From Isoetes taiwanensis (taxonomy: Eukaryota > Streptophyta > Lycopodiopsida > Isoetales > Isoetaceae), in contig JAJEKV010000055.1 of NCBI GenBank assembly GCA_021234155.1, forward strand, positions 3,914,905 through 3,978,904: a DNA stretch of 64,000 bases, read 5' to 3'. Both the position numbers and the translations under genes were made by a program. The stretch's first letter is position 1. Each line of letters begins with the position of its first letter. Positions 1 through 64,000 of the stretch are shown here, piece after piece. Below the pieces are notes generated by a model. It did not search any database and had not been told where the DNA came from. It saw only the letters and a program-made list of their open reading frames with translations.

Positions 1-2090
1 GCATATGATGATGTTGCGATCGGTGGCATCCAATCTTAAAGCTCAAGCAGTTTGCTTTTCCAGGCCACTCTGGTATTCAGTAGTAATCTTTCAAGCAAAT
101 GATGGGGCTTTTAACTGGAAAATAGTTTTCTAGATTGGCAAAGGCCATTGCTCTCTTTGCTGGCAGAGATATCCAGGATAAGAACTTCAGAGCTTCAATC
201 ATTTAAAGCAGCATGCCTTAAACAGGTTTTGTTCATCTTCTTATTGCATTTTAATCTAGAATATTATTCCAAACTTTGTGAAGGAGAAATGTGTCAAGAC
301 TAAGCTCTATATGATGCGTTTGGTTTTGCTTCAATAAGGTCATCATTGAGCTCATCATTTTTATGAATCGTAGTTGGGACATGTACATATGGAGTTTCGT
401 ATCTTCTTTAACAACGATGTACGGTTGAAGCCCTGGTTATCAAAATCATCTGTTTCTGGGCTTCTGTCAGTAGCCAATACCCCTTTTTTAATGGAATTAA
501 TCCTTGTACTGTAATCAACTAAAGCGAGCGACTACTTGATCATCTTATTCTCTGAGGGCTATTTGGGGCATTGTAAAGCCGCCCTGTATTTTAGAAGCAA
601 CAGACAAGAGAAATGTATTTGTTATCTTCAACTTAATATAAAAGCGATATAACTACGAATTCTTGTCGCAACATTGATCATCTGTGTCTAACATTTTTTG
701 TCACAACATTGATCATCTGTGTCAATAGCATGAACCCATAAATGCCAAGATGCTTAATTTGGGTTCTCGGGCAACGGATTTGAAGACCACATGAGTACTT
801 ACACCTAGCTGATCTAATATAGTTTACAGAGTATCAAAATGGAAAAAACTATGAGGCAGAATCAAGTTTATCTTGATATAAAAGAAGTCAGCAACCTAAA
901 CACCATGTATGCCTATTGAAACATAGCCTCTGAATAGCAGACAGCAGGCTTTGAGATAATGCTTAAGTTTATTTTCTACACCATTGTTACTTCAAATCCC
1001 TTGTGATGTAACAGAGAACATGGCAGTGCGCTTTGGCAGTGATGATGATTTCGCCAGAAACGCATATCGTGTATTAACAGAAAAAACTACATTAATATAT
1101 CAATTCTACAACACCACAGCAATCCAAAAACTGAAGTAAGGACTCCGAAACCTAAAGCTGTAACTAACTCGCCTCCCTGATTTATCAAGACAACCTGGGA
1201 GCAAAATAATCTCCGTATCTTGCCAACAAGCAGCATCTGCAAGCACAAGCAGACAATCTTTAGATGGGCCAAATACAAATTTAATAGCAAAGAAATGGTA
1301 TCTGCTTTGGGTTCTGCGAACCAGGGCTCTGCTCTGGGAATCAAGCAGATCCTTATTCTGGGGCCTGCCAATCAAGCCCAGGCACTACTTGAAGATACAT
1401 AACATAATAGAGTATGCCTCTGAAAGCTTAAAATCTCATCAAAATCTTACATTTGAATGCAGATGCTAGCCGATTGCCTTTGCTAAATCCTTGTTAAACA
1501 CAAACCAGGCTTCATATGGGTACGATGGCTACAGATTCGACCGCATCTATAGCTCCATAGCATAAATCTGGCACAGACCCTCTTCCGGGATCAACGGCAG
1601 GCATAAAGAAATTGGTAAAACATATTCTTACCTGAGCTCAAGTTTTGTACAGTCGACACTTACGCTTTTGGAATATGAAAGCTCCAGTTCAAACACAACC
1701 AAATCAAATAAACCAAATTAATAACACAGACCCGGCAGTTAGATTTGCAATCAATCACAACCAAATCAGATAAACTATAAGACAATCAATCAGACAAATC
1801 AAACACTCAGAAAGAAGACGGCGGCGTCCAGCAGGAGGCAACGACCCGCAAATTTGCTGAACGGCATCTGTTTGCCATGCCACAATACAGGTAGGTCCAA
1901 TCGCGGGGCAGGGCCGGCCAGGCAGAAAGGGAAAGGCAAGCGCACCACATGGCACTGCATTGATAAGAAGCATGGAAATAAAGTGCCATAGCCAGAGCCC
2001 GGCATATGAGATCCAAAATTGAAAATATGGGCGCTCCGAGACGAAACCATTGGATTTGGCGCGCCACCTTAGGTCTTATTAAATAGGGCA
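1..2090. other. No gene recognised
   Basis: I see no conserved protein in either strand of this AT-rich stretch. The open frames here are short and carry no motif. The only clear structure is a small tandem duplication: a 20-base block (caacattgatcatctgtgtc) occurs at about 669-688 and again at 704-723. It could be a 3' flank, intron or decayed repeat. Confidence 0.4.
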
Positions 2091-2095
2091 ACTTA

Positions 2096-2288
2096 GAATG
2101 TTCTACAACTTTCTAGCAATGTTCTAGAATTTCAACAACATTCTAACACATTCTAGAAGTTACCAGAGGACCGCCAGGAACCTTCCGGAAGCCACTAGAT
2201 CCGACGGCCCAGATTGCATGGGAGCGAACGGATGGCCGGGATCTGGCGGCTGATATATAATGGAACTTTCCGGAAGCCACCACTAGAA
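2096..2288 (+). promoter_or_regulatory. Heat-shock-element/TATA module, copy 1
   Basis: Several inverted GAA/TTC units in the nGAAnnTTCnnGAAn pattern bound by heat-shock factors lie close together. Perfect three-unit elements are at 2178-2190 (GAAccTTCcgGAA) and 2263-2275 (GAActTTCcgGAA). Shorter TTCtaGAA units are at about 2122-2129 and 2151-2158, and a near-perfect one is at 2096-2108. A TATA-like TATATAA lies at 2254-2260, between the GC-rich middle and the last element. A diverged copy with the same order is at 48.03-48.21 kb, so this is a dispersed module rather than chance. No gene follows it convincingly. It may be the promoter end of a heat-responsive transposable element or a copied small-heat-shock promoter. 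Confidence 0.55.
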
Positions 2289-3230
2289 ATTACATATATA
2301 TACTGATATACAAGTTTTTGTACTATCAATGGGTTACTGAGCTATGGTTTATGAAGACGTGGAAATAAAATCTAGGCTTAAACGGATTGGAATACGCTAA
2401 AAGAGTCGAATTTAGTGGAATACAAAATCTTAAAGGATACCTTCATAGAACGTTAGAGAGTTTAAGGAAATATTAAGATCCCCTTATAATTCTCATTCTT
2501 TCAAATTCCATAAAGATTCCAACATTATCTAGAAACATTTGCATTTGTCACTGTTTTTTTATTCTACATAACCTTGGATTTGTTTTTGAGGCACAGGCAT
2601 TTCGACACATGTTATATTGCATAATAACATTCTCACCGAGAAAATTTTTACCTTTTGGGAAGTGGCAATTTCTATACAAAAGATTGTGCACGCATTGGGT
2701 GGGTTGTTCTTTTTTTAACAACAAAAACGTGTTTTCGTTGCATAACAGTTGGCAAGCATTGCCGATCATTCTTTGATCACCTTGTATATGCCGTTCCTAT
2801 TTGTATTTTCATACATATATGTACATACGCAAGGGAACGCTCAAGTATGCGGGAGATCTGGCATATTTGTAGGAATATGCTGAAATCCAATGTCAACATT
2901 CTATGTCAATATTAAGATATTTAAGACATTAAAATGCCATAGCGCTTTCATGTAAAATGTTAGGGTGGTTAAATGTGAAACATGTAATTCTTAAGGTTAT
3001 AGAAAACATATGCTATTTTCAAATATGCGTTACAATTATCTCCACTGTTGAGAAGGAAAAGGGATGTCTCTCAGTAAGCTACTTGGCGAATTGCACCCTA
3101 CAATGATTTAAGAATCTACATCCATGTGTTATTAACTGGTTGCAATAATAATGTGGAGAGGGTAAAAGCTCTAGCCTAATTATAATCTATACATTGCACT
3201 GGTACCACAAAATGCAACCACATGGGAATG

Positions 3231-3345
3231 TAGAATTCGATTGACATTGTTGTCAAATCAAGCTTCAGATATATTTATAAAAGGATTTAGAATTCGATCG
3301 ATAACATTGCCAAATCAAGGTTTAGGTATATTTATAACATAAGAT
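3231..3345. repeat. 57-bp tandem duplication
   Basis: Two diverged copies begin with tagaattcgat at 3231 and 3288. Both contain the caaatcaag and tatatttataa blocks. Nothing coding is apparent. Confidence 0.6.
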
Positions 3346-3920
3346 TGTTTAAAGGTTCAGAGCATGGTTTATGAAGATGTGGAAGTAAAATCTGTGAAGA
3401 TATTGGAGTCCCATCATTGTTTTTCCTGGGAGCTCATATTCGACATTTGAAAGCGGCTGAGCAGGACCCATCAACCGGAATCTGCAGCATAAAATAAAGG
3501 AGTTTGTTGGTACTTATCTCCAGCATGCACATTAGCGCCATATTTTGTCAAGATTTTTACTATCTCCAGCATCCCAAGTGAGCAAGCCATCAATCGAAAT
3601 CTGCATCCCAAGTGAGCAAGCCATCATTCCGGTTCAAAACCATTCCAGATTTGGATTCGACAGCATTCTGCGAGAATTGTCGCAGCCTTGCAGAAGAATT
3701 CAAGATGGTGTGGCACCCTTGCCTCGGCTGGGCTGGTGGCCCATCAAAATAAACCGCCTTACATTTGTTGAAGCAGAAAGAAAGCATAAACGCCAAGGTC
3801 TGAGCTTCCAAGAGCTTGCTGCTAGCCGCAGGTAATTATATTATTGGTTTAATGATTTGAGTTTTGGGTTTCTGGGAATGTGGCATTTCTTAAAATTGGA
3901 TCATTTGATTTGTACTTTTG

Positions 3921-4030
3921 CAGGATTAAGAGCATTGGCAACACACCGTGTAAGAAGTTAGCTTTGAATTTATAAGCCCAAGAGCATTGGGATCTAGTTG
4001 GGGTTCGATTCCCCAAGCTCTGTTATTTTG
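3921..4030 (+). repeat. tRNA-like B box, possible SINE
   Basis: GGTTCGATTCC at 4002-4012 matches the RNA polymerase III B-box consensus exactly and is flanked by complementary GGGG/CCCC as in a tRNA T arm. I cannot fold a full tRNA cloverleaf around it. A related block, in reverse orientation, is at 49334-49344 with similar flanks. This fits a tRNA-derived SINE family, but two diverged copies are thin evidence. Confidence 0.25.
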
Positions 4031-7000
4031 GTTGATTGTGCTGTATCAGGCTTTTGGAATACTGACATAACCATTGAGTTGGTTTTTTTAAGCCCCCTAG
4101 AAATCGGGTCAACATGGGCTCTTTGACCCTATCTTTGTTCAAAGCTTTTTATAAAATATCTCCCAGAATATGCCATGATCAAATGGCCACGAAAGAATAA
4201 TACATGCCCTAGCAATAATATATACCGCTACAACAAATATTTTATTTTCAGTCAGAAGACCACTTAGAATAAGATGATCAATTACAATCAACAGTAAAAC
4301 TGCAATTTGCTAAAATAGATTTCAAACACAAATATGCATTTTTAAAGCTGTGGAGCTACAATTTGGAAAAACCTTAATTACAGAGTGGTGATCAAGCCTA
4401 TTTTATGAAGCAAGTCTTGGTGCTGCAAATGCCTATTATTATCGACTGTAGGTAAGGTCTGAAGTATAAGTAACATGAATAAGGATGGCAATAAACTCAT
4501 AACATGAAGCATGGGAATGTGAGCATTGGCTGTAGAACATCCGGTGCACTATGCACAATATGCAAAACACCAAAAGCCAAAACCAACTGTGTTAATGTGA
4601 AAGAATATGTCCAAACGCATGTGCTGCCAAATCAACTTGTTGAAGGGTACAACAGCAATTGATTTCCCCTGAGAGTCAACCATATCACATGCAGATTGGC
4701 TAAGCATTACTATAAAGATCAAGCCCCCCTATGGAATACACGTAATGAACTATAACTCTTGATGAGCTTAGTAGAGCTAGGCGTGGGACCCAATTGGGCC
4801 TGCCATCAGATGCTCAGGTCAGGATAAGACTGTTATACCCTTTACCAGGATCTGCGACCATAAATAACAAGCATATGTACAACACGTTTATCTCAAGTGC
4901 AACGCCCTGAAAGTAGATAGATCATTTGATGGTATTTAATTTCATGCCCAGGTAAAACCATAATCATTTACAACATAATATCCAGCTTAAAGCTGTGTAA
5001 TCAACCTATATAATAGGATTACATTTGGCAACAATCTGTATCATAGCTGGACTTTTAAGTGGATCAAATAGGTTGATGCCGCTCATGCTTCCTCAATTGC
5101 CATCAATTGTTGCAAGTAGGAAATACTTGCACATCTCTTCAATTTGTACACAATTTTGCGGTCCTGCTTGAAAACAGATGCTTATTTGTCTCTTTCCAGT
5201 TCCAAAGTATAACTACTTTGAGTTTGCAGAGAAGATTTAAGCGAGGTATGCATTCCAAATCTCTCCAACAACTAGTCTCGCAACTCTGCCAATAGATGCA
5301 ACATAGAGGAATGCAAAAAAAGGTTACATTGCAGCAGAGAACAGCCAAACAATTAGGCAATTGGCTACACAATGTATATTGTCGAATATAACAACTCACT
5401 CTTCAAGAATCTGCTCCAGCAGCACATACTTTTATGCGGTCATATGGTTTGCAACAGACATGAATTTTTCTTGGTGACATTTATGGGAAATGTGGCAAAG
5501 CACAGGATGCTACCGCATCTGTAAGGCCGCAATAAAGTTTATATAGGTATGCATAGGATAGATCCTAAAAAAATCTAAATCATGTCCATGGACTAAGGCA
5601 ACAACCAGAAGATGGATCGAAGCACAAAGCAAAGAGAGGACTTGAATGAGCCTTAAATTGTGCAATAATAGCTTTTGTTATGAGATCCCTCAATACTACA
5701 TGTAATTTAAATGCATACATGAGTAATTTTGTGCACTTAATGTTGTAACACGAGAAAAATGCTTACTGTTCCTGCATAGTTAGGCTCAGAGTTCCTTTAT
5801 TATTCTTGCCTTTCCTGAGCAGACTACCAGATCCTGAGGAGATAAATTCCATTTGGGAAAAGCTCAACACAATATTTTTCCAGTCTTATAAATCCTGTCA
5901 TCAAGTTTAAGAATACCAACTACAACCTGTACAACAAAACCTAATCATAGCATAGCATGATAATCCTAAATAACATACTTGAGGCTGTTCAGGCTGTTCT
6001 ACATACCTGACAACTGCAAATTACAAAAGAGATTTATTTCATGACATAACACATAATGCACAAGACTACAACAACATCTATTGGCACTTTTTGCATTTAT
6101 TACCTCGTTTGGTTAAAGAACCCCATTTGGAGGACACATTAAGCATCTCTTAGGCGCCGTTGTTTGAAGCTGAAAGTTGAACAATTTATCAGGACTTTCT
6201 TGCAGTATGCACAAAAACTAAAAATGTGAAATACAATCCAGCCCTACGGCCAAGTGGTTAGGCACAGGAATCACTTACTTTCAATGCCACTAGGGACCAG
6301 CTAACATCTTTTATCTTCACTGCACTTGCAACCTGCTCGCCAGGTTCATTTGATGAATACAAAGCTCATCAGCACTGCAAAACATCAAACGTTGTTACAA
6401 CCATTTCTTATTTTTCCCCGTAAAATATTATTGACATAGGTGTTACCATGTTGGCACCAAAGTATTATCCAGGCCGTATAACCTGCAACATGAAAAAAAA
6501 TGGAGTCTTCAGAGAAACTCGTCACCAGATGAACCAGGCTTGCAAATGGCAATGGATTTTGATTCATCATGTTTTTTTCTAAAGCAACCTCCACAAAGTG
6601 GAGAGCAAATTGAGAAATTATTCAGCGAATTGCCATCAAGGAGACTAGCATGGGATTTATAGCTGAACCATTATGCCCACACACGTTTTATGTAAAAGGG
6701 GTCTAAACCTCAACAGACGATATTGAAATACCAGGATGCCAAATCTTTGCAGAGAATCCCAGCTGATTAACGAGGCATTTAAAAGAGGCAACGGAGGTGT
6801 TAATCTGGAAAACCCCTGCAGCAAGTGCCTGGCTAGGATCTTGTTTATTATCAAGCAAATCACAACGTTCAATCATTAACGTTCTGTCTAGGGTAAAAGC
6901 ACGTACTCATCTAGCAGTAGACATAACATCTTAACAAATGAATTCAATAAGAAGAAGATTACCATTGAAATGTTCTCAAGACATAATTAAAAGTCGCAAT

Positions 7001-7890
7001 CACTTGAAACTTATGTTGTTGCTCTTTCCCTGGTAAAGAGCAACAGCGAAATTAGAACTTCGTAAAATAGAATCAATCGACTATTTTACTTTATCAGGTA
7101 ATTGTAAAGAAAGTGCATAGACTCACCAATGCAGGATCTACGTCTATTTGTTGCTGGAATCAGAATAATTGCTTTAGCTTCCATGGAACCAATTATCTTA
7201 CAAAAATAGAACAAAGACATGGACAAAAAAAGTATGCCATCATTTAATTATACATGTACACAAAGACAACAACAAATGGAAATTAGGAAGCCAAAGTAAG
7301 ATACGCCCCCTTTTTTTATTTGCGCCCCAAGCAACTCCGTTTCACATCATTTACATAAACAGTTCTGCAAGGTAAACCTTCTGCCAACACCTCCAGAGTC
7401 TAAAGGCTTATTTAAGAGTGCTGCAAATCCATCCAACATTCTACAACACCAAAACATAATTCCGCCACAAGACTCAAAGGCACAAAACGACCAAGGCCAT
7501 GACTGAGAAAGATCGTCTGGTTGAGGCATACAGAATGAAATAGTAGGCCAATTACATTTTGGTGATTGGATATACGAACTAGGAGAAGACACTTATGCAA
7601 TAACATGTCCAAGCGGCACAGAATAAATAATAAGACCCATTACATCTTCGAACACCACCAGAATTAATTGAAGTTATTTGCCATACTTGTAGCCAATGGG
7701 CAGGCAAAGAAAACCCAATAAGAATAGCTACATGCTTGTCAAACTTAATGAAAGAGAAAAAATCTTCTACTGTGAATGTTGGCAAGGAAATTCAGCGTGC
7801 AAATTAACACCATCTAGGACCTATGTCACATTCTAAATAGAAAGGAAGCTTTACCAAAAATAGGTTTACTAGTAGATCTCACTATCGCTT
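4031..7890. other. No gene recognised; possible introns and decayed exons
   Basis: Minus-strand open frames occur (for example 6657-6872, 6385-6594 and 7412-7612), but I recognise no domain in them. A tRNA A-box-like block (ggccaagtggttaggcac, about 6248-6265) is present without a matching T arm. The stretch lies downstream of the NUP133-like remnants on the minus strand, so it may be the 3' part of that gene or its introns. Confidence 0.3.
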
Positions 7891-8048
7891 CTAAGTGAAT
7901 CCGCATGCTTCATAAAGAGCATCTATTACAGAAATTCAATGCACAACTTAGTGTTAATCCATGCTCGCTCTAAGTGAATCCGCATGCTTCATAAAGAGCA
8001 TCTATTACAGAAATTCAATGCACAACTTAGTGTTAATCCATGCTCGCT
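7891..8048. repeat. Exact 79-bp tandem duplication
   Basis: The block 7891-7969 is repeated, apparently base for base, at 7970-8048. Each copy starts ctaagtgaatccgcatgc and ends ccatgctcgct. The lack of divergence implies a recent duplication, or an assembly artefact. Confidence 0.85.
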
Positions 8049-8825
8049 CTGTTTTCCACCAGCTCCAGATGAATGTCCCTGACCAGAAACAGAATAGTAA
8101 GGGAAACCATTACATGTTACACATTATCATTCCAGTTTGAAGTAAAGTCTCCTACCGGCACGTGTCTTGGTGTCAACCACAGTGATTCACAAGTTCTGGA
8201 TCAACTTCCAGCTCTGATAATACTGCAAATTGCTATCGAACAGACGACATTAGCAGAGTACAAAATACATCATTCATGCAACCGTAAACCAGACATACAT
8301 GAAGATGTAATGCAATGCAAGACAATGATGTAAGCCAACCTTCAATTTTGTAAGACTCCAGTGGATTCTACACCTGTTGCAAATCCCATAATATTTTCCC
8401 AGCAGGATCTTGTTGCCATATCCATGGCACACATCTCTAAGAAAGGAAGAAAGTGGAATCCACGACAAAAAGTATCTACCTCCTTGGTTGCAAGTTTCTC
8501 GTTCGCCGAAGACACCTTTTGGTGTTTTTGCTTGAGTAAGAAGCAAATGGAAGATAACAACTCAAAATTTAGGCTATTTACATTATTTTCATATTAGTGA
8601 CATGCTTCCAAAAACCTGAGATTTTAGTCCGAAACAATACAGGCAATGCTAAGCCCACAGTCAAAAAGAGCCCTTATTATCTAACGTTTCTGCATGTAAA
8701 AATTTGAGGTAGCAACATGCTGAAGCAACCATATATAGATGTCTGAAATAATACAGTTAAATATATGTAGATGTGAACTTCAGGGATTTCTTGAATCAAG
8801 ACAATTTCTCAAAAACTAGGCAAGT

Positions 8826-9361
8826 TAGTAGATATTTGGGCATAACTTGCAAATGCAAGATCAATTTTTCAAGCAAAAGTATCCATTGGAAAGCTTAAGG
8901 AAAGCTCTAAAAATAAGTCTAGGTAGACGTCTTTCAATTTCCTAGTGTATATGTGTCAAATATAGCAAAATATTTTTGCTGTCCTAATTTTACAGCAGAT
9001 GAAAAACATGGAGGTTACTCCAAAAAAAAGCTCCATTGCCCGAGTAACTACTTTGAAGACATAACACAAGGATATACAGGGATAATATATTGAAAAAAAG
9101 AAATAGCAAATACTTCATTACCTCCACTGAGACGGCAATGTTCACTATGTGGCGTGACCACCAGCTAGCAAATATTTGAGCGTAACTTGCAAATGCAAGA
9201 TCCATTGCTCAAGCAAGAGTATCCGTTGGAAAGCTCAAGGGAAGCTCTAAAAATAAGTCTAGGTACATCTCTTTCAAATTCCTAGTGCATGTATGTCAAA
9301 TATGGCAAAATACATTTGCTGTTCTAATTTTACAGCAGAGGACAAACATGGAGGTAACTCC
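8826..9361. repeat. Diverged 195-bp duplication, 340 bp apart
   Basis: Copies at about 8826-9021 and 9166-9361 share long blocks (cataacttgcaaatgcaaga or cgtaacttgcaaatgcaaga, ctctaaaaataagtctaggta, ttttacagcag, aacatggaggt). They differ at scattered positions, so the duplication is old. It is probably intronic to the NUP133-like locus. Confidence 0.75.
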
Positions 9362-10252
9362 AACACCACCGTAAATTAATGAATATATTAAGTGTTACAA
9401 TCCTGAATGACTTCTCCTTTGCCGCTAAAAAGGAAAAACATCATGACAAAAAGCCATATGCACACCTTCAAAAACATGGCCGCTACAAACTTTGCCCAGC
9501 CAAGACACTGGAAATGATTGTCAAGGATTACCCTCAGGGAAAAGGAAAATATAGCTCAAAGCTAAATATAATGCCAGAAGATCTTACCTTCTAGCCAGCC
9601 AATTCACAAGTTCCATCACGTATGCAAAATCGTCATCAAAGAGCCACATTGAATATGTATCTGCTCCATCATAGCTGCATATCAGAAATGATGCGGTTTC
9701 ATTCGAATCAACCATGGTCTCTTGATCACTATAGCTAGAGGCGAAGCTGAAGCAACCATTTTTGCTGCTACTATTGAAGGTGCTTATAACTTCTAGACTA
9801 ACTAAATTTGAAACAATCTACATAGAACACAAAATAAGAAGACATTCAATCAAATACCTCTGTCCCCACAATCGTAGATCACACGAGCATTGCAGCCCAA
9901 ATAGCAAACTGTATGTGCATTGCAACCTTGGAATAACAGGGATAAGCTTCATTCGAAGGCTATGGTGACTTCTGCAGTTGCTCCTCAAGAACAGGGTCTT
10001 CAACACAGTGGTTTTATGCAAAGTTACAGAGGATCAGGAATAAAACAACATATGACATACTCTAATACTCCAAATCTAATACTCCAAATCCAAATCCAGC
10101 CATGGAGCACAAAAAAATGTGTTAGGTTTATTGACAAACTACATAAGAAAGAACACTACACATTGTTAATCCAAACAGATCCATAACAGCGTCATCTACA
10201 CATGCTCATCTCCTAAAACATGATATTCCGTCTACACCTTTAAAAATCACAT

Positions 10253-10345
10253 GGGACATTCGTCATTTCATAGACACAGTCATTCTTAAAAGGCAGGAGA
10301 ACTTGACCTTTGTCTTCCTCAAATAATAGAGCAACTCCGGCAGAA
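10253..10345 (-). repeat. 92-bp block shared with 56946-57037 (same strand)
   Basis: The two copies are about 92% identical. Read on the minus strand both give an open frame with the same peptide core, SAGVALLFE-D-GQV-LPFKN-C-YEMTNVP. The copy at 57 kb continues into a longer hydrophobic frame (56792-57061). I do not recognise the protein. The shared frame suggests a duplicated exon rather than a non-coding repeat. Confidence 0.6.
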
Positions 10346-10988
10346 GGAAATCTGGTATTGCCACCTTACTTTTCAATTCCTTAAAACACTTAAAAACTGG
10401 AAAAACCTACCCATATGGCAAATATCTTGGAACTTAATAAAGATTGGGTCTTGTAACCCTAGACATTTGATCCATCATTGCATATTCCAGCACAACATAA
10501 GCACCCCAGAATGCCTCAAATACATCATCTGGCTCAGTCAATAATCTCCCTGACAAATTCCGCAAAGTTAACATACGTACAACCTTGAAGGAAAAAAACC
10601 TTCTGATATATGTTGCTCCAAGAGGATATGCAGATAGAAGAGAATAATAAAATTTAAAGAAAATTCTTGGGAGTCCAGGGCTAATACATTTTCATATACC
10701 TCACATTCGCACCAAGATGTGAAGAAAAATATGAAAGTTATCTTTAAGCGCGGATTTGTAATACGCACAGACATAATCTCCACCAAGTTTAAACTGTCGA
10801 AAACCATTCAAACATCACAACTCTGCTACAAACTTCGCCCAGCGAAGATACCGGAAAATAACATGCCATTTGAGACTGCATTCACAGATAGACAATCCGG
10901 TTGGATTTATAGGCCTGATAGAGTCTTGCTCAAGAACCGCCCAAGGAGAAACCCAAGCCCTTGCTGCAAAAGGAGAATCAATAAGAAC

Positions 10989-11315
10989 CTGCAGGTTCAA
11001 GAGACGCACTTCCCTCTGGCCAAAAAGTCTATCTTGTAAAGTTTTGTCTTGTGATATATAATAGAACCAACTTTCCGATATGCTTTTCCCTCCTGAAATT
11101 TCTACATCCCAGCACTCTATACCGATTTCTGTCAAAAGAAGAAACTGGCACAAACCCTTACTTGAGAGACCAGTATTAGACTTCCAAACTAAAGATCCTG
11201 CAGCAAAGTGATCATGGTTGGAGGGACTGCTGCCTTTTCCTTCGGCCTTATATGGATCACGAACATGTTCCCATAATATGCTCCCTGGAGTGCAGTAGCA
11301 AATTGAAAAACACAA
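10989..11315 (-). pseudogene. NUP133-like nucleoporin, one large exon
   Basis: NUP133 is a scaffold subunit of the Y-complex of the nuclear pore. Here about 109 residues run from CFSICYCTPGSILWEH through SLVWKSNTGLSSKGLCQFLL, LTEIGIECWDVEI and SESW to EVRLLNLQV. The order and spacing match the N-terminal beta-propeller segment of plant NUP133 (SLIW...GLARE...EFLMLT...C...SEVW...PLDLQV). The frame begins without a good ATG and is preceded on the minus strand by a short minisatellite, so the 5' part of the gene is missing or displaced. The frame stays open beyond LLNLQV, but the similarity stops there, at a CAG|GTTCTT that could be a weak donor. It is probably a truncated, decaying copy. A live gene with distant exons is not excluded. 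Confidence 0.55.
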
Positions 11316-11327
11316 TCAGAAGAAGTT

Positions 11328-11412
11328 AAACCTGCATCAAACCGCTGTCCTCCCTGCATTAAACCTGCATTAAACCGCATCAAACCTGCATTAAACCTGC
11401 GTCAAATCGCTG
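11328..11412. repeat. Short minisatellite, 11-bp AACCTGCATTA-like units
   Basis: Imperfect units of aacctgcatta/aaaccgcatca alternate across the stretch, directly next to the 5' end of the NUP133-like exon on the minus strand. Confidence 0.6.
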
Positions 11413-11735
11413 TGGGCTAGACATCGTTTCAAAAGTTCGAATACATCCCATTCACAAGGTATATGACAACAATTCGTATCACAGATTTGTTCTACCAGAA
11501 ATTTCTGAGCACGACATGAAACTTGCAGTATTCATCAGGGTTCAGATTGAAACCTAGGCCATGCCCACAATCCCATCGCCATTCCAAAACTCCGAGGAGA
11601 GTACCACCGAATGCACAGAGCCGAGGGGGACGGATCTGGAACTGGACGAAGGCAGGGGATAATTTGGGGGTTTCAACGTCTCGAAAATCCCTGGACCAAT
11701 TCGATGGAGAAATCAATTGGGGCTTTTTGTTGTGG

Positions 11736-11885
11736 GTAGTTCATCTCGAGAGATGGGCGGCCGAGATCATCTGCACCAATGTTTTGGTACACCAACAAGA
11801 GGGGTGCTTGGGGAGTTCACGAGGTGGCACCGTCTGGACCGTCCATCTCAAAAGATGGGCGGCGAGATCAATCTCTACCAAAAAT
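11736..11885. repeat. Dispersed repeat related to 58066-58160
   Basis: The block caccgtctggaccgtccatctca followed by an agatgg-cgg-cgagatcaa segment (about 11828-11870) recurs at about 58088-58135. A second internal copy of the agatgggcggccgagatca part sits at about 11751. The wider segment ends near an AT-rich tail (tataattgtatatatata), like the other short non-autonomous elements in this window. Confidence 0.55.
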
Positions 11886-12002
11886 TTGTGGCATAATCTC
11901 TACACCATTTGAGACTCTACATCATTTGTGGCACCCAATATAATTGTATATATATAAGGATATACTAGTAATGGTACCCAGCCTTGCTGGGCATAAATTA
12001 GG

Positions 12003-13845
12003 AACCTTTAATTTCTTTCTTTTTTATTCTCCCTTTTTTTTCTAACCCCTTCTCCCTCCCTTTTGCCTTCCTTTCCCCTTCCCCTTTTTTTTTTTCTTTT
12101 TCTTATCAGCTTTTTTCCCTTCCTTTTATCTTTCCCCGCTCTTCCCATTTTTCCACTACTCTCTTTCCCTTTCCTTTTCCCCTTCCTCTTCCTTTTCCTT
12201 TTTCTTTTCTCTTTCCCGTTTCTCATGCATTTTTTTCGTTCTCTTTTGCTTACCTTTTCATGTGCCCTTTTCTTCCTTTCCCCACCCTCTTCCTCTTGAT
12301 CACGTGCCCTTTTCCCCATCTCTTTTCCCATTTCTCTCTCCTCTTTTCCTCATGCTCTTTTTGCTTTCCCTTCTCATTTTTCCGCTTCCCTTTTCCTTTC
12401 AACTTTTCATTCCCTTTTCATACTTTCCCAACCCTTTTGCTTTTGCGATATTCCCTTTTTCCTTTCCTTTCTTTTCCCTTCCTTTACATTTTCCCTTTCC
12501 CCGTTCCTTTCGCTTTTCATATGCCTCTTTCCATTCCCTTTCTCAACCTTTTTATGTACCCTTTTTCCTTCTTTTCCCCATCCTCTTCCCCTTTTTCCCC
12601 TTTCCACTTTATCCTTTCTTGTTTCTTTTTCTTTTCCCTTTCCTATACTCTTTTTCCCTTTCTTTTTCTATTTCCTCACCCTTTTCCCTCTTCCCTTTTT
12701 CTCGTGCCCTTTTCTCCTTCCTCTTTTTTCCTCTTCCTATTCCTTGCTCCCTACCCTTTGTCTAGTCTACTTTCCCCCACCTTTTCCTCATTTTTCCATC
12801 CTTTCCCTCTTCCTTTTTCTCGATGCTCTTTTTTTTTTTCTTTTTCTCTTTCTTCACCCTTTCTCTTTTCCCCTTTCTTTCCACGCCTTTCCTTTTTTTC
12901 TCTTTTTCTCGTTCCTTTTCCCAAGTTCTCTTTTTTCCCTTTTCCCCCTCTCTTTTCCTTTTTTTTTTTTTTTCCCATAGACTTTTGCAACCTTTTCTTA
13001 TTTTCCCTTACCTTTTTCTCCTTTTCTCACCTTTACTTCTCACCCTTCTCGCGGTGCTCTTTTTCCGTTCCTTTCCCCTCGCCTATTCTATTCCTTTTTC
13101 TATTTTCTTTTATCTTTCCATTTTCCTTTTCTCCTTCTCTTTCCTTTTTCCTCTTACCTTTCTTTTATTCCTTTCCCTTTTCCCTTTTCCCCTTTTCCCT
13201 TTCATCGCTTTTCCTTTTCCCCCCCTCTTCCTTTTCCCTTTTCCTTTTCCCTTTCATCGTTTTTCCTTTTCCCTTCCCCTTTTCCCTTTCATCGTTTTCC
13301 TTTTCCTTCCCTCTTCCTTTTCCCTTTTCCTTTTCCCTTTCATCGTTTTCCTTTTCCCTTCCCCTTTTTCTTTTTTTCTTTTCCCTTTTACCTTTTCCCT
13401 TTTCCCTTTTTTCCTTTTTTCCCTTTCATCGTTTTTCCTTTTCCCTTCCCCTTTTCCTTTTCCCTTTTCCCTTTTCCTTTTCCCTTTCATCATTTTTCCT
13501 TTTCCTTCCTTCCCCTTTTCCCTTTTCCCTTTTCCCTTTCATCATTTTTCCTTTTCCCGTCCCCGTTTTCCTTTTCCGTTTCCCTTTTCCGTTTTCCCTT
13601 TTCCCTTTTTTTTTTTCCTTTTCCCTTCCCCTTTTCCTTTTCCCTTTTCCCTTTCATCGCCGTTTTTCTTTTCCCTTTTCCCTTTCATCGTTTTTCCTTT
13701 TCCCTTCCCTTTTCCGTTTCCCTTTTCCCCTTTCATCATTTTTCCTTTTCCCTTCCCTTCCCTTCCCTTCCTTTTTCCCTTTTCCCTTTTCCCTTTTCCT
13801 TTTCCTTTTCCTTTTTCCTTTTCCCTTTCATATTGAAGCCATAGT
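12003..13845 (+). repeat. 1.84-kb polypyrimidine (C/T) tract
   Basis: Almost every base on the plus strand is C or T. The second half has a higher-order unit of roughly 45 bp in which TTTCATCGTTTTTCC or TTTCATCATTTTTCC separates runs of CCCTTTT (for example near 13200, 13252, 13290, 13342, 13428, 13488, 13540, 13684 and 13732). The 533-residue Phe/Ser/Pro/Leu frame across it is a by-product of composition. Long mirror-symmetric polypyrimidine tracts can form triplex (H-DNA) and block polymerases. Confidence 0.9.
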
Positions 13846-13861
13846 CAAGATGAAATTTTAG

Positions 13862-14720
13862 TTGAAGACACGCACACATCATCTCCACCATTGGTCAATC
13901 AAATCCTCGACCGTCCGATTTAGGGTGCGGTCCATTACACAACATTATAATATAAGATATACACATATATGTATATAAATTGGTTGTCTGAAGGTTGTCT
14001 GCGGTATAAATTTATACCGAGAGAGCTGTCGCGGTATAACGAGGGAGCTCTCACGGTATAAATTTATACCGGTCGAGTCCACTTGCGGTATAAATTTATA
14101 CCATGCGAACTCTCTGGCATGTGATATCCACACATCACTATCTATTGTAGTATAAATTTATACCATCTAGAAATTTATTTTGAAGACGTTATGTCCACGC
14201 ATTGTCATCGCGGTATACATAAGTCTATAGCAAGACGGATGAGCAAATAAGAGCAAGTATATAAGATGAAGAGCGAGCGTCTTCGAATCCAACTTGCACT
14301 TCAAAGTGTAAGTTTGTTCAATGAGGCATCCTTTCATGTGAAAATGTTTGCTTCGATGAGACAATGTCAAAATGTGTTGCATTTTTTACAGTTTTGTTCA
14401 TAGTTTTGTATTGATTTTGAAAACTTTGAATAAAATACCTTTTTGGCACTTTTAGTGTGCTTCTTTGCTTTTTTCATGTCTATTTTGTTTAGTTTTTGAA
14501 AATATTACTATTTCTCAAACCAAATTAGGGGGCAAAAGGGATATCAAACAATTTTGAATGAAAGCTAAGTTCACACCCCCCTCAAAATGATGCCTAAAAT
14601 TTTTCAAATTGTCACACTTGTCACAAATATACCACGAAAAGGACCTTTTTGGGGGGATTTTAGGGAATCTTTCAAAGATTCCTTTTAAAGTGCGTTTGGA
14701 GCAAATTAGTGCGTTTCATT
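13862..14720. repeat. Array of GGTATAAATTTATACC palindromes, then AT-rich DNA
   Basis: A perfect 16-bp palindrome occurs at 14003-14018, 14055-14070 and 14087-14102. A copy with one changed end base is at 14149-14164, and half sites are at about 14033-14040 and 14213-14219. Spacers of 16-46 bp carry related GAGAGAGCT/GAGGGAGCT blocks. 14220-14720 has no recognised gene. Confidence 0.75.
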
Positions 14721-14924
14721 TTAAACTTTGTTAATGGTGATTGACCTCGGCCTGATTGTGCCCATTCGCTCGAAGACAAGACGTAGTGCTATCTTAAGGG
14801 CATGTCGTTGGTGCCCCTCGTCGGCCTCTATGCTGCAGAGCATGTAAAACACTGGGTACCCCACACCCCTGGCAATCGGTACAACAGCTCCAATCTGGCA
14901 TGAAACTTCCCACAGATTTGTCAC
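14721..14924 (-). pseudogene. Mutator-like transposase core fragment
   Basis: The 67-residue frame includes ARGVGYPVFYMLCSIEADEG, then HALKIALRLVFERMG and a terminal SITINK. That pattern (glycine-rich 'xGxPxxxMLxxxE', an amphipathic helix, then a hydrophobic strand ending in D or N and K) is typical of the second half of the DDE core of Mutator-like transposases, where the last strand normally ends in the second catalytic Asp. Here it is Asn. The fragment stops right after it. It lies downstream, on the same strand, of two longer frames at 15260-16067 that may be the N-terminal part of the same element. No terminal repeats were found. Confidence 0.4.
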
Positions 14925-15259
14925 GGAAGGTTAAATCCATGGCCCAACCACCCGGCGCTCCATCTCACAAGAAACCTCAACATCCTGTCATCTTGGATGA
15001 CTAGGATCCATGGCCGGTCCAAGGGCTCCGGCGAAGATCGCAGATTCCGGGCTGGTGAAAAATCACCTTCCCGGAGGCTTTCCAATCGTCAATCCCGCTC
15101 TCGGCTTTCCCACATCCCGTACCCAAACTCCCGCCTATGAGGTGGAGAGATTAAATGACAAAATATTTACGGTGCATATCCAGAATGACAAAGTTGAGTG
15201 AGAACTCCAAGTTCATTACTGTTCCAAAAACTAAGCATTCTCTTGAATCTACAACAACA

Positions 15260-16067
15260 TCATTGTTCCATGGTAAAAGAATTTTCAGTGGAGCTTACTG
15301 AGTATTCTCTGCACGCATCCTTCATGGTGCGACCACTTTTGCACGTGCACACTTCCATGCATGCAGTTATGTATTCCTGTGGGATGCCATGGCGCCGTAG
15401 ACCGATTTCCCATTCCTCTAAAATTTTTTCAAACGTGGCAGTGGGGGACCGATGGATGCTTCCATTCAAGTGGCCCATGGCAACTAGCTGGCTCCAAAAC
15501 TCCACGTAAGGGACTAACTTATGAGGCCCGGTTACGCGCCGGTACAACCAACCGCTGGAGTCATCGTCAACTATAAACTCCTCACAATATGCAGCCCATC
15601 GGTACATCGACCTGACATGGTGCTCGATGGGTGGCCTCCCGCTTCTCTGTGAGACCGGGGGCAAGCGGGGATCAGCAGCACTTATTTCAGACGGGTGGGG
15701 AACATAGTGTTGCTGGGCACAGCCTCATCAACCCATACACAGACTCGTTGAGGGCATAACCACCCTGAGGGGCAACACGGAGCCATTCCACTGGGTCTGG
15801 GTAGAGACCGGCCAATTCATGTACAAGCAGTTCTTGGGAATTTTGGATGGGAGTAACTTGTGGAGCAACTTGACCAGGCGGGTTCCACCCATCGCCTACA
15901 TTTTCCCCAATGTCCTCCTCCGACATTGTGTCATCCTCGATGTCATGAAGGTCATACTCACTATCATTTTCATCTGACATCTCATCGGTAGTCAGCCGGT
16001 GACTACCTTCGCCATTCTCGTGCACTCTACTTGAAGACAAATATAAACCATCGCAAAGAAAGTGCAC
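15260..16067 (-). pseudogene. Two minus-strand frames of unknown family, probably transposon-derived
   Basis: The upstream frame (15687-16067, 126 codons) has an acidic stretch (DENDSEYDLHDIEDDTMSEEDIGE) and then NSQELLVHELAGLYPDPVEWL. The downstream frame (15260-15664, 134 codons) has HHVRSMYRWAAYCEEFIVDD, GPHKLVPYVEFWSQLVAMGH and IPQEYITACMEVC. The two are separated by about 23 bases and a frame change. Composition looks coding (varied, rich in W, Y and E), but I recognise no domain. Position just upstream of the Mutator-like fragment suggests one decayed element, which is inference. Confidence 0.4.
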
Positions 16068-16470
16068 CTGCTTCTAGCAATCAAGGCTGCTCTAGCAAAC
16101 GATCTCGAATAGATATCCGAGGTACAGCTGAACATGAACACAAGCCCGAAAGCAAACCTATAGATGCATTGGGGTCTTGACAAAACACAAATAAAACAAA
16201 AAGCAACGCATTATACTACTTGTTTCCCATTCATAAAAAAAATTATACATTGTTTTTGTCCATCCCGAGGGCGTGACAATTTGATGCAACGACTTGCATC
16301 ATTATCTCGCACATCCAACATCGTTTCATCTTTATTTGCCTCGGTTAGCCATTCTACCGGGCCGTTCCCGCAGGGAACGCCGGATGTTAAAGCAATCAAG
16401 CTCCCTTTCACTCATCCTTGCAACGACGGTGAAAGGAGCCGGGAAGAAGTAGGGGGATTGGCTGTCCCTT

Positions 16471-16512
16471 AGAGGAGGAGGAGGAGGAGGAGGAGGAGGA
16501 GGAGGAGGGGAT
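16471..16512. repeat. GGA trinucleotide microsatellite
   Basis: About twelve GGA/GAG units in a row. A related shorter purine block (ggaggaagaggaggagga) follows at about 16530-16548 after a repeat of the ggattg-ctg...tgtccctt flank. Confidence 0.9.
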
Positions 16513-16966
16513 TGCTGGAGATGTCCCTTGGAGGAAGAGGAGGAGGATCATTATCGCTAGAAGGGACACATCGTGCGAAGACGGTCTTGAACTGGCGGAC
16601 CATTGTAACAAGATGGGCTAGAAGAATGGCAACAGTTTTCCACAGAAAATGGCAATATCAAGCAATTTCCCTGCCATTGTTAGAATAAAACATTTTAACA
16701 AAATATGGACCAGAACAAGAAAAAAAGTGCCCACCAAGTTTCTAATAGAAACTCACTTGAGCGAATAGAAAGTCCTTAACGCGGAGATTGGCTTCAAGAT
16801 CAAGCCAGGAGTCGAAGCTCGCTCGAGCGCCACCGGAGGTTCACAAGCGTGAGTTCACAAGGGTGAGTTCACAAGTTCACAATGGTTCGCTCAAAAGAGT
16901 GACTTAAGATCATATATATATTCAAGATTGTTCATTGATGGCACTACGGGCAATATATTCCTTATT

Positions 16967-17503
16967 GGATTTTGCTCCACCGAAAGTCTCGAAAGTGTCA
17001 CGCGGTGGATTTTGCTCCACCGAAAGGATCGCCAAAAGCGCACGGGTCAGGTACGCCCTGCCATCAGGCATGGCCCATGCCCATCAATGTCGCGGACCGT
17101 GACGGTCACGCGACGCCTGGATTCGCCTGGGCAAACCCGCAGGGGGTGGCTGTGCACGCCCGCCATCGCACCGCCCATAAAGTCGCTGCCGTACGGGCCT
17201 GCCGCCCAGGTTTCGCCTGGGAGAAACCCGGTAGGGTGGTCAGGTACCCCCTGCCATCAGGTACCACCGCCCCTGCCAACGTTGCCGTACGGGCCCCAGG
17301 TGGGTTCGCTTGGGCGAACCCGGTAGGGCGCCAAATTCCACTCCCATCCGCTGCAGACATAACTCTGGTTAGGGGTTCGCTTGGGCGAACCCGACAGCAA
17401 TGCCAAGTAAGCAGGCCACCCCCGCCACGTCTTCGACAGGGTTCGCCTGGGCGAATCCGGCGGGTTCGCCTAGGCGAATTTCGGGGTTCGCCTAAGCGAA
17501 CCT
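16967..17503. repeat. GC-rich array of GGTTCGCCTGGGCGAACC hairpins
   Basis: Seven copies of an inverted-repeat unit, core GGGTTCGCCTGGGCGAACCC with compensating changes, lie at 17119-17138, 17209-17229, 17302-17322, 17373-17393, 17439-17458, 17462-17480 and 17483-17502. Each can fold to a stem of about 8 bp with a TGGG, TAGG or TAAG loop. The array is preceded by a perfect 20-bp direct repeat (ggattttgctccaccgaaag) at 16967-16986 and 17007-17026. The spacers are GC-rich, unlike the surrounding AT-rich DNA. Confidence 0.8.
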
Positions 17504-18573
17504 GTTAGACGCTTCAACCGTTTGGGCCATTCAAGCACCGAAGTTAACTCCGGTGCCTCCGCAGTCACGAGCAAGCAGCTTCCCAACGGGGCAGAAGATT
17601 CTAGATTCAGGACAGAGTTAGCATATTTTCAGCTCCATCGGTGCCACCATCGAGCATATCATCATGTATCGAAGCTTCTCCTAGATTGCATACACATTTA
17701 AAAATCTATACATTCTTTGAAAAACTGGGCGAATAGTTCCTGTTTATTTTCATATCTTAACTTTGAAACATATCATTTTTCATTTTGAAATAATTTCCAC
17801 AGCTCTAAAACATAGAATAACCCTCTAATCCTCTTCCTCTTCCTCACTGCTCGAGTCTTCCCCGTCATCTTCTCCACATAACCTCATATTTCGATGTGCA
17901 GATACAGTCCCTAAATATCAAGGGATTTGTAATAATTATAAATGTCAAGAAAGAAGTCATGTACATGAGGTATGTACTTTCGATGAAATCATAATACCAA
18001 GTTAGTCTGCTTGTTATGCTTGACCGAGTTCGCCCAATATTCTCGCAAGAAGATTGGAAAATAAAGATGTCTTTGACTCAAAAGCTTAGCCGGTTGGTCA
18101 AACTCGACCAGCTAGACCCGAATGATAATGGTTTTCATGAGTAGTTCAAATTTATTAACAAAGCAAAGATCACTTACCATCTCTCAAAGTTAACACCATA
18201 CCACTTTGTCACCATCTGTTGGTATAATGATGAGCAACAAAGGATCATTGTACACTCGAAAATTTTTCTCTCACACCTTCAAGGACCGTGATCAGTAGTG
18301 TTATCAAGTGATGGGTGGTTTTTAATTCACATACTCAAAAAGCATGTGGGCTTACACATGTGCCGCATGTACCTCTTCATTGCCCTTCAAACCGCCTCTT
18401 CATTGCCCTTCCATAGCCCTTCATTGCCCTTCAAAAATCATGAGTGTTTTCTATTATATAAAGGATATAATGAGCATATTAGTGATGCAAATGATGATGA
18501 CATAAATTATTTGGTGAAGGTGCTTATATGTGCTGTGATGGTTAAAAAACTGGGTAGGTCAATAAAAAAGTTA

Positions 18574-18686
18574 TCCTGATGCAGTTACCTCATCTAAAAC
18601 AAGTATGCAGCTGTTTTTTAAAAGGACACAGCCTAAGCAGAACAATTGCCATTGTCCCACACTCCAATTTTCACCATCATCTCCAA
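18574..18686 (-). pseudogene. ABCC (MRP) transporter, NBD2 signature/Walker B exon
   Basis: On the minus strand an exon begins after a good acceptor (AAATGCAG) and reads [18 protein letters not shown], then [19 protein letters not shown] and a stop. In ABCC transporters the second nucleotide-binding domain has [11 protein letters not shown] (signature), a helix, then LVLDEATASVD (Walker B and the catalytic Glu). Here VLDE is kept, but the Arg after GQ is Trp and the segment after TAS is frameshifted to a stop. This exon belongs directly after the ABCC exons at 36845-37975. The 18-kb transposon lies between them, 36 bp upstream of this acceptor. The C-terminal exon is not visible downstream. 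Confidence 0.75.
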
Positions 18687-18725
18687 CTGCATTTGCAACT
18701 CATCATGATTAGAGAATAAATAGTA

Positions 18726-18746
18726 GGGTAAAAGCATGCTAGGGTG
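18726..18746 (+). repeat. Left terminal inverted repeat of the 18-kb transposon
   Basis: The 21 bases match the right end at 19 positions. The left 4-bp target duplication AGTA is at 18722-18725. Confidence 0.8.
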
Positions 18747-19230
18747 TCATACATTAGTTCTAAATTCATGTACTATTTTGCACTAGAAACCCGTTTTTTT
18801 ATGTAATTTTGAATGTATGGTAGGAGGCCACGTGCTTGTCGTTATATATTTAAAAAAGGAATATATTTGATTGTTTGTCATCATGACATGAAGTGGCCGA
18901 CGGTTGTTGCGAAATTTTGGGCACAATCACTAGATTCCCTCCGATCCAAGCAAATTCCTCCAATCCATCCGGGCAAGCAAGCAAATTCCTCCAATTTACG
19001 GTCTAAGAATCTAAAACAAAGAAAAGAATTTCAAATTCTTGGCGGATCTTTGCATGCATATCAGTTTTTCATAGTAGTAGTAGTGGCATGGCACAAGAAA
19101 ATCAAAGTATGAAACGAAATTACTCAGCCGATGTCCAAAATGAGGACGGTGATACCGAATCGACAAAGGGAAGCAGAAAATGGTTGAACAAGATACTCTA
19201 AATGACATCTTTGGAATGAAGTGACAGAGA

Positions 19231-22197
19231 GTGATAATCACAACAAAGATGAGAATAGCGATCATATTCCGTGTATTTCACCAAAAAATCGGAAAAGAGC
19301 GTAAAAGGTTGTTGAATGCTTTAGAAATGAAGCCAGTCTCTCTATCTCCCGTGAAAGAGAGGTATTGGTTTCGTGGATCTTGCAAGATAACAGGCTCTTG
19401 GGGTTGTTTAAACTGTGATTGGGCTACCTTCCAGAAGCGGTGGTGAAACATTCATTGTTACAAAATCTCAAAGATGGATTAGAAGAGGTTAAATCTTCTA
19501 ATAGCAAAGTGGACAAGTTGGCGCACCAAGCACTCGCTTTATCCATGATTGTTGGGAAAATGGGGAATTGAAGCAAAAAGGAGTTGCTTCAAAATGTTGA
19601 ACTGCCATCCTCGAATTTGTCATACTGCAGTTGTAAGAAAGAGAATGAAAATTGCAGGTCCAAGTATATGGGCATTAGCAGGCAGAAAGAGAAGATCTGA
19701 TTGTTTGGACGAAGACACAAAGCAATTAGTCATCCAATTTTGGTTAAACAACACCAAGGTTTCACCTAAATACAGGGATGTAAGAAAGAAAAGGCATCAG
19801 TAATCCAGTTTCTTGATATACCACAGGTATTTCATTCTTTACTTTGTGAAATGCTTCTGATCCCTCATGTATATGCTCATTTTTATTGGAATTTATAGTA
19901 TCTTCTTTGTTTTGATGTATGAATGCTTTCTAATGACTGATCTATTATTTATGTATTCACTTTTACTTACTTTTACATATGCAATCACCTTTATTGGTTT
20001 GCTTACATTTATTGACCATGTATATTACACTAAATCTTCCTTTCTTATTTATGCAGTGACTCCAAAATTCTTAAGCAATGTACAGATTAGATATTTGCAT
20101 AATATTGTATGTTATACATGTCTATAGAGTACATATCTTGTACTTTCACTTTCGATAGTGCCTATGGACTTCAAGAATCTACTCTAGAACATTAATATGC
20201 TCTAGGGTACATTAATGTACCCACACTGCTACTTTATCCTTACACACGTATTTAATGTACATGTGTAATGTATATTCTGTTGTCCTTATGTATATTGTAA
20301 GTACATTCTCGAAAGTACATTCTCGAAAGTACATATGAGTGCATATGAGTACATATGAATGCATACGAAAGTACATCCAGAGTACATATTAGTACATTAT
20401 GAGTACATGTTAGTACATTTTGACTCATGTACTCAATTGCACATACAAAATCTTTTATTAACTATGATGATTTGAATGCACAGTGCGAAATTGCACTTTA
20501 AACTTTGTGGAGCAACACCTGTGAGGCACATTGGCATCGATTGTTCAATACCTCAAACCCCGATTGTGTAAGGAAGCTAAAGGAAAGAAACACATGTTGT
20601 TGTGTCAAGCATGAGCAAGCGTGAGAACTTCAGTGAAGGCATTTAATTCTATGAGGGCTAAGCTTCACATCAATTGTAGCTGCAATTGTGAAGTTTGTGC
20701 CGCTAACAAAATGATGGAATTTGTCGCTCACAAGCATACATACCGTAATGTCAAAGACTCTATGGAGGAGTATGGTTTGTCCAAAACAGGATAGTGACGA
20801 GTGGCACAAATTAAATTGTATTACAAGTGATTGCAAGAACTGTGGTAAGCAGAACATTAGCTTGTGTCCAAAAGAAACTGAAAATGACATTGAAAGTAAA
20901 GTCAATTGGCAAATATACTCTTATGTGGATGAGAAGTCTAAAAAGGAGTCTCAAGAAGGCTCGATTGGAGAAGACAACAAATGCACCTGTAATGCCGATG
21001 CCATGTTTGGTCACATGAAGACATTTATCCATCACAACTTTGCAGCCAATCGCAAAGCAAGGAATTCGGCGATGTGTTCAAAACCCGAGATGATTCGTTG
21101 ATATCGCTGGTTGATTTTGCAGAAAAATTATACATTGAAGCCTTTCAAAGAGGTTCACCCAACATTGGAATGCGATCAAGTTACTATAATGGTACGACAT
21201 TACCATGTCAAGGTAAATGGCATCTTGAAGAAGATCGTTCACTTGTATATTTCTGATGACGTAAATCATGATACACATTTTGTACAACATGCATTTAAGC
21301 TTCATCTAAAATGGCTGAAAGAGAATGGTGGATCTCATGTACGATCATATTGTGTGGTCTCGATGGTCGTGCCGCACAATACAAGTCCGTAAGAAATTCA
21401 TATTTCATTACCGTGTACTATGTTGAATATGGCATTCGCTTACAATGGAACTACTTTGGTTCGGGCATGGAAAAGGTGAACATGATGGAGAGTCCCGCCA
21501 AGGCCAAGGTGTACTTGCAAACTAATGCCCCTAAGCTTTGGTAGAACATGGAACGTAGATTAGAGGTGCACATGATGCTTGTGTTGTCTTGAGGAGCAAG
21601 CAATCTAATGTTGACAGAGTATACCGGGAAGTGAAGGAGTCGATATTGATAGAACCAATGCATTGATGTGCAACCTCTTCCCCGGTATTCAAATTGCATG
21701 CTATAGCTTCTATAAGTCCAACTCGACCCCACCTTAGTAATGGTGAGACCATTATCTTGCTTCAATGCTTGCATTAACTTTGAATGGGATGCTTGTGAGT
21801 CCATTTCATTCCGTGGAAGTGGCAATTAAAGAAGCTAGTACCCCGAGTAAGTACTCATTGTGAAGTAGAGAATGAGGAAATCACCGCTTTTGCAAATGAA
21901 AATGAAGAGCTAGAAGATCTAGTACATGTAGGTGATATGTTTGCTTCTTTTGCTGCACCAGAAAATGAAGAAAAATGTGCCATACTATATCCTTCTTTGC
22001 AAGAAAACAAAATTTGTTTTGCGGAAAATGTTATTGACGATTACAAAAATTATCACCATAAGTGTGAAACAAATATATCCGCAGATTACTATCAAAATTG
22101 CCCGGTTGTCACCACAAGTATAAGTTATTGGATGACAAAGAAGTTCTTGTACCGCAGAGTCCAATTATTGGAGCAAAGTTTGCAATGCCAAAAGTAA
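19231..22197 (+). pseudogene. DDE-like transposase, frameshifted
   Basis: Pieces in three frames line up as one protein of an uncharacterised transposon family known from early land plants and animals. In order: a basic N-terminal part (19549-19803) with KRRSDCLDEDTKQLVIQFWL and VSPKYRDVRKKR; an intron with AGTACAT repeats; a Cys-rich part (about 20632-21060) with CSCNCEVCAANK and CITSDCKNCGKQNISLC; then the likely catalytic core. The core reads SLISLVDFAEKLYIEAF, frameshifts to CDQVTIMVRHYHV and YISDDVNHDTHFVQHAF, then frameshifts again to DGRAAQYKSVRN and WNYFGSGMEK. In the family I expect VDFAEN (first acidic residue), WSDG..QFKS (second) and FFGSGHGKG. Here the His of SGHGK is Met. A tail at about 21857-22197 (ENEELEDLVHVGDMFASF) is acidic. 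At least two frameshifts make it inactive. Confidence 0.6.
20279..20420 (+). repeat. AGTACATT-type repeat cluster, left
   Basis: About ten copies of (g)agtacatt/agtacatatgagt, including an exact doublet of acattctcgaaagt. It lies in the apparent intron of the transposase gene. A cluster of the same word in the opposite orientation (aatgtact) is at 34540-34700, in an intron of the convergent gene of the same transposon. Confidence 0.6.
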
Positions 22198-22474
22198 ATC
22201 ATAAGGTGAAGGGTGCTTCAAGTAGCCTTATGCATTGTCTAACATGTGCATGAGATGCTACCGAAGTCTCACTTTGAAATGCTACATGATCCGAATAGCT
22301 TGAACAGATTATATGTTGGACAGATTATATGTTGGAGAGAAATCTGAAAAGAGAAAAGTGCAGGAGTAACATGATTTATATTACATTGTAATTGAGTACA
22401 TCAACTTATTTCAAAACATGTTTCTTGTTATTGATAACTTTATAGAATATATCAACTTCTTTTATGCCTAACTA

Positions 22475-22798
22475 TTACATCCCTCGTGGTGGCTGAAATC
22501 TCATAGGTATTGCATCCATTCTCCTAAGATTTCCTGAGCCATATAATGTTAGGACTAGCCGTGGGCGCAGGCCATCGCTACTTCTCTTGCAATTGGAAGC
22601 CCACTCCACCTCCACGCTTGTGCAAGTAGCTTGACTCGCGGCAAGATTTGGCAACCGATTCCTTCCCAAGGATCGATCATAGATCTTGTGAATTGCCCAA
22701 AGTATTGTTAGCATCTCATCCCTGGTGCTTCTGTCTTCGATCTGTTCGACCTGTTCCCATAATCCAGGCAGGCTGGTAAGGAATCTTGCTTCATACAT
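22475..22798 (-). CDS. Probable 3' exon of the Ulp1-like gene, unknown domain
   Basis: The 107-codon frame begins YEARFLTSLPGLWEQVEQIE and continues DEMLTILWAIHKIYDRSLGR. Varied composition and predicted helices look like true coding sequence. It lies downstream, on the same strand, of the Ulp1 domain at 24.1-24.7 kb and ends about 280 bp from the end of the convergent transposase, so it is probably the C-terminal exon of the second transposon gene. I recognise no family. The stretch 22.8-24.1 kb between them shows only short frames. Confidence 0.3.
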   Translation of the reverse strand: MYEARFLTSLPGLWEQVEQIEDRSTRDEMLTILWAIHKIYDRSLGRNRLPNLAASQATCTSVEVEWASNCKRSSDGLRPRLVLTLYGSGNLRRMDAIPMRFQPPRGM

Positions 22799-24103
22799 TA
22801 AGCCACAAGAGAATGGTACATCTGAAACATATTCTGCTTCAGTCCCTAAAGTAGAAGGTGGTTCATCCGTTCAACCTCTGCTCCATGTACATGTACAAGT
22901 TCCTTTTGTTCTGGTTCAACCTCTGCTCCATGTATAAATTCCTCTTCAATTTCATTTTCCTCAACTTCTAATCCAATAACAAAAGTTAAAAATTATTAGC
23001 ATTTTAAATCTAAAACTTCCTCAACCTTAAATATTAATAATAGATATAATTTAACAAGTACTCAAAAGAGTTATGAAAGCAAATAAACATCAAGAAAAGT
23101 TACAGTAAAACAGATTCAGTTTATCAAAGGCATTGTACATAGGGCCTTTATTCTGTTCATATCTTCGCCGTATTCATCCACTATAGTCTTGATGATAATG
23201 TCACCATATATGTCCCAAGAGTCATCCAACTTATGCTCCTTTATGTAATTGGTAAAATCGGTGCATATTTCAACCCTACCAACCAATCAAATAAGAAGGA
23301 CGATGGTTGTCGCGTTCTATCAAAGGTGTCCATAGTGTGCAAACTTTCTTTGTTGAAAAGAGCTTTGTGCTTAGACTCAAACACACCACGTAGACCATTT
23401 GTATTTAGGATATTCAATGACAATACTATCCATAGGTACTACTTGAGGGGTTACACCAACCTAATTTGTGTAAGGAAGTCCCCAACATCTCTTTTTCCAT
23501 AAACATGTTTAAATTTTGGGATGCCATCTTCATAGAGCTTGTCCAAAATTGATGTTATGATATCTAAGGTAAGAGTTGACCATATGGCCAAATCCCAATG
23601 AAAGGAGGCATATTGAAGCATTGCTTTCATTGTTGGTCCAAGAGAGAAAACTCCATGTTCGTAATTATGGGCTTGTAAGAGGAAATATTCATTTCCCGGA
23701 GTTCTATAAAAGTAACCCGAACACCTTGGATCTCAAATATTAGAGTCCTATAAGGAAGCAAAATATAATTAACATACAAGTAGCACTAGGATTGCAACCA
23801 TTCATTGATTACATTATCAAGATTACATAAAGCCAAATGGCTTAGTGTTGTTTCCAATAAGAAAAAAGCCAATTGGCCTCATTTGATAAAGAGTTATGAA
23901 AGAAGTTAAAAAGCTTCCTGAGGTGCTAGTAGTGCCTGCTTCATTGAGATGGCTCTTATAATTAATCATAGCCTTAATGAGCACATGTCTCCCCGGACTG
24001 CATACTCAAGATCAAACCAATCTCAAGAGAATCAAAGAATGAAAACAAATAGTTTTCGGAATTAAATATTATATAAAAAGCAATTGTGTATATGTTATCT
24101 CAC

Positions 24104-24702
24104 CATGCTCTTAGCCTGCACCTGGGCTTCCACAAAGGCTTGCATATAAGCCATGACATAAAGACCACAGGAAGCCAGGTCACCTTGTTGTGGAACCTCA
24201 GGTCTAATTTCTTTCTCTCGACTGAATTCTTTTACATAAATATCAATCTTACGAGAACCGAATTAGTCAATCTTTGAATGATATCTTTATGAAGCCCGCA
24301 ATAGAAAATAACATCAGAACTATGAAGCATTACACTCAATTAATAGTGAGTGCACTTACATCATAACCATCCTCGTGTTGACCTGCACATTCTTTAGCGA
24401 GTTCAGAATAAGGATAGCTGGAGAAGACAAAGGGGTGCTGCTACAGTTCTTGGCCTTATCTAAAACAATGATGACTAGTGCATGGTGCATAGGATCCTCA
24501 ATCCGGATTGGAATCATAATATAATCGGCATTTGCTCAATATGATTCCCCGGCCCTTTTTGAACTACAACCAATCCGCATCGTACCATCGGGTTGCATCG
24601 GATGACCAGTTTGTTAAAGGCCGCTTGAGTAGGCTAAGAAATTCTCACGAAGGGAAGAAAAAAAATGCATCACGCCATTTGTCGCATAATGCTAATCGAT
24701 AC
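24104..24702 (-). pseudogene. Ulp1/C48-family cysteine protease domain
   Basis: Ulp1 proteases cleave SUMO-like modifiers with a His-Asp-(Gln)-Cys centre. Three exon-like pieces give the domain in order. 24531-24702 reads LALCDKWRDAFFFFPS, then WYDADW and FKKGRGII, with two in-frame stops. 24360-24530 reads ADYIMIPIRIEDPMHHALVI and AILILNSLKN; HHALVII is the catalytic-His strand (usually HW.L..I) and LILNSL replaces LILDSL, so the catalytic Asp is Asn. 24104-24247 reads IRPEVPQQGDLASCGLYVM and AYMQAF, with the Gln and the catalytic Cys in QQGDLASCG. Donors GTAAGTG and GTGAGAT follow the last two exons. Stops, a frameshift and Asp-to-Asn mean it is dead. Such proteases are also carried by some plant Mutator-like elements. 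Confidence 0.7.
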
Positions 24703-25100
24703 CTATTCACAAAGAAAGTGAGGTTAGATGTTCAAGAGTTAACCATAATGCCTTCCAAATAGTTACCTTCCAAATATATCTATATGCACATAGACATGTG
24801 TCTGTCTCTGCAAAGACCTTCCACACAATATTTAGTCACTTTGATTAGAGGCTTTTGCTGGAAAGGGTAGCATGGAACTATTTTCAACAAGCTCTCCGGG
24901 TCTCGTAAAAAACAGACTTGCATTATTGAGAGACAAATGAATTGCAACTACAATGTAATCTTACTTACTCTCCCCTGTCTTTGTCATCTCCGTGATCGAG
25001 CACTTTCGGATGATGTTTGGCTTCTAGTCCTGCAGAAGTCATCATAAAATTGTTCAGATATTACACTTCAAAAGCTTCAATTAACATAATAAATATTCAC

Positions 25101-25539
25101 CTTTTTGTTGAAGTTGTATTTTGCATGCACTCCTTCCTTTTTCTTGTCTGCTTCTCATGTTTAACAACCTTGGTCTCCTCAACCTTGGTTTCCTCTATGT
25201 CATCAACCTTAGTGGCCTCAACCTTTGTTTCCTCAACCTTTGTTTCCTCAACCCTGGTTTCCTCCACTGCCACATCATCCTTTTGGATCTCTTGTACCTC
25301 CACCATCCTCTATCTTTTCAATGGTTGCCTGAACAAAGGCTCAGAAGATTCACCAATTTCCAACACTTCTGCATAAATTAGTCACCAAAGTCAATCAGTA
25401 TTGTGGATCCTAATTTTAAGTTAATGGTATACCTGTTGAATCATCAGTCAACAGCATTTGAATTTCCTTGAAATGATGGCATTGGCTTAATAGGTTTCCA
25501 AATTGGTTTCTCCGAAATTTGTATTGTGAAGAAAGCCCC
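25101..25539 (-). pseudogene. Two exons upstream of the Ulp1 domain, with VEETK repeats
   Basis: Exon 25101-25368 is bounded by TTATGCAG and AAG|GTGAAT. It holds VLEIGESSEPLFRQPLKR, a TAG stop, then MVEVQEIQKDD and five or six near-copies of VEETK before a basic KQTRKRKE. Exon 25433-25539 (CTGCAG acceptor, CAG|GTATAC donor) reads open in one frame as SSQYKFRRNQFGNLLSQCHH and FKEIQMLLTDDST. A further small exon is likely at about 24980-25025 (LEAKHHPKVLDHGDDKDRG, donor GTAAGTAAG). These precede the protease domain, as in plant transposon Ulp1 proteins with long charged N-termini. Confidence 0.45.
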
Positions 25540-25799
25540 TGCAGACTGGAACTTTATCTTGTGAAGAAAAAACTTGAAGAACCTACAAAAATGGTGTTTA
25601 ATAATTGCGGTACACACAAGCAAAAAAAGAAGATGCAACATACCGCGGTATTAACTCATAATTTAACTTTTCAACCTCTCACGATAATCCACAAATGTTC
25701 GAATCGGTATGCTCGTGGCTATATGGAATTCCAAGTGACATATCAAGCTCATATGACATGAAAATTAAATTCCAGGGATTGTAAATCAATCAAATGTGA

Positions 25800-25819
25800 T
25801 TTTTTTTTTTTTTTTTTTT
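25800..25819 (-). other. LINE poly(A) tail
   Basis: Twenty consecutive T on the plus strand, adjoining the candidate target duplication AATGTGAT at 25793-25800. Confidence 0.85.
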
Positions 25820-26066
25820 GGAGGTAAGATTAGATATATGTATTAATATAAAGCATTATGTACAATGAGACCCACTCGGATGTTATGGGGACCACAAAGA
25901 TGTGTACTACGAGAGAGCATCGCCTCCGCCTTCCCTACTTTAGGGGTACTATAGGGAGTCGCCCATCTTCACCATAAAGCAGGTACTATAGAGGGAAGCA
26001 GCTCCGTTCCACTATTGGGTCCTCAAAACATTCTCAATTCTGAATAGATGGGATTCCTCGCCTATG

Positions 26067-26720
26067 TCATTCCCCGCCTTCATTATCATCCCAATGGCAC
26101 TTAAAATAAAAAGTAGAACCCCTCAGAAGGAACCGAAGTCTATCAAGACCCTTGTTGTAGTTAATTCCATGCTTCCTATGATGTGATAGCGCCATCAGTG
26201 CTACTTCTGAGTTGAAAGAGTTCTTTAGCTTCACTATGGAGATCCCTTGGCCACCTAGTGCCACATCACATCGGTGTTTCCAGATGACCCATATCGCAAT
26301 ATTCACCAAGGAGGCTTCGACATCGCGCACCTATCGCTGATCGATAAATCCGCCATCTTAGATGGTGTATCATCAGCCCAATGATGGGGCAAACCCGCAA
26401 TACGTAACTCGCGATCCGGGGCAAAAGAGGAGGTGTCCAATAGATTCAGTGGTATGGCAACCAAGTGGACATCTATCATTGTCCAGAATACCTTTATTGA
26501 ATAAACTTTCCTTTGTACTGAGCCCTCCTTGTAAAGCTGTCCACCTAAAGAATTGTATCTTTCTTGAACAAAGCGACTTCCAGGAGTTGGCTAAAACAGC
26601 TTTGGCAACTCCATTGCTCACCCCAAGCCTTGCCTCAGCTATCAGAGGAGTATCTACACATAGTCCTCGATAGATTCTTGCCACACTATACTGCATGTCC
26701 ATCAACCCGCCATTCCTCAC
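26067..26720 (-). pseudogene. LINE ORF2, C-terminal zf-RVT region
   Basis: The frame at 26373-26720 contains WKSLCSRKIQFFRWTALQGG, LSTKESLFNKGIL, DRCPLGCHTTESIGHLLFCP. This is the zinc-binding domain (zf-RVT) found at the end of plant LINE ORF2 proteins, with the C-x3-C...H-x3-C-type arrangement. A second frame at 26067-26330 (VNIAIWVIWKHRCDVALGGQ, SHHRKHGINYNKGLDRLRF) is the C-terminal tail, where plant LINEs typically read W..WK.RN. The two frames are offset, so at least one frameshift separates them. 25820-26066 is the 3' untranslated region. Confidence 0.65.
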
Positions 26721-28675
26721 AAGGCCCCACTGTTCCAGTTAGGTTGGTGACTTTGCCTAATATCTCTCGTAGCACCTTACAAATTACCTTCGCTGGGGTT
26801 CTGATTTTACTCTTGAATGTAGTCCAACAGACCCATTTCCCATTCATCCACAGATGTTGCAACCTAGTGATTCCACAGCTCTTCCATTTAATGAAGATGC
26901 GGGGGTGAGAGAGGGCCAGAGGAAGACCCTCCCTCCCCCATATCCTAGTATTCCAGAATAAACTGAAGCCACCTGCTTCCCTAGGAGGATCCATAGGAAC
27001 AAAAAGGTGTTGCACATCCAAACACGCTTTGGAGAATCTTTCTCATCACAGAGATGTACCGGGGGCTACTTTGAAACTAAAGTAGAATGCTCCCAATTCA
27101 TCTCCTCGAGAGCCGGCTTTCCCAAGAGCTTACCTTGCTTCAACCAATAGGATACAAATTTTAAAGCAGGTGATAAAGCAGATGACTCACCTTGTAGTAC
27201 TCTCCAAACAAATTTAGCCGCCAGTGGCTCAGGTTCGAAAGTGAAGGGTCTTTGCAGCCCAATCCCCTCCCTTTTGTCCCGGACACGCGCCTCCTCCTGT
27301 GCCACCTTAGCCATGCCACCCCAAATGAATTTCCCCGATGATAGTTTGCATTTGATTGTAAACCCCTTTCGGGCAATCATCGCTGATGAGTAATAAATAT
27401 GAGAGGCAGCTAGCACTGCATTAGCCACTGTCACCCGACCAGATGTTGCCAAGGTCTTTGTGGACCATAGGCCTACCTTCTTTCTGAGTTTATCCATTAT
27501 GGGGGTCCGTAGGCCTTTGAGGTTGTCGAAAGCACCGTGGGAAGACCCGTGAGCTTAATGCATTCTCCAAACGCTACTACCGAAAACCCGCACTCGCCCC
27601 CGAGGATCAATGGGACTATCCAAGCCCCGAGAACTACACACTTATTGGCATTAAGGCCGATACCCGTATATAACCTCAAAGGACGAAGAATATCTCGAAA
27701 AGAGTGGAAACTGTTGTCATCATATCTGAGGAACATGAAGGTATCATCTGCATATTGCATAATTGTTAGCTTTTCTGTACCTCCAGGAAAGGTAAGCCCT
27801 TCCAGATCTCCCACTAACATCTTTAGCTGAACCATTCTTGTCAATAGGTTGGCCATGATGAGGAATAAGTAGGAGCGAGGGGCAGCCCCCGCCTAATCCC
27901 CTTCTTGAGTTTAAACAGGCGACGGTTGTCCATTAACCAGACCGACGCAGCTAAGTTATTCATCCCCAAAGCCAACCAATAAAGTGGAGCTCAAAACTCA
28001 TATGGGACATGACCGAGCTTAACCCTTCCCATCCGAGAGAGTCATATGCCTTTCTAAAGTCCATCTTAATCATTACACAATTTTGTTTGGAGGCTCGCAC
28101 CAATGCGCCCTTCCTGGCCGCAAGATAGTTATCCAATATGTATTCACCCTCGCAAGAAAGCTGATTGCTCATGCCCACCACCCCTGCTCGTAATTGGTTT
28201 CAAGCGTTAGCAATAGCCTTCATGATTACCTTATAGATGACATTGGTGAGTGCGATAGGGCCTCCATTCCCCTAGGCTTTGAGGTCTTGGGACCTTCTAA
28301 CAAGAGTGATAAACCCTGGCCGCTAATGATGGGTGTAGAGAGCATGACATCCATGCTCCACAAACAGCTCGATGAAGTCCGCCCAAGCACATCCCAAAAT
28401 TCAACAAAGAATTCTGGAGGAAAACCATCCGCCCAGAGATTTCCTCGCCGCAAGGGAGCATAAGGTTTTGTAGATCTCATCCCCTCTATGTTACGTAGTA
28501 ACAACCTATTTTTCTCGGGTAACCTTCTCCCCCAATCCACTTTAGTTAGCCAAAGATGCCAACCGAAAGCATGGTAAGAGGAAGGTATAGGATCTTCCTT
28601 AAATTGATTCTCAAAGCTTTCCCTAATAAATGATCTGATCTCCTCGTGGTTCCTCCAATACATTTGAATTGCCAT
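26686..28675 (-). pseudogene. LINE ORF2, reverse transcriptase domain, frameshifted
   Basis: Successive minus-strand frames give the reverse transcriptase in order. 28226-28675: WADGFPPEFFVEFWDVLG, the N-terminal 'DGFP..F' segment. 27960-28181: CVMIKMDFRKAYDSLGWEGL, motif A with its catalytic Asp. 27497-27856: TIMQYADDTFMFL, the YADD active site, then the thumb with LNANKCVVLG. 27066-27497: LRKKVGLWSTKTLATSGRVT, the conserved region after the thumb (KL..WK.K.LS.AGR). 26686-27021: GGFSLFWNTRIWGREGLPLA, linking to the zf-RVT. Each step changes frame or has lost a piece, so at least four disablements are visible. Confidence 0.8.
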
Positions 28676-28774
28676 CCTTAATCGATGAGATACTATTATC
28701 GCCTAACCTAGCACCCGCCATTCTAAAAAAAACATTTGAGTTCTCATGGTCAAGTTAAGCATACCACTTAGTTT

Positions 28775-29855
28775 TTAGAGAACAGCCGCCCCTCTAGCCT
28801 CCTCCTCCTCAATTGCCTTTGCTTTCCCTTCCAGCTCTGCCTCAATGTTCTGTTTGGCAATGTTGTGTGGATCAGATAATAAGTCCTGCTTAACTATTCT
28901 CAACTGATTGTATATATCCATCTTTTCCTTTTTGAACTCCTTGGCTCTGCTCTTTCCCCACACTTTAGCCCAGGCCTTCATTAGGCTGAGCTTCTCCACC
29001 CAGGCTTTCATGCTTAGAGGATTAAGATCATTAGAGAGAGAGGAAATAAATACCCTAAAAGGCTTGCAAAATGCCTCCTTTCCTAGCCACGAGGTATTGA
29101 ATTTGAAAGGGATATTTCCTCGCTTGCCAGTAGAAGGCATGTTTTCAAGAAATAAGCTTTGGGGAACATGATCAGAGTGGGAGAAGGCAAGTTCCCCCTC
29201 AACATAACACTTATCCATGAAGCATGCTGTTTTATTGGCCATATAAAATCTGTCTAATAGACAATATACTCGGTCTTGGCCCTTCTGCTTATTCGACCAT
29301 GAGAAGGTAGCATTGGAGGGCGGAATCAAATTAAATCCCACACTATCAAGCAAAGAGTTCCAAGAAGTATCCTCATCTCCTGATAGATTTCTATGCAACC
29401 CAATTTTTTGGTCCCACACATCGGTCATGTTCAGATCTCCCCCTAAAATCCAGTTTTCGGTGACATCCCCTTGGTGACCTATCCAGCTTTCAATTTCTTT
29501 CCACATCGCGGCCCTTTCTGCAGGCTTATTTGACGCATATACATTGATGACCCCCCATTGGCACTCATTAGATTCAAAGGTCACCACCTGCCATCGACCA
29601 TCCCCAGCAGCATAGTAGGACTTCTGAACAAGGCCTCTCCAGAGGATACAGGTGCCACCTTTAGTTCCCCTGGCTGCACAGCTAAAGGAGGAGTAGTTGC
29701 CTCCTATCCATTTGCCTATAGAACTTGCTTCGAAGTCAGGAAGTCTATGTTCCTGTAAGAGAATAACATCTGCCATCATAGAGCGTATGGCGGCAAGCAC
29801 TCTACCACGCTTGAATGCCTTTAATACCTCTGAGGTTCCAGGATACAATTTTCAT
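28775..29855 (-). CDS. LINE ORF2, apurinic-type endonuclease domain
   Basis: The endonuclease nicks target DNA to prime reverse transcription. ORF2 probably starts at 29855 with MKIVSWNLRGIKG, the usual opening of plant LINE endonucleases. A one-base frame change near 29825 shifts into the long frame that continues to 28775. That frame shows ILLQEHRLPDF (catalytic Glu), GGDLNMTDVWD (Asp/Asn), DRFYM, and SDHVPQSL (catalytic Asp-His). The domain is about 230 residues, followed by a basic helical linker (KAWAKVWGKSRAKEFKKEK). All catalytic residues I can check are present, so this part decayed least. Confidence 0.8.
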
Positions 29856-31479
29856 AGTATATAGTATAATAACCTCTCGACAAGACGGCGGTGCTGCATC
29901 AGAATGATACAAAAATTCCTTGCACATGGGCCATCTGAACCAACATAAATACGACCTATATATATGGGAATGTATTTCCCCAGTGGTCTCAGTCGGTCCC
30001 TCTGACAGAGGGCAGAGGATATATGACCATCCCTTTTTCTCAAGGCGATCCCCCCACCAAAGATATCTTTATAAGTGGCCCCCATCCCTAACACTTTCTA
30101 GGTGTGTTATTGCACCCATACTTAAAATGAGTGGCTCACCACCCCTTGCACCCCTTAGGTGTTTAGTTTGCAATACCCTATAATTAATAGCTGCCACCCC
30201 CTCCTGACCAACACAATTTCTAGTCACATACGTCAAAAAATGTGGCCCTATATAGGTTCTTGCTATGACTTCTTGTATCGAGGTAGATACCTCCAGGGTT
30301 GTGGAAAGGTTTAGTTTGTCCTTTCCTCATCACCAAAGCTTTAATTTGTCTTTCCCTTTCCTTATTAGAAGGGATACATGGAAGGATACCCATACCCCTT
30401 CGTAATACTCCAATGTATAAACATCCCACTCCCACTTGATCACACCACTTCTTAGTTAAACATTTGTACCACAATGATCCTAACCTGGAATGTGTGTAAG
30501 TAGCCCAAGTACCACTGGTACTAGCCCAATATTGTACAAATGACCAGGTATTGGGGTTCCAAGGTGGACTTAACCCGGATAATATGCCATGCCACTTAGC
30601 TACCCAAGTGGTGGATTTGTTATCCCCTGTTGGTAAGGGTGTTAGTATGCTTGGCATACTATAATGCCCCCCCCATCACCTTCCCTAGTTGACCCCTCAA
30701 CCCAATCTTTTTTTTAAATCTCAACCCTCCCATCAGGCAAGTTATTCCTGCCCCCCCCAATCGACTTCAATAGTTGACCCCCATCCAAATTATTTTTTTT
30801 AACCAACCCTCCCAACATAACTGATATTATAAAGTGGCCCCCACTAACTTCCGTGACCCTCTCTAAGCTTGTCCACATGTTTTGAAACATGGAATATGAT
30901 CCCCTGTTTTTATGAGTGAGAGCAGGGAGAAGTTGGCCAGTCCCATACCATGAATGTAGCACCAAATAATTAGGAGTTGCCATATATTTCCCATACCCCT
31001 GTTAGTTGTCTTAGATTCTTGGGATTGGCAATAACAAAGAGCACTTAATTCCTTCCTTAAATTCATAACCAGATCCTTTGTGTCAAAAGTTAAACTATAG
31101 ATCATAAAGAGTTCCATTAAACTGCCGATATGTAGAACATTATCCAAATACAAAATAGTCAGCCCTGGCTGGAAAATGGGCTCGATCCTTAACATTGTGT
31201 GTAGATCTAAGCTTCAATCTACATCCCAGGTCCCGGTACAGGCCAGAATTGTTGCCTTTTCTGCTACATTTACCTATTCTGATACATTTACCTTTTCTTG
31301 TACAATATGATAAACAGAGATATTTGCCTTTTGTAGTACTATTGTCTTTTCTGATACAACATACAAAACAGAGAACTATGGTGCAGCTAGAAGCCTCGAG
31401 CAGGAGAAGAACTAACCTCTGATTTTTAAACACCATGGAGATCAGCCGAACTCGAGATCTGCTTACACAGCAGCCCAGA
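29856..31479 (-). other. 1.6-kb spacer between LINE ORF1 and ORF2
   Basis: Plant L1 elements usually have ORF1 and ORF2 close together, so this length is unusual. Minus-strand frames exist (30220-30657, 145 codons; 30863-31195) but show no domain I recognise. The plus strand is rich in C runs. Two or more copies of an approximately 85-bp unit (C-run, cttc--tagttgaccccc, T-run, aaccctccca) lie at about 30664-30740 and 30753-30825. It may be an insertion or an expanded inter-ORF spacer. Confidence 0.4.
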
Positions 31480-32841
31480 TCATCCCTTTTTCTTGGAGGT
31501 ATCATCTATGGAGTGATCCAAGAGTACCTTTGCAATGGCAGATTCGAATTCACGATTGCAGATTTTCTTCCCATTAGGTTTTTTTACCTTCTTTAGACGG
31601 GCCTCATCTAGAGGCTTGTCGCTCTGATCTTCAGAGGCAGCAACTTCAACCTCCAAGTTTAGAGGTCTGCAACCATCGGAAGTGGAGAGGACCTTCCCAT
31701 TACCAATCGAACTTGCAGAGGCAGCCTCAAATCGGGCTTGCAAAAGCTGGACGCCTTGAAGAAGTAGTTGCTTAGGGGAAGGGGGAACATCAGCAACAGA
31801 TATATGGCTAGCAGTGAGAGAGTCTCCAGCCAATGAGCAGGCGTAGAAATAGAAGGCTCCGGCCGGCAAAGATCTATGATCCGGAGCAACTTCGGAAGGA
31901 TAGTCACTTCTCCAGGGGGAGGAAGGGCCAGCTCGGCAGGGGGAGATGGGCATGGGACCAGGTAATAGAGCCTCGCTCTTATCATTTGAAGCAGAAAGAG
32001 GGTCAGGGCACAAGAGGGGCTGTTGTTCCTCGATTACAGCAGATATGACCTTGGGATCTTCAACGACCTTCACCTTCACTTTGGCAGCCTTTGATACCGC
32101 ACCACCGTTTCTCGGTTTATTACGGGCTCTTACCAAGATAAAGCCTTCTTCATCCACTGTCTTGCCTTTCTCTACCTCTGCACTTACTGTCTCGGCCATA
32201 ACAGGTGGGCAAACTTCCCCAGCATGCACCAGGGAACCGCAGGTAGAACAAGGCAAGGGCAAGCCAGAAACTTGTAGTTTAAACTCAATGAGCTCGCTGT
32301 TAAAACCTTTGAAAAACAGTGCTTGAGGAAGCGGATTGAAGATGTTGACGGAGACACAGATTTTAGGGGGCTCGTTGGGAGAGCCACCCATGCAAACAAA
32401 CTCGCCTAGAGCAGAAGAGATGATCTTGAAGGCCTTTTCTGTCCAGAACTCACAACTGAGGTTAGAAAGAGACAACCAGATTGGGAAGAAAAGGGCATCA
32501 GGGCTCTTAGCATTAAAATTTGGCCTCCACCGCTGAAAAAGGATCTGCCCATGAAGGCATGTGATGACGCCCTTCTTGAAAATGAGGTCTGCTTCCCTTT
32601 CACTTGGGAAGGTGACAAGAAAATACAGATTACCAAGAGGCTGGACCCTGGGCAGAACACGGCCTCGAGATGCCCGCTCCAAAGCTTTTTTAATTTCCTG
32701 AAGAGATGGATTACCTCTGATTACCTTAGCAATAAGACCAAGGTTATCAAGGTGGCGAATCCTATTCGCCACCTCAGGGATATGAAGAGAAAGGGAAACT
32801 TTGTCCTCCATATCCTCGGACAAAGACAGGGCCTTATCCAT
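31480..32841 (-). CDS. LINE ORF1, DUF4283/zinc-knuckle RNA-binding protein
   Basis: ORF1 proteins coat LINE RNA. The open frame extends up to 32928, but I place the start at the internal Met (MDKALSLSEDMEDKVSLSLH, 32841), because the first 29 codons overlap the upstream frame and look unlike a start. Residues about 20-190 match plant LINE/gag-like DUF4283 proteins: IAKVIRGNPSL, NLYFLVTFPSEREADLIFKK, ILFQRWRPNFN and LPIWL-like FFPIWLSLSN. A CX2CX4HX4C zinc knuckle follows (CSTCGSLVHAGEVC). The C-terminal third is low in motifs and Lys-rich at the end (KKVKKPNGKK). The frame is intact. Confidence 0.75.
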   Translation of the reverse strand: MDKALSLSEDMEDKVSLSLHIPEVANRIRHLDNLGLIAKVIRGNPSLQEIKKALERASRGRVLPRVQPLGNLYFLVTFPSEREADLIFKKGVITCLHGQILFQRWRPNFNAKSPDALFFPIWLSLSNLSCEFWTEKAFKIISSALGEFVCMGGSPNEPPKICVSVNIFNPLPQALFFKGFNSELIEFKLQVSGLPLPCSTCGSLVHAGEVCPPVMAETVSAEVEKGKTVDEEGFILVRARNKPRNGGAVSKAAKVKVKVVEDPKVISAVIEEQQPLLCPDPLSASNDKSEALLPGPMPISPCRAGPSSPWRSDYPSEVAPDHRSLPAGAFYFYACSLAGDSLTASHISVADVPPSPKQLLLQGVQLLQARFEAASASSIGNGKVLSTSDGCRPLNLEVEVAASEDQSDKPLDEARLKKVKKPNGKKICNREFESAIAKVLLDHSIDDTSKKKG

Positions 32842-33646
32842 AAAACTCAAGCCAGTAGAGGCTGGCTTGCCAAGTGCAGGTAACAAGGACAGACTGAGTT
32901 GGTTCAACAGCTTGGTCTCCAAAAACAAGCTGTCTCACTTGCCTTCTGATTTGAAATGGGTCCCCTCTGATAGCAAGCCCGCCTGTGCAGTTGAACTGGT
33001 CGGGGAAGAGAAATCTATTATCAATGATCGAGGCCCAGAGCTGATCAACGGGGCCTTGGACAAAGCCCCACCAGATAAATTCAGTATTAACTAAGAAGGC
33101 TGATCTGACGATAAAAAGAGGGCCTTGCGGGAATGACGAGTCCTGGTGAGATACTGAAGATGATGAGAAAGGCTGGGGGGACTCTGAAAATGCAGCTTCT
33201 GAGATTTGAGGGCTGGAATCAGAAGAGAGCAATAGATACTCCATGAGCAGAACACATTAAACTCTATAAAGTTCTAGAGTAACAAAATCAGTAAGCTGGT
33301 CTGAATATATTAAGAACTTTGCCTTTGGGGGGCGATCTGATCCGAGATAGGCAATTCTTAGCTCAATAGAGGAAGCTAAGGTGTTGCTAGTAGGTCCGGA
33401 TTGCTCTCCAATGAAGAAAATATCAGGGAAGACTGATTCGTCCACAAGGAATGCCCAGAGATCCACAGGAGATCCCTCCAGCCAGCCACAACAGATTTGG
33501 TCCAAGTTGTAGAAGATGACAAAGTATTTAGTTGAATCTGTCACAGGAGAACTTGGAGATGGAATGGCAGTATTGGACGATGGATTAGAGGCACTAGCTT
33601 CAGAGCAGATCAAAGCTAAAAAGGCGTTGGTAACCCCATTGAACAT
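32834..33646 (-). CDS. Two related frames in the LINE 5' region
   Basis: Two adjacent frames upstream of ORF1 (33257-33646, 129 codons; 32834-33244, 136 codons) resemble each other. One reads CCGWLEGSPVDLWAFLVDES then VFPDIFFIGE. The other reads FIWWGFVQGPVDQLWASIID then FLFPDQFN. Both end in a similar basic stretch followed by GD or GSD (RIAYLGSD, RQLVFGDQ). They appear to be a tandem duplication of one small domain of about 60 residues (pattern W...PVD-LWA...D...FPD-F). I do not know this domain. They may be an extra ORF of this LINE or a divided N-terminal extension of ORF1. 33656-34189 would be the 5' untranslated region. Confidence 0.45.
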
Positions 33647-33944
33647 TTTGAAGCTTTATATGAAAAAGGAGCAAAAAGCTTCATGCGGGGAGAGAGAGAG
33701 CTTCTGACGGGGAATGGATGATTCTTTGCAATGAGATAATAGAAAAACATTGATTGAAGATAAAGAGGGTGATTGCATGGAACCAGATATACAAAAAGAC
33801 CACTGATTGAGAGCCTTTATAATGGCAACTGCTGCCACTGCTGCAAGAGCTGCAATCCTTCCATATCTTTTAAGTAATCATGAAAAAGTCATGGTCAAGG
33901 GGAGTGTATTCTTGCCCTGATTCAACCTTCCCCTGCAACCCGAA

Positions 33945-34045
33945 TCCAGTGTCCCCTTCTACAAGGGGACCGACAGCATAAACTAAAACCTAACTCAATG
34001 AAAGGGACCGATCCAAGGGTCCCCTTCTACACAAGGGGACCGGCA
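33945..34045. repeat. Repeated hairpin at the LINE 5' end
   Basis: GTCCCCTTCTACAAGGGGAC (about 33952-33971) and a near copy with two extra bases, GTCCCCTTCTACACAAGGGGAC (about 34020-34041), can each form a 7-bp stem. Three AATAGCGCC(C/T)AA units follow at about 34130-34170. Confidence 0.65.
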
Positions 34046-34207
34046 AGAATCCACAAGAACGACCGGCCACCGACCTTCATTTCGGGAGGAAAGGATTTCG
34101 AGCAGAGTTTTTTATGAGAGCAGCCGCCCAAAATAGCGCCCAAAATAGCGCCTAACCAAAATAGCGCCTAACATCTCGACTTCGAATTCAATGTGATATT
34201 TACTTAC

Positions 34208-34364
34208 ATGTATCCGAGGACTTCACTGGTACCTCAAGCTCTTCCTCAAAAGACTTTACAAGGTTTACAGGTGATGCCCATGTAGAAGTATTTCCCAAAT
34301 CCTCCTGACCTTCTGTCAAATCCAATACCTTGGAAGAAAGTGCTTTTGTTGGCTTCTTTAACAT
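34208..34364 (-). CDS. Exon of the Ulp1-like transposon gene, LINE in the next intron
   Basis: An open exon bounded by TTGTAG and a strong donor GTAAGTAAA reads LKKPTKALSSKVLDLTEGQE then NTSTWASPVNLVKSFEEELE. It is charged and probably disordered. It lies on the minus strand between the coiled-coil frames at 35.1-36.3 kb and the protease exons at 25.5-24.1 kb. The LINE begins about 10 bp after the donor, so the 8.4-kb gap is explained by that insertion. Confidence 0.5.
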
Positions 34365-34539
34365 CTACAATAAAGAGTAGAAAAAGACTTGAGATAAGAA
34401 AAGGAATATGCATGATTAACAAGACTACAGTATCATACCCTTTTCTGGTTTCCTTATGCTACCAAAATCACCTGCATCAGTCAAACATTGAGTATATCAG
34501 ATCATCAACTAAGAAATGTATTCTCAATGTACTCTACAA

Positions 34540-34700
34540 GTACAGTCAATGAAAAAATTAACTGACAATGTACTCCAATGTATCCATCTGATAATGTACT
34601 CTGATTTATCATGTAAATGTATCCAATGTACTGTTGAAATGTACTGAATGTACTCTGAAATGCATTGTTCTGAAGTACAATCAATGTAAACAAAGCTAGC
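34540..34700 (-). repeat. AGTACATT-type repeat cluster, right
   Basis: Nine or so copies of aatgtact/aatgtatc on the plus strand, that is agtacatt on the minus strand, in an intron. It mirrors the cluster at 20279-20420, so the word points inward from both sides of the transposon. Confidence 0.55.
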
Positions 34701-35080
34701 TGATATTGTACTTTGCCCACTCGATGAGTCATGAAGTATTCAATAATAACTCAAAATGTAATTTTGACAGCAACAATAGCAATGTATCTGTCAATTGCTA
34801 CACTATACAGTTCTCAATAACAAGTAATTAGCTACCTACATTACTGAGCTGATGAGCACATGAAATTAAAAACTCTCATCTTTAAAAATAAGTAGTCTAT
34901 TTGGCAGATTATACATGACTGAACCCACATTATCCAACTACAAAAACTATGTATCTAAATACTCAATGTAAATGCAAGCCTAAAACCTTCATGCAAAAAA
35001 GAATCTAACTATTAAAATAAGAAAAGAAATTGTAAATTAAATGTACATCTACTAACCTTTTGTTGCAAGCAGTCCAAGTG

Positions 35081-36331
35081 CTACAGGCAAATTGCTATTC
35101 CATGAGCAGTCAGGATCAACACATGAAATCTTTGTGCTAGCAAGATAGGATATACACAACAGACAATAAGGGTGTCTGCAGGGTGCCATAGAACCACTGG
35201 ATTCACACCAAAAAGATTGCTCACAATATGTACATGAAGAAAAAGGCCAACAATAATCTGATCTGCAAGAATTGTAGACTGGAGAGGAGGGGGCTGTAAA
35301 GTAAGGATCGAGGAATGTTCTAAAAATTCCCTGAGTTCCATAATTTTTTTGTCTCCTGCCTCAGCTGAGCTCATATCAACAGATGTAGCTTCAATCTTTG
35401 CATCTACATGTTTCAATTCGGTAAGATTCATGTCAATATGTTTCTGGAGCTCAGCCTGATCCTGCATTCTTGATTCCTTTTGCTCGATAGCATCCTCAAC
35501 TTTCCATTTTAGGTGCTGAAATCTTATGGCACTTTCAGATGTTTGGTCCAGTTTTGATTGTTGATCCTCCAATGCTGCCATTTTTGCTTCAACATTCCTC
35601 TGCTTTCTTCGACCAACCCGATATATAACCGCTTCTCTCTCCCCTTCCTTGTGCTTCAATGTATCAAGGATCTCTTTGCCTTCTTTCCTTTAACTCGCTT
35701 AATTTCTTTTTAAAGATGTTTTCACAATAGATCTGCTGTCTAAGAAGTTACTGAAAACTTCTAATTGCTCCTTTGTGTAACTCTTAGCTGAAGTTCTTGG
35801 GGCTTTTGCATTTGCATTGCTAGATTTCACTGTCACCACCTCACTAGATAGATCCGAATCCTTTTGCTTCGATCTGGCCCATGCTTTGACATCTTCCCAG
35901 TCCACTTCTGCACCTTTCAGATGCAATGCAAATGCCCTTGCAAAGTACAGAGGGACATAGTGATTCATAACATCTTTTCTTCCAAAAGCAAACTCATACC
36001 ATTTGCAGAATTCTTCTGTCCACTTCATATCAATTCAGTCATCCTTATAGCCATACCTGCTTGGTGCTTCATCACCCCATATCTCTCTTACCATAGCATC
36101 ATACTTTGCCAGTAAACATCACAAAAATTCAGTTATTCCGAGTCTTCACGTAAAACCCGTATCATCGTGGTAAAATTTCCCTTTTGGCATGCGAACTTGA
36201 AGCTTTCTTATTTGCTTGGAGGCTTTCCTATCCTTGGAGACTTTCTTGAACCCTTGATTGGCGTCTTCTTTGGGGTCTTTGCCATGTTTACGCGACTGCG
36301 AAAATGAACAAAGCAACAAATTTGATTTCAT
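35081..36331 (-). CDS. N-terminal exons of the Ulp1-like gene, coiled coil
   Basis: Three minus-strand frames in order. 36146-36331: basic, KDRKASKQIRKLQVRMPKGK. 35699-36028: KWTEEFCKWYEFAFGRKDVM, then LYFARAFALHLKGAEVDWED and VKAWARSKQK, a compact W-rich segment. 35081-35659: a long coiled coil (AKMAALEDQQSKLDQTSESA, EDAIEQKESRMQDQAELQKH, LTELKHVDAKIEATSVDM), after which the frame turns hydrophobic and is probably intron from about 35300 down. I recognise no named domain. The order (basic, W-rich, coiled coil, disordered, protease) suggests one multi-exon gene, split by the LINE. Exon borders are approximate. Confidence 0.5.
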
Positions 36332-36784
36332 AAGATAAATTTGCCCTCAAATATTTGAACATCGGGACCAGTAAACCAAACGCATTGTTTATATTCATGT
36401 TATACCTACATCGATTTAGCTTGAAAAATACCGCTTTTCAATTTTTAATCCATAGAACCAGTTCTGTTACTTCTTGAATTCATTTTCTGGACCGAAATCA
36501 CGTAAAAATTAAAACTACAAAATAAAGAAAACAAAACTTACAGGGCAGATCACACGGATATGCAGTGTTCCGAGCCGGTTCAAACGTTCTTAGCGGTGCC
36601 AATTTTCAGAAAACAAACCAATTCTTGCTCCACTCGGTTAGCCAAGAAACAGGGGGAACAAAATGAAGGGAATTTTTGGTACACTCGAATAATGACATTT
36701 TCTTTAATGATGGCAATCAAAAACTTGCTATAATTAAAATACATAACGTTATATGTAATGTTTTCGAATGGCCCTTTTTTTTAT

Positions 36785-36805
36785 CACCCTAGCGTGCTTA
36801 TACCC
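36785..36805 (-). repeat. Right terminal inverted repeat of the 18-kb transposon
   Basis: CACCCTAGCGTGCTTATACC plus a final C, the inverted partner of 18726-18746. The AGTA target duplication follows at 36806-36809. Confidence 0.8.
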
Positions 36806-36844
36806 AGTATAACCAAGATCATCAAAGGCATGAAGAAGTTTTAC

Positions 36845-37975
36845 CATAAGCATTGAGTTGCTCTTCCTTTCCTCGAACAAACATCTTTGCAAGGCCTGGA
36901 TAAAAGATGTCATATTTTAATAATAATGCATACAAGACAGCAAAGAATCAAATACATTATCACAATAAAACAATGTTATTGAAATCATTTACTACACACC
37001 TCCCAAATCTCCCAGTCTGAATGTTGACACAAAGGATCAACGTTAAACTGAACAGTTCCGCGAAATAATATTGGATCATGAACAATTATGCTGAGTCTAG
37101 AACGTAAATCGTGAAGTCCAATTGTAGTAATATCAAGGCCATTAATAATCAGTATACTTCCACTAACTGGTTCAACCAGACAAAAAAGTGCAGCTATCAA
37201 AGTTGACTTGCAACTTCCAATTCACCCCACAACCCCGATCCTTTGGCCTCCCTCAAATACACATGTGATTCCATAGAGGACTACTGGTGAACCTGGTTGA
37301 TACCGTACCTGTTCTCCCAACAAACAATTTTGAAATTATAGAAGACCAATTAAGGCACGTAATTCTTTATGGATTAATATATAAATGATACTAACCTGCA
37401 AGTTCCATAGTTCCACCTTTCCTTTCAATGGCCAATGCAAGAAAGGTCTCTTCTCATCAACTATGGCCGGTGCTTCACGAGGCAACTGCATATATTTCTT
37501 AATTCTTTCAACTGATATAATATTGTTGGCCAAGATACACTGGTTTTATATACTGAAAACCATCGAAAGATTTAAGAAAGACCATAGCTGATGGCCAGTC
37601 CAACAAATCCTACAAAGCAATTGCAATATTGTTAGATGAAACTTAACTTCCCAACATCGGTTACCGTCCAAAATTACTAGGATCAATTGAGCCAGCTGGA
37701 AGGGAGACCATTAAGCGAGCAGAAGAACAAACTATCATAGCAGCAAGTGCTTCAAGACATTGAATAAGCCATTCACTGGCTGCAAAGTTATGAAAAAATG
37801 GACTGGAATTTGCATTTACTAGATGTAATGCACGACCTATGAAACGATCTTCCATTCCGAAGGCCCGAATTGTAGCAGCACCCGATACAGCTTCACCAAA
37901 AAAGTTCACAAGTTGGTGATTTTGTTGTGCCATTTAGCCTCATTAATTCCCGTGCAGATGATAGGTAAACAAGAT
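36845..37975 (-). pseudogene. ABCC (MRP) transporter pseudogene, TMD2-NBD2 part
   Basis: ABCC proteins export glutathione and other conjugates using two membrane domains and two nucleotide-binding domains. Exon to about 37661-37975: SSARELMRLNGTT, a frameshift, NFFGEAVSGAATIRAFGMED and SPFFHNFAASEWLIQ, the plant ABCC TMD2. About 37405-37530: NNIISVERIKKYMQLPREAP and WPLKGKVELWNLQ, the linker to NBD2. 37000-37262: the Walker A segment reads G[16 protein letters not shown] in place of GRTGSGKSTLI, then [15 protein letters not shown] and [16 protein letters not shown], where the Q-loop Gln is His. 36845-36895: ALQR, frameshift, FVRGKEEQLNAYG. The next exon is at 18574-18686, beyond the transposon. 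At least two frameshifts and one stop show it is dead. Confidence 0.85.
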
Positions 37976-38046
37976 GCTAACGCATCAATGGGTCGCACTT
38001 CATAGGAGTCATTGATGCATGCACAATCATTTAGGATAAATCTACT

Positions 38047-38906
38047 AGTATGATTTATCTGTGTTTTGAGATAAGCAGATAAATCCGCTTCTTGAGGCTA
38101 GTTGACGTGTCCCCTCTTGAGTATTTATGTTCATTTCCTTCTCAGTCGTCCCTATCAGCCTTTCTCGAGCCTCTCTTCCTTAGGGCCACCTCATGCCCAT
38201 AGGTCCAATCCATCTCCAAGCCAACCTGGTGCAAGGGCCACTCCAAAAGAAAACCACCATGAGAATAAGCGCATTTATGCAAATTCTGCAAAAACCACCA
38301 ATCTAACATCCACTAGGCACGGGAGCCCTATGTACCACCGGCAAAAACCACCAAACCAACATATTCTAGAAACGAGGGCTTATTCCAGGCACGAAGGCCA
38401 CCAAATCTCTGGCACGAAGGCCAACACTCATGGCACGAGGGCACCACAACATCCACAACACTCATGGCCCAAGGGCCACGACAACATCCACATCATTTGC
38501 AAACATGCGAGCCAACATCTCTCTGGCATGAGCATCACCACACTATCACTAAAATCCTTGCATAAGAGGAACACTTGAATACAAAGGCATCACTGCAGAA
38601 TGACTCAAGATCACCAACAATAAAAAATACTAGGCGCTACCTCCAAGGAAGAACAAACGAATGAAAGCCTAAGACCCCGGACCAGACAAGAAAATACTTG
38701 AGAACTATAAAGGGCCAAACTAACAAGGGCCCAAAGGCACAAGCGGGTGGGAGGGTGGGACAAGCGACCTAAGGAAGAGAGGCTCGAGAAAGGCTGATAG
38801 GGATGACTAAGAAGGAAATGAACATAAATACTCAAGAGGAGACACGTCAACTAGCCTCAAGAAGCGGATTTATCTGCTTATCTCAAAACACAGATAAATC
38901 ATACTT
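38047..38906. mobile_element. Foldback/MITE-like element with about 138-bp inverted arms
   Basis: The segment 38047-38184 (agtatgatttatctgtgttt ... cctctcttccttagg) is repeated in inverse orientation at 38768-38906, with only a few differences. The 580-bp centre is rich in ggcacgaggg/ccaagggccac words and has no gene. I do not see a convincing target duplication. It lies just upstream of the broken end of the ABCC pseudogene and may mark where that gene's 5' part was lost. The frames at 38102-38578 and 38611-38850 are by-products. Confidence 0.75.
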
Positions 38907-40081
38907 CTAGAGCCTAGTTGAACATGCTGAATAAAGAGGCAGAAAGAATCTACCAGACAATGGCCACATCACTACATAAGATAAGGCTAGGCAACAACCA
39001 ACAAGTCCAATGCAAACTTGACAACGTGGATAAGTGGACAGAAAAGGGCACATACCATATCTCTACATTCTAAAGCTAAAAGAATTTTGATGACCAAATC
39101 TAAGCAAGAAGACAATGGCCCAAGGGTTGTCTTGAAGATCAATAAGCATACAATATATAAAAACTAAACAGAGAGTGTAAGAGAAAGTAAGGTCTCACTG
39201 CCACACTTAATGCAAAGAAAAAAAAGGGGGGGCAAGGGATTGCGAGCAAGAGACCAAGGTATTAGATGACAGTGTACACGACACTACAAAATAAAAATAA
39301 ATAAATAAAATGTGGACATGCAATTGCTATAAAGGTGGAAACAAGGCTTGAAAGACAACTAGTCTGGGTGATCTTGCATGAGCTACAACAATCCTAGCAT
39401 GGGTCAACCAAGGTCTGGCCTAGCCTTCAAACCCCCCACGAGCACGTGCACACCACTTGAGATGGACAGATAAAAAATTGAGCCACCACAAAACTTGCAC
39501 AAGGGCAATCAAAGTGAATTGGCCTTCAACACCCATCATAAGATAACGAGGACATAACTAGGACTGCAAAATGCAAACTTAGTAGCAAAATAAAGCTAAA
39601 TGACCAAAGCAAGGAAAAAGCCACGTCATGAAGAAAAAGGTTCAACAAGCCACTCATGCACTGCCATCTAGCAAAAGGCACTCGATTAAAACAATCTCCA
39701 AGGTTATGAAATGAGAACTCATAAAAATTCATCCTTCATGCCAAGATAACTATGCCCATTGAAGCAGAGTTTCATTAAAGTTGGAAATTTCGTGATTCCA
39801 ATTTCTCGTGAAATTAGTTTCTTCCCTATTTTATCACACATTTATGGCTAGATATGGCACTATTTACTTAAAAAGAAACCAGTTATCATGCAAAAACCGC
39901 TACATTTAATATAAAACAGCGCGGTTTTAGTTGTCAGGAAGAGAAGTATGGCACCATTTACTTGGAAAGTATGAGGAAAAGCGGCCCGAGAACCACAAAA
40001 GCAGATATTAAATTGCATAAAAGCGCCCAGCAAGCAAACAAAATGGCGCGGCCGCTCGTTTAACTTAGAAATAACCACAAA

Positions 40082-40278
40082 GCAAATAGCGCAAACACGC
40101 TATTTGCTTTAACGTGAAAGGAAGCAAATGTTGCAGGCGCGCTATTTGCTTGAACGTGAAAGCAAGCAAATAGTGCAGGCGCGCTATTTACTTCAAGGTG
40201 TAGAGCGAGCAAATAGTGCAGGCGCGCTATTTGCGTGAACGTGAAAACCAAACAAATAGTGCTCTCACGCCATTTTGC
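40082..40278. repeat. 42-43-bp minisatellite whose unit is palindromic
   Basis: Five units start at 40082, 40124, 40166, 40209 and 40252. Each unit holds GCAAATAGTGCAGGC followed by GCGCTATTTGC, an inverted repeat, and a spacer tgaacgtgaaag. The core resembles the AAATGGCGC...GCGCCATTT palindromes at 43.6-46.5 kb. Confidence 0.85.
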
Positions 40279-41877
40279 TATAGATATATACAAGATACAA
40301 TTTTTCAAAACACAAAATTATTTTAATAGTCATTGCCGAAGTGTTCATCATCGACTTTCTCATAATCATCCAGGTTAATTTTACTGCGGTCAATTTGCTC
40401 CCCACTAAGCTGCTCCAGGCCCGACGCCTCACCTTTCTCTCAGTATGAGAAGCTTCTTCGTCTTCCCCCTTACGAGATTCACCATCTTGCAAAGTCAAGA
40501 CTTCCCGTTGGCGTTGGTCAATGGCCTTTGGGTCAAGCCAGGGGTACATGACGTTCTCGACCCTACCCAGAATGCCCGCTACACATTTCATCTTTCCTAA
40601 GTCATACTTTCAGATGTCACAATCGATTCTTCCTACATGAAGGATGCCCTAGAGAAGGCTCCACCGAGAAGAAGAAATCTAGTACGATGTTACCTTGAGG
40701 GCAGAGCTTATCAACAAGGTAGAATGCAGTTGCATGACCAATCTGTTTATGCACCAGATATTCTCCCTCCATACCCTGCCAACTCCACTTAAACCTGTCT
40801 TGCATGAGTTTTTTAGCCATAACATCGCCCTCACTTCTGATGGCTTCCTTAGGAATAGGAGGAATTTGCGGGAGCTTTCTAGGATGGTCGCCATATAGCC
40901 TGAGGTCCGTGTCTTCACGCCGCTCTCCGCCCTGCGCCGAAAATCCTCGTAGCAAATAGAAGAGCTTGTGGCTCTTTGATTCGTGAACCACCTATAGCTC
41001 CAGTCTCCTCCTCATAGATTCCTACAAACACTCTTGACCTGGATTCTAGTCTTTCAAGCGCACTGGCAAATAGTAAGTTATGCTCCAGCCTGACGAAACA
41101 TAGAATCCAGTATGTCTCTACATCTGTCATCTGTGAGACTTTATTGAAGAATCACGGTTCTGATCTCACTATTCCAAATCGAGTAAGTCTGCCTTGCATC
41201 TAAACATATCATCTTTGGCGGTATAATCGCATGTTCTGCTTGGAATCCCCCTATGACACATGCTCCACAATCCATCTTGGCGGAAGCGGTCTTACGCTTC
41301 AGTTTGAAGGATTTTTCGAATGGATCCGCCAAGGAGAATGGCATGTTACCACGAACTCCCTCTTTGAGTATTCCTTCCTGTACCCACTTATGGTGGCATA
41401 CTCCCCAAGCCAGAAGTGCATTATTTGAGAAGTGGTCTGTGGCTTTCCGTAGGTCCTCGAATTTCTTGTACTTAGTGTGCCAATTTGATCTGCAATGAAG
41501 TGCAGTATCTCCTTCTTCATGTAAGCAAGTATTCTTAAGTTCTGCACCCTCGTCTTGAAGAAATTCTCGCCTTTGTAATCTGAGGTGACTTTGACGTATA
41601 TATCCCCGCTTAAAGCTTCTTCGAGGACCTTTCTACAATCATCATAGTCCAAGCCCCTCATGCATCTAAGGTAGTTGTCACTGAAGTAATCTTTGTCTTT
41701 AGCAAAATTGATTACTATAGCTTGACCCCTATTGTCCTTAAGTTCTCCCTTCCTCCATTTGTTCCACATCTGGCGGAAGAGTGCATAGACATCATCTGGC
41801 ATGAAGACAAACCGATTAACATCCTTCGTGTGTTTGCCCCTCAGAATCTTGTCTGCTATTTCAAGGTAGTGCTGCAA
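40265..41877 (-). pseudogene. Decayed gene of uncertain family, possible methyltransferase-like end
   Basis: Overlapping minus-strand frames, broken by frame changes, look coding. 41299-41877: HYLEIADKILRGKHTKDVNR, DDVYALFRQMWNKWRKGELK and DYDDCRKVLEEALSGDIYVK. 41141-41344: PFSLADPFEKSFKLKRKTAS and MDCGACVIGGFQAEHAIIPP. 40915-41130: RLEHNLLFASALERLESRSR. 40617-40991: QDRFKWSWQGMEGEYLVHKQ then FYLVDKLCPQGNIVLDFFFS. The last piece, a helix before 'G-xIVLDFFxS', is reminiscent of the SAM-binding motif in DNA N-methyltransferase-like domains, where a VLDxFxGxG strand follows a helix. That is only a resemblance. 40265-40591 would be a charged C-terminal tail. It may belong to a transposon flanked by the palindrome arrays. 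Confidence 0.35.
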
Positions 41878-42521
41878 GAGAATTGGCGATATTAGAATTT
41901 CAAATGTTGCTATTTACATTTAATGGCGCAGCTGCGCTATTTACACATTTCAACTCAAATGGCGCAAATGCATGTTTCGATCAATGTATGGCTAAGGAGA
42001 CGAACGCACCTTTGTACTCGTCACTTCTTGATCATCCTTTACTAGCGGGGGCTGGTCTTCGCATTCCCGGTACTTGCTTGGAAGATGGTGGATCCCCGAT
42101 CCACATATGGTTCCTTGAAGACGGTCTTTTGCTACTATATCATTCACATCCACACCGAAATGAAGAAGGTCGGTCATTGATCTCTCCCAGAACTACGCAT
42201 ATTCTATAGACATAGATCTTCTTGTGAGCTCAGCTCTAGCATCCTCATCCCCAACTTATCGCATTACACGAAACGAAAGCAACAGAATGATTACCATTGA
42301 TAATATAAAATCTTTTCCGAATCGGTCAGTTCCCGTGACCCAGCTCGGCCAACTCCTTTGTGTCCGGATCAAAGGGCACCACATCTCTGGAGTGAATAAC
42401 GGTGTGGATCCTCGTGAATGATTTGCGAGCCTCCTAACATGCTTCGGGGTTAATAACCCCGGCGGTCATATTAGGTGGGGCCTCTTCTAGATCCCGATAG
42501 ATATTCTTCCGTGTATGTGAC

Positions 42522-43534
42522 TCAAGGGGGAACATGTGGCCGTGCTTTTGTATTTTCTTTAGTGTTTCCTCTCGCCATTTCTTCTTGACGCCCACGGTCC
42601 ATCTTTAGTTCCTCGGGCACTTCAAGATCCGCAATCTTTTGTAATTTCACCGCCCTTATCGTGCTTTGGTTTTTTCTCTTTCTTTGGAGTGCTATCTCTG
42701 TGGATGTTACATTTCTTATGTGCTTTGTAGCCTCCTTATTGTCACTAATAGTGCGGTCACTATCAGCAGGCTTCTCACTGGACTTCACGGGAGAATCATG
42801 TTTGTGAGCATCAACCTCATCCCTCTTCTCATCCTTATATGCTCGCCCACTTTCTCAACGTCTCGTCCTTCTTCTTACTGTCTCCCTTTGTACTTCACCA
42901 CCTCCACCTGTTTTTGTTCCTTTGCCAGCTTTGGTGGCTTGTTTAGTTTTTACACCTTTTCTTTGCATCTCTCCCAGCAGCCATCTGCTATCCATTACTG
43001 CTGGCATGTTGCCTGAGATCTTCGCTCTTTACAATGTAGGACACGGGTTTTTGACATGTCCATTGCCGCCGCATGAGAATCAATCCTTTGAGGATCTCTA
43101 TCGCCTTTGATATCCGCTTGCTCTGGACTCATAAGATGGCAAATGGCCAACCTTTTTTCTTGGCCGGACAATGGCTTGGTCCTTCATCTTTGGACTCCAT
43201 CATTGCGTGCTCATAACACCGCCAATCCATGCAATAGAGATCAATGCTGCCAGTGACCGGATCTTCCACTGTGCAACCAAGAAAGTCAAATCTTCTTGTT
43301 TCTTGACTTCCCTCATGTTGACAATGATGCCCATCTGGGCCACGGCTGAGGCTCCTTCTTCAATTGCACTGATTTGACAAGGAGGCAAAGTTCTGCGCCT
43401 CTTATCTCCCTTGGTTGGGTCACGCCTTGGGCCAAGGGTATGGCTCTAACGATCTCCATACACCACGACCTTCTAGTGAGGACTATGCTCCTCGAAGTCA
43501 CCACGTTCCATTTCTTGGTAAGACTAGCGGCCAT
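42522..43534 (-). pseudogene. Upstream part of the same decayed gene
   Basis: Minus-strand frames at 43313-43534 (SWCMEIVRAIPLAQGVTQPR) and 43200-43388 (REVKKQEDLTFLVAQWKIRS, LAALISIAWIGGVMSTQ) overlap in different frames, implying a frameshift. A Lys/Arg/Glu-rich frame at 42522-42788 (IALQRKRKNQSTIRAVKLQK) follows. Between them, near 43050, a short stretch reads CGGNGHVKNPC, possibly half of a degraded CCHC knuckle. No family is recognisable. 41900-42520 carries a single palindrome (41922-41942) and otherwise looks intronic. Confidence 0.3.
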
Positions 43535-43604
43535 GAGGTAAGCATGGTGAGAGAAATGGCATGTGCTAGAAAGTTAAAACAGCAAACGGCATTTAGACTA
43601 AATC

Positions 43605-43844
43605 ATGGCGCAGGTGCGCCATTTAGACTAAATGGTGCAGCTAAATGGCGCACCTGCGCCATTTGCTCTATCATATAAAAGCTAAATGGTGCACCTGCGC
43701 CATTTGCTATTCTATGGGTCCGCTTCTACAAGAATATTAACAGACATTATGGAAATGGCGCACCTGCGCCATTTCATAAACTATAGGAGGAAAGGCTGCT
43801 ACAAGCCCACCCTCTCCTAATGAAATGGCGCGTCCGCGCCATTT
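43605..43844. repeat. Array of 22-bp palindromes AAATGGCGC-nnnn-GCGCCATTT
   Basis: Copies lie at 43605-43624 (shortened), 43643-43664, 43684-43705, 43753-43774 and 43823-43844, with centres ACCT or GTCC. Both arms are conserved while the centre varies. The spacing is irregular (18-48 bp), unlike a simple satellite. Confidence 0.85.
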
Positions 43845-44773
43845 TAGTTACCTTGCAGTCTACAAATCGATAAGAATAGAAACAACAGATACTAACCTGA
43901 GCCTGGCTCCTGGATTTTGATCGAAGATTGCGCCATTGTATAAAAGTATAAAAGTACAGGACCGTACAAATCCTACTCCACTTTGTTTCCGAGCGCTCCC
44001 GGATCAACATGCGCTAGAGAGAGAAAATGGTTGAATATGAGAGAGAGTGTGCAAGGCGCTAGGCGCTAGGCGCTGGCGGAAGGCGGAGGCGGGAGAAAAT
44101 AACAATGAAATTGAAAATGAAAATTGGACGGAAAGAAAAGAAAAGAAAAGTCCGCCAGTCCGTCTCTACAAATTAAAAATTTTGAATTTTCCCGCCCTTC
44201 CGTCTCTCCCGCCCGTTCGTCATTATAAATTTTAAGTAGTTTGAGTCATTCAGCCCGCACGCCCATGTCCCCACCCGCCCGGCCAAATTTGAAATTTGAA
44301 TTTGCCCGCCGATTTTGAACTTTGAATTTGCCCGCCTCCACTTCATAATGGCGCTTTTTCATTGTCTGGCGTCGAGGCGGCGACATGGTCATTAGAAGGC
44401 GCTATAGTCGACTCCGACGGTTCGCGATTTTATGCACCGTCCAGCGTTTCAATATTCGTAGGTATTTGCACCTGAGATCACTTGGTCGACAAAGCAGGGC
44501 GCTTCTCCGACGTCTATTCCGTCTTAGACGTTGGTTCCTTAGTCGATAGCGGTAGTCGCCAGCTTGGCCGCTTGTCTTTCTTTTGCAGCCGCTTAGCCCT
44601 TGTCTTCATTCTTGGTGGCCACCCGTTCTTCAATTTCGGCTTCATTCTTCGGCTTGGCTTCATTCTAGTGGCTTCGTCTTCATTTTTTCAGGCGCTTGTC
44701 CGTGATTCTCCGGCATTGTCGGACTTGTCCAGATTATTGACGTTTGCTCCATTTCAAGGAAAATGGCGCTACT

Positions 44774-46345
44774 GGGTGTAAATATGGTAATGCTACCCAA
44801 AAAAACGCGAAAGCACTTAGCACTTAAGCACTTAAAGCGCTTTGGTCGCGGCCAAAGAATCATGTAAGTAAATGCTTCCTACTTGTACTTTGTTCTCGGC
44901 TAAGTTAGATTAATAATTATCACCTCTGATACTCTCCAATCTTTGCATTTTGATGCCGTGTAATGTCAAAAAAAAAATTTGTTGAGATAGATTACATGGC
45001 AATTTCGATGTTGGATTGGTTTCAATAGAGTATCGAGAAAGTTAGAGAGAAAATAACAAACAAAGAAGTAATGTAATTGCAAGGATAAAACTAAGAAGTA
45101 ATGGAATTGCATGAATAGTATTAAGATTGTTTCAATACAGAGACGAAATTAAAAGACAATGTTAACCCACTATTAGTGAAAATTGGCCAACTTTGAGAGG
45201 TCATTTCTCCCGCATCCAAGCTCAGATTTAATTGATTTAAACTGCAAGAGAAAGGCCATAGTGTCTACTTTTAGATGCAGGTAAAATCATCAAAAACTAT
45301 TCATTAAAACTCAAGATATCAAATTCTGAGTTTTGGTATATTTCTGTGACAAAAAATCAGAACCTGTAACAAAAAATCAGAACACAGAATAAAAATCAGA
45401 ACTTTGAGAGACTGTTTCTCACTCCTCATAGCTCAGATTTAAGTGATTTAAATTGCAAAGAAAGTGCTAAGTGTCTAGTTTCAAATTCATGTGCGATCAC
45501 TCAAAACCGATCAGCACAACTCAAGATATTAAAGTCTGAATTTTGTATATTCTTATGACATCAATTTCTGCACCCACTGTAACAAAAAATCAGCCAAGTT
45601 TGAGAGGCTATTTCTCACTCCTCAGAGATCGGATTTGTGTGATTTTGATTGCAAAAGAAAGAGACCAAAGTATACTTCTATATCAAAATAAAATTGCTCC
45701 AAATAGATTGGTAGAACTCAAGATATCAATGTCTGAGTGCTCATTAATTTTCCCATTTGGGGAAAAAAAAAATAACGTAGATCTAGGATACAGCATTAGA
45801 GATGCATAATACATTGAAAGAATGGAACAAAAATACTCTTAAGAAAAACAAAGAGTAATCAGATTGTCTCTTCTCACTTGATTTGAATCCCAAAAAGCTT
45901 CTTCTGGTTAAATGGATGCTTTCAAGAGAGCTGCCCACAATTCAATCTCCAATGCAACAGAGATTGAATTATCAATCTAAATCAAATTGCAATAAAACAT
46001 TGTTAATTCACCTATAATTTCTATGTCGATTTGAACTCTAATTTGTGTTCTTATACTGCATTGAAAAAGAGAAACTCCATCAATCTTGTCCCGCCAATGG
46101 AGTTCCCGCCAATGGAGTTCCCGCCCTTGAAGATCCTCATCAGCGATCCTTACCATTTCAGAGATCTCCCACCGCGGGATCATCCATGTCATCGATCCTT
46201 ACCTCCACGGGATGATCCATCCTATTTCTGGAGTAACAACCCCCCGAGGTCATTGAACGAAAAAGCACTCGAGGGTAAAGCACCTAAAGCATTAAAGCAC
46301 TTGTCCGGATAGTGCGTTTTGGGTAGCATTACCATATTTGCACCC
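44774..46345. mobile_element. 1572-bp element inserted in a palindrome, TACT duplication
   Basis: Left end GGGTGTAAATATGGTAATGC (then TACCCAAAAAAACGC) and right end, read inward, GGGTGCAAATATGGTAATGC (then TACCCAAAACGC) are near-perfect inverted repeats. TACT flanks both sides (44770-44773 and 46346-46349). Removing the element and one TACT leaves AAATGGCGC-TACT-GCTCCATTT, a 22-bp palindrome of the local family, so the insertion is precise. No transposase is present, so it is non-autonomous. The 4-bp duplication TACT is the complement of AGTA at the 18-kb transposon, and both elements begin GGGT. Confidence 0.8.
45190..45800. repeat. Three tandem units of about 200 bp inside the 1572-bp element
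   Basis: Units start with a(c/g)tttgagag at about 45190, 45401 and 45597. Each contains atttctc, a cagattt-(a/g)tgattt block, a gaaag block, and aactcaagatat-aa near its end. They have diverged substantially. Two copies of ccgccaatggagttc follow near 46091. Confidence 0.65.
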
Positions 46346-46380
46346 TACTGCTCCATTTAAAGGAAAATGGCCCATTGACA

Positions 46381-46458
46381 TTTAAATGGCGCAGCTGCGC
46401 CATTTAAAGGTAAATGGCGCGACTGCGCCATTTCGTAAATGGAGCAGCTGCGCCATTT
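46381..46458. repeat. Second palindrome cluster, including a perfect 28-bp palindrome
   Basis: TTTAAATGGCGCAG and its exact complement CTGCGCCATTTAAA abut at 46381-46408. Further copies lie at 46412-46433 and 46437-46458 (one arm carries GGAGC). Same family as 43605-43844. Confidence 0.9.
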
Positions 46459-46459
46459 G

Positions 46460-48030
46460 TCTCATGCCGTATAATTTCTTTCACATTTTCGCGCTATTTT
46501 TACTAAGTATATGTCAATAGGGGTATGGATATCAGTCCAACCTAGGTATTTTCACTAACCCAACATGTGGTACAAACAGGATGGTCCTAACTTGAACTGC
46601 TAAAGATGGACATTTGTTGTTTTGTGCATGCCTATGCTTTGAACATTAGGATAGAAGACCCAATTCTGTTTGCATAGTCCAACCTCACGTTTGCTTCGAT
46701 TTTCATAATTGTTAATTTTATGTGTAGTTTGCTACTTGAGCAACAACACATAAAGCCTATCTGTGACACTTTAAATGCCAAAACAAATAATTGTTTGCTA
46801 GGTGAACCATTTGTCAGGCAATCTTGATGGAATCTTGAAGAATCTAGGAAGCTTTCACAAAATCTAAAGAAATCTATAAGAACTTGCATCGTAGAAACAT
46901 GCTAAAATTGGAACTTGCATCATTGGAACATGCACCGTCAGAGCATGGGTTTACATTTTGGCAAAACAATTTACTCTACTAACTTATATGGTCTGAAAAA
47001 ATACCGATATGATCACTAAGACGTTTGCACCCATGGGAGCAGCAAAATTTGTGAAGAAAAAAGTAAGAAGAATGTCGATTTAATAGATGTCGAATGTTGA
47101 ATTTCCTGAATTTCCAGAACTGCCATCCAAACAAAAAATGCTATTCCAGTATCTTAGTATCTTCTGCATATAGAAACAGACAGGCCAAAATTGGGCAATA
47201 CCGGTTATGCCCAGCCTACTGTGGTCGCTTCATCATATGCCTATACTGTTGCTTTTCCCTGTTCAGAAAGATACCATTCAAATCTGTTTTAAACATAACT
47301 AAAAAGTAAGATCAATCTTTCGATTTCTACCTTGGAGCCATATATGGGCTGAAAAAAAATCGTCGTATAATATTTCCTTTTTCGATCCAAACTTAGAAGG
47401 CATGCACGAGATTCAATTTATATTGCAAATGCTCGTAGATAAACCTACAAGCAATTTCGCCCAGCCTCGGCAAAGATCGACCATCGTGGTCGACCCATCG
47501 GTCACCGGATCCATAGCTGGTCGTTGCCTAACCACCCGTGACCCAACAACGGATATGCCGGATTTAAGCACCCTTTTGCGGTCGAAATCCTGGCCCTATA
47601 AACTCCCGCAAGCAAAAAAAAACAGAGGAATCATGGCTATTTGTATAAAAATCACATCTAAAGAGCAAAACTCGAATGCCTCGTGAGATTTTTGCGGTTG
47701 AGGGCTTCAATCCACGACCCTATCAGGTTGTGCAAATCGCCATAGCCGAAAATGCTTTCTCCACTTTCGTCCTTACTGAAAGAAATCCGGCAGAAAGGCT
47801 TTTCTTGAAATGATGGCGGCTGCCAACAAAATATTGGCTAAAGCCAACGAAAATATTCCAGAACCACCGTATCAATGGCGTCAAAAGACAAAACAAAGTT
47901 CCATGACCATAGCTCTAAGCTGGAAAATATGCAGAGCATAAGGGAGAGCCAGCGCCAGCACCATCACCATACCTGTCAAAACAATTTCGATATCCAATAA
48001 TCGTATATATACCAGCATTCAGAACATTGA
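46460..48030. other. No gene recognised
   Basis: AT-rich. An open frame at 47402-47686 (plus) has no motif. A stretch near 46820-46880 repeats aatctt/aatcta words, similar in kind to the field at 61.4-62.3 kb. Confidence 0.4.
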
Positions 48031-48031
48031 A

Positions 48032-48205
48032 GAATGTTCTAGAATTTATTGCCATCTTCTAGAATTTTTAGGACATTCTGGAAGCCACCACATCCCCGCC
48101 AAGAACCTTCCGGAAGCCACCAGATCCGACGGCTGAGATCGCGTGGGAGCGAATGGACGGCCGGGATCTGGCGGTATAGATATAAAAGAAGGTTCCGGAA
48201 GCCAC
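48032..48205 (+). promoter_or_regulatory. Heat-shock-element/TATA module, copy 2
   Basis: Three perfect three-unit elements: 48032-48044 (GAAtgTTCtaGAA), 48103-48115 (GAAccTTCcgGAA) and 48188-48200 (GAAggTTCcgGAA). A canonical TATAAAA lies at 48181-48187, between the second and third. The GC-rich middle (agatccgacggc-gagat...gggatctggcgg) matches copy 1 at 2.2 kb closely. The element order relative to TATA is the same in both copies. An AT tail and a repeat shared with 58.3 kb follow, but no gene. Confidence 0.6.
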
Positions 48206-48213
48206 TCCTAATA

Positions 48214-48325
48214 ATTATATATATATAATTATATTATGGGTCCTATGGGGGGGTGAAAGTAGGTAGAGATTATTCCTGGCCGTCGATTTTTTGAGGTGTC
48301 GCCACAATAGCTGTTGGATTTGAAA
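48214..48325 (+). repeat. About 112-bp repeat, inverted copy at 58252-58352
   Basis: From tatatataattatattatgg through gtaggtagagattattcctgg to gccacaatagctgttggatt, this block is found almost unchanged in reverse orientation at about 58252-58352. It starts at the AT tail of the heat-shock module here. At 58 kb it adjoins the repeat shared with 11.7 kb, so short elements seem to be assembled from shared modules. Confidence 0.8.
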
Positions 48326-48586
48326 AAGTTCATCTAGGCTTGAAATTTCACTGGCAACCTCTTGTAGATACATCAACTCCAAATACAACCTTTGATCAGC
48401 ATCATAGCACTTGCAAGCATAAGTTTGAAGAACACATTCAGTAGCTATTTCTGAAGCACCATAAGCATTTAAAATGTACCTCCCTTTATTAATGAGATAT
48501 ATGTGCTAAGGAAATACAATTGATTATCTACGAGGATACAAAAAATCCCACTTTAGAATCTACTCAAGCGCATCAAATAAGCATAA

Positions 48587-51500
48587 CACAAGGCACCCAA
48601 AATTAAAACTCTACATGATTTTTCCCATGGTTATGACTATAAAACCATTCTACAAAACCAATGCATGTTTGTGGGTTGATATCATTAAAAACCATATGTG
48701 GCTAAACTAATGGGTTCTCTTGTGAGGTTTGTTAGGATGGTTAGATGAATGGGCTTCTTTGTAGAGTTTGTCAACGTGGTATTACATGTTGGTAAATGAA
48801 TGTAGTATATTATTCCGTTTTAAGGGTATGGTTTGTCCATGTGGTATAACATAAAGGTTGTGGATGTGGTTTAATATGGTGTTCTTTCATGTGATTTTAT
48901 AATATGGTTCATTATTGTGGTAAACTGACATGACTAAATGTCATGGTAAATGCACTAGTCATGCGATGGTAAATGCACATGGTTTTCAATGTGTTAGAAA
49001 TTACTATCAATCTTAAGTGGATTTGTTTGTTCCAAATATGCATGGTTTTATTATGGTCATTTATAAACCAATAATAATAATGAGAACTCGTAAACCAATA
49101 ATGATAACAAGTATAATGTGATTTATTAACCAATAATGATACGAAAACTAATATCTTATTAACCAATAATGATAACCAAAACTAATAAGGATTAACCAAT
49201 AACCAATAATGATAACCAGTAACGATATGTTGTTTGAAGCATTCCAAGTTTAGTAGACTAATTGCAAATGGTTTTTTATTGCAAATGGTTTTTTATGGAC
49301 TGTAGTGGCTTCTACAAAAATTAGGGAGCAAGGGGATTTGAACCCCAACCATTTCCAAAACTCTTAAAGAATGATAATTTATTTCTAGAAATATGCAGAA
49401 GCTGCTTTGAGTGCTCCAAATTTTGAGCTAATACTGCACTTGATACTGCAAAAAACAAGAATACATAAAATAAAACACGCAACAAAACTTAAAAAAAAAA
49501 GAATGAATGATCAAAATGTTTGGGCCAACCGTTCTGGATCCTTAATCATGTCAAGGAAATGCTTGAAACTGCAAGAACAGACATAAGCTATAACCCTTTA
49601 CTTGTAGCAGACATAAGCTATAACCCTTTACTTGTAGCAGATGAAGTGTTTGCAGGAGTAGAAGTTGTTCAAGAGTAGAGGAGAAACTTTTTCCTTTTCA
49701 GATGCACGAGCAAGGAATTTTTCTGTAAGCGTCATTGCTTGCTTCACCTAGAAGATGAATAATAGAATGAGCTACCAATCTACACAATTAACTAACGAGC
49801 TACATCCAGAAACAATGGGAAAAGAATTGCAAGCAAAACCGTAGAAAAACTTACAGGTCCATCATACTTCAACATCATATAGTTTAATAATGCATCATAC
49901 TTCAACATACATCAGCTTCAATGGCAATCTATGGTTCCTGCAAACGTATGGCTTCTAAATTCGAGAAACAATTCTCTTCAGCTTTAGATATCAAATTTCT
50001 TTTTAAATAGACATTTCTGTACTGAACAGTTCTGTTAATATATAGGAAGAAGAAAGACAAGTGAAAAAACTCACATCATCACTGGGTATTAAGGGCTACA
50101 AGATAAACCTGGGGATTCCGAATAAATTTGCTATGGGCTGCCTAGAATACAGTTCGATGGAGCATGGCTGGATTCACTTCAACAAATCTTGCAAAATAAA
50201 CAGAATGTAAGCGGGGTCAGAATATTTCGAAAACAACAAAAGATCACTGGTTTCTTTTCTACCTTGGGATGAAGGAAGTAAATGTCAGAGGCTGCTAAGA
50301 TTTGCCAAAGAAAAACCTCCATCGCCTATATAAAAATGGAAAACCTTCATTCACCTGTGTAAGAAATGAAGCTAAGCCGGAAAGCATTTGTGCTTCAGAA
50401 AACTTTGTGTGCATACCAAATACGAGCTGTGATTTCTAACGACTCTTGCATACCAAATAAAGCTGTGAATCTATTCAAAATCATCAGTAAAAAAAACCAT
50501 AAAGGGCGTTAACAGAAAAACCTTACGATGTCGAAAAGCTGCCATGAATCGCCAAGGATTTGCTGCTCAATTTAAACCCCACTTGTTCAAAGACCTCGTG
50601 AAGAGTTGAACCCCATCTATTCCAGAAATCCTTGAAGAATAAGAAACAGTTTCAAACGTACTCTAAAACAAGGCATGCAAAAAAAACAAGTTAATGAGCT
50701 CCGCAAGTATAAACTATCGTGAATAAAATGAAGAAACAACAAATAACATATATTGGTTGAGAAAATGCAGCAGAAAAGACACATCTTTTGCCGAGATGAG
50801 CGTGTCGACACAGACAGAGCGGAGCCTTCGCCATGGCCACCGCCTCCAGCTTCGCCAACTGCCACGCCGAGCCCTAAACCTAAAATGCAACCCTAGCCAT
50901 TCTGTGCCGCAACCCTAGCCATGCCGCAGCTGTTTAGGTGGAAAAGAGAGAGATGAATCTATTTTATTTACATATATATATTAAAACGAAATTTAAAATG
51001 TAGGTTTTACATGACATATGACATGCTCAAGATTATTAACCCACATAGCTTTTTTCTTTTGTTTTCCTAGCCAAAATTTTCTCACATGTCATTATGCTCT
51101 ACTTACCTCACGCTCTAAACTTACCTCACATTCTGGCAAATTTTACTTTAGATTCCAACGATTTACCTTGCATTCTTCTCATCTAGGTTGCATTCTGATC
51201 ATCTAGTGCATTCTACATTAGCCGAATTTTCTCTAAGTGGCTTCCATGTAATGGGAATGTCTCTTTGCTTGGCATTCCTTTGTGTCAACAATGCCGCCCC
51301 TTGATGGCATCGGCATTGTTGCCAAAACCTTCTCACATCTGACGGCATCTGCCTATGAAAGACTCATTGCCTCCATTCACACAGGTGCCCACCATCTCCG
51401 AATTGAGACTGGTAGATGGATTGGGGAGCCATGCCAGGACATGATTTGTTCGTGTTTGGACTTTGCTTTACATGATCAAGCATATTTTATGATTTGCTAT

Positions 51501-53033
51501 CCAGATCAGTGTAATGTTGTGTAGTAAGAAATGACAAGTCTCATAGTAATAATAAGCTTTGTTTGAATAAACTATTCAATCAAAATGAGGTATTGGCATC
51601 CCTAATATTCAAGCTCTTAAAGGTATCGAAAGCAAGGAACAAAAAAAATATGTTATGCTTGATTGTGGTAGGTGTGCTCATCCCTGTTGAACATGTAAAA
51701 GAACAAGATTTATTATTCTCATAAGGAATTGAGTGTGACTAAGGGTGAAATGTTACTTCGAGCAAGCCCAATCTAGGGAAATCCAAATGTTGTAAACCCT
51801 CATGGTAGAGGTAAGAGTCCCCCCATGGGATTAATATGATATGAATGGTCCCATTATTTCTCCTAAGGGTTACGTAACTTGTAATTTTATGCCAAGGAGT
51901 CCCCCTAGCAAATTTATAAAAAAAAACATGGTTTATTAGCGACCCCTTACGTTATTGGTTAAGGAAGCAATTGGGCCTTAGGTCAATAGGTCAGCCCTTG
52001 AATTGTAATTGTATACTCTATGATGGAGATATGAGTCCGCCCATGGGTAACAGTACCAATGTATGCAGGAAGAGCGTCTATTGTCTTTATTTTCATGTAT
52101 ATCCCTTGTATTTTATTTCCTATGGATGTATGAATTTCTCATGGGAGTATATTTTTTAATATGAGCCTAGCAATCTTGGTTATGGTACAGTGTTGAAGGG
52201 CATGCAAATTAGAAAAGATGACTTGAGGCCCTAATATCTTTATTTTCATGTCTACCCTTGTATTTTTATTCTTTATGGAAGTATGAATCCCCTCCAATGG
52301 AGTATATTTTTGTAATATGAGCCTAGTCTTCTTGGTTGTGGTATGGTGTCAAGGGGCATGTAGATTAGAAAAGATGCCTTTGAATTTTCACATGTACTAG
52401 TTTGCTTGATATTTTTGAGTAAATTTAACGTCCTTCAAAAAACAAAAAACTACAAAAGACCGTATATATATCTATAGTGGTTTGATAGTAATTAATTATG
52501 ACAATAGTTTTTTGGGTGCCTTATTAGTAACCACTATGAATAACCACATCCTTTAAGGTTATAACTATGGATAATTACTATGACAATAGATTCAGTATTG
52601 AAAACCATGCTATAAACCACGATCATTTTATATCATACATTTTCATAATGGAAAACTAGCATGAATGACCACCATAGCATTTAAATTGGTATAAAAACCA
52701 TGTCATAAACTACTTCAACTTATGAAAGTTAAGTGACAATACAAAACCAATATGAATAACCATGCTACAAACCACTTTGTATTTAATAAACCATGGACGT
52801 TAAAGAACCAACATCAATGACCACCATTGATGCTAGAAACCATGAAAGAAACTAATATTAGTTTTACTAAACCACGTTATAACATAAAATCAGTATTAAT
52901 AACCATGTACTCGTTATGAAAACCACTATATTATGTGGTTCTTACTAAGAATAAAATTTTTAGCATAAAAAACCACATCTATAGTGGTTCTTTAGAAGTT
53001 TATTATAGTGGTTAAAAATTTGGGTGCCTTGTG
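48587..53033. mobile_element. 4.4-kb CACTA-like element
   Basis: Left end CACAAGGCACCCAAAATT and right end, read inward, CACAAGGCACCCAAATTT are inverted repeats identical over 15 bases. A 3-bp TAA flanks both sides (48584-48586 and 53034-53036). Both subterminal zones hold many short repeats: TGTGGT(T) and AACCAATAATGAT words at 48.64-49.23 kb and AACCAC/AACCAT words at 52.45-53.01 kb, in largely opposite orientation. Inverted ends starting CAC, a 3-bp duplication and dense subterminal repeats are hallmarks of CACTA (En/Spm) elements. No transposase is recognisable inside, so it is probably a deletion derivative. The interior contains an exact 30-bp duplication at 49578-49637. Confidence 0.6.
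51282..51524 (+). pseudogene. Short fragment, possible retroelement C-terminus
   Basis: The frame reads AYERLIASIHTGAHHLRIET, then GRWIGEPCQDMICSCLDFAL and HDQAYFMICYP. The pattern 'LRIETGRW...R.C..C....D..HF...CP' is common at the C-terminal zinc-binding end of non-LTR retroelement-like proteins in many eukaryotes, where Cys and His pairs bind zinc. Here one expected His is Tyr. No upstream reverse transcriptase is visible, so this is an isolated captured fragment inside the CACTA-like element. Confidence 0.3.
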
Positions 53034-53036
53034 TAA

Positions 53037-54329
53037 GTGCCAAACTTTCTTTGCCTCCATTTCTAGTGGGAACAACAGTCAGATAAACAATAAGCGATTG
53101 GGCCCATTTCTAATGATACACGCACATTGCACATTATATATAGAATGTGCATACTCATCTAGAACATTATCAATAGCGAATCTAATTTTCTTTCACCTAT
53201 AGATTGTGGTAGATCTCCGCATTGCAGGCAAATCCTACAATAGTCCAAATAAAATGCACAGGATGTCTTGACATGTTGCTGATGTCTTGCTATAATGAAA
53301 CAATAGCTCAAAGAAAAAATCGCACTGGGTCATCCACAACATGTTATTGAGTATAAAGCGGGGTTTTTGAAATGAAAAATGACAGGGAACTAGTTATGCC
53401 ATTCCGAACAAAAACACCTTTGGATGTTGCGCCTCACCCTAGTTTATCCAACATGGAAGGACTTCGGTTGAAGACAAAGCACTAGGTTGCATTTAAAATG
53501 GACCTAGCAAAACAAATGTAAACAACTCCCTTGATAATGTTCATACCTTTAATATAATGCCCCGACTGCATTATATGGCAAAATATAGGGAAGTTTCGGA
53601 CATAATCCATTGACAAAACTATGTTTGAGACTTTTATGTAAATATGTAGGGCCAACTTACTCCCTTCCCATCACGGAAGCATCAGAGAAGAAATCGACGG
53701 GCGTGGGTGTCGATTTGCAATCTTCATAGCTTTAGTGATAGCTCGCATTCTTATGAAAGCATAAAGCAAAAGTGCGAAATGGCCAATTTAACAACTTTCA
53801 AGTTACACACATGTTAGATCGAAGCAAGCTTTCTTACCAAGTGCACCTTGATGTAAATCGAATTTGCCTTCCGAACGCATAAAAATCTGGTTACAAACAA
53901 ACAAAGAACATGGAGTCATTTAAAATCCGAGCAAGATCATAAACTAAAGAAACTAAAGGTCGGATTTGATGAATACTATAGAAACGTAATAACTAAGCAA
54001 ATGATAATGATCCAATCGTTACAAATAAAATCTCAAAACTATGAAGAAGTGGCGATGCCGTTGCTTGCAACATAGGCACGATGAAATATACACCGAGCTA
54101 GTTATAAGAGCTAGTTATAACAGCCTCTTGAAGGCCCAACAAGCCATATTCTCGGGGGACATATTTGTTTGCCATGTTCCTTGAGAAGAGCATGTGCTTG
54201 GTGTAATGCGTTATTTTAAGATGATGTTATGATATCTAGAAAGCGGCATTCAACCGGGTCGTAACAAAATTTGTTGAAGCATTCAACCGGCCCGAACAAA
54301 ATTTGTTGCAAAAAATGTAAAAACCAAGC
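53037..54329. other. No gene recognised
   Basis: AT-rich with only short frames. A partial duplication (gcattcaaccggg/cattcaaccggcccg with aacaaaatttgttg) lies at about 54246-54307. Confidence 0.4.
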
Positions 54330-54850
54330 TCAAGAGTGCATACCGGTGGTTTGACTCATTCATGCTAAGCATTTGAAAAATGTATGCCAAGCAACATTTG
54401 TGGACTGACCAATGATCTCCCAATACATGTTCTTGCACAGCACAATAGAGTTTTCATTTAGGAGTTATGGCCATAACTCAACTGTAAAACTGTGGCGAAA
54501 CAAAGACATTAGACCATTTGGCATTGTTTTAGCCCATTTATGTTAAGAATTTGGAAAATGGATGCCTAGCATCAATTGTGGATCTTCCAGTGACCTTTCC
54601 GCCAGGATGTTCCTGTGCAGAAAATAGAGCTTTCATTTTGGAGTTATGGCCATATTTCTACCCGACTGTAAAAACTGTGGCAGCAAAGACATTGCCTGAT
54701 TTGGCACTGTTTTGGCCCATTTCTGCTAGGAATTTGGAAAATGGACGCCTAGCATCAATTGTGGACCTTCCAGTGACCTTTCCAACGGATGTTCTTGTGC
54801 ATAAAACAGAGCTTCAATTTGGGAGTTATGGCCACGTTTCTAGAAAATCT
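54330..54850 (+). repeat. About 180-bp satellite-like unit, three copies
   Basis: Marker words (aatttggaaaatgga-gcctagcat, ttgtgga-cttccagtgacc, gagttatggccat, aactgtgg) recur. Unit phases are at about 54374, 54553 and 54736, giving periods of about 179 and 183 bp. Units 2 and 3 are close, unit 1 is more diverged. The length equals one nucleosome repeat, as in many plant centromeric and subtelomeric satellites. The 101-codon frame at 54551-54856 reflects the repeat (ASIVDLPVTFP twice). Confidence 0.8.
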
Positions 54851-55135
54851 GACTGACATCCATACCGTTCAAGAAATCTACAGCAGCAGCAGCTTTTTAC
54901 AAATAAAAAAACTAAGATTTATCATGACATTTCCTCATTGGCACTTTAGTTAAGGTTGCAATTATGGATCTAACTGAGTGATTGCAGTAGTTCCATAGTT
55001 GTCACAGGACAAATAGAGACCACAATAGCCAGCTTATTTCTTCCCAGAGCATTTGTTTTAACATTTGTTTTTAGTGAATCACAGAGCAATTGCTGATGAA
55101 CATTGGAAAAGGCAGTAACTAAATACTTAAGGCAC

Positions 55136-55470
55136 TTACTTTGCACTGGATTTGGCATCATCAAGTTTTGGAAAGTATCCGCTTTCCTTTATTTGTGTAC
55201 TTAGACGTTTCAATGTGGCATAGATCTCTTCACTTCTTCGATGGCTTCTATCTTTCACAAAGAACTCATGCACGTTGTTATCAATCTCAAATCCATGCCA
55301 TTGCAGGTTTTTTCCATGCACCTGCACACTGCCTAAGCTCATCTATTCCGCACAGCATCTGACCACATACATGCCTCAGAATAGATGTCTGACATAAGCA
55401 TATAGGCAGAGCCATCACATGGAGATAGCTGAACAATTCTTACATAGCAATGTCTTCCCATCTATTAGAC
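55136..55470 (-). pseudogene. PPR protein, E/E+ domain fragment
   Basis: PPR-E/DYW proteins bind organellar transcripts and direct C-to-U editing. Minus-strand pieces read VQLSPCDGSAYMLMSDIYSE then ACMWSDAVRNR and, after a frame change, GFEIDNNVHEFFVKDRSHRR then SEEIYATLKRLSTQIKESGY. This follows the E domain (Y.LLSNIYA..G.W..A...R) and E+ domain (IE.DN.VH.F...D.SHP...EIY..L..L...MK..GY.P). The expected DYW domain does not follow; the frame ends after KLDDAKSSAK. The frameshift and truncation make it a pseudogene. Plants have hundreds of such genes. Confidence 0.7.
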
Positions 55471-57602
55471 CACTGTCGCATTTGCCATTATGTATTGCCT
55501 GCTCTGGTGCAGCCATCCTTAAGCTTCTTTCATAAATTTCTCACGTGTGAATGCCCCATCAAGAACCATAAAGGACACATTTCCTGCATCCCATAACAAG
55601 TGTTTGAGCTCTTCTTGTAGACCAGCTTCACGCTGGGACTTATGTTCTGCATCTAATGATAAGCAAGAATCTCAAGCATGCATCGTGGTGTTATCTCTTC
55701 CAAAGTCTCATCTATTTGCTTCTGTAAGCCTGGGGCCAGATTATCACCCCTTCTTCCTGCAATAACGGAAGACCAAATTAGACCAGATAAAATTCATCTA
55801 TCATACAGATAAAATTCATCTATCATACAGTAGCTTTTCTAAAATGGCAACATCATTTTGCTATAACCATGTACATATCCTTGCAAGACCAATATGTTAG
55901 GAACCTCAAAGAATCATAGCTCTCTCTATGCTCTTCAAATCACAAAAAACTGAAAAGAGTTGCAGGCTATCACATGCCTTGCAGAGAGCAGAGCTGGAAG
56001 AACCAGCATCTATGTTGTTCTTTCCCATTCTGGCCAACAATCGGTAGCTCTGCCATAGCCAAAAGGTACAGAGTGAAAATCAGCATGCCAAGAAGGTGGA
56101 CATTTAACAAGATTTTGCGGGAACCAACTTTTCCCGCAAATCCGTCATAGGCACCATAGCTCCGACAGAGAAACTGGATTTGCACTTCCAAAAATACAAA
56201 CATGGCGCATCCATAGCTGCCCCTGTTTCGTAGACAGTTTGGGCAGAGAATATGGAGACGTTCACTGGGACAGTTCTTTCGATGAAGCCGCTGGCAACAG
56301 ACATTAGACCAGACAGCCAAATCAGCACATAAGTCGGCCAAAGCAGAGACCCAAGCCTACAGCGCCATCAAATTCAAGATGATGCACCTCAATGTTTGAA
56401 TCTCTTACCCAGATCATGAACCGGCCATATCTTTCCTGATTTGAGCATAGGCCATCCAAATTCAGAAAGCACCCCATTTCGACAAATATCTGCGTAATTT
56501 TTGTACCAATCTGCAAAGACGTTTGAGGAATTTGCATCTTGGCAGACACTGGAACAAAATGGAACACCAGAACAGTGGCAGACACAATTGGCTGGGTCGC
56601 GTTACATTTGTTCACACCATCAAACTAGGATTGATACCTTATATGAGAAAGAAAGCCAAAATGAACAGGCAATTCTAATGAACAACGAAATACCAAAACA
56701 ATGGCAGGCAACACTGTGCAAAATCCCAACGCTAAATAAAAAATGGAGTCATTTTAAAAGAGAAGTGACAACTGTGTCATCATTCTAGATGCTAACCTGC
56801 TAGGAGGCATAACGCAATGGCAGATCCAGCGCCTTCTTTTTCAAGATTTGAAGCTGGGAGCAAAATCCTGAAAAAGGCCTCCGGAAACACAGAAAGCAAT
56901 AAGCACAAAACCCCAATGGATACCATATCTAAATCGCTGCTGCCTGGGACATTTGTCATTTCATAGAAACAGCCATTCTTAAAAGGCAGGATAACTTGAC
57001 CTGTGTCTGCCTCAAATAATAGAGCAACTCCGGCAGAGCCACTGTTAACTACGAACCTCATTTATTCTTTGAAAAAGCTTCAAGCCTGCAAAGCATTCAG
57101 AGAAGCCGCTATAGTCAGCTCAGAATGCATCGAAGGAAAACACATGCAAACGTAAGTTCGAGCTCTGCATTAAAGCTCCAGACATGTCCAGATAAAAATG
57201 GGCGCAACTCCCACTGTCTTTTGATCTCTCCTCTTTATATGTAGAAAATAGAAAATGGCAGAAATTTCAATAAGTTTCGGGAAGGTTTTGGCAATGCCGG
57301 AATGCACTGGCACTGATAAGGAACAAAAAAATCCTTTCCAATACGAAGAATGCTTTACTCCTGCCATAGCAAAGATGATGCCACCGGGAAAGAATCGCGC
57401 TTCTGCAAAGAAACCATCGGCTAAGGAATTCGTAAGAACTATAAGAACCCTAATCGTAGAAAAACAAAGGGGAGGTAACGAGGATCTGTAAAGGATAATC
57501 GGAAGGCTTTACTTGCAAAGGTCGCCATACTACCTACGATGGTACAGAAGAAACGGGACAATGTAATTAATGATGCTTAATTGCTGACAGTGCCACCTCA
57601 CC
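55471..57602 (-). other. Unassigned minus-strand frames
   Basis: Frames at 55970-56341, 56322-56615 and 56792-57061 look partly coding (varied composition, hydrophobic segment LDMVSIGVLCLLLSVFPEAF), but I recognise no family. The last includes the 92-bp block shared with 10253-10345. A 22-bp exact tandem duplication (cagataaaattcatctatcata) lies at about 55784-55827. Confidence 0.3.
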
Positions 57603-57788
57603 CCTTTAACACACTGCCCCTCAAGTTTATAGTGATCCAACGGCTCAGATCAATCTTGATCAGTGTGTTACTGGAGCTATAACACACTGCTACTCCATAA
57701 CACCCTAGGATGTTATGAAATGGACGGATCCAGATCGATTTTGATAATGATCGGATGGCCCAAAACTCTCGGGGCAGTGTGTTAAGGG
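57603..57788. mobile_element. 186-bp MITE candidate
   Basis: CCCTTTAACACACTGCCCC at the left and GGGGCAGTGTGTTAAGGG at the right (57771-57788) are inverted repeats, identical over TTAACACACTGCCCC. The interior holds further (g)tgttac/aacaccc half sites. No clear target duplication is seen. Confidence 0.55.
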
Positions 57789-57833
57789 CGATAACGCCCT
57801 GGCCCTCGGGTGTTACTTCAAAAAAAATTTTCG

Positions 57834-57866
57834 GGCCATCAAAATGGCTCGGGCATTTTGATGGCC
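57834..57866. other. Perfect 13-bp hairpin
   Basis: GGCCATCAAAATG, a 7-base loop, then CATTTTGATGGCC. Flanking A and T runs (about 57821-57832 and 57869-57879) could extend the stem. Confidence 0.8.
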
Positions 57867-58065
57867 TCAAATTTTTTTTCCCTCAAACCCCCTACCTTGG
57901 CGCTATCTTATCTCCATATTAAATGTAATACAATTTCCTTTCACACCCAATATTTAATAAACATTAAATATAAAAGCCCTAATTTCAAGGATGGACGGTC
58001 TACATAAAATGCCCCAATTGAAGCCCTAGATCTAACGGGCCACATCAAAAGCCCCAAATAAAGGG

Positions 58066-58160
58066 GGCTGCTTGGGGTTGATTGAAGTGTCACCGTCTGG
58101 ACCATCCATCTCAGAGATGGACGGCCGAGATCAAGCTTTACCAACAATTTCCTTGCACCT
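58066..58160. repeat. Dispersed repeat related to 11736-11885
   Basis: gcttggggttgattgaagtg, then tcaccgtctggaccatccat and ggacggccgagatcaa match the 11.8-kb copy with scattered changes. Confidence 0.55.
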
Positions 58161-58251
58161 TCCTTAACCTTAAAATCAAGGGCCACGATTTCTCGCGTGC
58201 CCGATCGACGGCCCAGGGATGGGGTGCATGCCCCATGCATGCCCCCCCATC

Positions 58252-58352
58252 AAATCCAACAGCTATTGTGGCGACACCTCAAAAAATCGACGGCCAGGAA
58301 TAATCTCTACCTACTTTCACCCCCCCATAGGACCCATAATATAATTATATAT
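58252..58352 (-). repeat. Inverted copy of the 48214-48325 repeat
   Basis: Near-identical on the opposite strand, from aatccaacagctattgtggc to ataatataattatatata. Confidence 0.8.
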
Positions 58353-58359
58353 ACAAGAA

Positions 58360-61300
58360 ACTTCCGCCGCGAACGTTTCTCTTCCCCAACTCGTCTATAC
58401 ATGCCCTGTCAAAGAAATAAACTCTTGCAAATAGCATGTTACTTGCTACCTAAATTGTTTCAAATATTGCCTAAAATGCTTTTACTTGCACTGGTTCATG
58501 GAAACATACTATATTTTGCTCTCCACTTAGAGCTTGTGAAAGATAAAGTTGCATATCATGAATGTGGTGATGTCCAAGGCTAGAAGCTTTATAGAATAAG
58601 CTGGATGGCATCACCCCATGGCCATAGAACAAATGCCTTAAAATCGTATTACAAAGTACATGCCTTAAACTAATGCATGTGACCTAGCATATATATAAAA
58701 ATTTACATTATCATTTCCCATTTGACTTGTATCATTTCCCATTTGACTTATTCACTTTAAACTAGATTTGAAACATAGGTTGTGTTCGATAGAAATGAGC
58801 AACACGGTAGACTAATGTGGTGGATGGTTTAACCTAACTTAGGATGTACATTCCATCATTATTGCATAACAATGCACATAACGGGCAATCAACATAATAG
58901 AGATTAGGAACTAGCTATATGATGCAAGTCGTGGCAATTACCAAATCTTGTTACCAATAATAAAGATTATCATGAAATGCACAAATGTTGCCACCTTGTA
59001 AGTTAACCTATGACCTTAACTTTTCTTTAAACATTTGAATTGACAACACAATTTTCAAGATAAACATCCGCCATCATCTTCAACGTGAGAAAATACTTGA
59101 AGGGGAATGTACATTTTAAGGCTAGAAATGGTTTTATAGAGCAAGAGTTTTAACGAGACAAATTCTGACACAATGCTTTGTATCTTACCGACCTGCTTTC
59201 TATCTTACCAAATGCGTATAACCTACCATCATTTGCACTAGCGGCAACCTCAAGATGCGGTGCGAGAAATTGTAGCAAAAAAGTCAAGCTCACGGTTATT
59301 TAATTGTCCGGAAACATAATACCACAGGCATAACATATCTACATTAATAAAAGCTAGAACATAAAGGGAAACAAAAAGAGGGACAATAGTTCAAGATTGC
59401 CGGGCATAAAAAAAGTGAAATTTAAAGTCGTCTTCTTACGACCCGACAAGAATCATGTTTTCTAAATAATGAGATCCCTTTCAACAAAGAGAAAATTGCA
59501 TGTCTTTAGAAGAGAGAGCTCCACCCATTTTCCATTTGAAATTTGCCAGACAAACATTTTAAAAACTAAAGAGGAACTTGCCTCCTGTGATCAGAGTACT
59601 CACAAATCCCACAAAAATCTTCTATTACAAATCTCCATCGTGTGTTCAAGAACTTAGTTGCCTCAAGCAAGAAATTCAATGGCCTTGCCAAGCCACCTTC
59701 TTAAGAAATTTTAAGCTCGGGAGCATTTATTCCCTAAGATCTAAAACAAAGACTACACATCAATTGAAGCTTGGAGGCCTTTCTATTTGCAACTTACCCC
59801 CGCATGTGATCATCGGGTTTGAATGCCACGCTCTAAACAGTAAAGCACAAGGGAAGGCATGTGATCATCTGCCTAAATGCTGCAGACCAAGCCCCCGTTT
59901 TGGGGTCTACAAATCAGTTCCATGGGCCTTACAAATCATGGCACACAAGCCCCAGTTTGTGGGCAAAATTTCAAACCCTCATGTGTTGGAACCGGAGTTG
60001 CGTAAAAACCCACAACAAAAAGATCCAAAGCACAACGGTTTTGGGCTTACCATTTTCTCGTCAAGATGATCAAATCGCAAAGCTGTATAGCGTAGCGATG
60101 TCCTTGATATAGATCTCAAATCCAGATCCTCCCAAGAGTGCAATGTTTTAAATCAAAACGAAGCGAAGAGTCCCTTAGCATTGCTTATCGGTGCCATAAC
60201 GAGCTTTAATTTCAGTAAAAAAAATAGAAGGGTTTCAGTTCTGGTTGACAACGAACACGAGTCCCGGAAGGAGAAAGCTTGCTTCGAGCCCAAAGCGTAA
60301 GAATCCATTAGTAATTTTCCGGCTCCTCTATCTTGAAACCTCGGTAGCTGATTTAACCGAAAAATAGGCCCGATTTAACCAAAAAAAAAGAGGGAAGCTT
60401 GCTCATTTCTCCTCTCTACAAAGAACAAATGCGTGGGAAGAGAAGAAACAATGCATGCGGATTAGGGCTTGCCTACCTCGACACAAAATGCATTTATTTG
60501 CCTCACAAAATTCGTCCACCTTGGGATGCTAATGGGACCCGCCTCCGTGAGTCACCGGAAATGAGACTAGAATTAGAAACAAAAATCCATCCATTGGGTA
60601 AACCCGGGCCTGTTGGGAAAATTTCGGCATGCTTTCTCTTGCTTGTAATTTGCCCCATTTTCGTAGGTTGCTTCGGAGATAATATGCAAATGGCGGGGCT
60701 TTTTTCTCAGCTCAAATCACCGGTCCTCAACATCGGGCACCCGGATCACGAGGCTTGCTTCATATATTTCCGAAGCCCTCGTCCGGAATCGGGTCGAAGC
60801 AATGGGTTTGATTGCGAGCAATGGCCCTTGCCTCTAGATTTGACACATCTTCGACGCTTCTATGCCTAATGAAGTGTAAATGAAGCAAAGAAGACCACCA
60901 CGAAGAACCCTTGTTTCTTGATTCTTTTCCTCTTGTTACTGCTCCAAATCCGTGATTCTAAGCTCCGTTCTCTATTTTTATCCGAATCGGGATGATGCAT
61001 GGAAAAATTTCCATGTGGGCGATGGAGACTTTCTTTTTGGTTTCCTACCCAAAAATCCCACATCGTTTCGATTCTTCACCGAATTATGGTATAGGAAGAA
61101 AGGCCGCCATTTGTTGCCTGAAATCCCCATTCAAATGAAGAAATGAAAATGGCGTTTAGTTGGTGCATACTGATCTGATCTTCGCTTTTCTATCTAATAT
61201 AAAGAATTTGAACCACAACCGCATTTCCAGCATGAAAATCATTTGCAACGAAATTAGATCAAACAAAATACGAAATGAAAAAAATGAAACTGCATTACAT

Positions 61301-61370
61301 ATGAGTGATATACAAGTGTTTGTACTATGAAGGACCGCATGAAGCCGACCCTGCAAAACACGCCAGTGTG
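58360..61370. other. No gene recognised
   Basis: The two largest frames (59578-60069, 163 codons; 60399-60869, 156 codons, both plus) have ordinary composition but no motif, and I cannot tell whether they are coding. The rest is AT-rich. Confidence 0.3.
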
Positions 61371-61374
61371 GAAG

Positions 61375-62345
61375 ATTTTCCTAGATTTTTAAGATTCTAC
61401 ATATATTTATCTAGATTCCCAACGACTATTCCAAGATTTGCATAATATTCTATGTACATTCTTCTAGATTCATTCAAATTTTATAAAGATTCCCCTATAT
61501 TCTATGAAGATTCCCTTGCTTTCCACCAGATTCTCAAAGATTTTCCAGAGATTCCAATAAATTCCCTAAGATTCTTTAAGATTATCTTGAGATTCCCCTG
61601 GATTCTCAGAGATTGTCCCGAGATTCACCTAAATTCCCCATGCTTCTATGTAGATGCTCTTGGATTCCCTTAGATTAGGTTTTATCAAGATTCCCCCAAA
61701 TTCCTAAAGATTTTATGAAGATTCCTTAGGATTCCTTTAAATTTTGTCTCCAAGATTCCATCAAGATTCCTCCAATATCTCAAAGATTCAACTGGGATTC
61801 CCCTAGATTCTCAGAGATTCTCTCACGATTCACATAGATTCTCTCAGTGTGGAAGATTCCACTAGACCTTTAAGATTCTACAAATTTTTTTCTAGATTTC
61901 CAAAAACTGTTCTAAGATTCGCATACATTCCTCAAGAATCTATTTAGATTCTCTAAATTCATTCTGTTTTTGTGAAGATTCACCTAGATTCCCCTATATT
62001 CTTATGAACCCAAAGATTTTTCCAAAATTCACCTAGACTCCCAGAAGTCTATGTAGATTCTCTTGGATTCCCTTGGATTCTATGAAGACTCCTCAAGATT
62101 AACCTACATTTTCCATGGTTTTATGTAGAGTCCCATAAAATTCCCATAATTCTATAAAGATTATGGTCTTAAATTCCCATAATTCCCATAATTCTATAAA
62201 ATTATGGTCTTAAATTCCCATAATTCTATAAAGATTCCTCTAGATTCTCCATTATTCCATTGAGAATCTCCTAGATTTCCAAAGATTCCCCTCCATTATT
62301 TCAGATTTGTCAATGTGCCTATGTAGAATCCTACTTCTGGCTCGA
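61375..62345. repeat. About 1-kb field of degenerate AGATTC(C) repeats
   Basis: Some forty occurrences of agattc/agattcc/tagattc at spacings near 15-25 bp, interleaved with ccctagattc and tttatgaagattcc. The units are too diverged for a fixed period. An almost perfect 40-bp duplication (cataattctataaa-attatggtcttaaattc) lies near 62147-62225. Confidence 0.65.
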
Positions 62346-62972
62346 AATCTAAAAAATTTAGAAGTTATAAAGACATCAAGTTCTAACGTCGAGACTAGCC
62401 ATTAAATTTAAAATTTGAGATTAAATCCACAATGATTGCCATCGACATCTGCACATTCTATTTTGAGAGGGGGGCTACAGGTGTCTTAACAGAGCAGAGC
62501 TAATTAGTTAGAAGTGTGAGGAGATGAAAGAACTTTATCTTACGTGATCTAGCAATCTAGCAATTTTGTAAGTTGTTTACATCACTATGAGTTTCAATGG
62601 TATTGCCAACTATTTGCCAACTCATTGTACATCAACTTTATTTTTAATCTGTGATATTCTAACATTAGCTATCAAGCGACTCTGGTTATTAACACGCATC
62701 GTATTTTTAAGTTGTCAAGGTTCGAAAAATGAATTTTACTAATGAATGTATTGACGTCATAGAAAACGAAAATCTACAGCAAACAAATAGCAAGAATTTA
62801 GCGAGAACCTTAGCACCTGAGAGATCCGATTGTTTAACAACAAACTCGACCAGGTCATTACATAATGTGCTTCTCATATCCACGCATCTTGGGGCAACTC
62901 TTGCATAGTTGCCCCATGTAAATTGGACATTTTTCATCATTTTTTCCCGTCATTTGTTACATTGTTTCGTGG

Positions 62973-63060
62973 TTGTACATATACAAAGATCTACCAGATT
63001 GTACATATACAAAGATCTACCAGATCTACCGTGGTTGTACATATCCAAAGATCTTCCACT
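62973..63060. repeat. Three copies of ttgtacatatacaaagatct
   Basis: The first two are 26 bp apart and exact (62973 and 62999). The third, with one change, follows at about 63035. Confidence 0.8.
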
Positions 63061-64000
63061 AATGTACTATTGCAATGTTAAAAGTGCTAAGTTGAGGCAA
63101 AGTGCAAGTGCTAAATAGGGGCAAGGGTTGGGTGGGCACGGATAAGGATATATGCATAGATGCTTCAGGGCAGAAAAATAGAAATACTGATTTGGAAAAA
63201 AAAGGGATCCCCGATAAAACTCCAGATATATAGATGTTTCAAAACACAAAGAAATGCAACTAAATTTAGAGTGAGTTTGCAAGTATTACATATGTTTGTA
63301 ACATCTAATCTACCTAGGAATATTTTATTTATTTGCTCGATTTAACTACAACTTCGTCAACAATACATCTACAATTCAATCACCATTAAAAATTGCAATT
63401 CTTTGGCGGCTCATAAATTTGAAGAATGCTGCTCCTATTCAAACGGAAAATATGTTCAATATCCTACATTGTGTTCTATCTATTCATGACGTGCTTCAAT
63501 AAGCTTGGTGTCGCGGAGCTACATATGTTGAACATGCATGGAATCTATATATCGTGCATGCACGGCTTTCACATGCAGGATCTGCAAGTCAGCAAAACGA
63601 CTGAATCAAGCTTATACAAAAGCCCAAATAAAACAAAAAAATGAGATTTGTGGTCCATATGGTAATAAAAATACGAGGCAAATCAGAAAAAAGAAGTTGC
63701 CAGCTCTACCTAGCAGTTCATTATTAAATCAAGAGACTCAACGAGTATGCATATTGGTTACCTTAATATGGTTGGACACGTATAACCTTGGAGCATTTCA
63801 AGCTTCAATACTAAACTACAAAAAAGATTGTAGAATCCAATCATCATTTGAACAAAGGACAAAAACTAAAAAGCAAATATTCAGGTCCACAAATGAAACA
63901 TTCTGATGGCACGCATGCAATTACAATAAGAAAATCCCATACCAAGAGTAAATGTAACATTCCAGTTTCTCTTAGCTGGTGATCTAATGGCATCTGGACC
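63061..64000. other. No gene recognised
   Basis: AT-rich. The frame at 63538-63906 has no motif. Confidence 0.35.

Follow-up and report, generated by a model that had tools for sequence, protein, structure and literature searches.

What is the 18-kb insertion that interrupts an ABCC gene of Isoetes taiwanensis, and why would such an element carry an Ulp1 protease gene? The window, i.e. the whole stretch of 64,000 nucleotides that was analysed (contig JAJEKV010000055.1, positions 3,914,905 to 3,978,904), had been given a preliminary description from its letters and open reading frames. It proposed a transposon with inverted GGGT ends and an AGTA duplication, containing a DDE-like transposase gene and a convergent gene for a coiled-coil protein with an Ulp1/C48 domain. 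The best reading, which we consider likely, is that the locus holds a damaged copy of an autonomous DNA transposon, Sola-like and of the cut-and-paste type, whose accessory protein has apparently not been described before.

Looking at the boundaries, the inverted ends, matching at 18 of 20 positions, were seen where they had been placed, and the exact AGTA duplication was confirmed at both flanks. The element begins at 18726 (GGGT...) and ends at 36805 (...ACCC), with the following features (window positions):

18722..18725, no strand: target site duplication, left copy (AGTA; single in two paralogous empty sites)
18726..36805, no strand: transposon, 18,080 bp here, of which about 9.7 kb remain once the nested LINE is subtracted (from copies and empty sites)
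18726..18745, plus strand: left terminal inverted repeat GGGTAAAAGCATGCTAGGGT (from the sequence and genome copies)
36786..36805, minus strand: right terminal inverted repeat, written GGGTATAAGCACGCTAGGGT in minus-strand orientation and matching the left repeat at 18/20 positions
36806..36809, no strand: target site duplication, right copy (AGTA; single in two paralogous empty sites)
25801..34189, minus strand: nested LINE, foreign to the transposon (left edge approximate)

Host ABCC exons flank the element on both sides and in the correct order, as had been claimed. The right-hand exon corresponds to ABC_tran positions 21-87 and the left-hand piece to positions 101-137, each with a Pfam score just below the cut-off, and at the sequence level the right-hand exon matches ABCC proteins, best of all ABC transporter C family member 13 (with E 2e-22). 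The proposed search for empty sites yielded two for the window locus, each in an uninterrupted ABCC paralogue from another part of the genome, and one clean site at another locus (L005 flanks compared with L052). Since both paralogous ABCC genes cross the site with a single AGTA each, the limits of the insertion are known to the nucleotide. Matches to the flanks of L006, L007 and L020/21 had gaps or repeats close to the junction and were left uncounted. The size of 18 kb is misleading because a LINE is nested in the element and accounts for 8.4 of the 18.1 kb; its T-run (poly-A of the minus strand) lies at 25800-25819 and AATGTGAT flanks it on both sides. Six of the nine copies retrieved measure 9.6-9.7 kb.

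A genome search with the element ends, also suggested beforehand, recovered copies that share these boundaries. Thirty-seven of the 39 left-end matches scored elsewhere in the genome start at query base 3-5 (base 5 is where the element begins), one starts at base 1 and one at base 18; all 39 right-end matches finish at base 593-598 of 600 (last element base 596). The 4-bp duplication is exact in 20 of 22 two-ended copies, window included, and differs by one base in the other two, and none of the 22 has a 5-bp duplication. No clear target motif was found among the 19 independent exact duplications, which are 41% G+C (e.g. AGGG, GTCC, CCCA) and do not include CCGG, CCGT or ACGG. Like ends with a 4-bp duplication also delimit family A (CACT, element of 8,827 bp) and family C (TGTT, 8,988 bp). 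Both ends and a duplication were seen in only 2 of 7 further elements; Q_C1068 has two ends and differing flanks (TACG/CTCC). The locus is an inserted unit with a 4-bp target duplication.

The two convergent genes are present, though broken in the window copy. Same-genome copies were used for the domain searches because the window ORFs were too broken for Pfam. The transposase gene, with motifs located by conservation and consensus mapping, is laid out as follows:

19088..19826, plus strand: transposase exon 1, broken here, ends CCACAG/GTATTT (family consensus, copy L041)
20485..22295, plus strand: transposase exon 2, putative catalytic core, broken here, start approximate (family consensus)
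21095..21131, plus strand: motif with the predicted first catalytic D (copies in better condition read VVDFAENY)
21355..21388, plus strand: motif with the predicted second catalytic D (WSDGCAAQYKS)
21466..21492, plus strand: motif with the predicted third catalytic D (HGKGEHDG)

Exon 2 is open across 620 and 629 codons in copies L041 and L042, respectively. When 26 transposases were compared, the first and the second D were each conserved in 25, and the third, within HGKGxHDG, in 22 of the 23 readable rows; in these 23 the residue that follows it is E (15), Q (6), H (1) or G (1). Judged by this conservation, the triad appears to be D-D-D, and the E of HDGE was discarded as third catalytic residue, its position being variable and the preceding D conserved. 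The transposase had been assigned to an uncharacterised family, and indeed neither Pfam nor NCBIfam gave a match above cut-off for it, nor PDB a significant one by sequence or profile; two pattern sets run on each of the prokaryote and viral collections found no relative. Pfam has transposase models for KDZ, CACTA, hAT, PIF/Harbinger and piggyBac, none of which matched the consensus or any of six transposases. A Pro-kumamolisin hit (E 0.0038, 2/6 members) and one to NCBIfam NF010215 (E 0.002, 4/6 members, 18.5 bits where the cut-off is 86) were regarded as chance matches. The transposase group is abundant and diverse in the genome, with about 11,400 rough candidates.

The opposite strand holds the second gene (gene 2):

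35055..36285, minus strand: first exon, which encodes a coiled coil plus a RING-like finger (35154-35234); its inner end is approximate
24143..24490, minus strand: Ulp1/C48 protease-like exons, with the His motif at 24455-24490 and the Cys motif (PQQGDLASCG) at 24143-24196
23119..23732, minus strand: FCP1/NIF-type phosphatase-like exon, broken here (copies and consensus profile matches)
22487..22867, minus strand: conserved ORF (LPGLWE...GW[ST]GLPIARE), gene 2 last exon or small third gene

An Ulp1-bearing coiled-coil gene had been predicted, and with two exon pieces joined in each case PF02902 scores above its cut-off of 20.7 in family C (41 bits, E 2.6e-10) and in L003 (30.8 bits, E 3.3e-7). 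The Ulp1 fragment of family A gave nothing above cut-off in Pfam. SUMO proteases usually have a D at a position of the site where gene 2 has an N. Neither the phosphatase exon nor the RING-like finger figures in the preliminary description. The phosphatase profile PF03031 (cut-off 21.8) reaches 51.8, 46.8 and 37.3 bits in L067, K_C1048 and Q_C1068, with E values of 9.4e-14, 3.4e-12 and 2.8e-9 across the three lineages; the main-family consensus scores exactly at the Pfam cut-off, and the family-C fragment gave nothing above it. As in FCP1/SCP/UBLCP1-type phosphatases, the profile is covered almost end to end (positions 1-159 of 160 in L067), and the nearest PDB chain is UBLCP1 (3shq, E 0.021); unlike them, the exon is transposon-borne and adjoins Ulp1-type exons. 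We call the finger only RING-like because its scores fall under the Pfam RING cut-off (the highest, in Q_C1068, is 24.7 bits with a cut-off of 27, E 1.8e-5; E 0.0026 in the consensus; nothing above cut-off in Pfam for the family-C fragment). Most likely, the coiled-coil, RING-like, Ulp1 and FCP1-like phosphatase exons encode one predicted protein. No earlier report of a SUMO-protease-like and phosphatase-like pairing in a transposon gene was found in the literature searched.

We then consider whether the two genes belong together, as the preliminary description implied. Among the matches listed, a phosphatase exon lies within 15 kb downstream on the other strand at at least 31 of 106 transposase places, against a chance rate of about 0.25% per place, and in any other arrangement at none; the remaining 75 places had no phosphatase match among those listed. 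The two-gene arrangement is fixed wherever both were found. Between families, the transposase has dN/dS values of 0.06-0.18 (from 7 of 15 pairs, 8 being saturated), the coiled-coil exon has values of 0.18-0.21 (from 2 of the 4 pairs long enough, 2 being saturated) and the Ulp1 exon has a value of 0.18 (one pair, 76 codons). The only phosphatase pair measured, inside one family, gave 0.88, which looks neutral. Both genes are under purifying selection between families, where measurable. Plant transposons do capture genes, and gene 2 could be host cargo with no transposition role. We hold this to be improbable: the opposite-strand phosphatase exon recurs in lineages whose transposases are 40-50% apart, the coiled coil is found in families A, B and C, and the coiled-coil and Ulp1 exons show the selection just described.

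Because of the DDD triad and the 4-bp duplication, the group is probably a Sola-type lineage, compared by description, the triad being read from conservation alone. Short inverted ends are a further likeness, and the predicted transposase (about 850 aa) is near the size of one Sola2 transposase, given as 888 aa in the part of PMC3627910 consulted. Sola elements are mostly 2-9 kb, some exceeding 15 kb (passages of PMC10741241). Unlike Sola, this element carries an additional gene in which Ulp1 and phosphatase exons occur, and no paper in the literature searched joins Sola, Ulp1 and transposon. Unlike the Sola2 of Dictyostelium, with its AWWT duplications (the same part of PMC3627910), it has no AT-rich preference among the 19 independent duplications. 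These differences, with the empty profile, structure, prokaryote and viral searches above, would suit a superfamily of its own, a non-Sola DDD lineage with its own accessory protein. We find that somewhat unlikely, since both Sola features examined are present. Moreover, the HGKG..DG core is shared with animal proteins, so that the transposase is probably already in sequence databases.

Ulp1 with a 4-bp duplication had been thought an unfamiliar combination, and here the preliminary description does not hold: Ginger1 makes 4-bp duplications and several Hydra families have an Ulp1 domain, according to sections of PMC2836005. A Ginger-type element is nevertheless very improbable. Ginger1 has an integrase-like DDE transposase with the Ulp1 domain fused to it, TGTNR ends and CCGG or CCGT targets, whereas here the ends are GGGT, no such target was seen among the 19 duplications, PF02902 lies on the strand opposite the transposase, and neither the consensus nor any of six transposases has a Pfam integrase match. 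The extra Ginger1 domains named in those sections are OTU, Ulp1 and PHD, with no phosphatase among them. Plant Mutator elements with Ulp1, mentioned there too, are likewise DNA transposons with an Ulp1 gene; such an identity is hardly credible for an element with 4-bp duplications in 20/22 copies, against 7-12 bp (passages of PMC10741241), and without a Pfam match to the Mutator transposase. Neither identity survived the comparison of duplications, ends and models.

The Sola-like element would, when intact, be an autonomous cut-and-paste transposon with inverted ends of about 20 bp (GGGTA...AGGGT), cut-and-paste being suggested by the type of ends and catalysis by the triad. Its two-exon, RNase-H-like DDD transposase would bind the ends, excise the element and join it to the target over a 4-bp stagger, repair of which would leave the duplication. 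The gene 2 protein might, for example, remove SUMO and phosphate groups, either those on the transposase or those on host factors that act in silencing. Because of selection where measurable and of persistence with the transposase across families, gene 2 most likely serves transposition. A possible, still tentative, extension is that the group, whether it is a superfamily or a deeply diverging plant lineage within Sola, has a conserved RING-like, SUMO-protease and CTD-phosphatase-like regulator that manipulates SUMO and phosphate marks.

For annotators, these results provide ends, a duplication rule and marker motifs by which to find a group whose transposase matched no Pfam model in this analysis. 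They tie Ulp1 exons to an FCP1-type phosphatase and a RING-like finger in a transposon group that is both abundant and diverse, and make the reason for Ulp1 in transposons testable: does the gene 2 protein aid transposition or defeat silencing? If the proposed role is true, the element would itself control SUMO and phosphate marks as a means of moving or of evading silencing.

The left end of the transposon, GGGTAAAAGCATGCTAGGGT, begins at 18726 and its imperfect inverse (18 of 20 positions matching) stops at 36805, with copies of AGTA flanking both ends, exactly the boundaries drawn in the preliminary description. The host genome (1.66 Gb) was searched with a 600-base query per end, the best 40 of 224 (left) and 162 (right) rough candidates being scored. 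These matches were 90–100% alike, and their ends coincided: window aside, 37 of 39 left-end matches start at query bases 3–5 (element base 1 is query base 5), one at 1 and one at 18, and on the right every one of the 39 ends within bases 593–598 (last element base, 596). We fetched nine copies whole, thirteen as end pairs and five as right ends alone; the pair L026/L027 had no recognisable left end, and L028/L029 is the same locus as L005. The 4-bp length of the duplication was upheld: counting the window copy, both ends were available for 22 copies, of which 20 have an exact 4-bp duplication (flanks of the other two differ at one base) and none agrees over 5 bp. The 19 independent exact duplications showed no clear target motif. 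Two copies, C1100:16699131-16708920 and C1100:17077017-17095218, share their flanks and the duplication GGAA, pointing to a probable segmental duplication after insertion.

As previously proposed, ABCC exons lie on either side in the right order: the right-hand exon covers ABC transporter domain positions 21–87 and the left-hand piece positions 101–137, which fits a minus-strand gene. Both score slightly below the Pfam cut-off; against PDB, the right-hand exon matches ABCC chains (best, ABC transporter C family member 13, E 2e-22). Empty sites, suggested earlier as a check, were found by searching the genome with the window flanks joined by one AGTA: two related ABCC stretches, C1078:6073982-6074444 and C1062:4208679-4209138 (91% and 90% alike), are continuous across the junction with a single AGTA. 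The repeat family in the flank of L005, present without the element in L052, gave a second clean empty site. Flank matches of L006, L007 and L020/21 were dismissed, being gapped or repetitive near the junction. Beside the insertion, window 18426-18577 is a high-copy repeat (at least 36 scored matches, 95–98% identity over about its length), and in 16853-17508, left of the transposon, both strands carry long, mutually overlapping open frames, proline- and arginine-rich.

The 18-kb size first described is not typical. Element bases 7080-15464 (about window 25801-34189) form a block unmatched in other copies, with a T-run at its left edge, AATGTGAT on both sides, and minus-strand LINE-type endonuclease and reverse-transcriptase-like frames, recognised by eye. 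The nine whole copies measure 9.6–9.7 kb (six copies), 8.9–9.1 kb (two) and 6.1 kb (one). Pairwise comparison of eight of these nine plus the window copy gives 92–97% similarity.

The transposase gene (plus strand) has two exons, with GT 3' of exon 1 and AG 5' of exon 2 in the main-family consensus; exon 1 is open over 294 codons in copy L041, and exon 2 over 620 in L041 and 629 in L042. Searching the genome with the exon-2 protein gave 106 scored places from 11,400 rough candidates (111 match rows, identity 96% to 50%, about three dozen without a stop). The catalytic core motifs VVDFxENY, WSDGCAAQ[YF]KS and HGKGxHDG occur in this order, with 83 and then 40 residues between core D residues. 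Among 26 transposases compared (three rows unreadable), the third-motif D is conserved in 22 of 23 readable rows, and the residue after it is E (15 rows), Q (6), H (1) or G (1). Because this D is kept while the next residue varies, the triad is predicted to be D-D-D. Nothing scored above cut-off in Pfam or NCBIfam, and PDB gave no significant match. Seven further elements were fetched around transposases 54–74% like that of the window element.

Ends and duplications of the further elements
Element A: both ends, of the GGGTA...AGGGT kind; exact 4-bp duplication CACT
Element C: both ends, of the GGGTA...AGGGT kind; exact 4-bp duplication TGTT
Element Q_C1068: both ends; flanks differ (TACG/CTCC), contrary to the duplication rule
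Elements B, D and K_C1048: one end visible each
Element E_C1068: neither end seen

GTACAT arrays spaced by about 10 bp lie in the transposase intron (consensus 1531-1667, window about 20250-20450) and, inverted, in a gene-2 intron (consensus 7457-7579, window about 34540-34700), and are possible binding sites. On both strands the consensus has 34 such hexamers against 6.9 expected; elsewhere the figures are 27/6.1 (Q_C1068), 21/5.4 (part of B), 12/4.8 (C) and 10/7.2 (A). Downstream of a related transposase, L061/L062 (C1068:8989117-9003217) contain several long open frames at minus-strand-oriented coordinates 8029-11165, perhaps another mobile element.

Read inward from the right end, the second gene (minus strand) opens with a coiled-coil exon that includes a RING-like finger; a charged segment follows, then the Ulp1/C48 exons, a phosphatase exon and one more conserved ORF. 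We read these as probably one protein because of their strand, order and short gaps. Matches of the finger to Pfam RING models are all below cut-off (best E 1.8e-5 in Q_C1068, 0.0026 in the consensus), with no match in family C. Pfam recognises the Ulp1/C48 exons in family C (E 2.6e-10) and L003 (3.3e-7); C48 was not detected in the family-A fragment. SUMO proteases usually have an active-site Asp; at this position the exons read ILNSL in L053 (family A) and ILNPL in L058 (family C), i.e. Asn. The phosphatase exon matches PF03031 in L067 (E 9.4e-14), K_C1048 (3.4e-12) and Q_C1068 (2.8e-9) and scores right at cut-off in the main-family consensus; the family-C fragment gave no PF03031 match. Its closest PDB chain is UBLCP1 (3shq, E 0.021).

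The pairing of the two genes, first seen in the window, recurs. Downstream of the transposase, on the opposite strand and within 15 kb, the phosphatase exon accompanies at least 31 of the 106 transposase places, the coiled coil at least 15 and C48 at least 9, with 0, 1 and 0 other arrangements, respectively, among the matches listed; the chance of such a neighbourhood is 0.1–0.25% per place. Between families, dN/dS could be estimated for 7 of 15 transposase pairs (0.06–0.18; the remaining 8 are saturated), for two of the four coiled-coil pairs of sufficient length (0.18–0.21; the other two are saturated) and for the single Ulp1-exon pair that was long enough (0.18). The phosphatase exon gives 0.88, near neutral, in one pair within a family.

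Compared by published description, the predicted DDD triad and the 4-bp duplication are shared with Sola, which is present in moss and seemingly uncommon in flowering plants (PMC10741241, in part). Sola2 of Dictyostelium and Polysphondylium has 12–21-bp ends, AT-rich duplications and, in one family, an 888-aa transposase (PMC3627910, in part); the window group differs in lacking the AT-rich preference. Ulp1 with a 4-bp duplication, initially taken for an unknown combination, is not new, because Ginger1 already has both (PMC2836005, in part), although its integrase-type enzyme, ends and targets are unlike those of the window group. PMC10045372, PMC9587614 and PMC10294476 were also consulted for superfamily lists. 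A literature search, with most subscription papers outside its reach, gave no report of a transposon carrying such a phosphatase.

The insertion is a unit with inverted ends, flanked by a 4-bp duplication, and its two genes recur in the same relative arrangement. On the whole, we consider it probable that it is a two-gene unit which the DDD transposase would move by cut-and-paste, with the second protein assisting transposition; our best guess is that the latter would act on the transposase or on silencing factors, stripping them of SUMO and phosphate.
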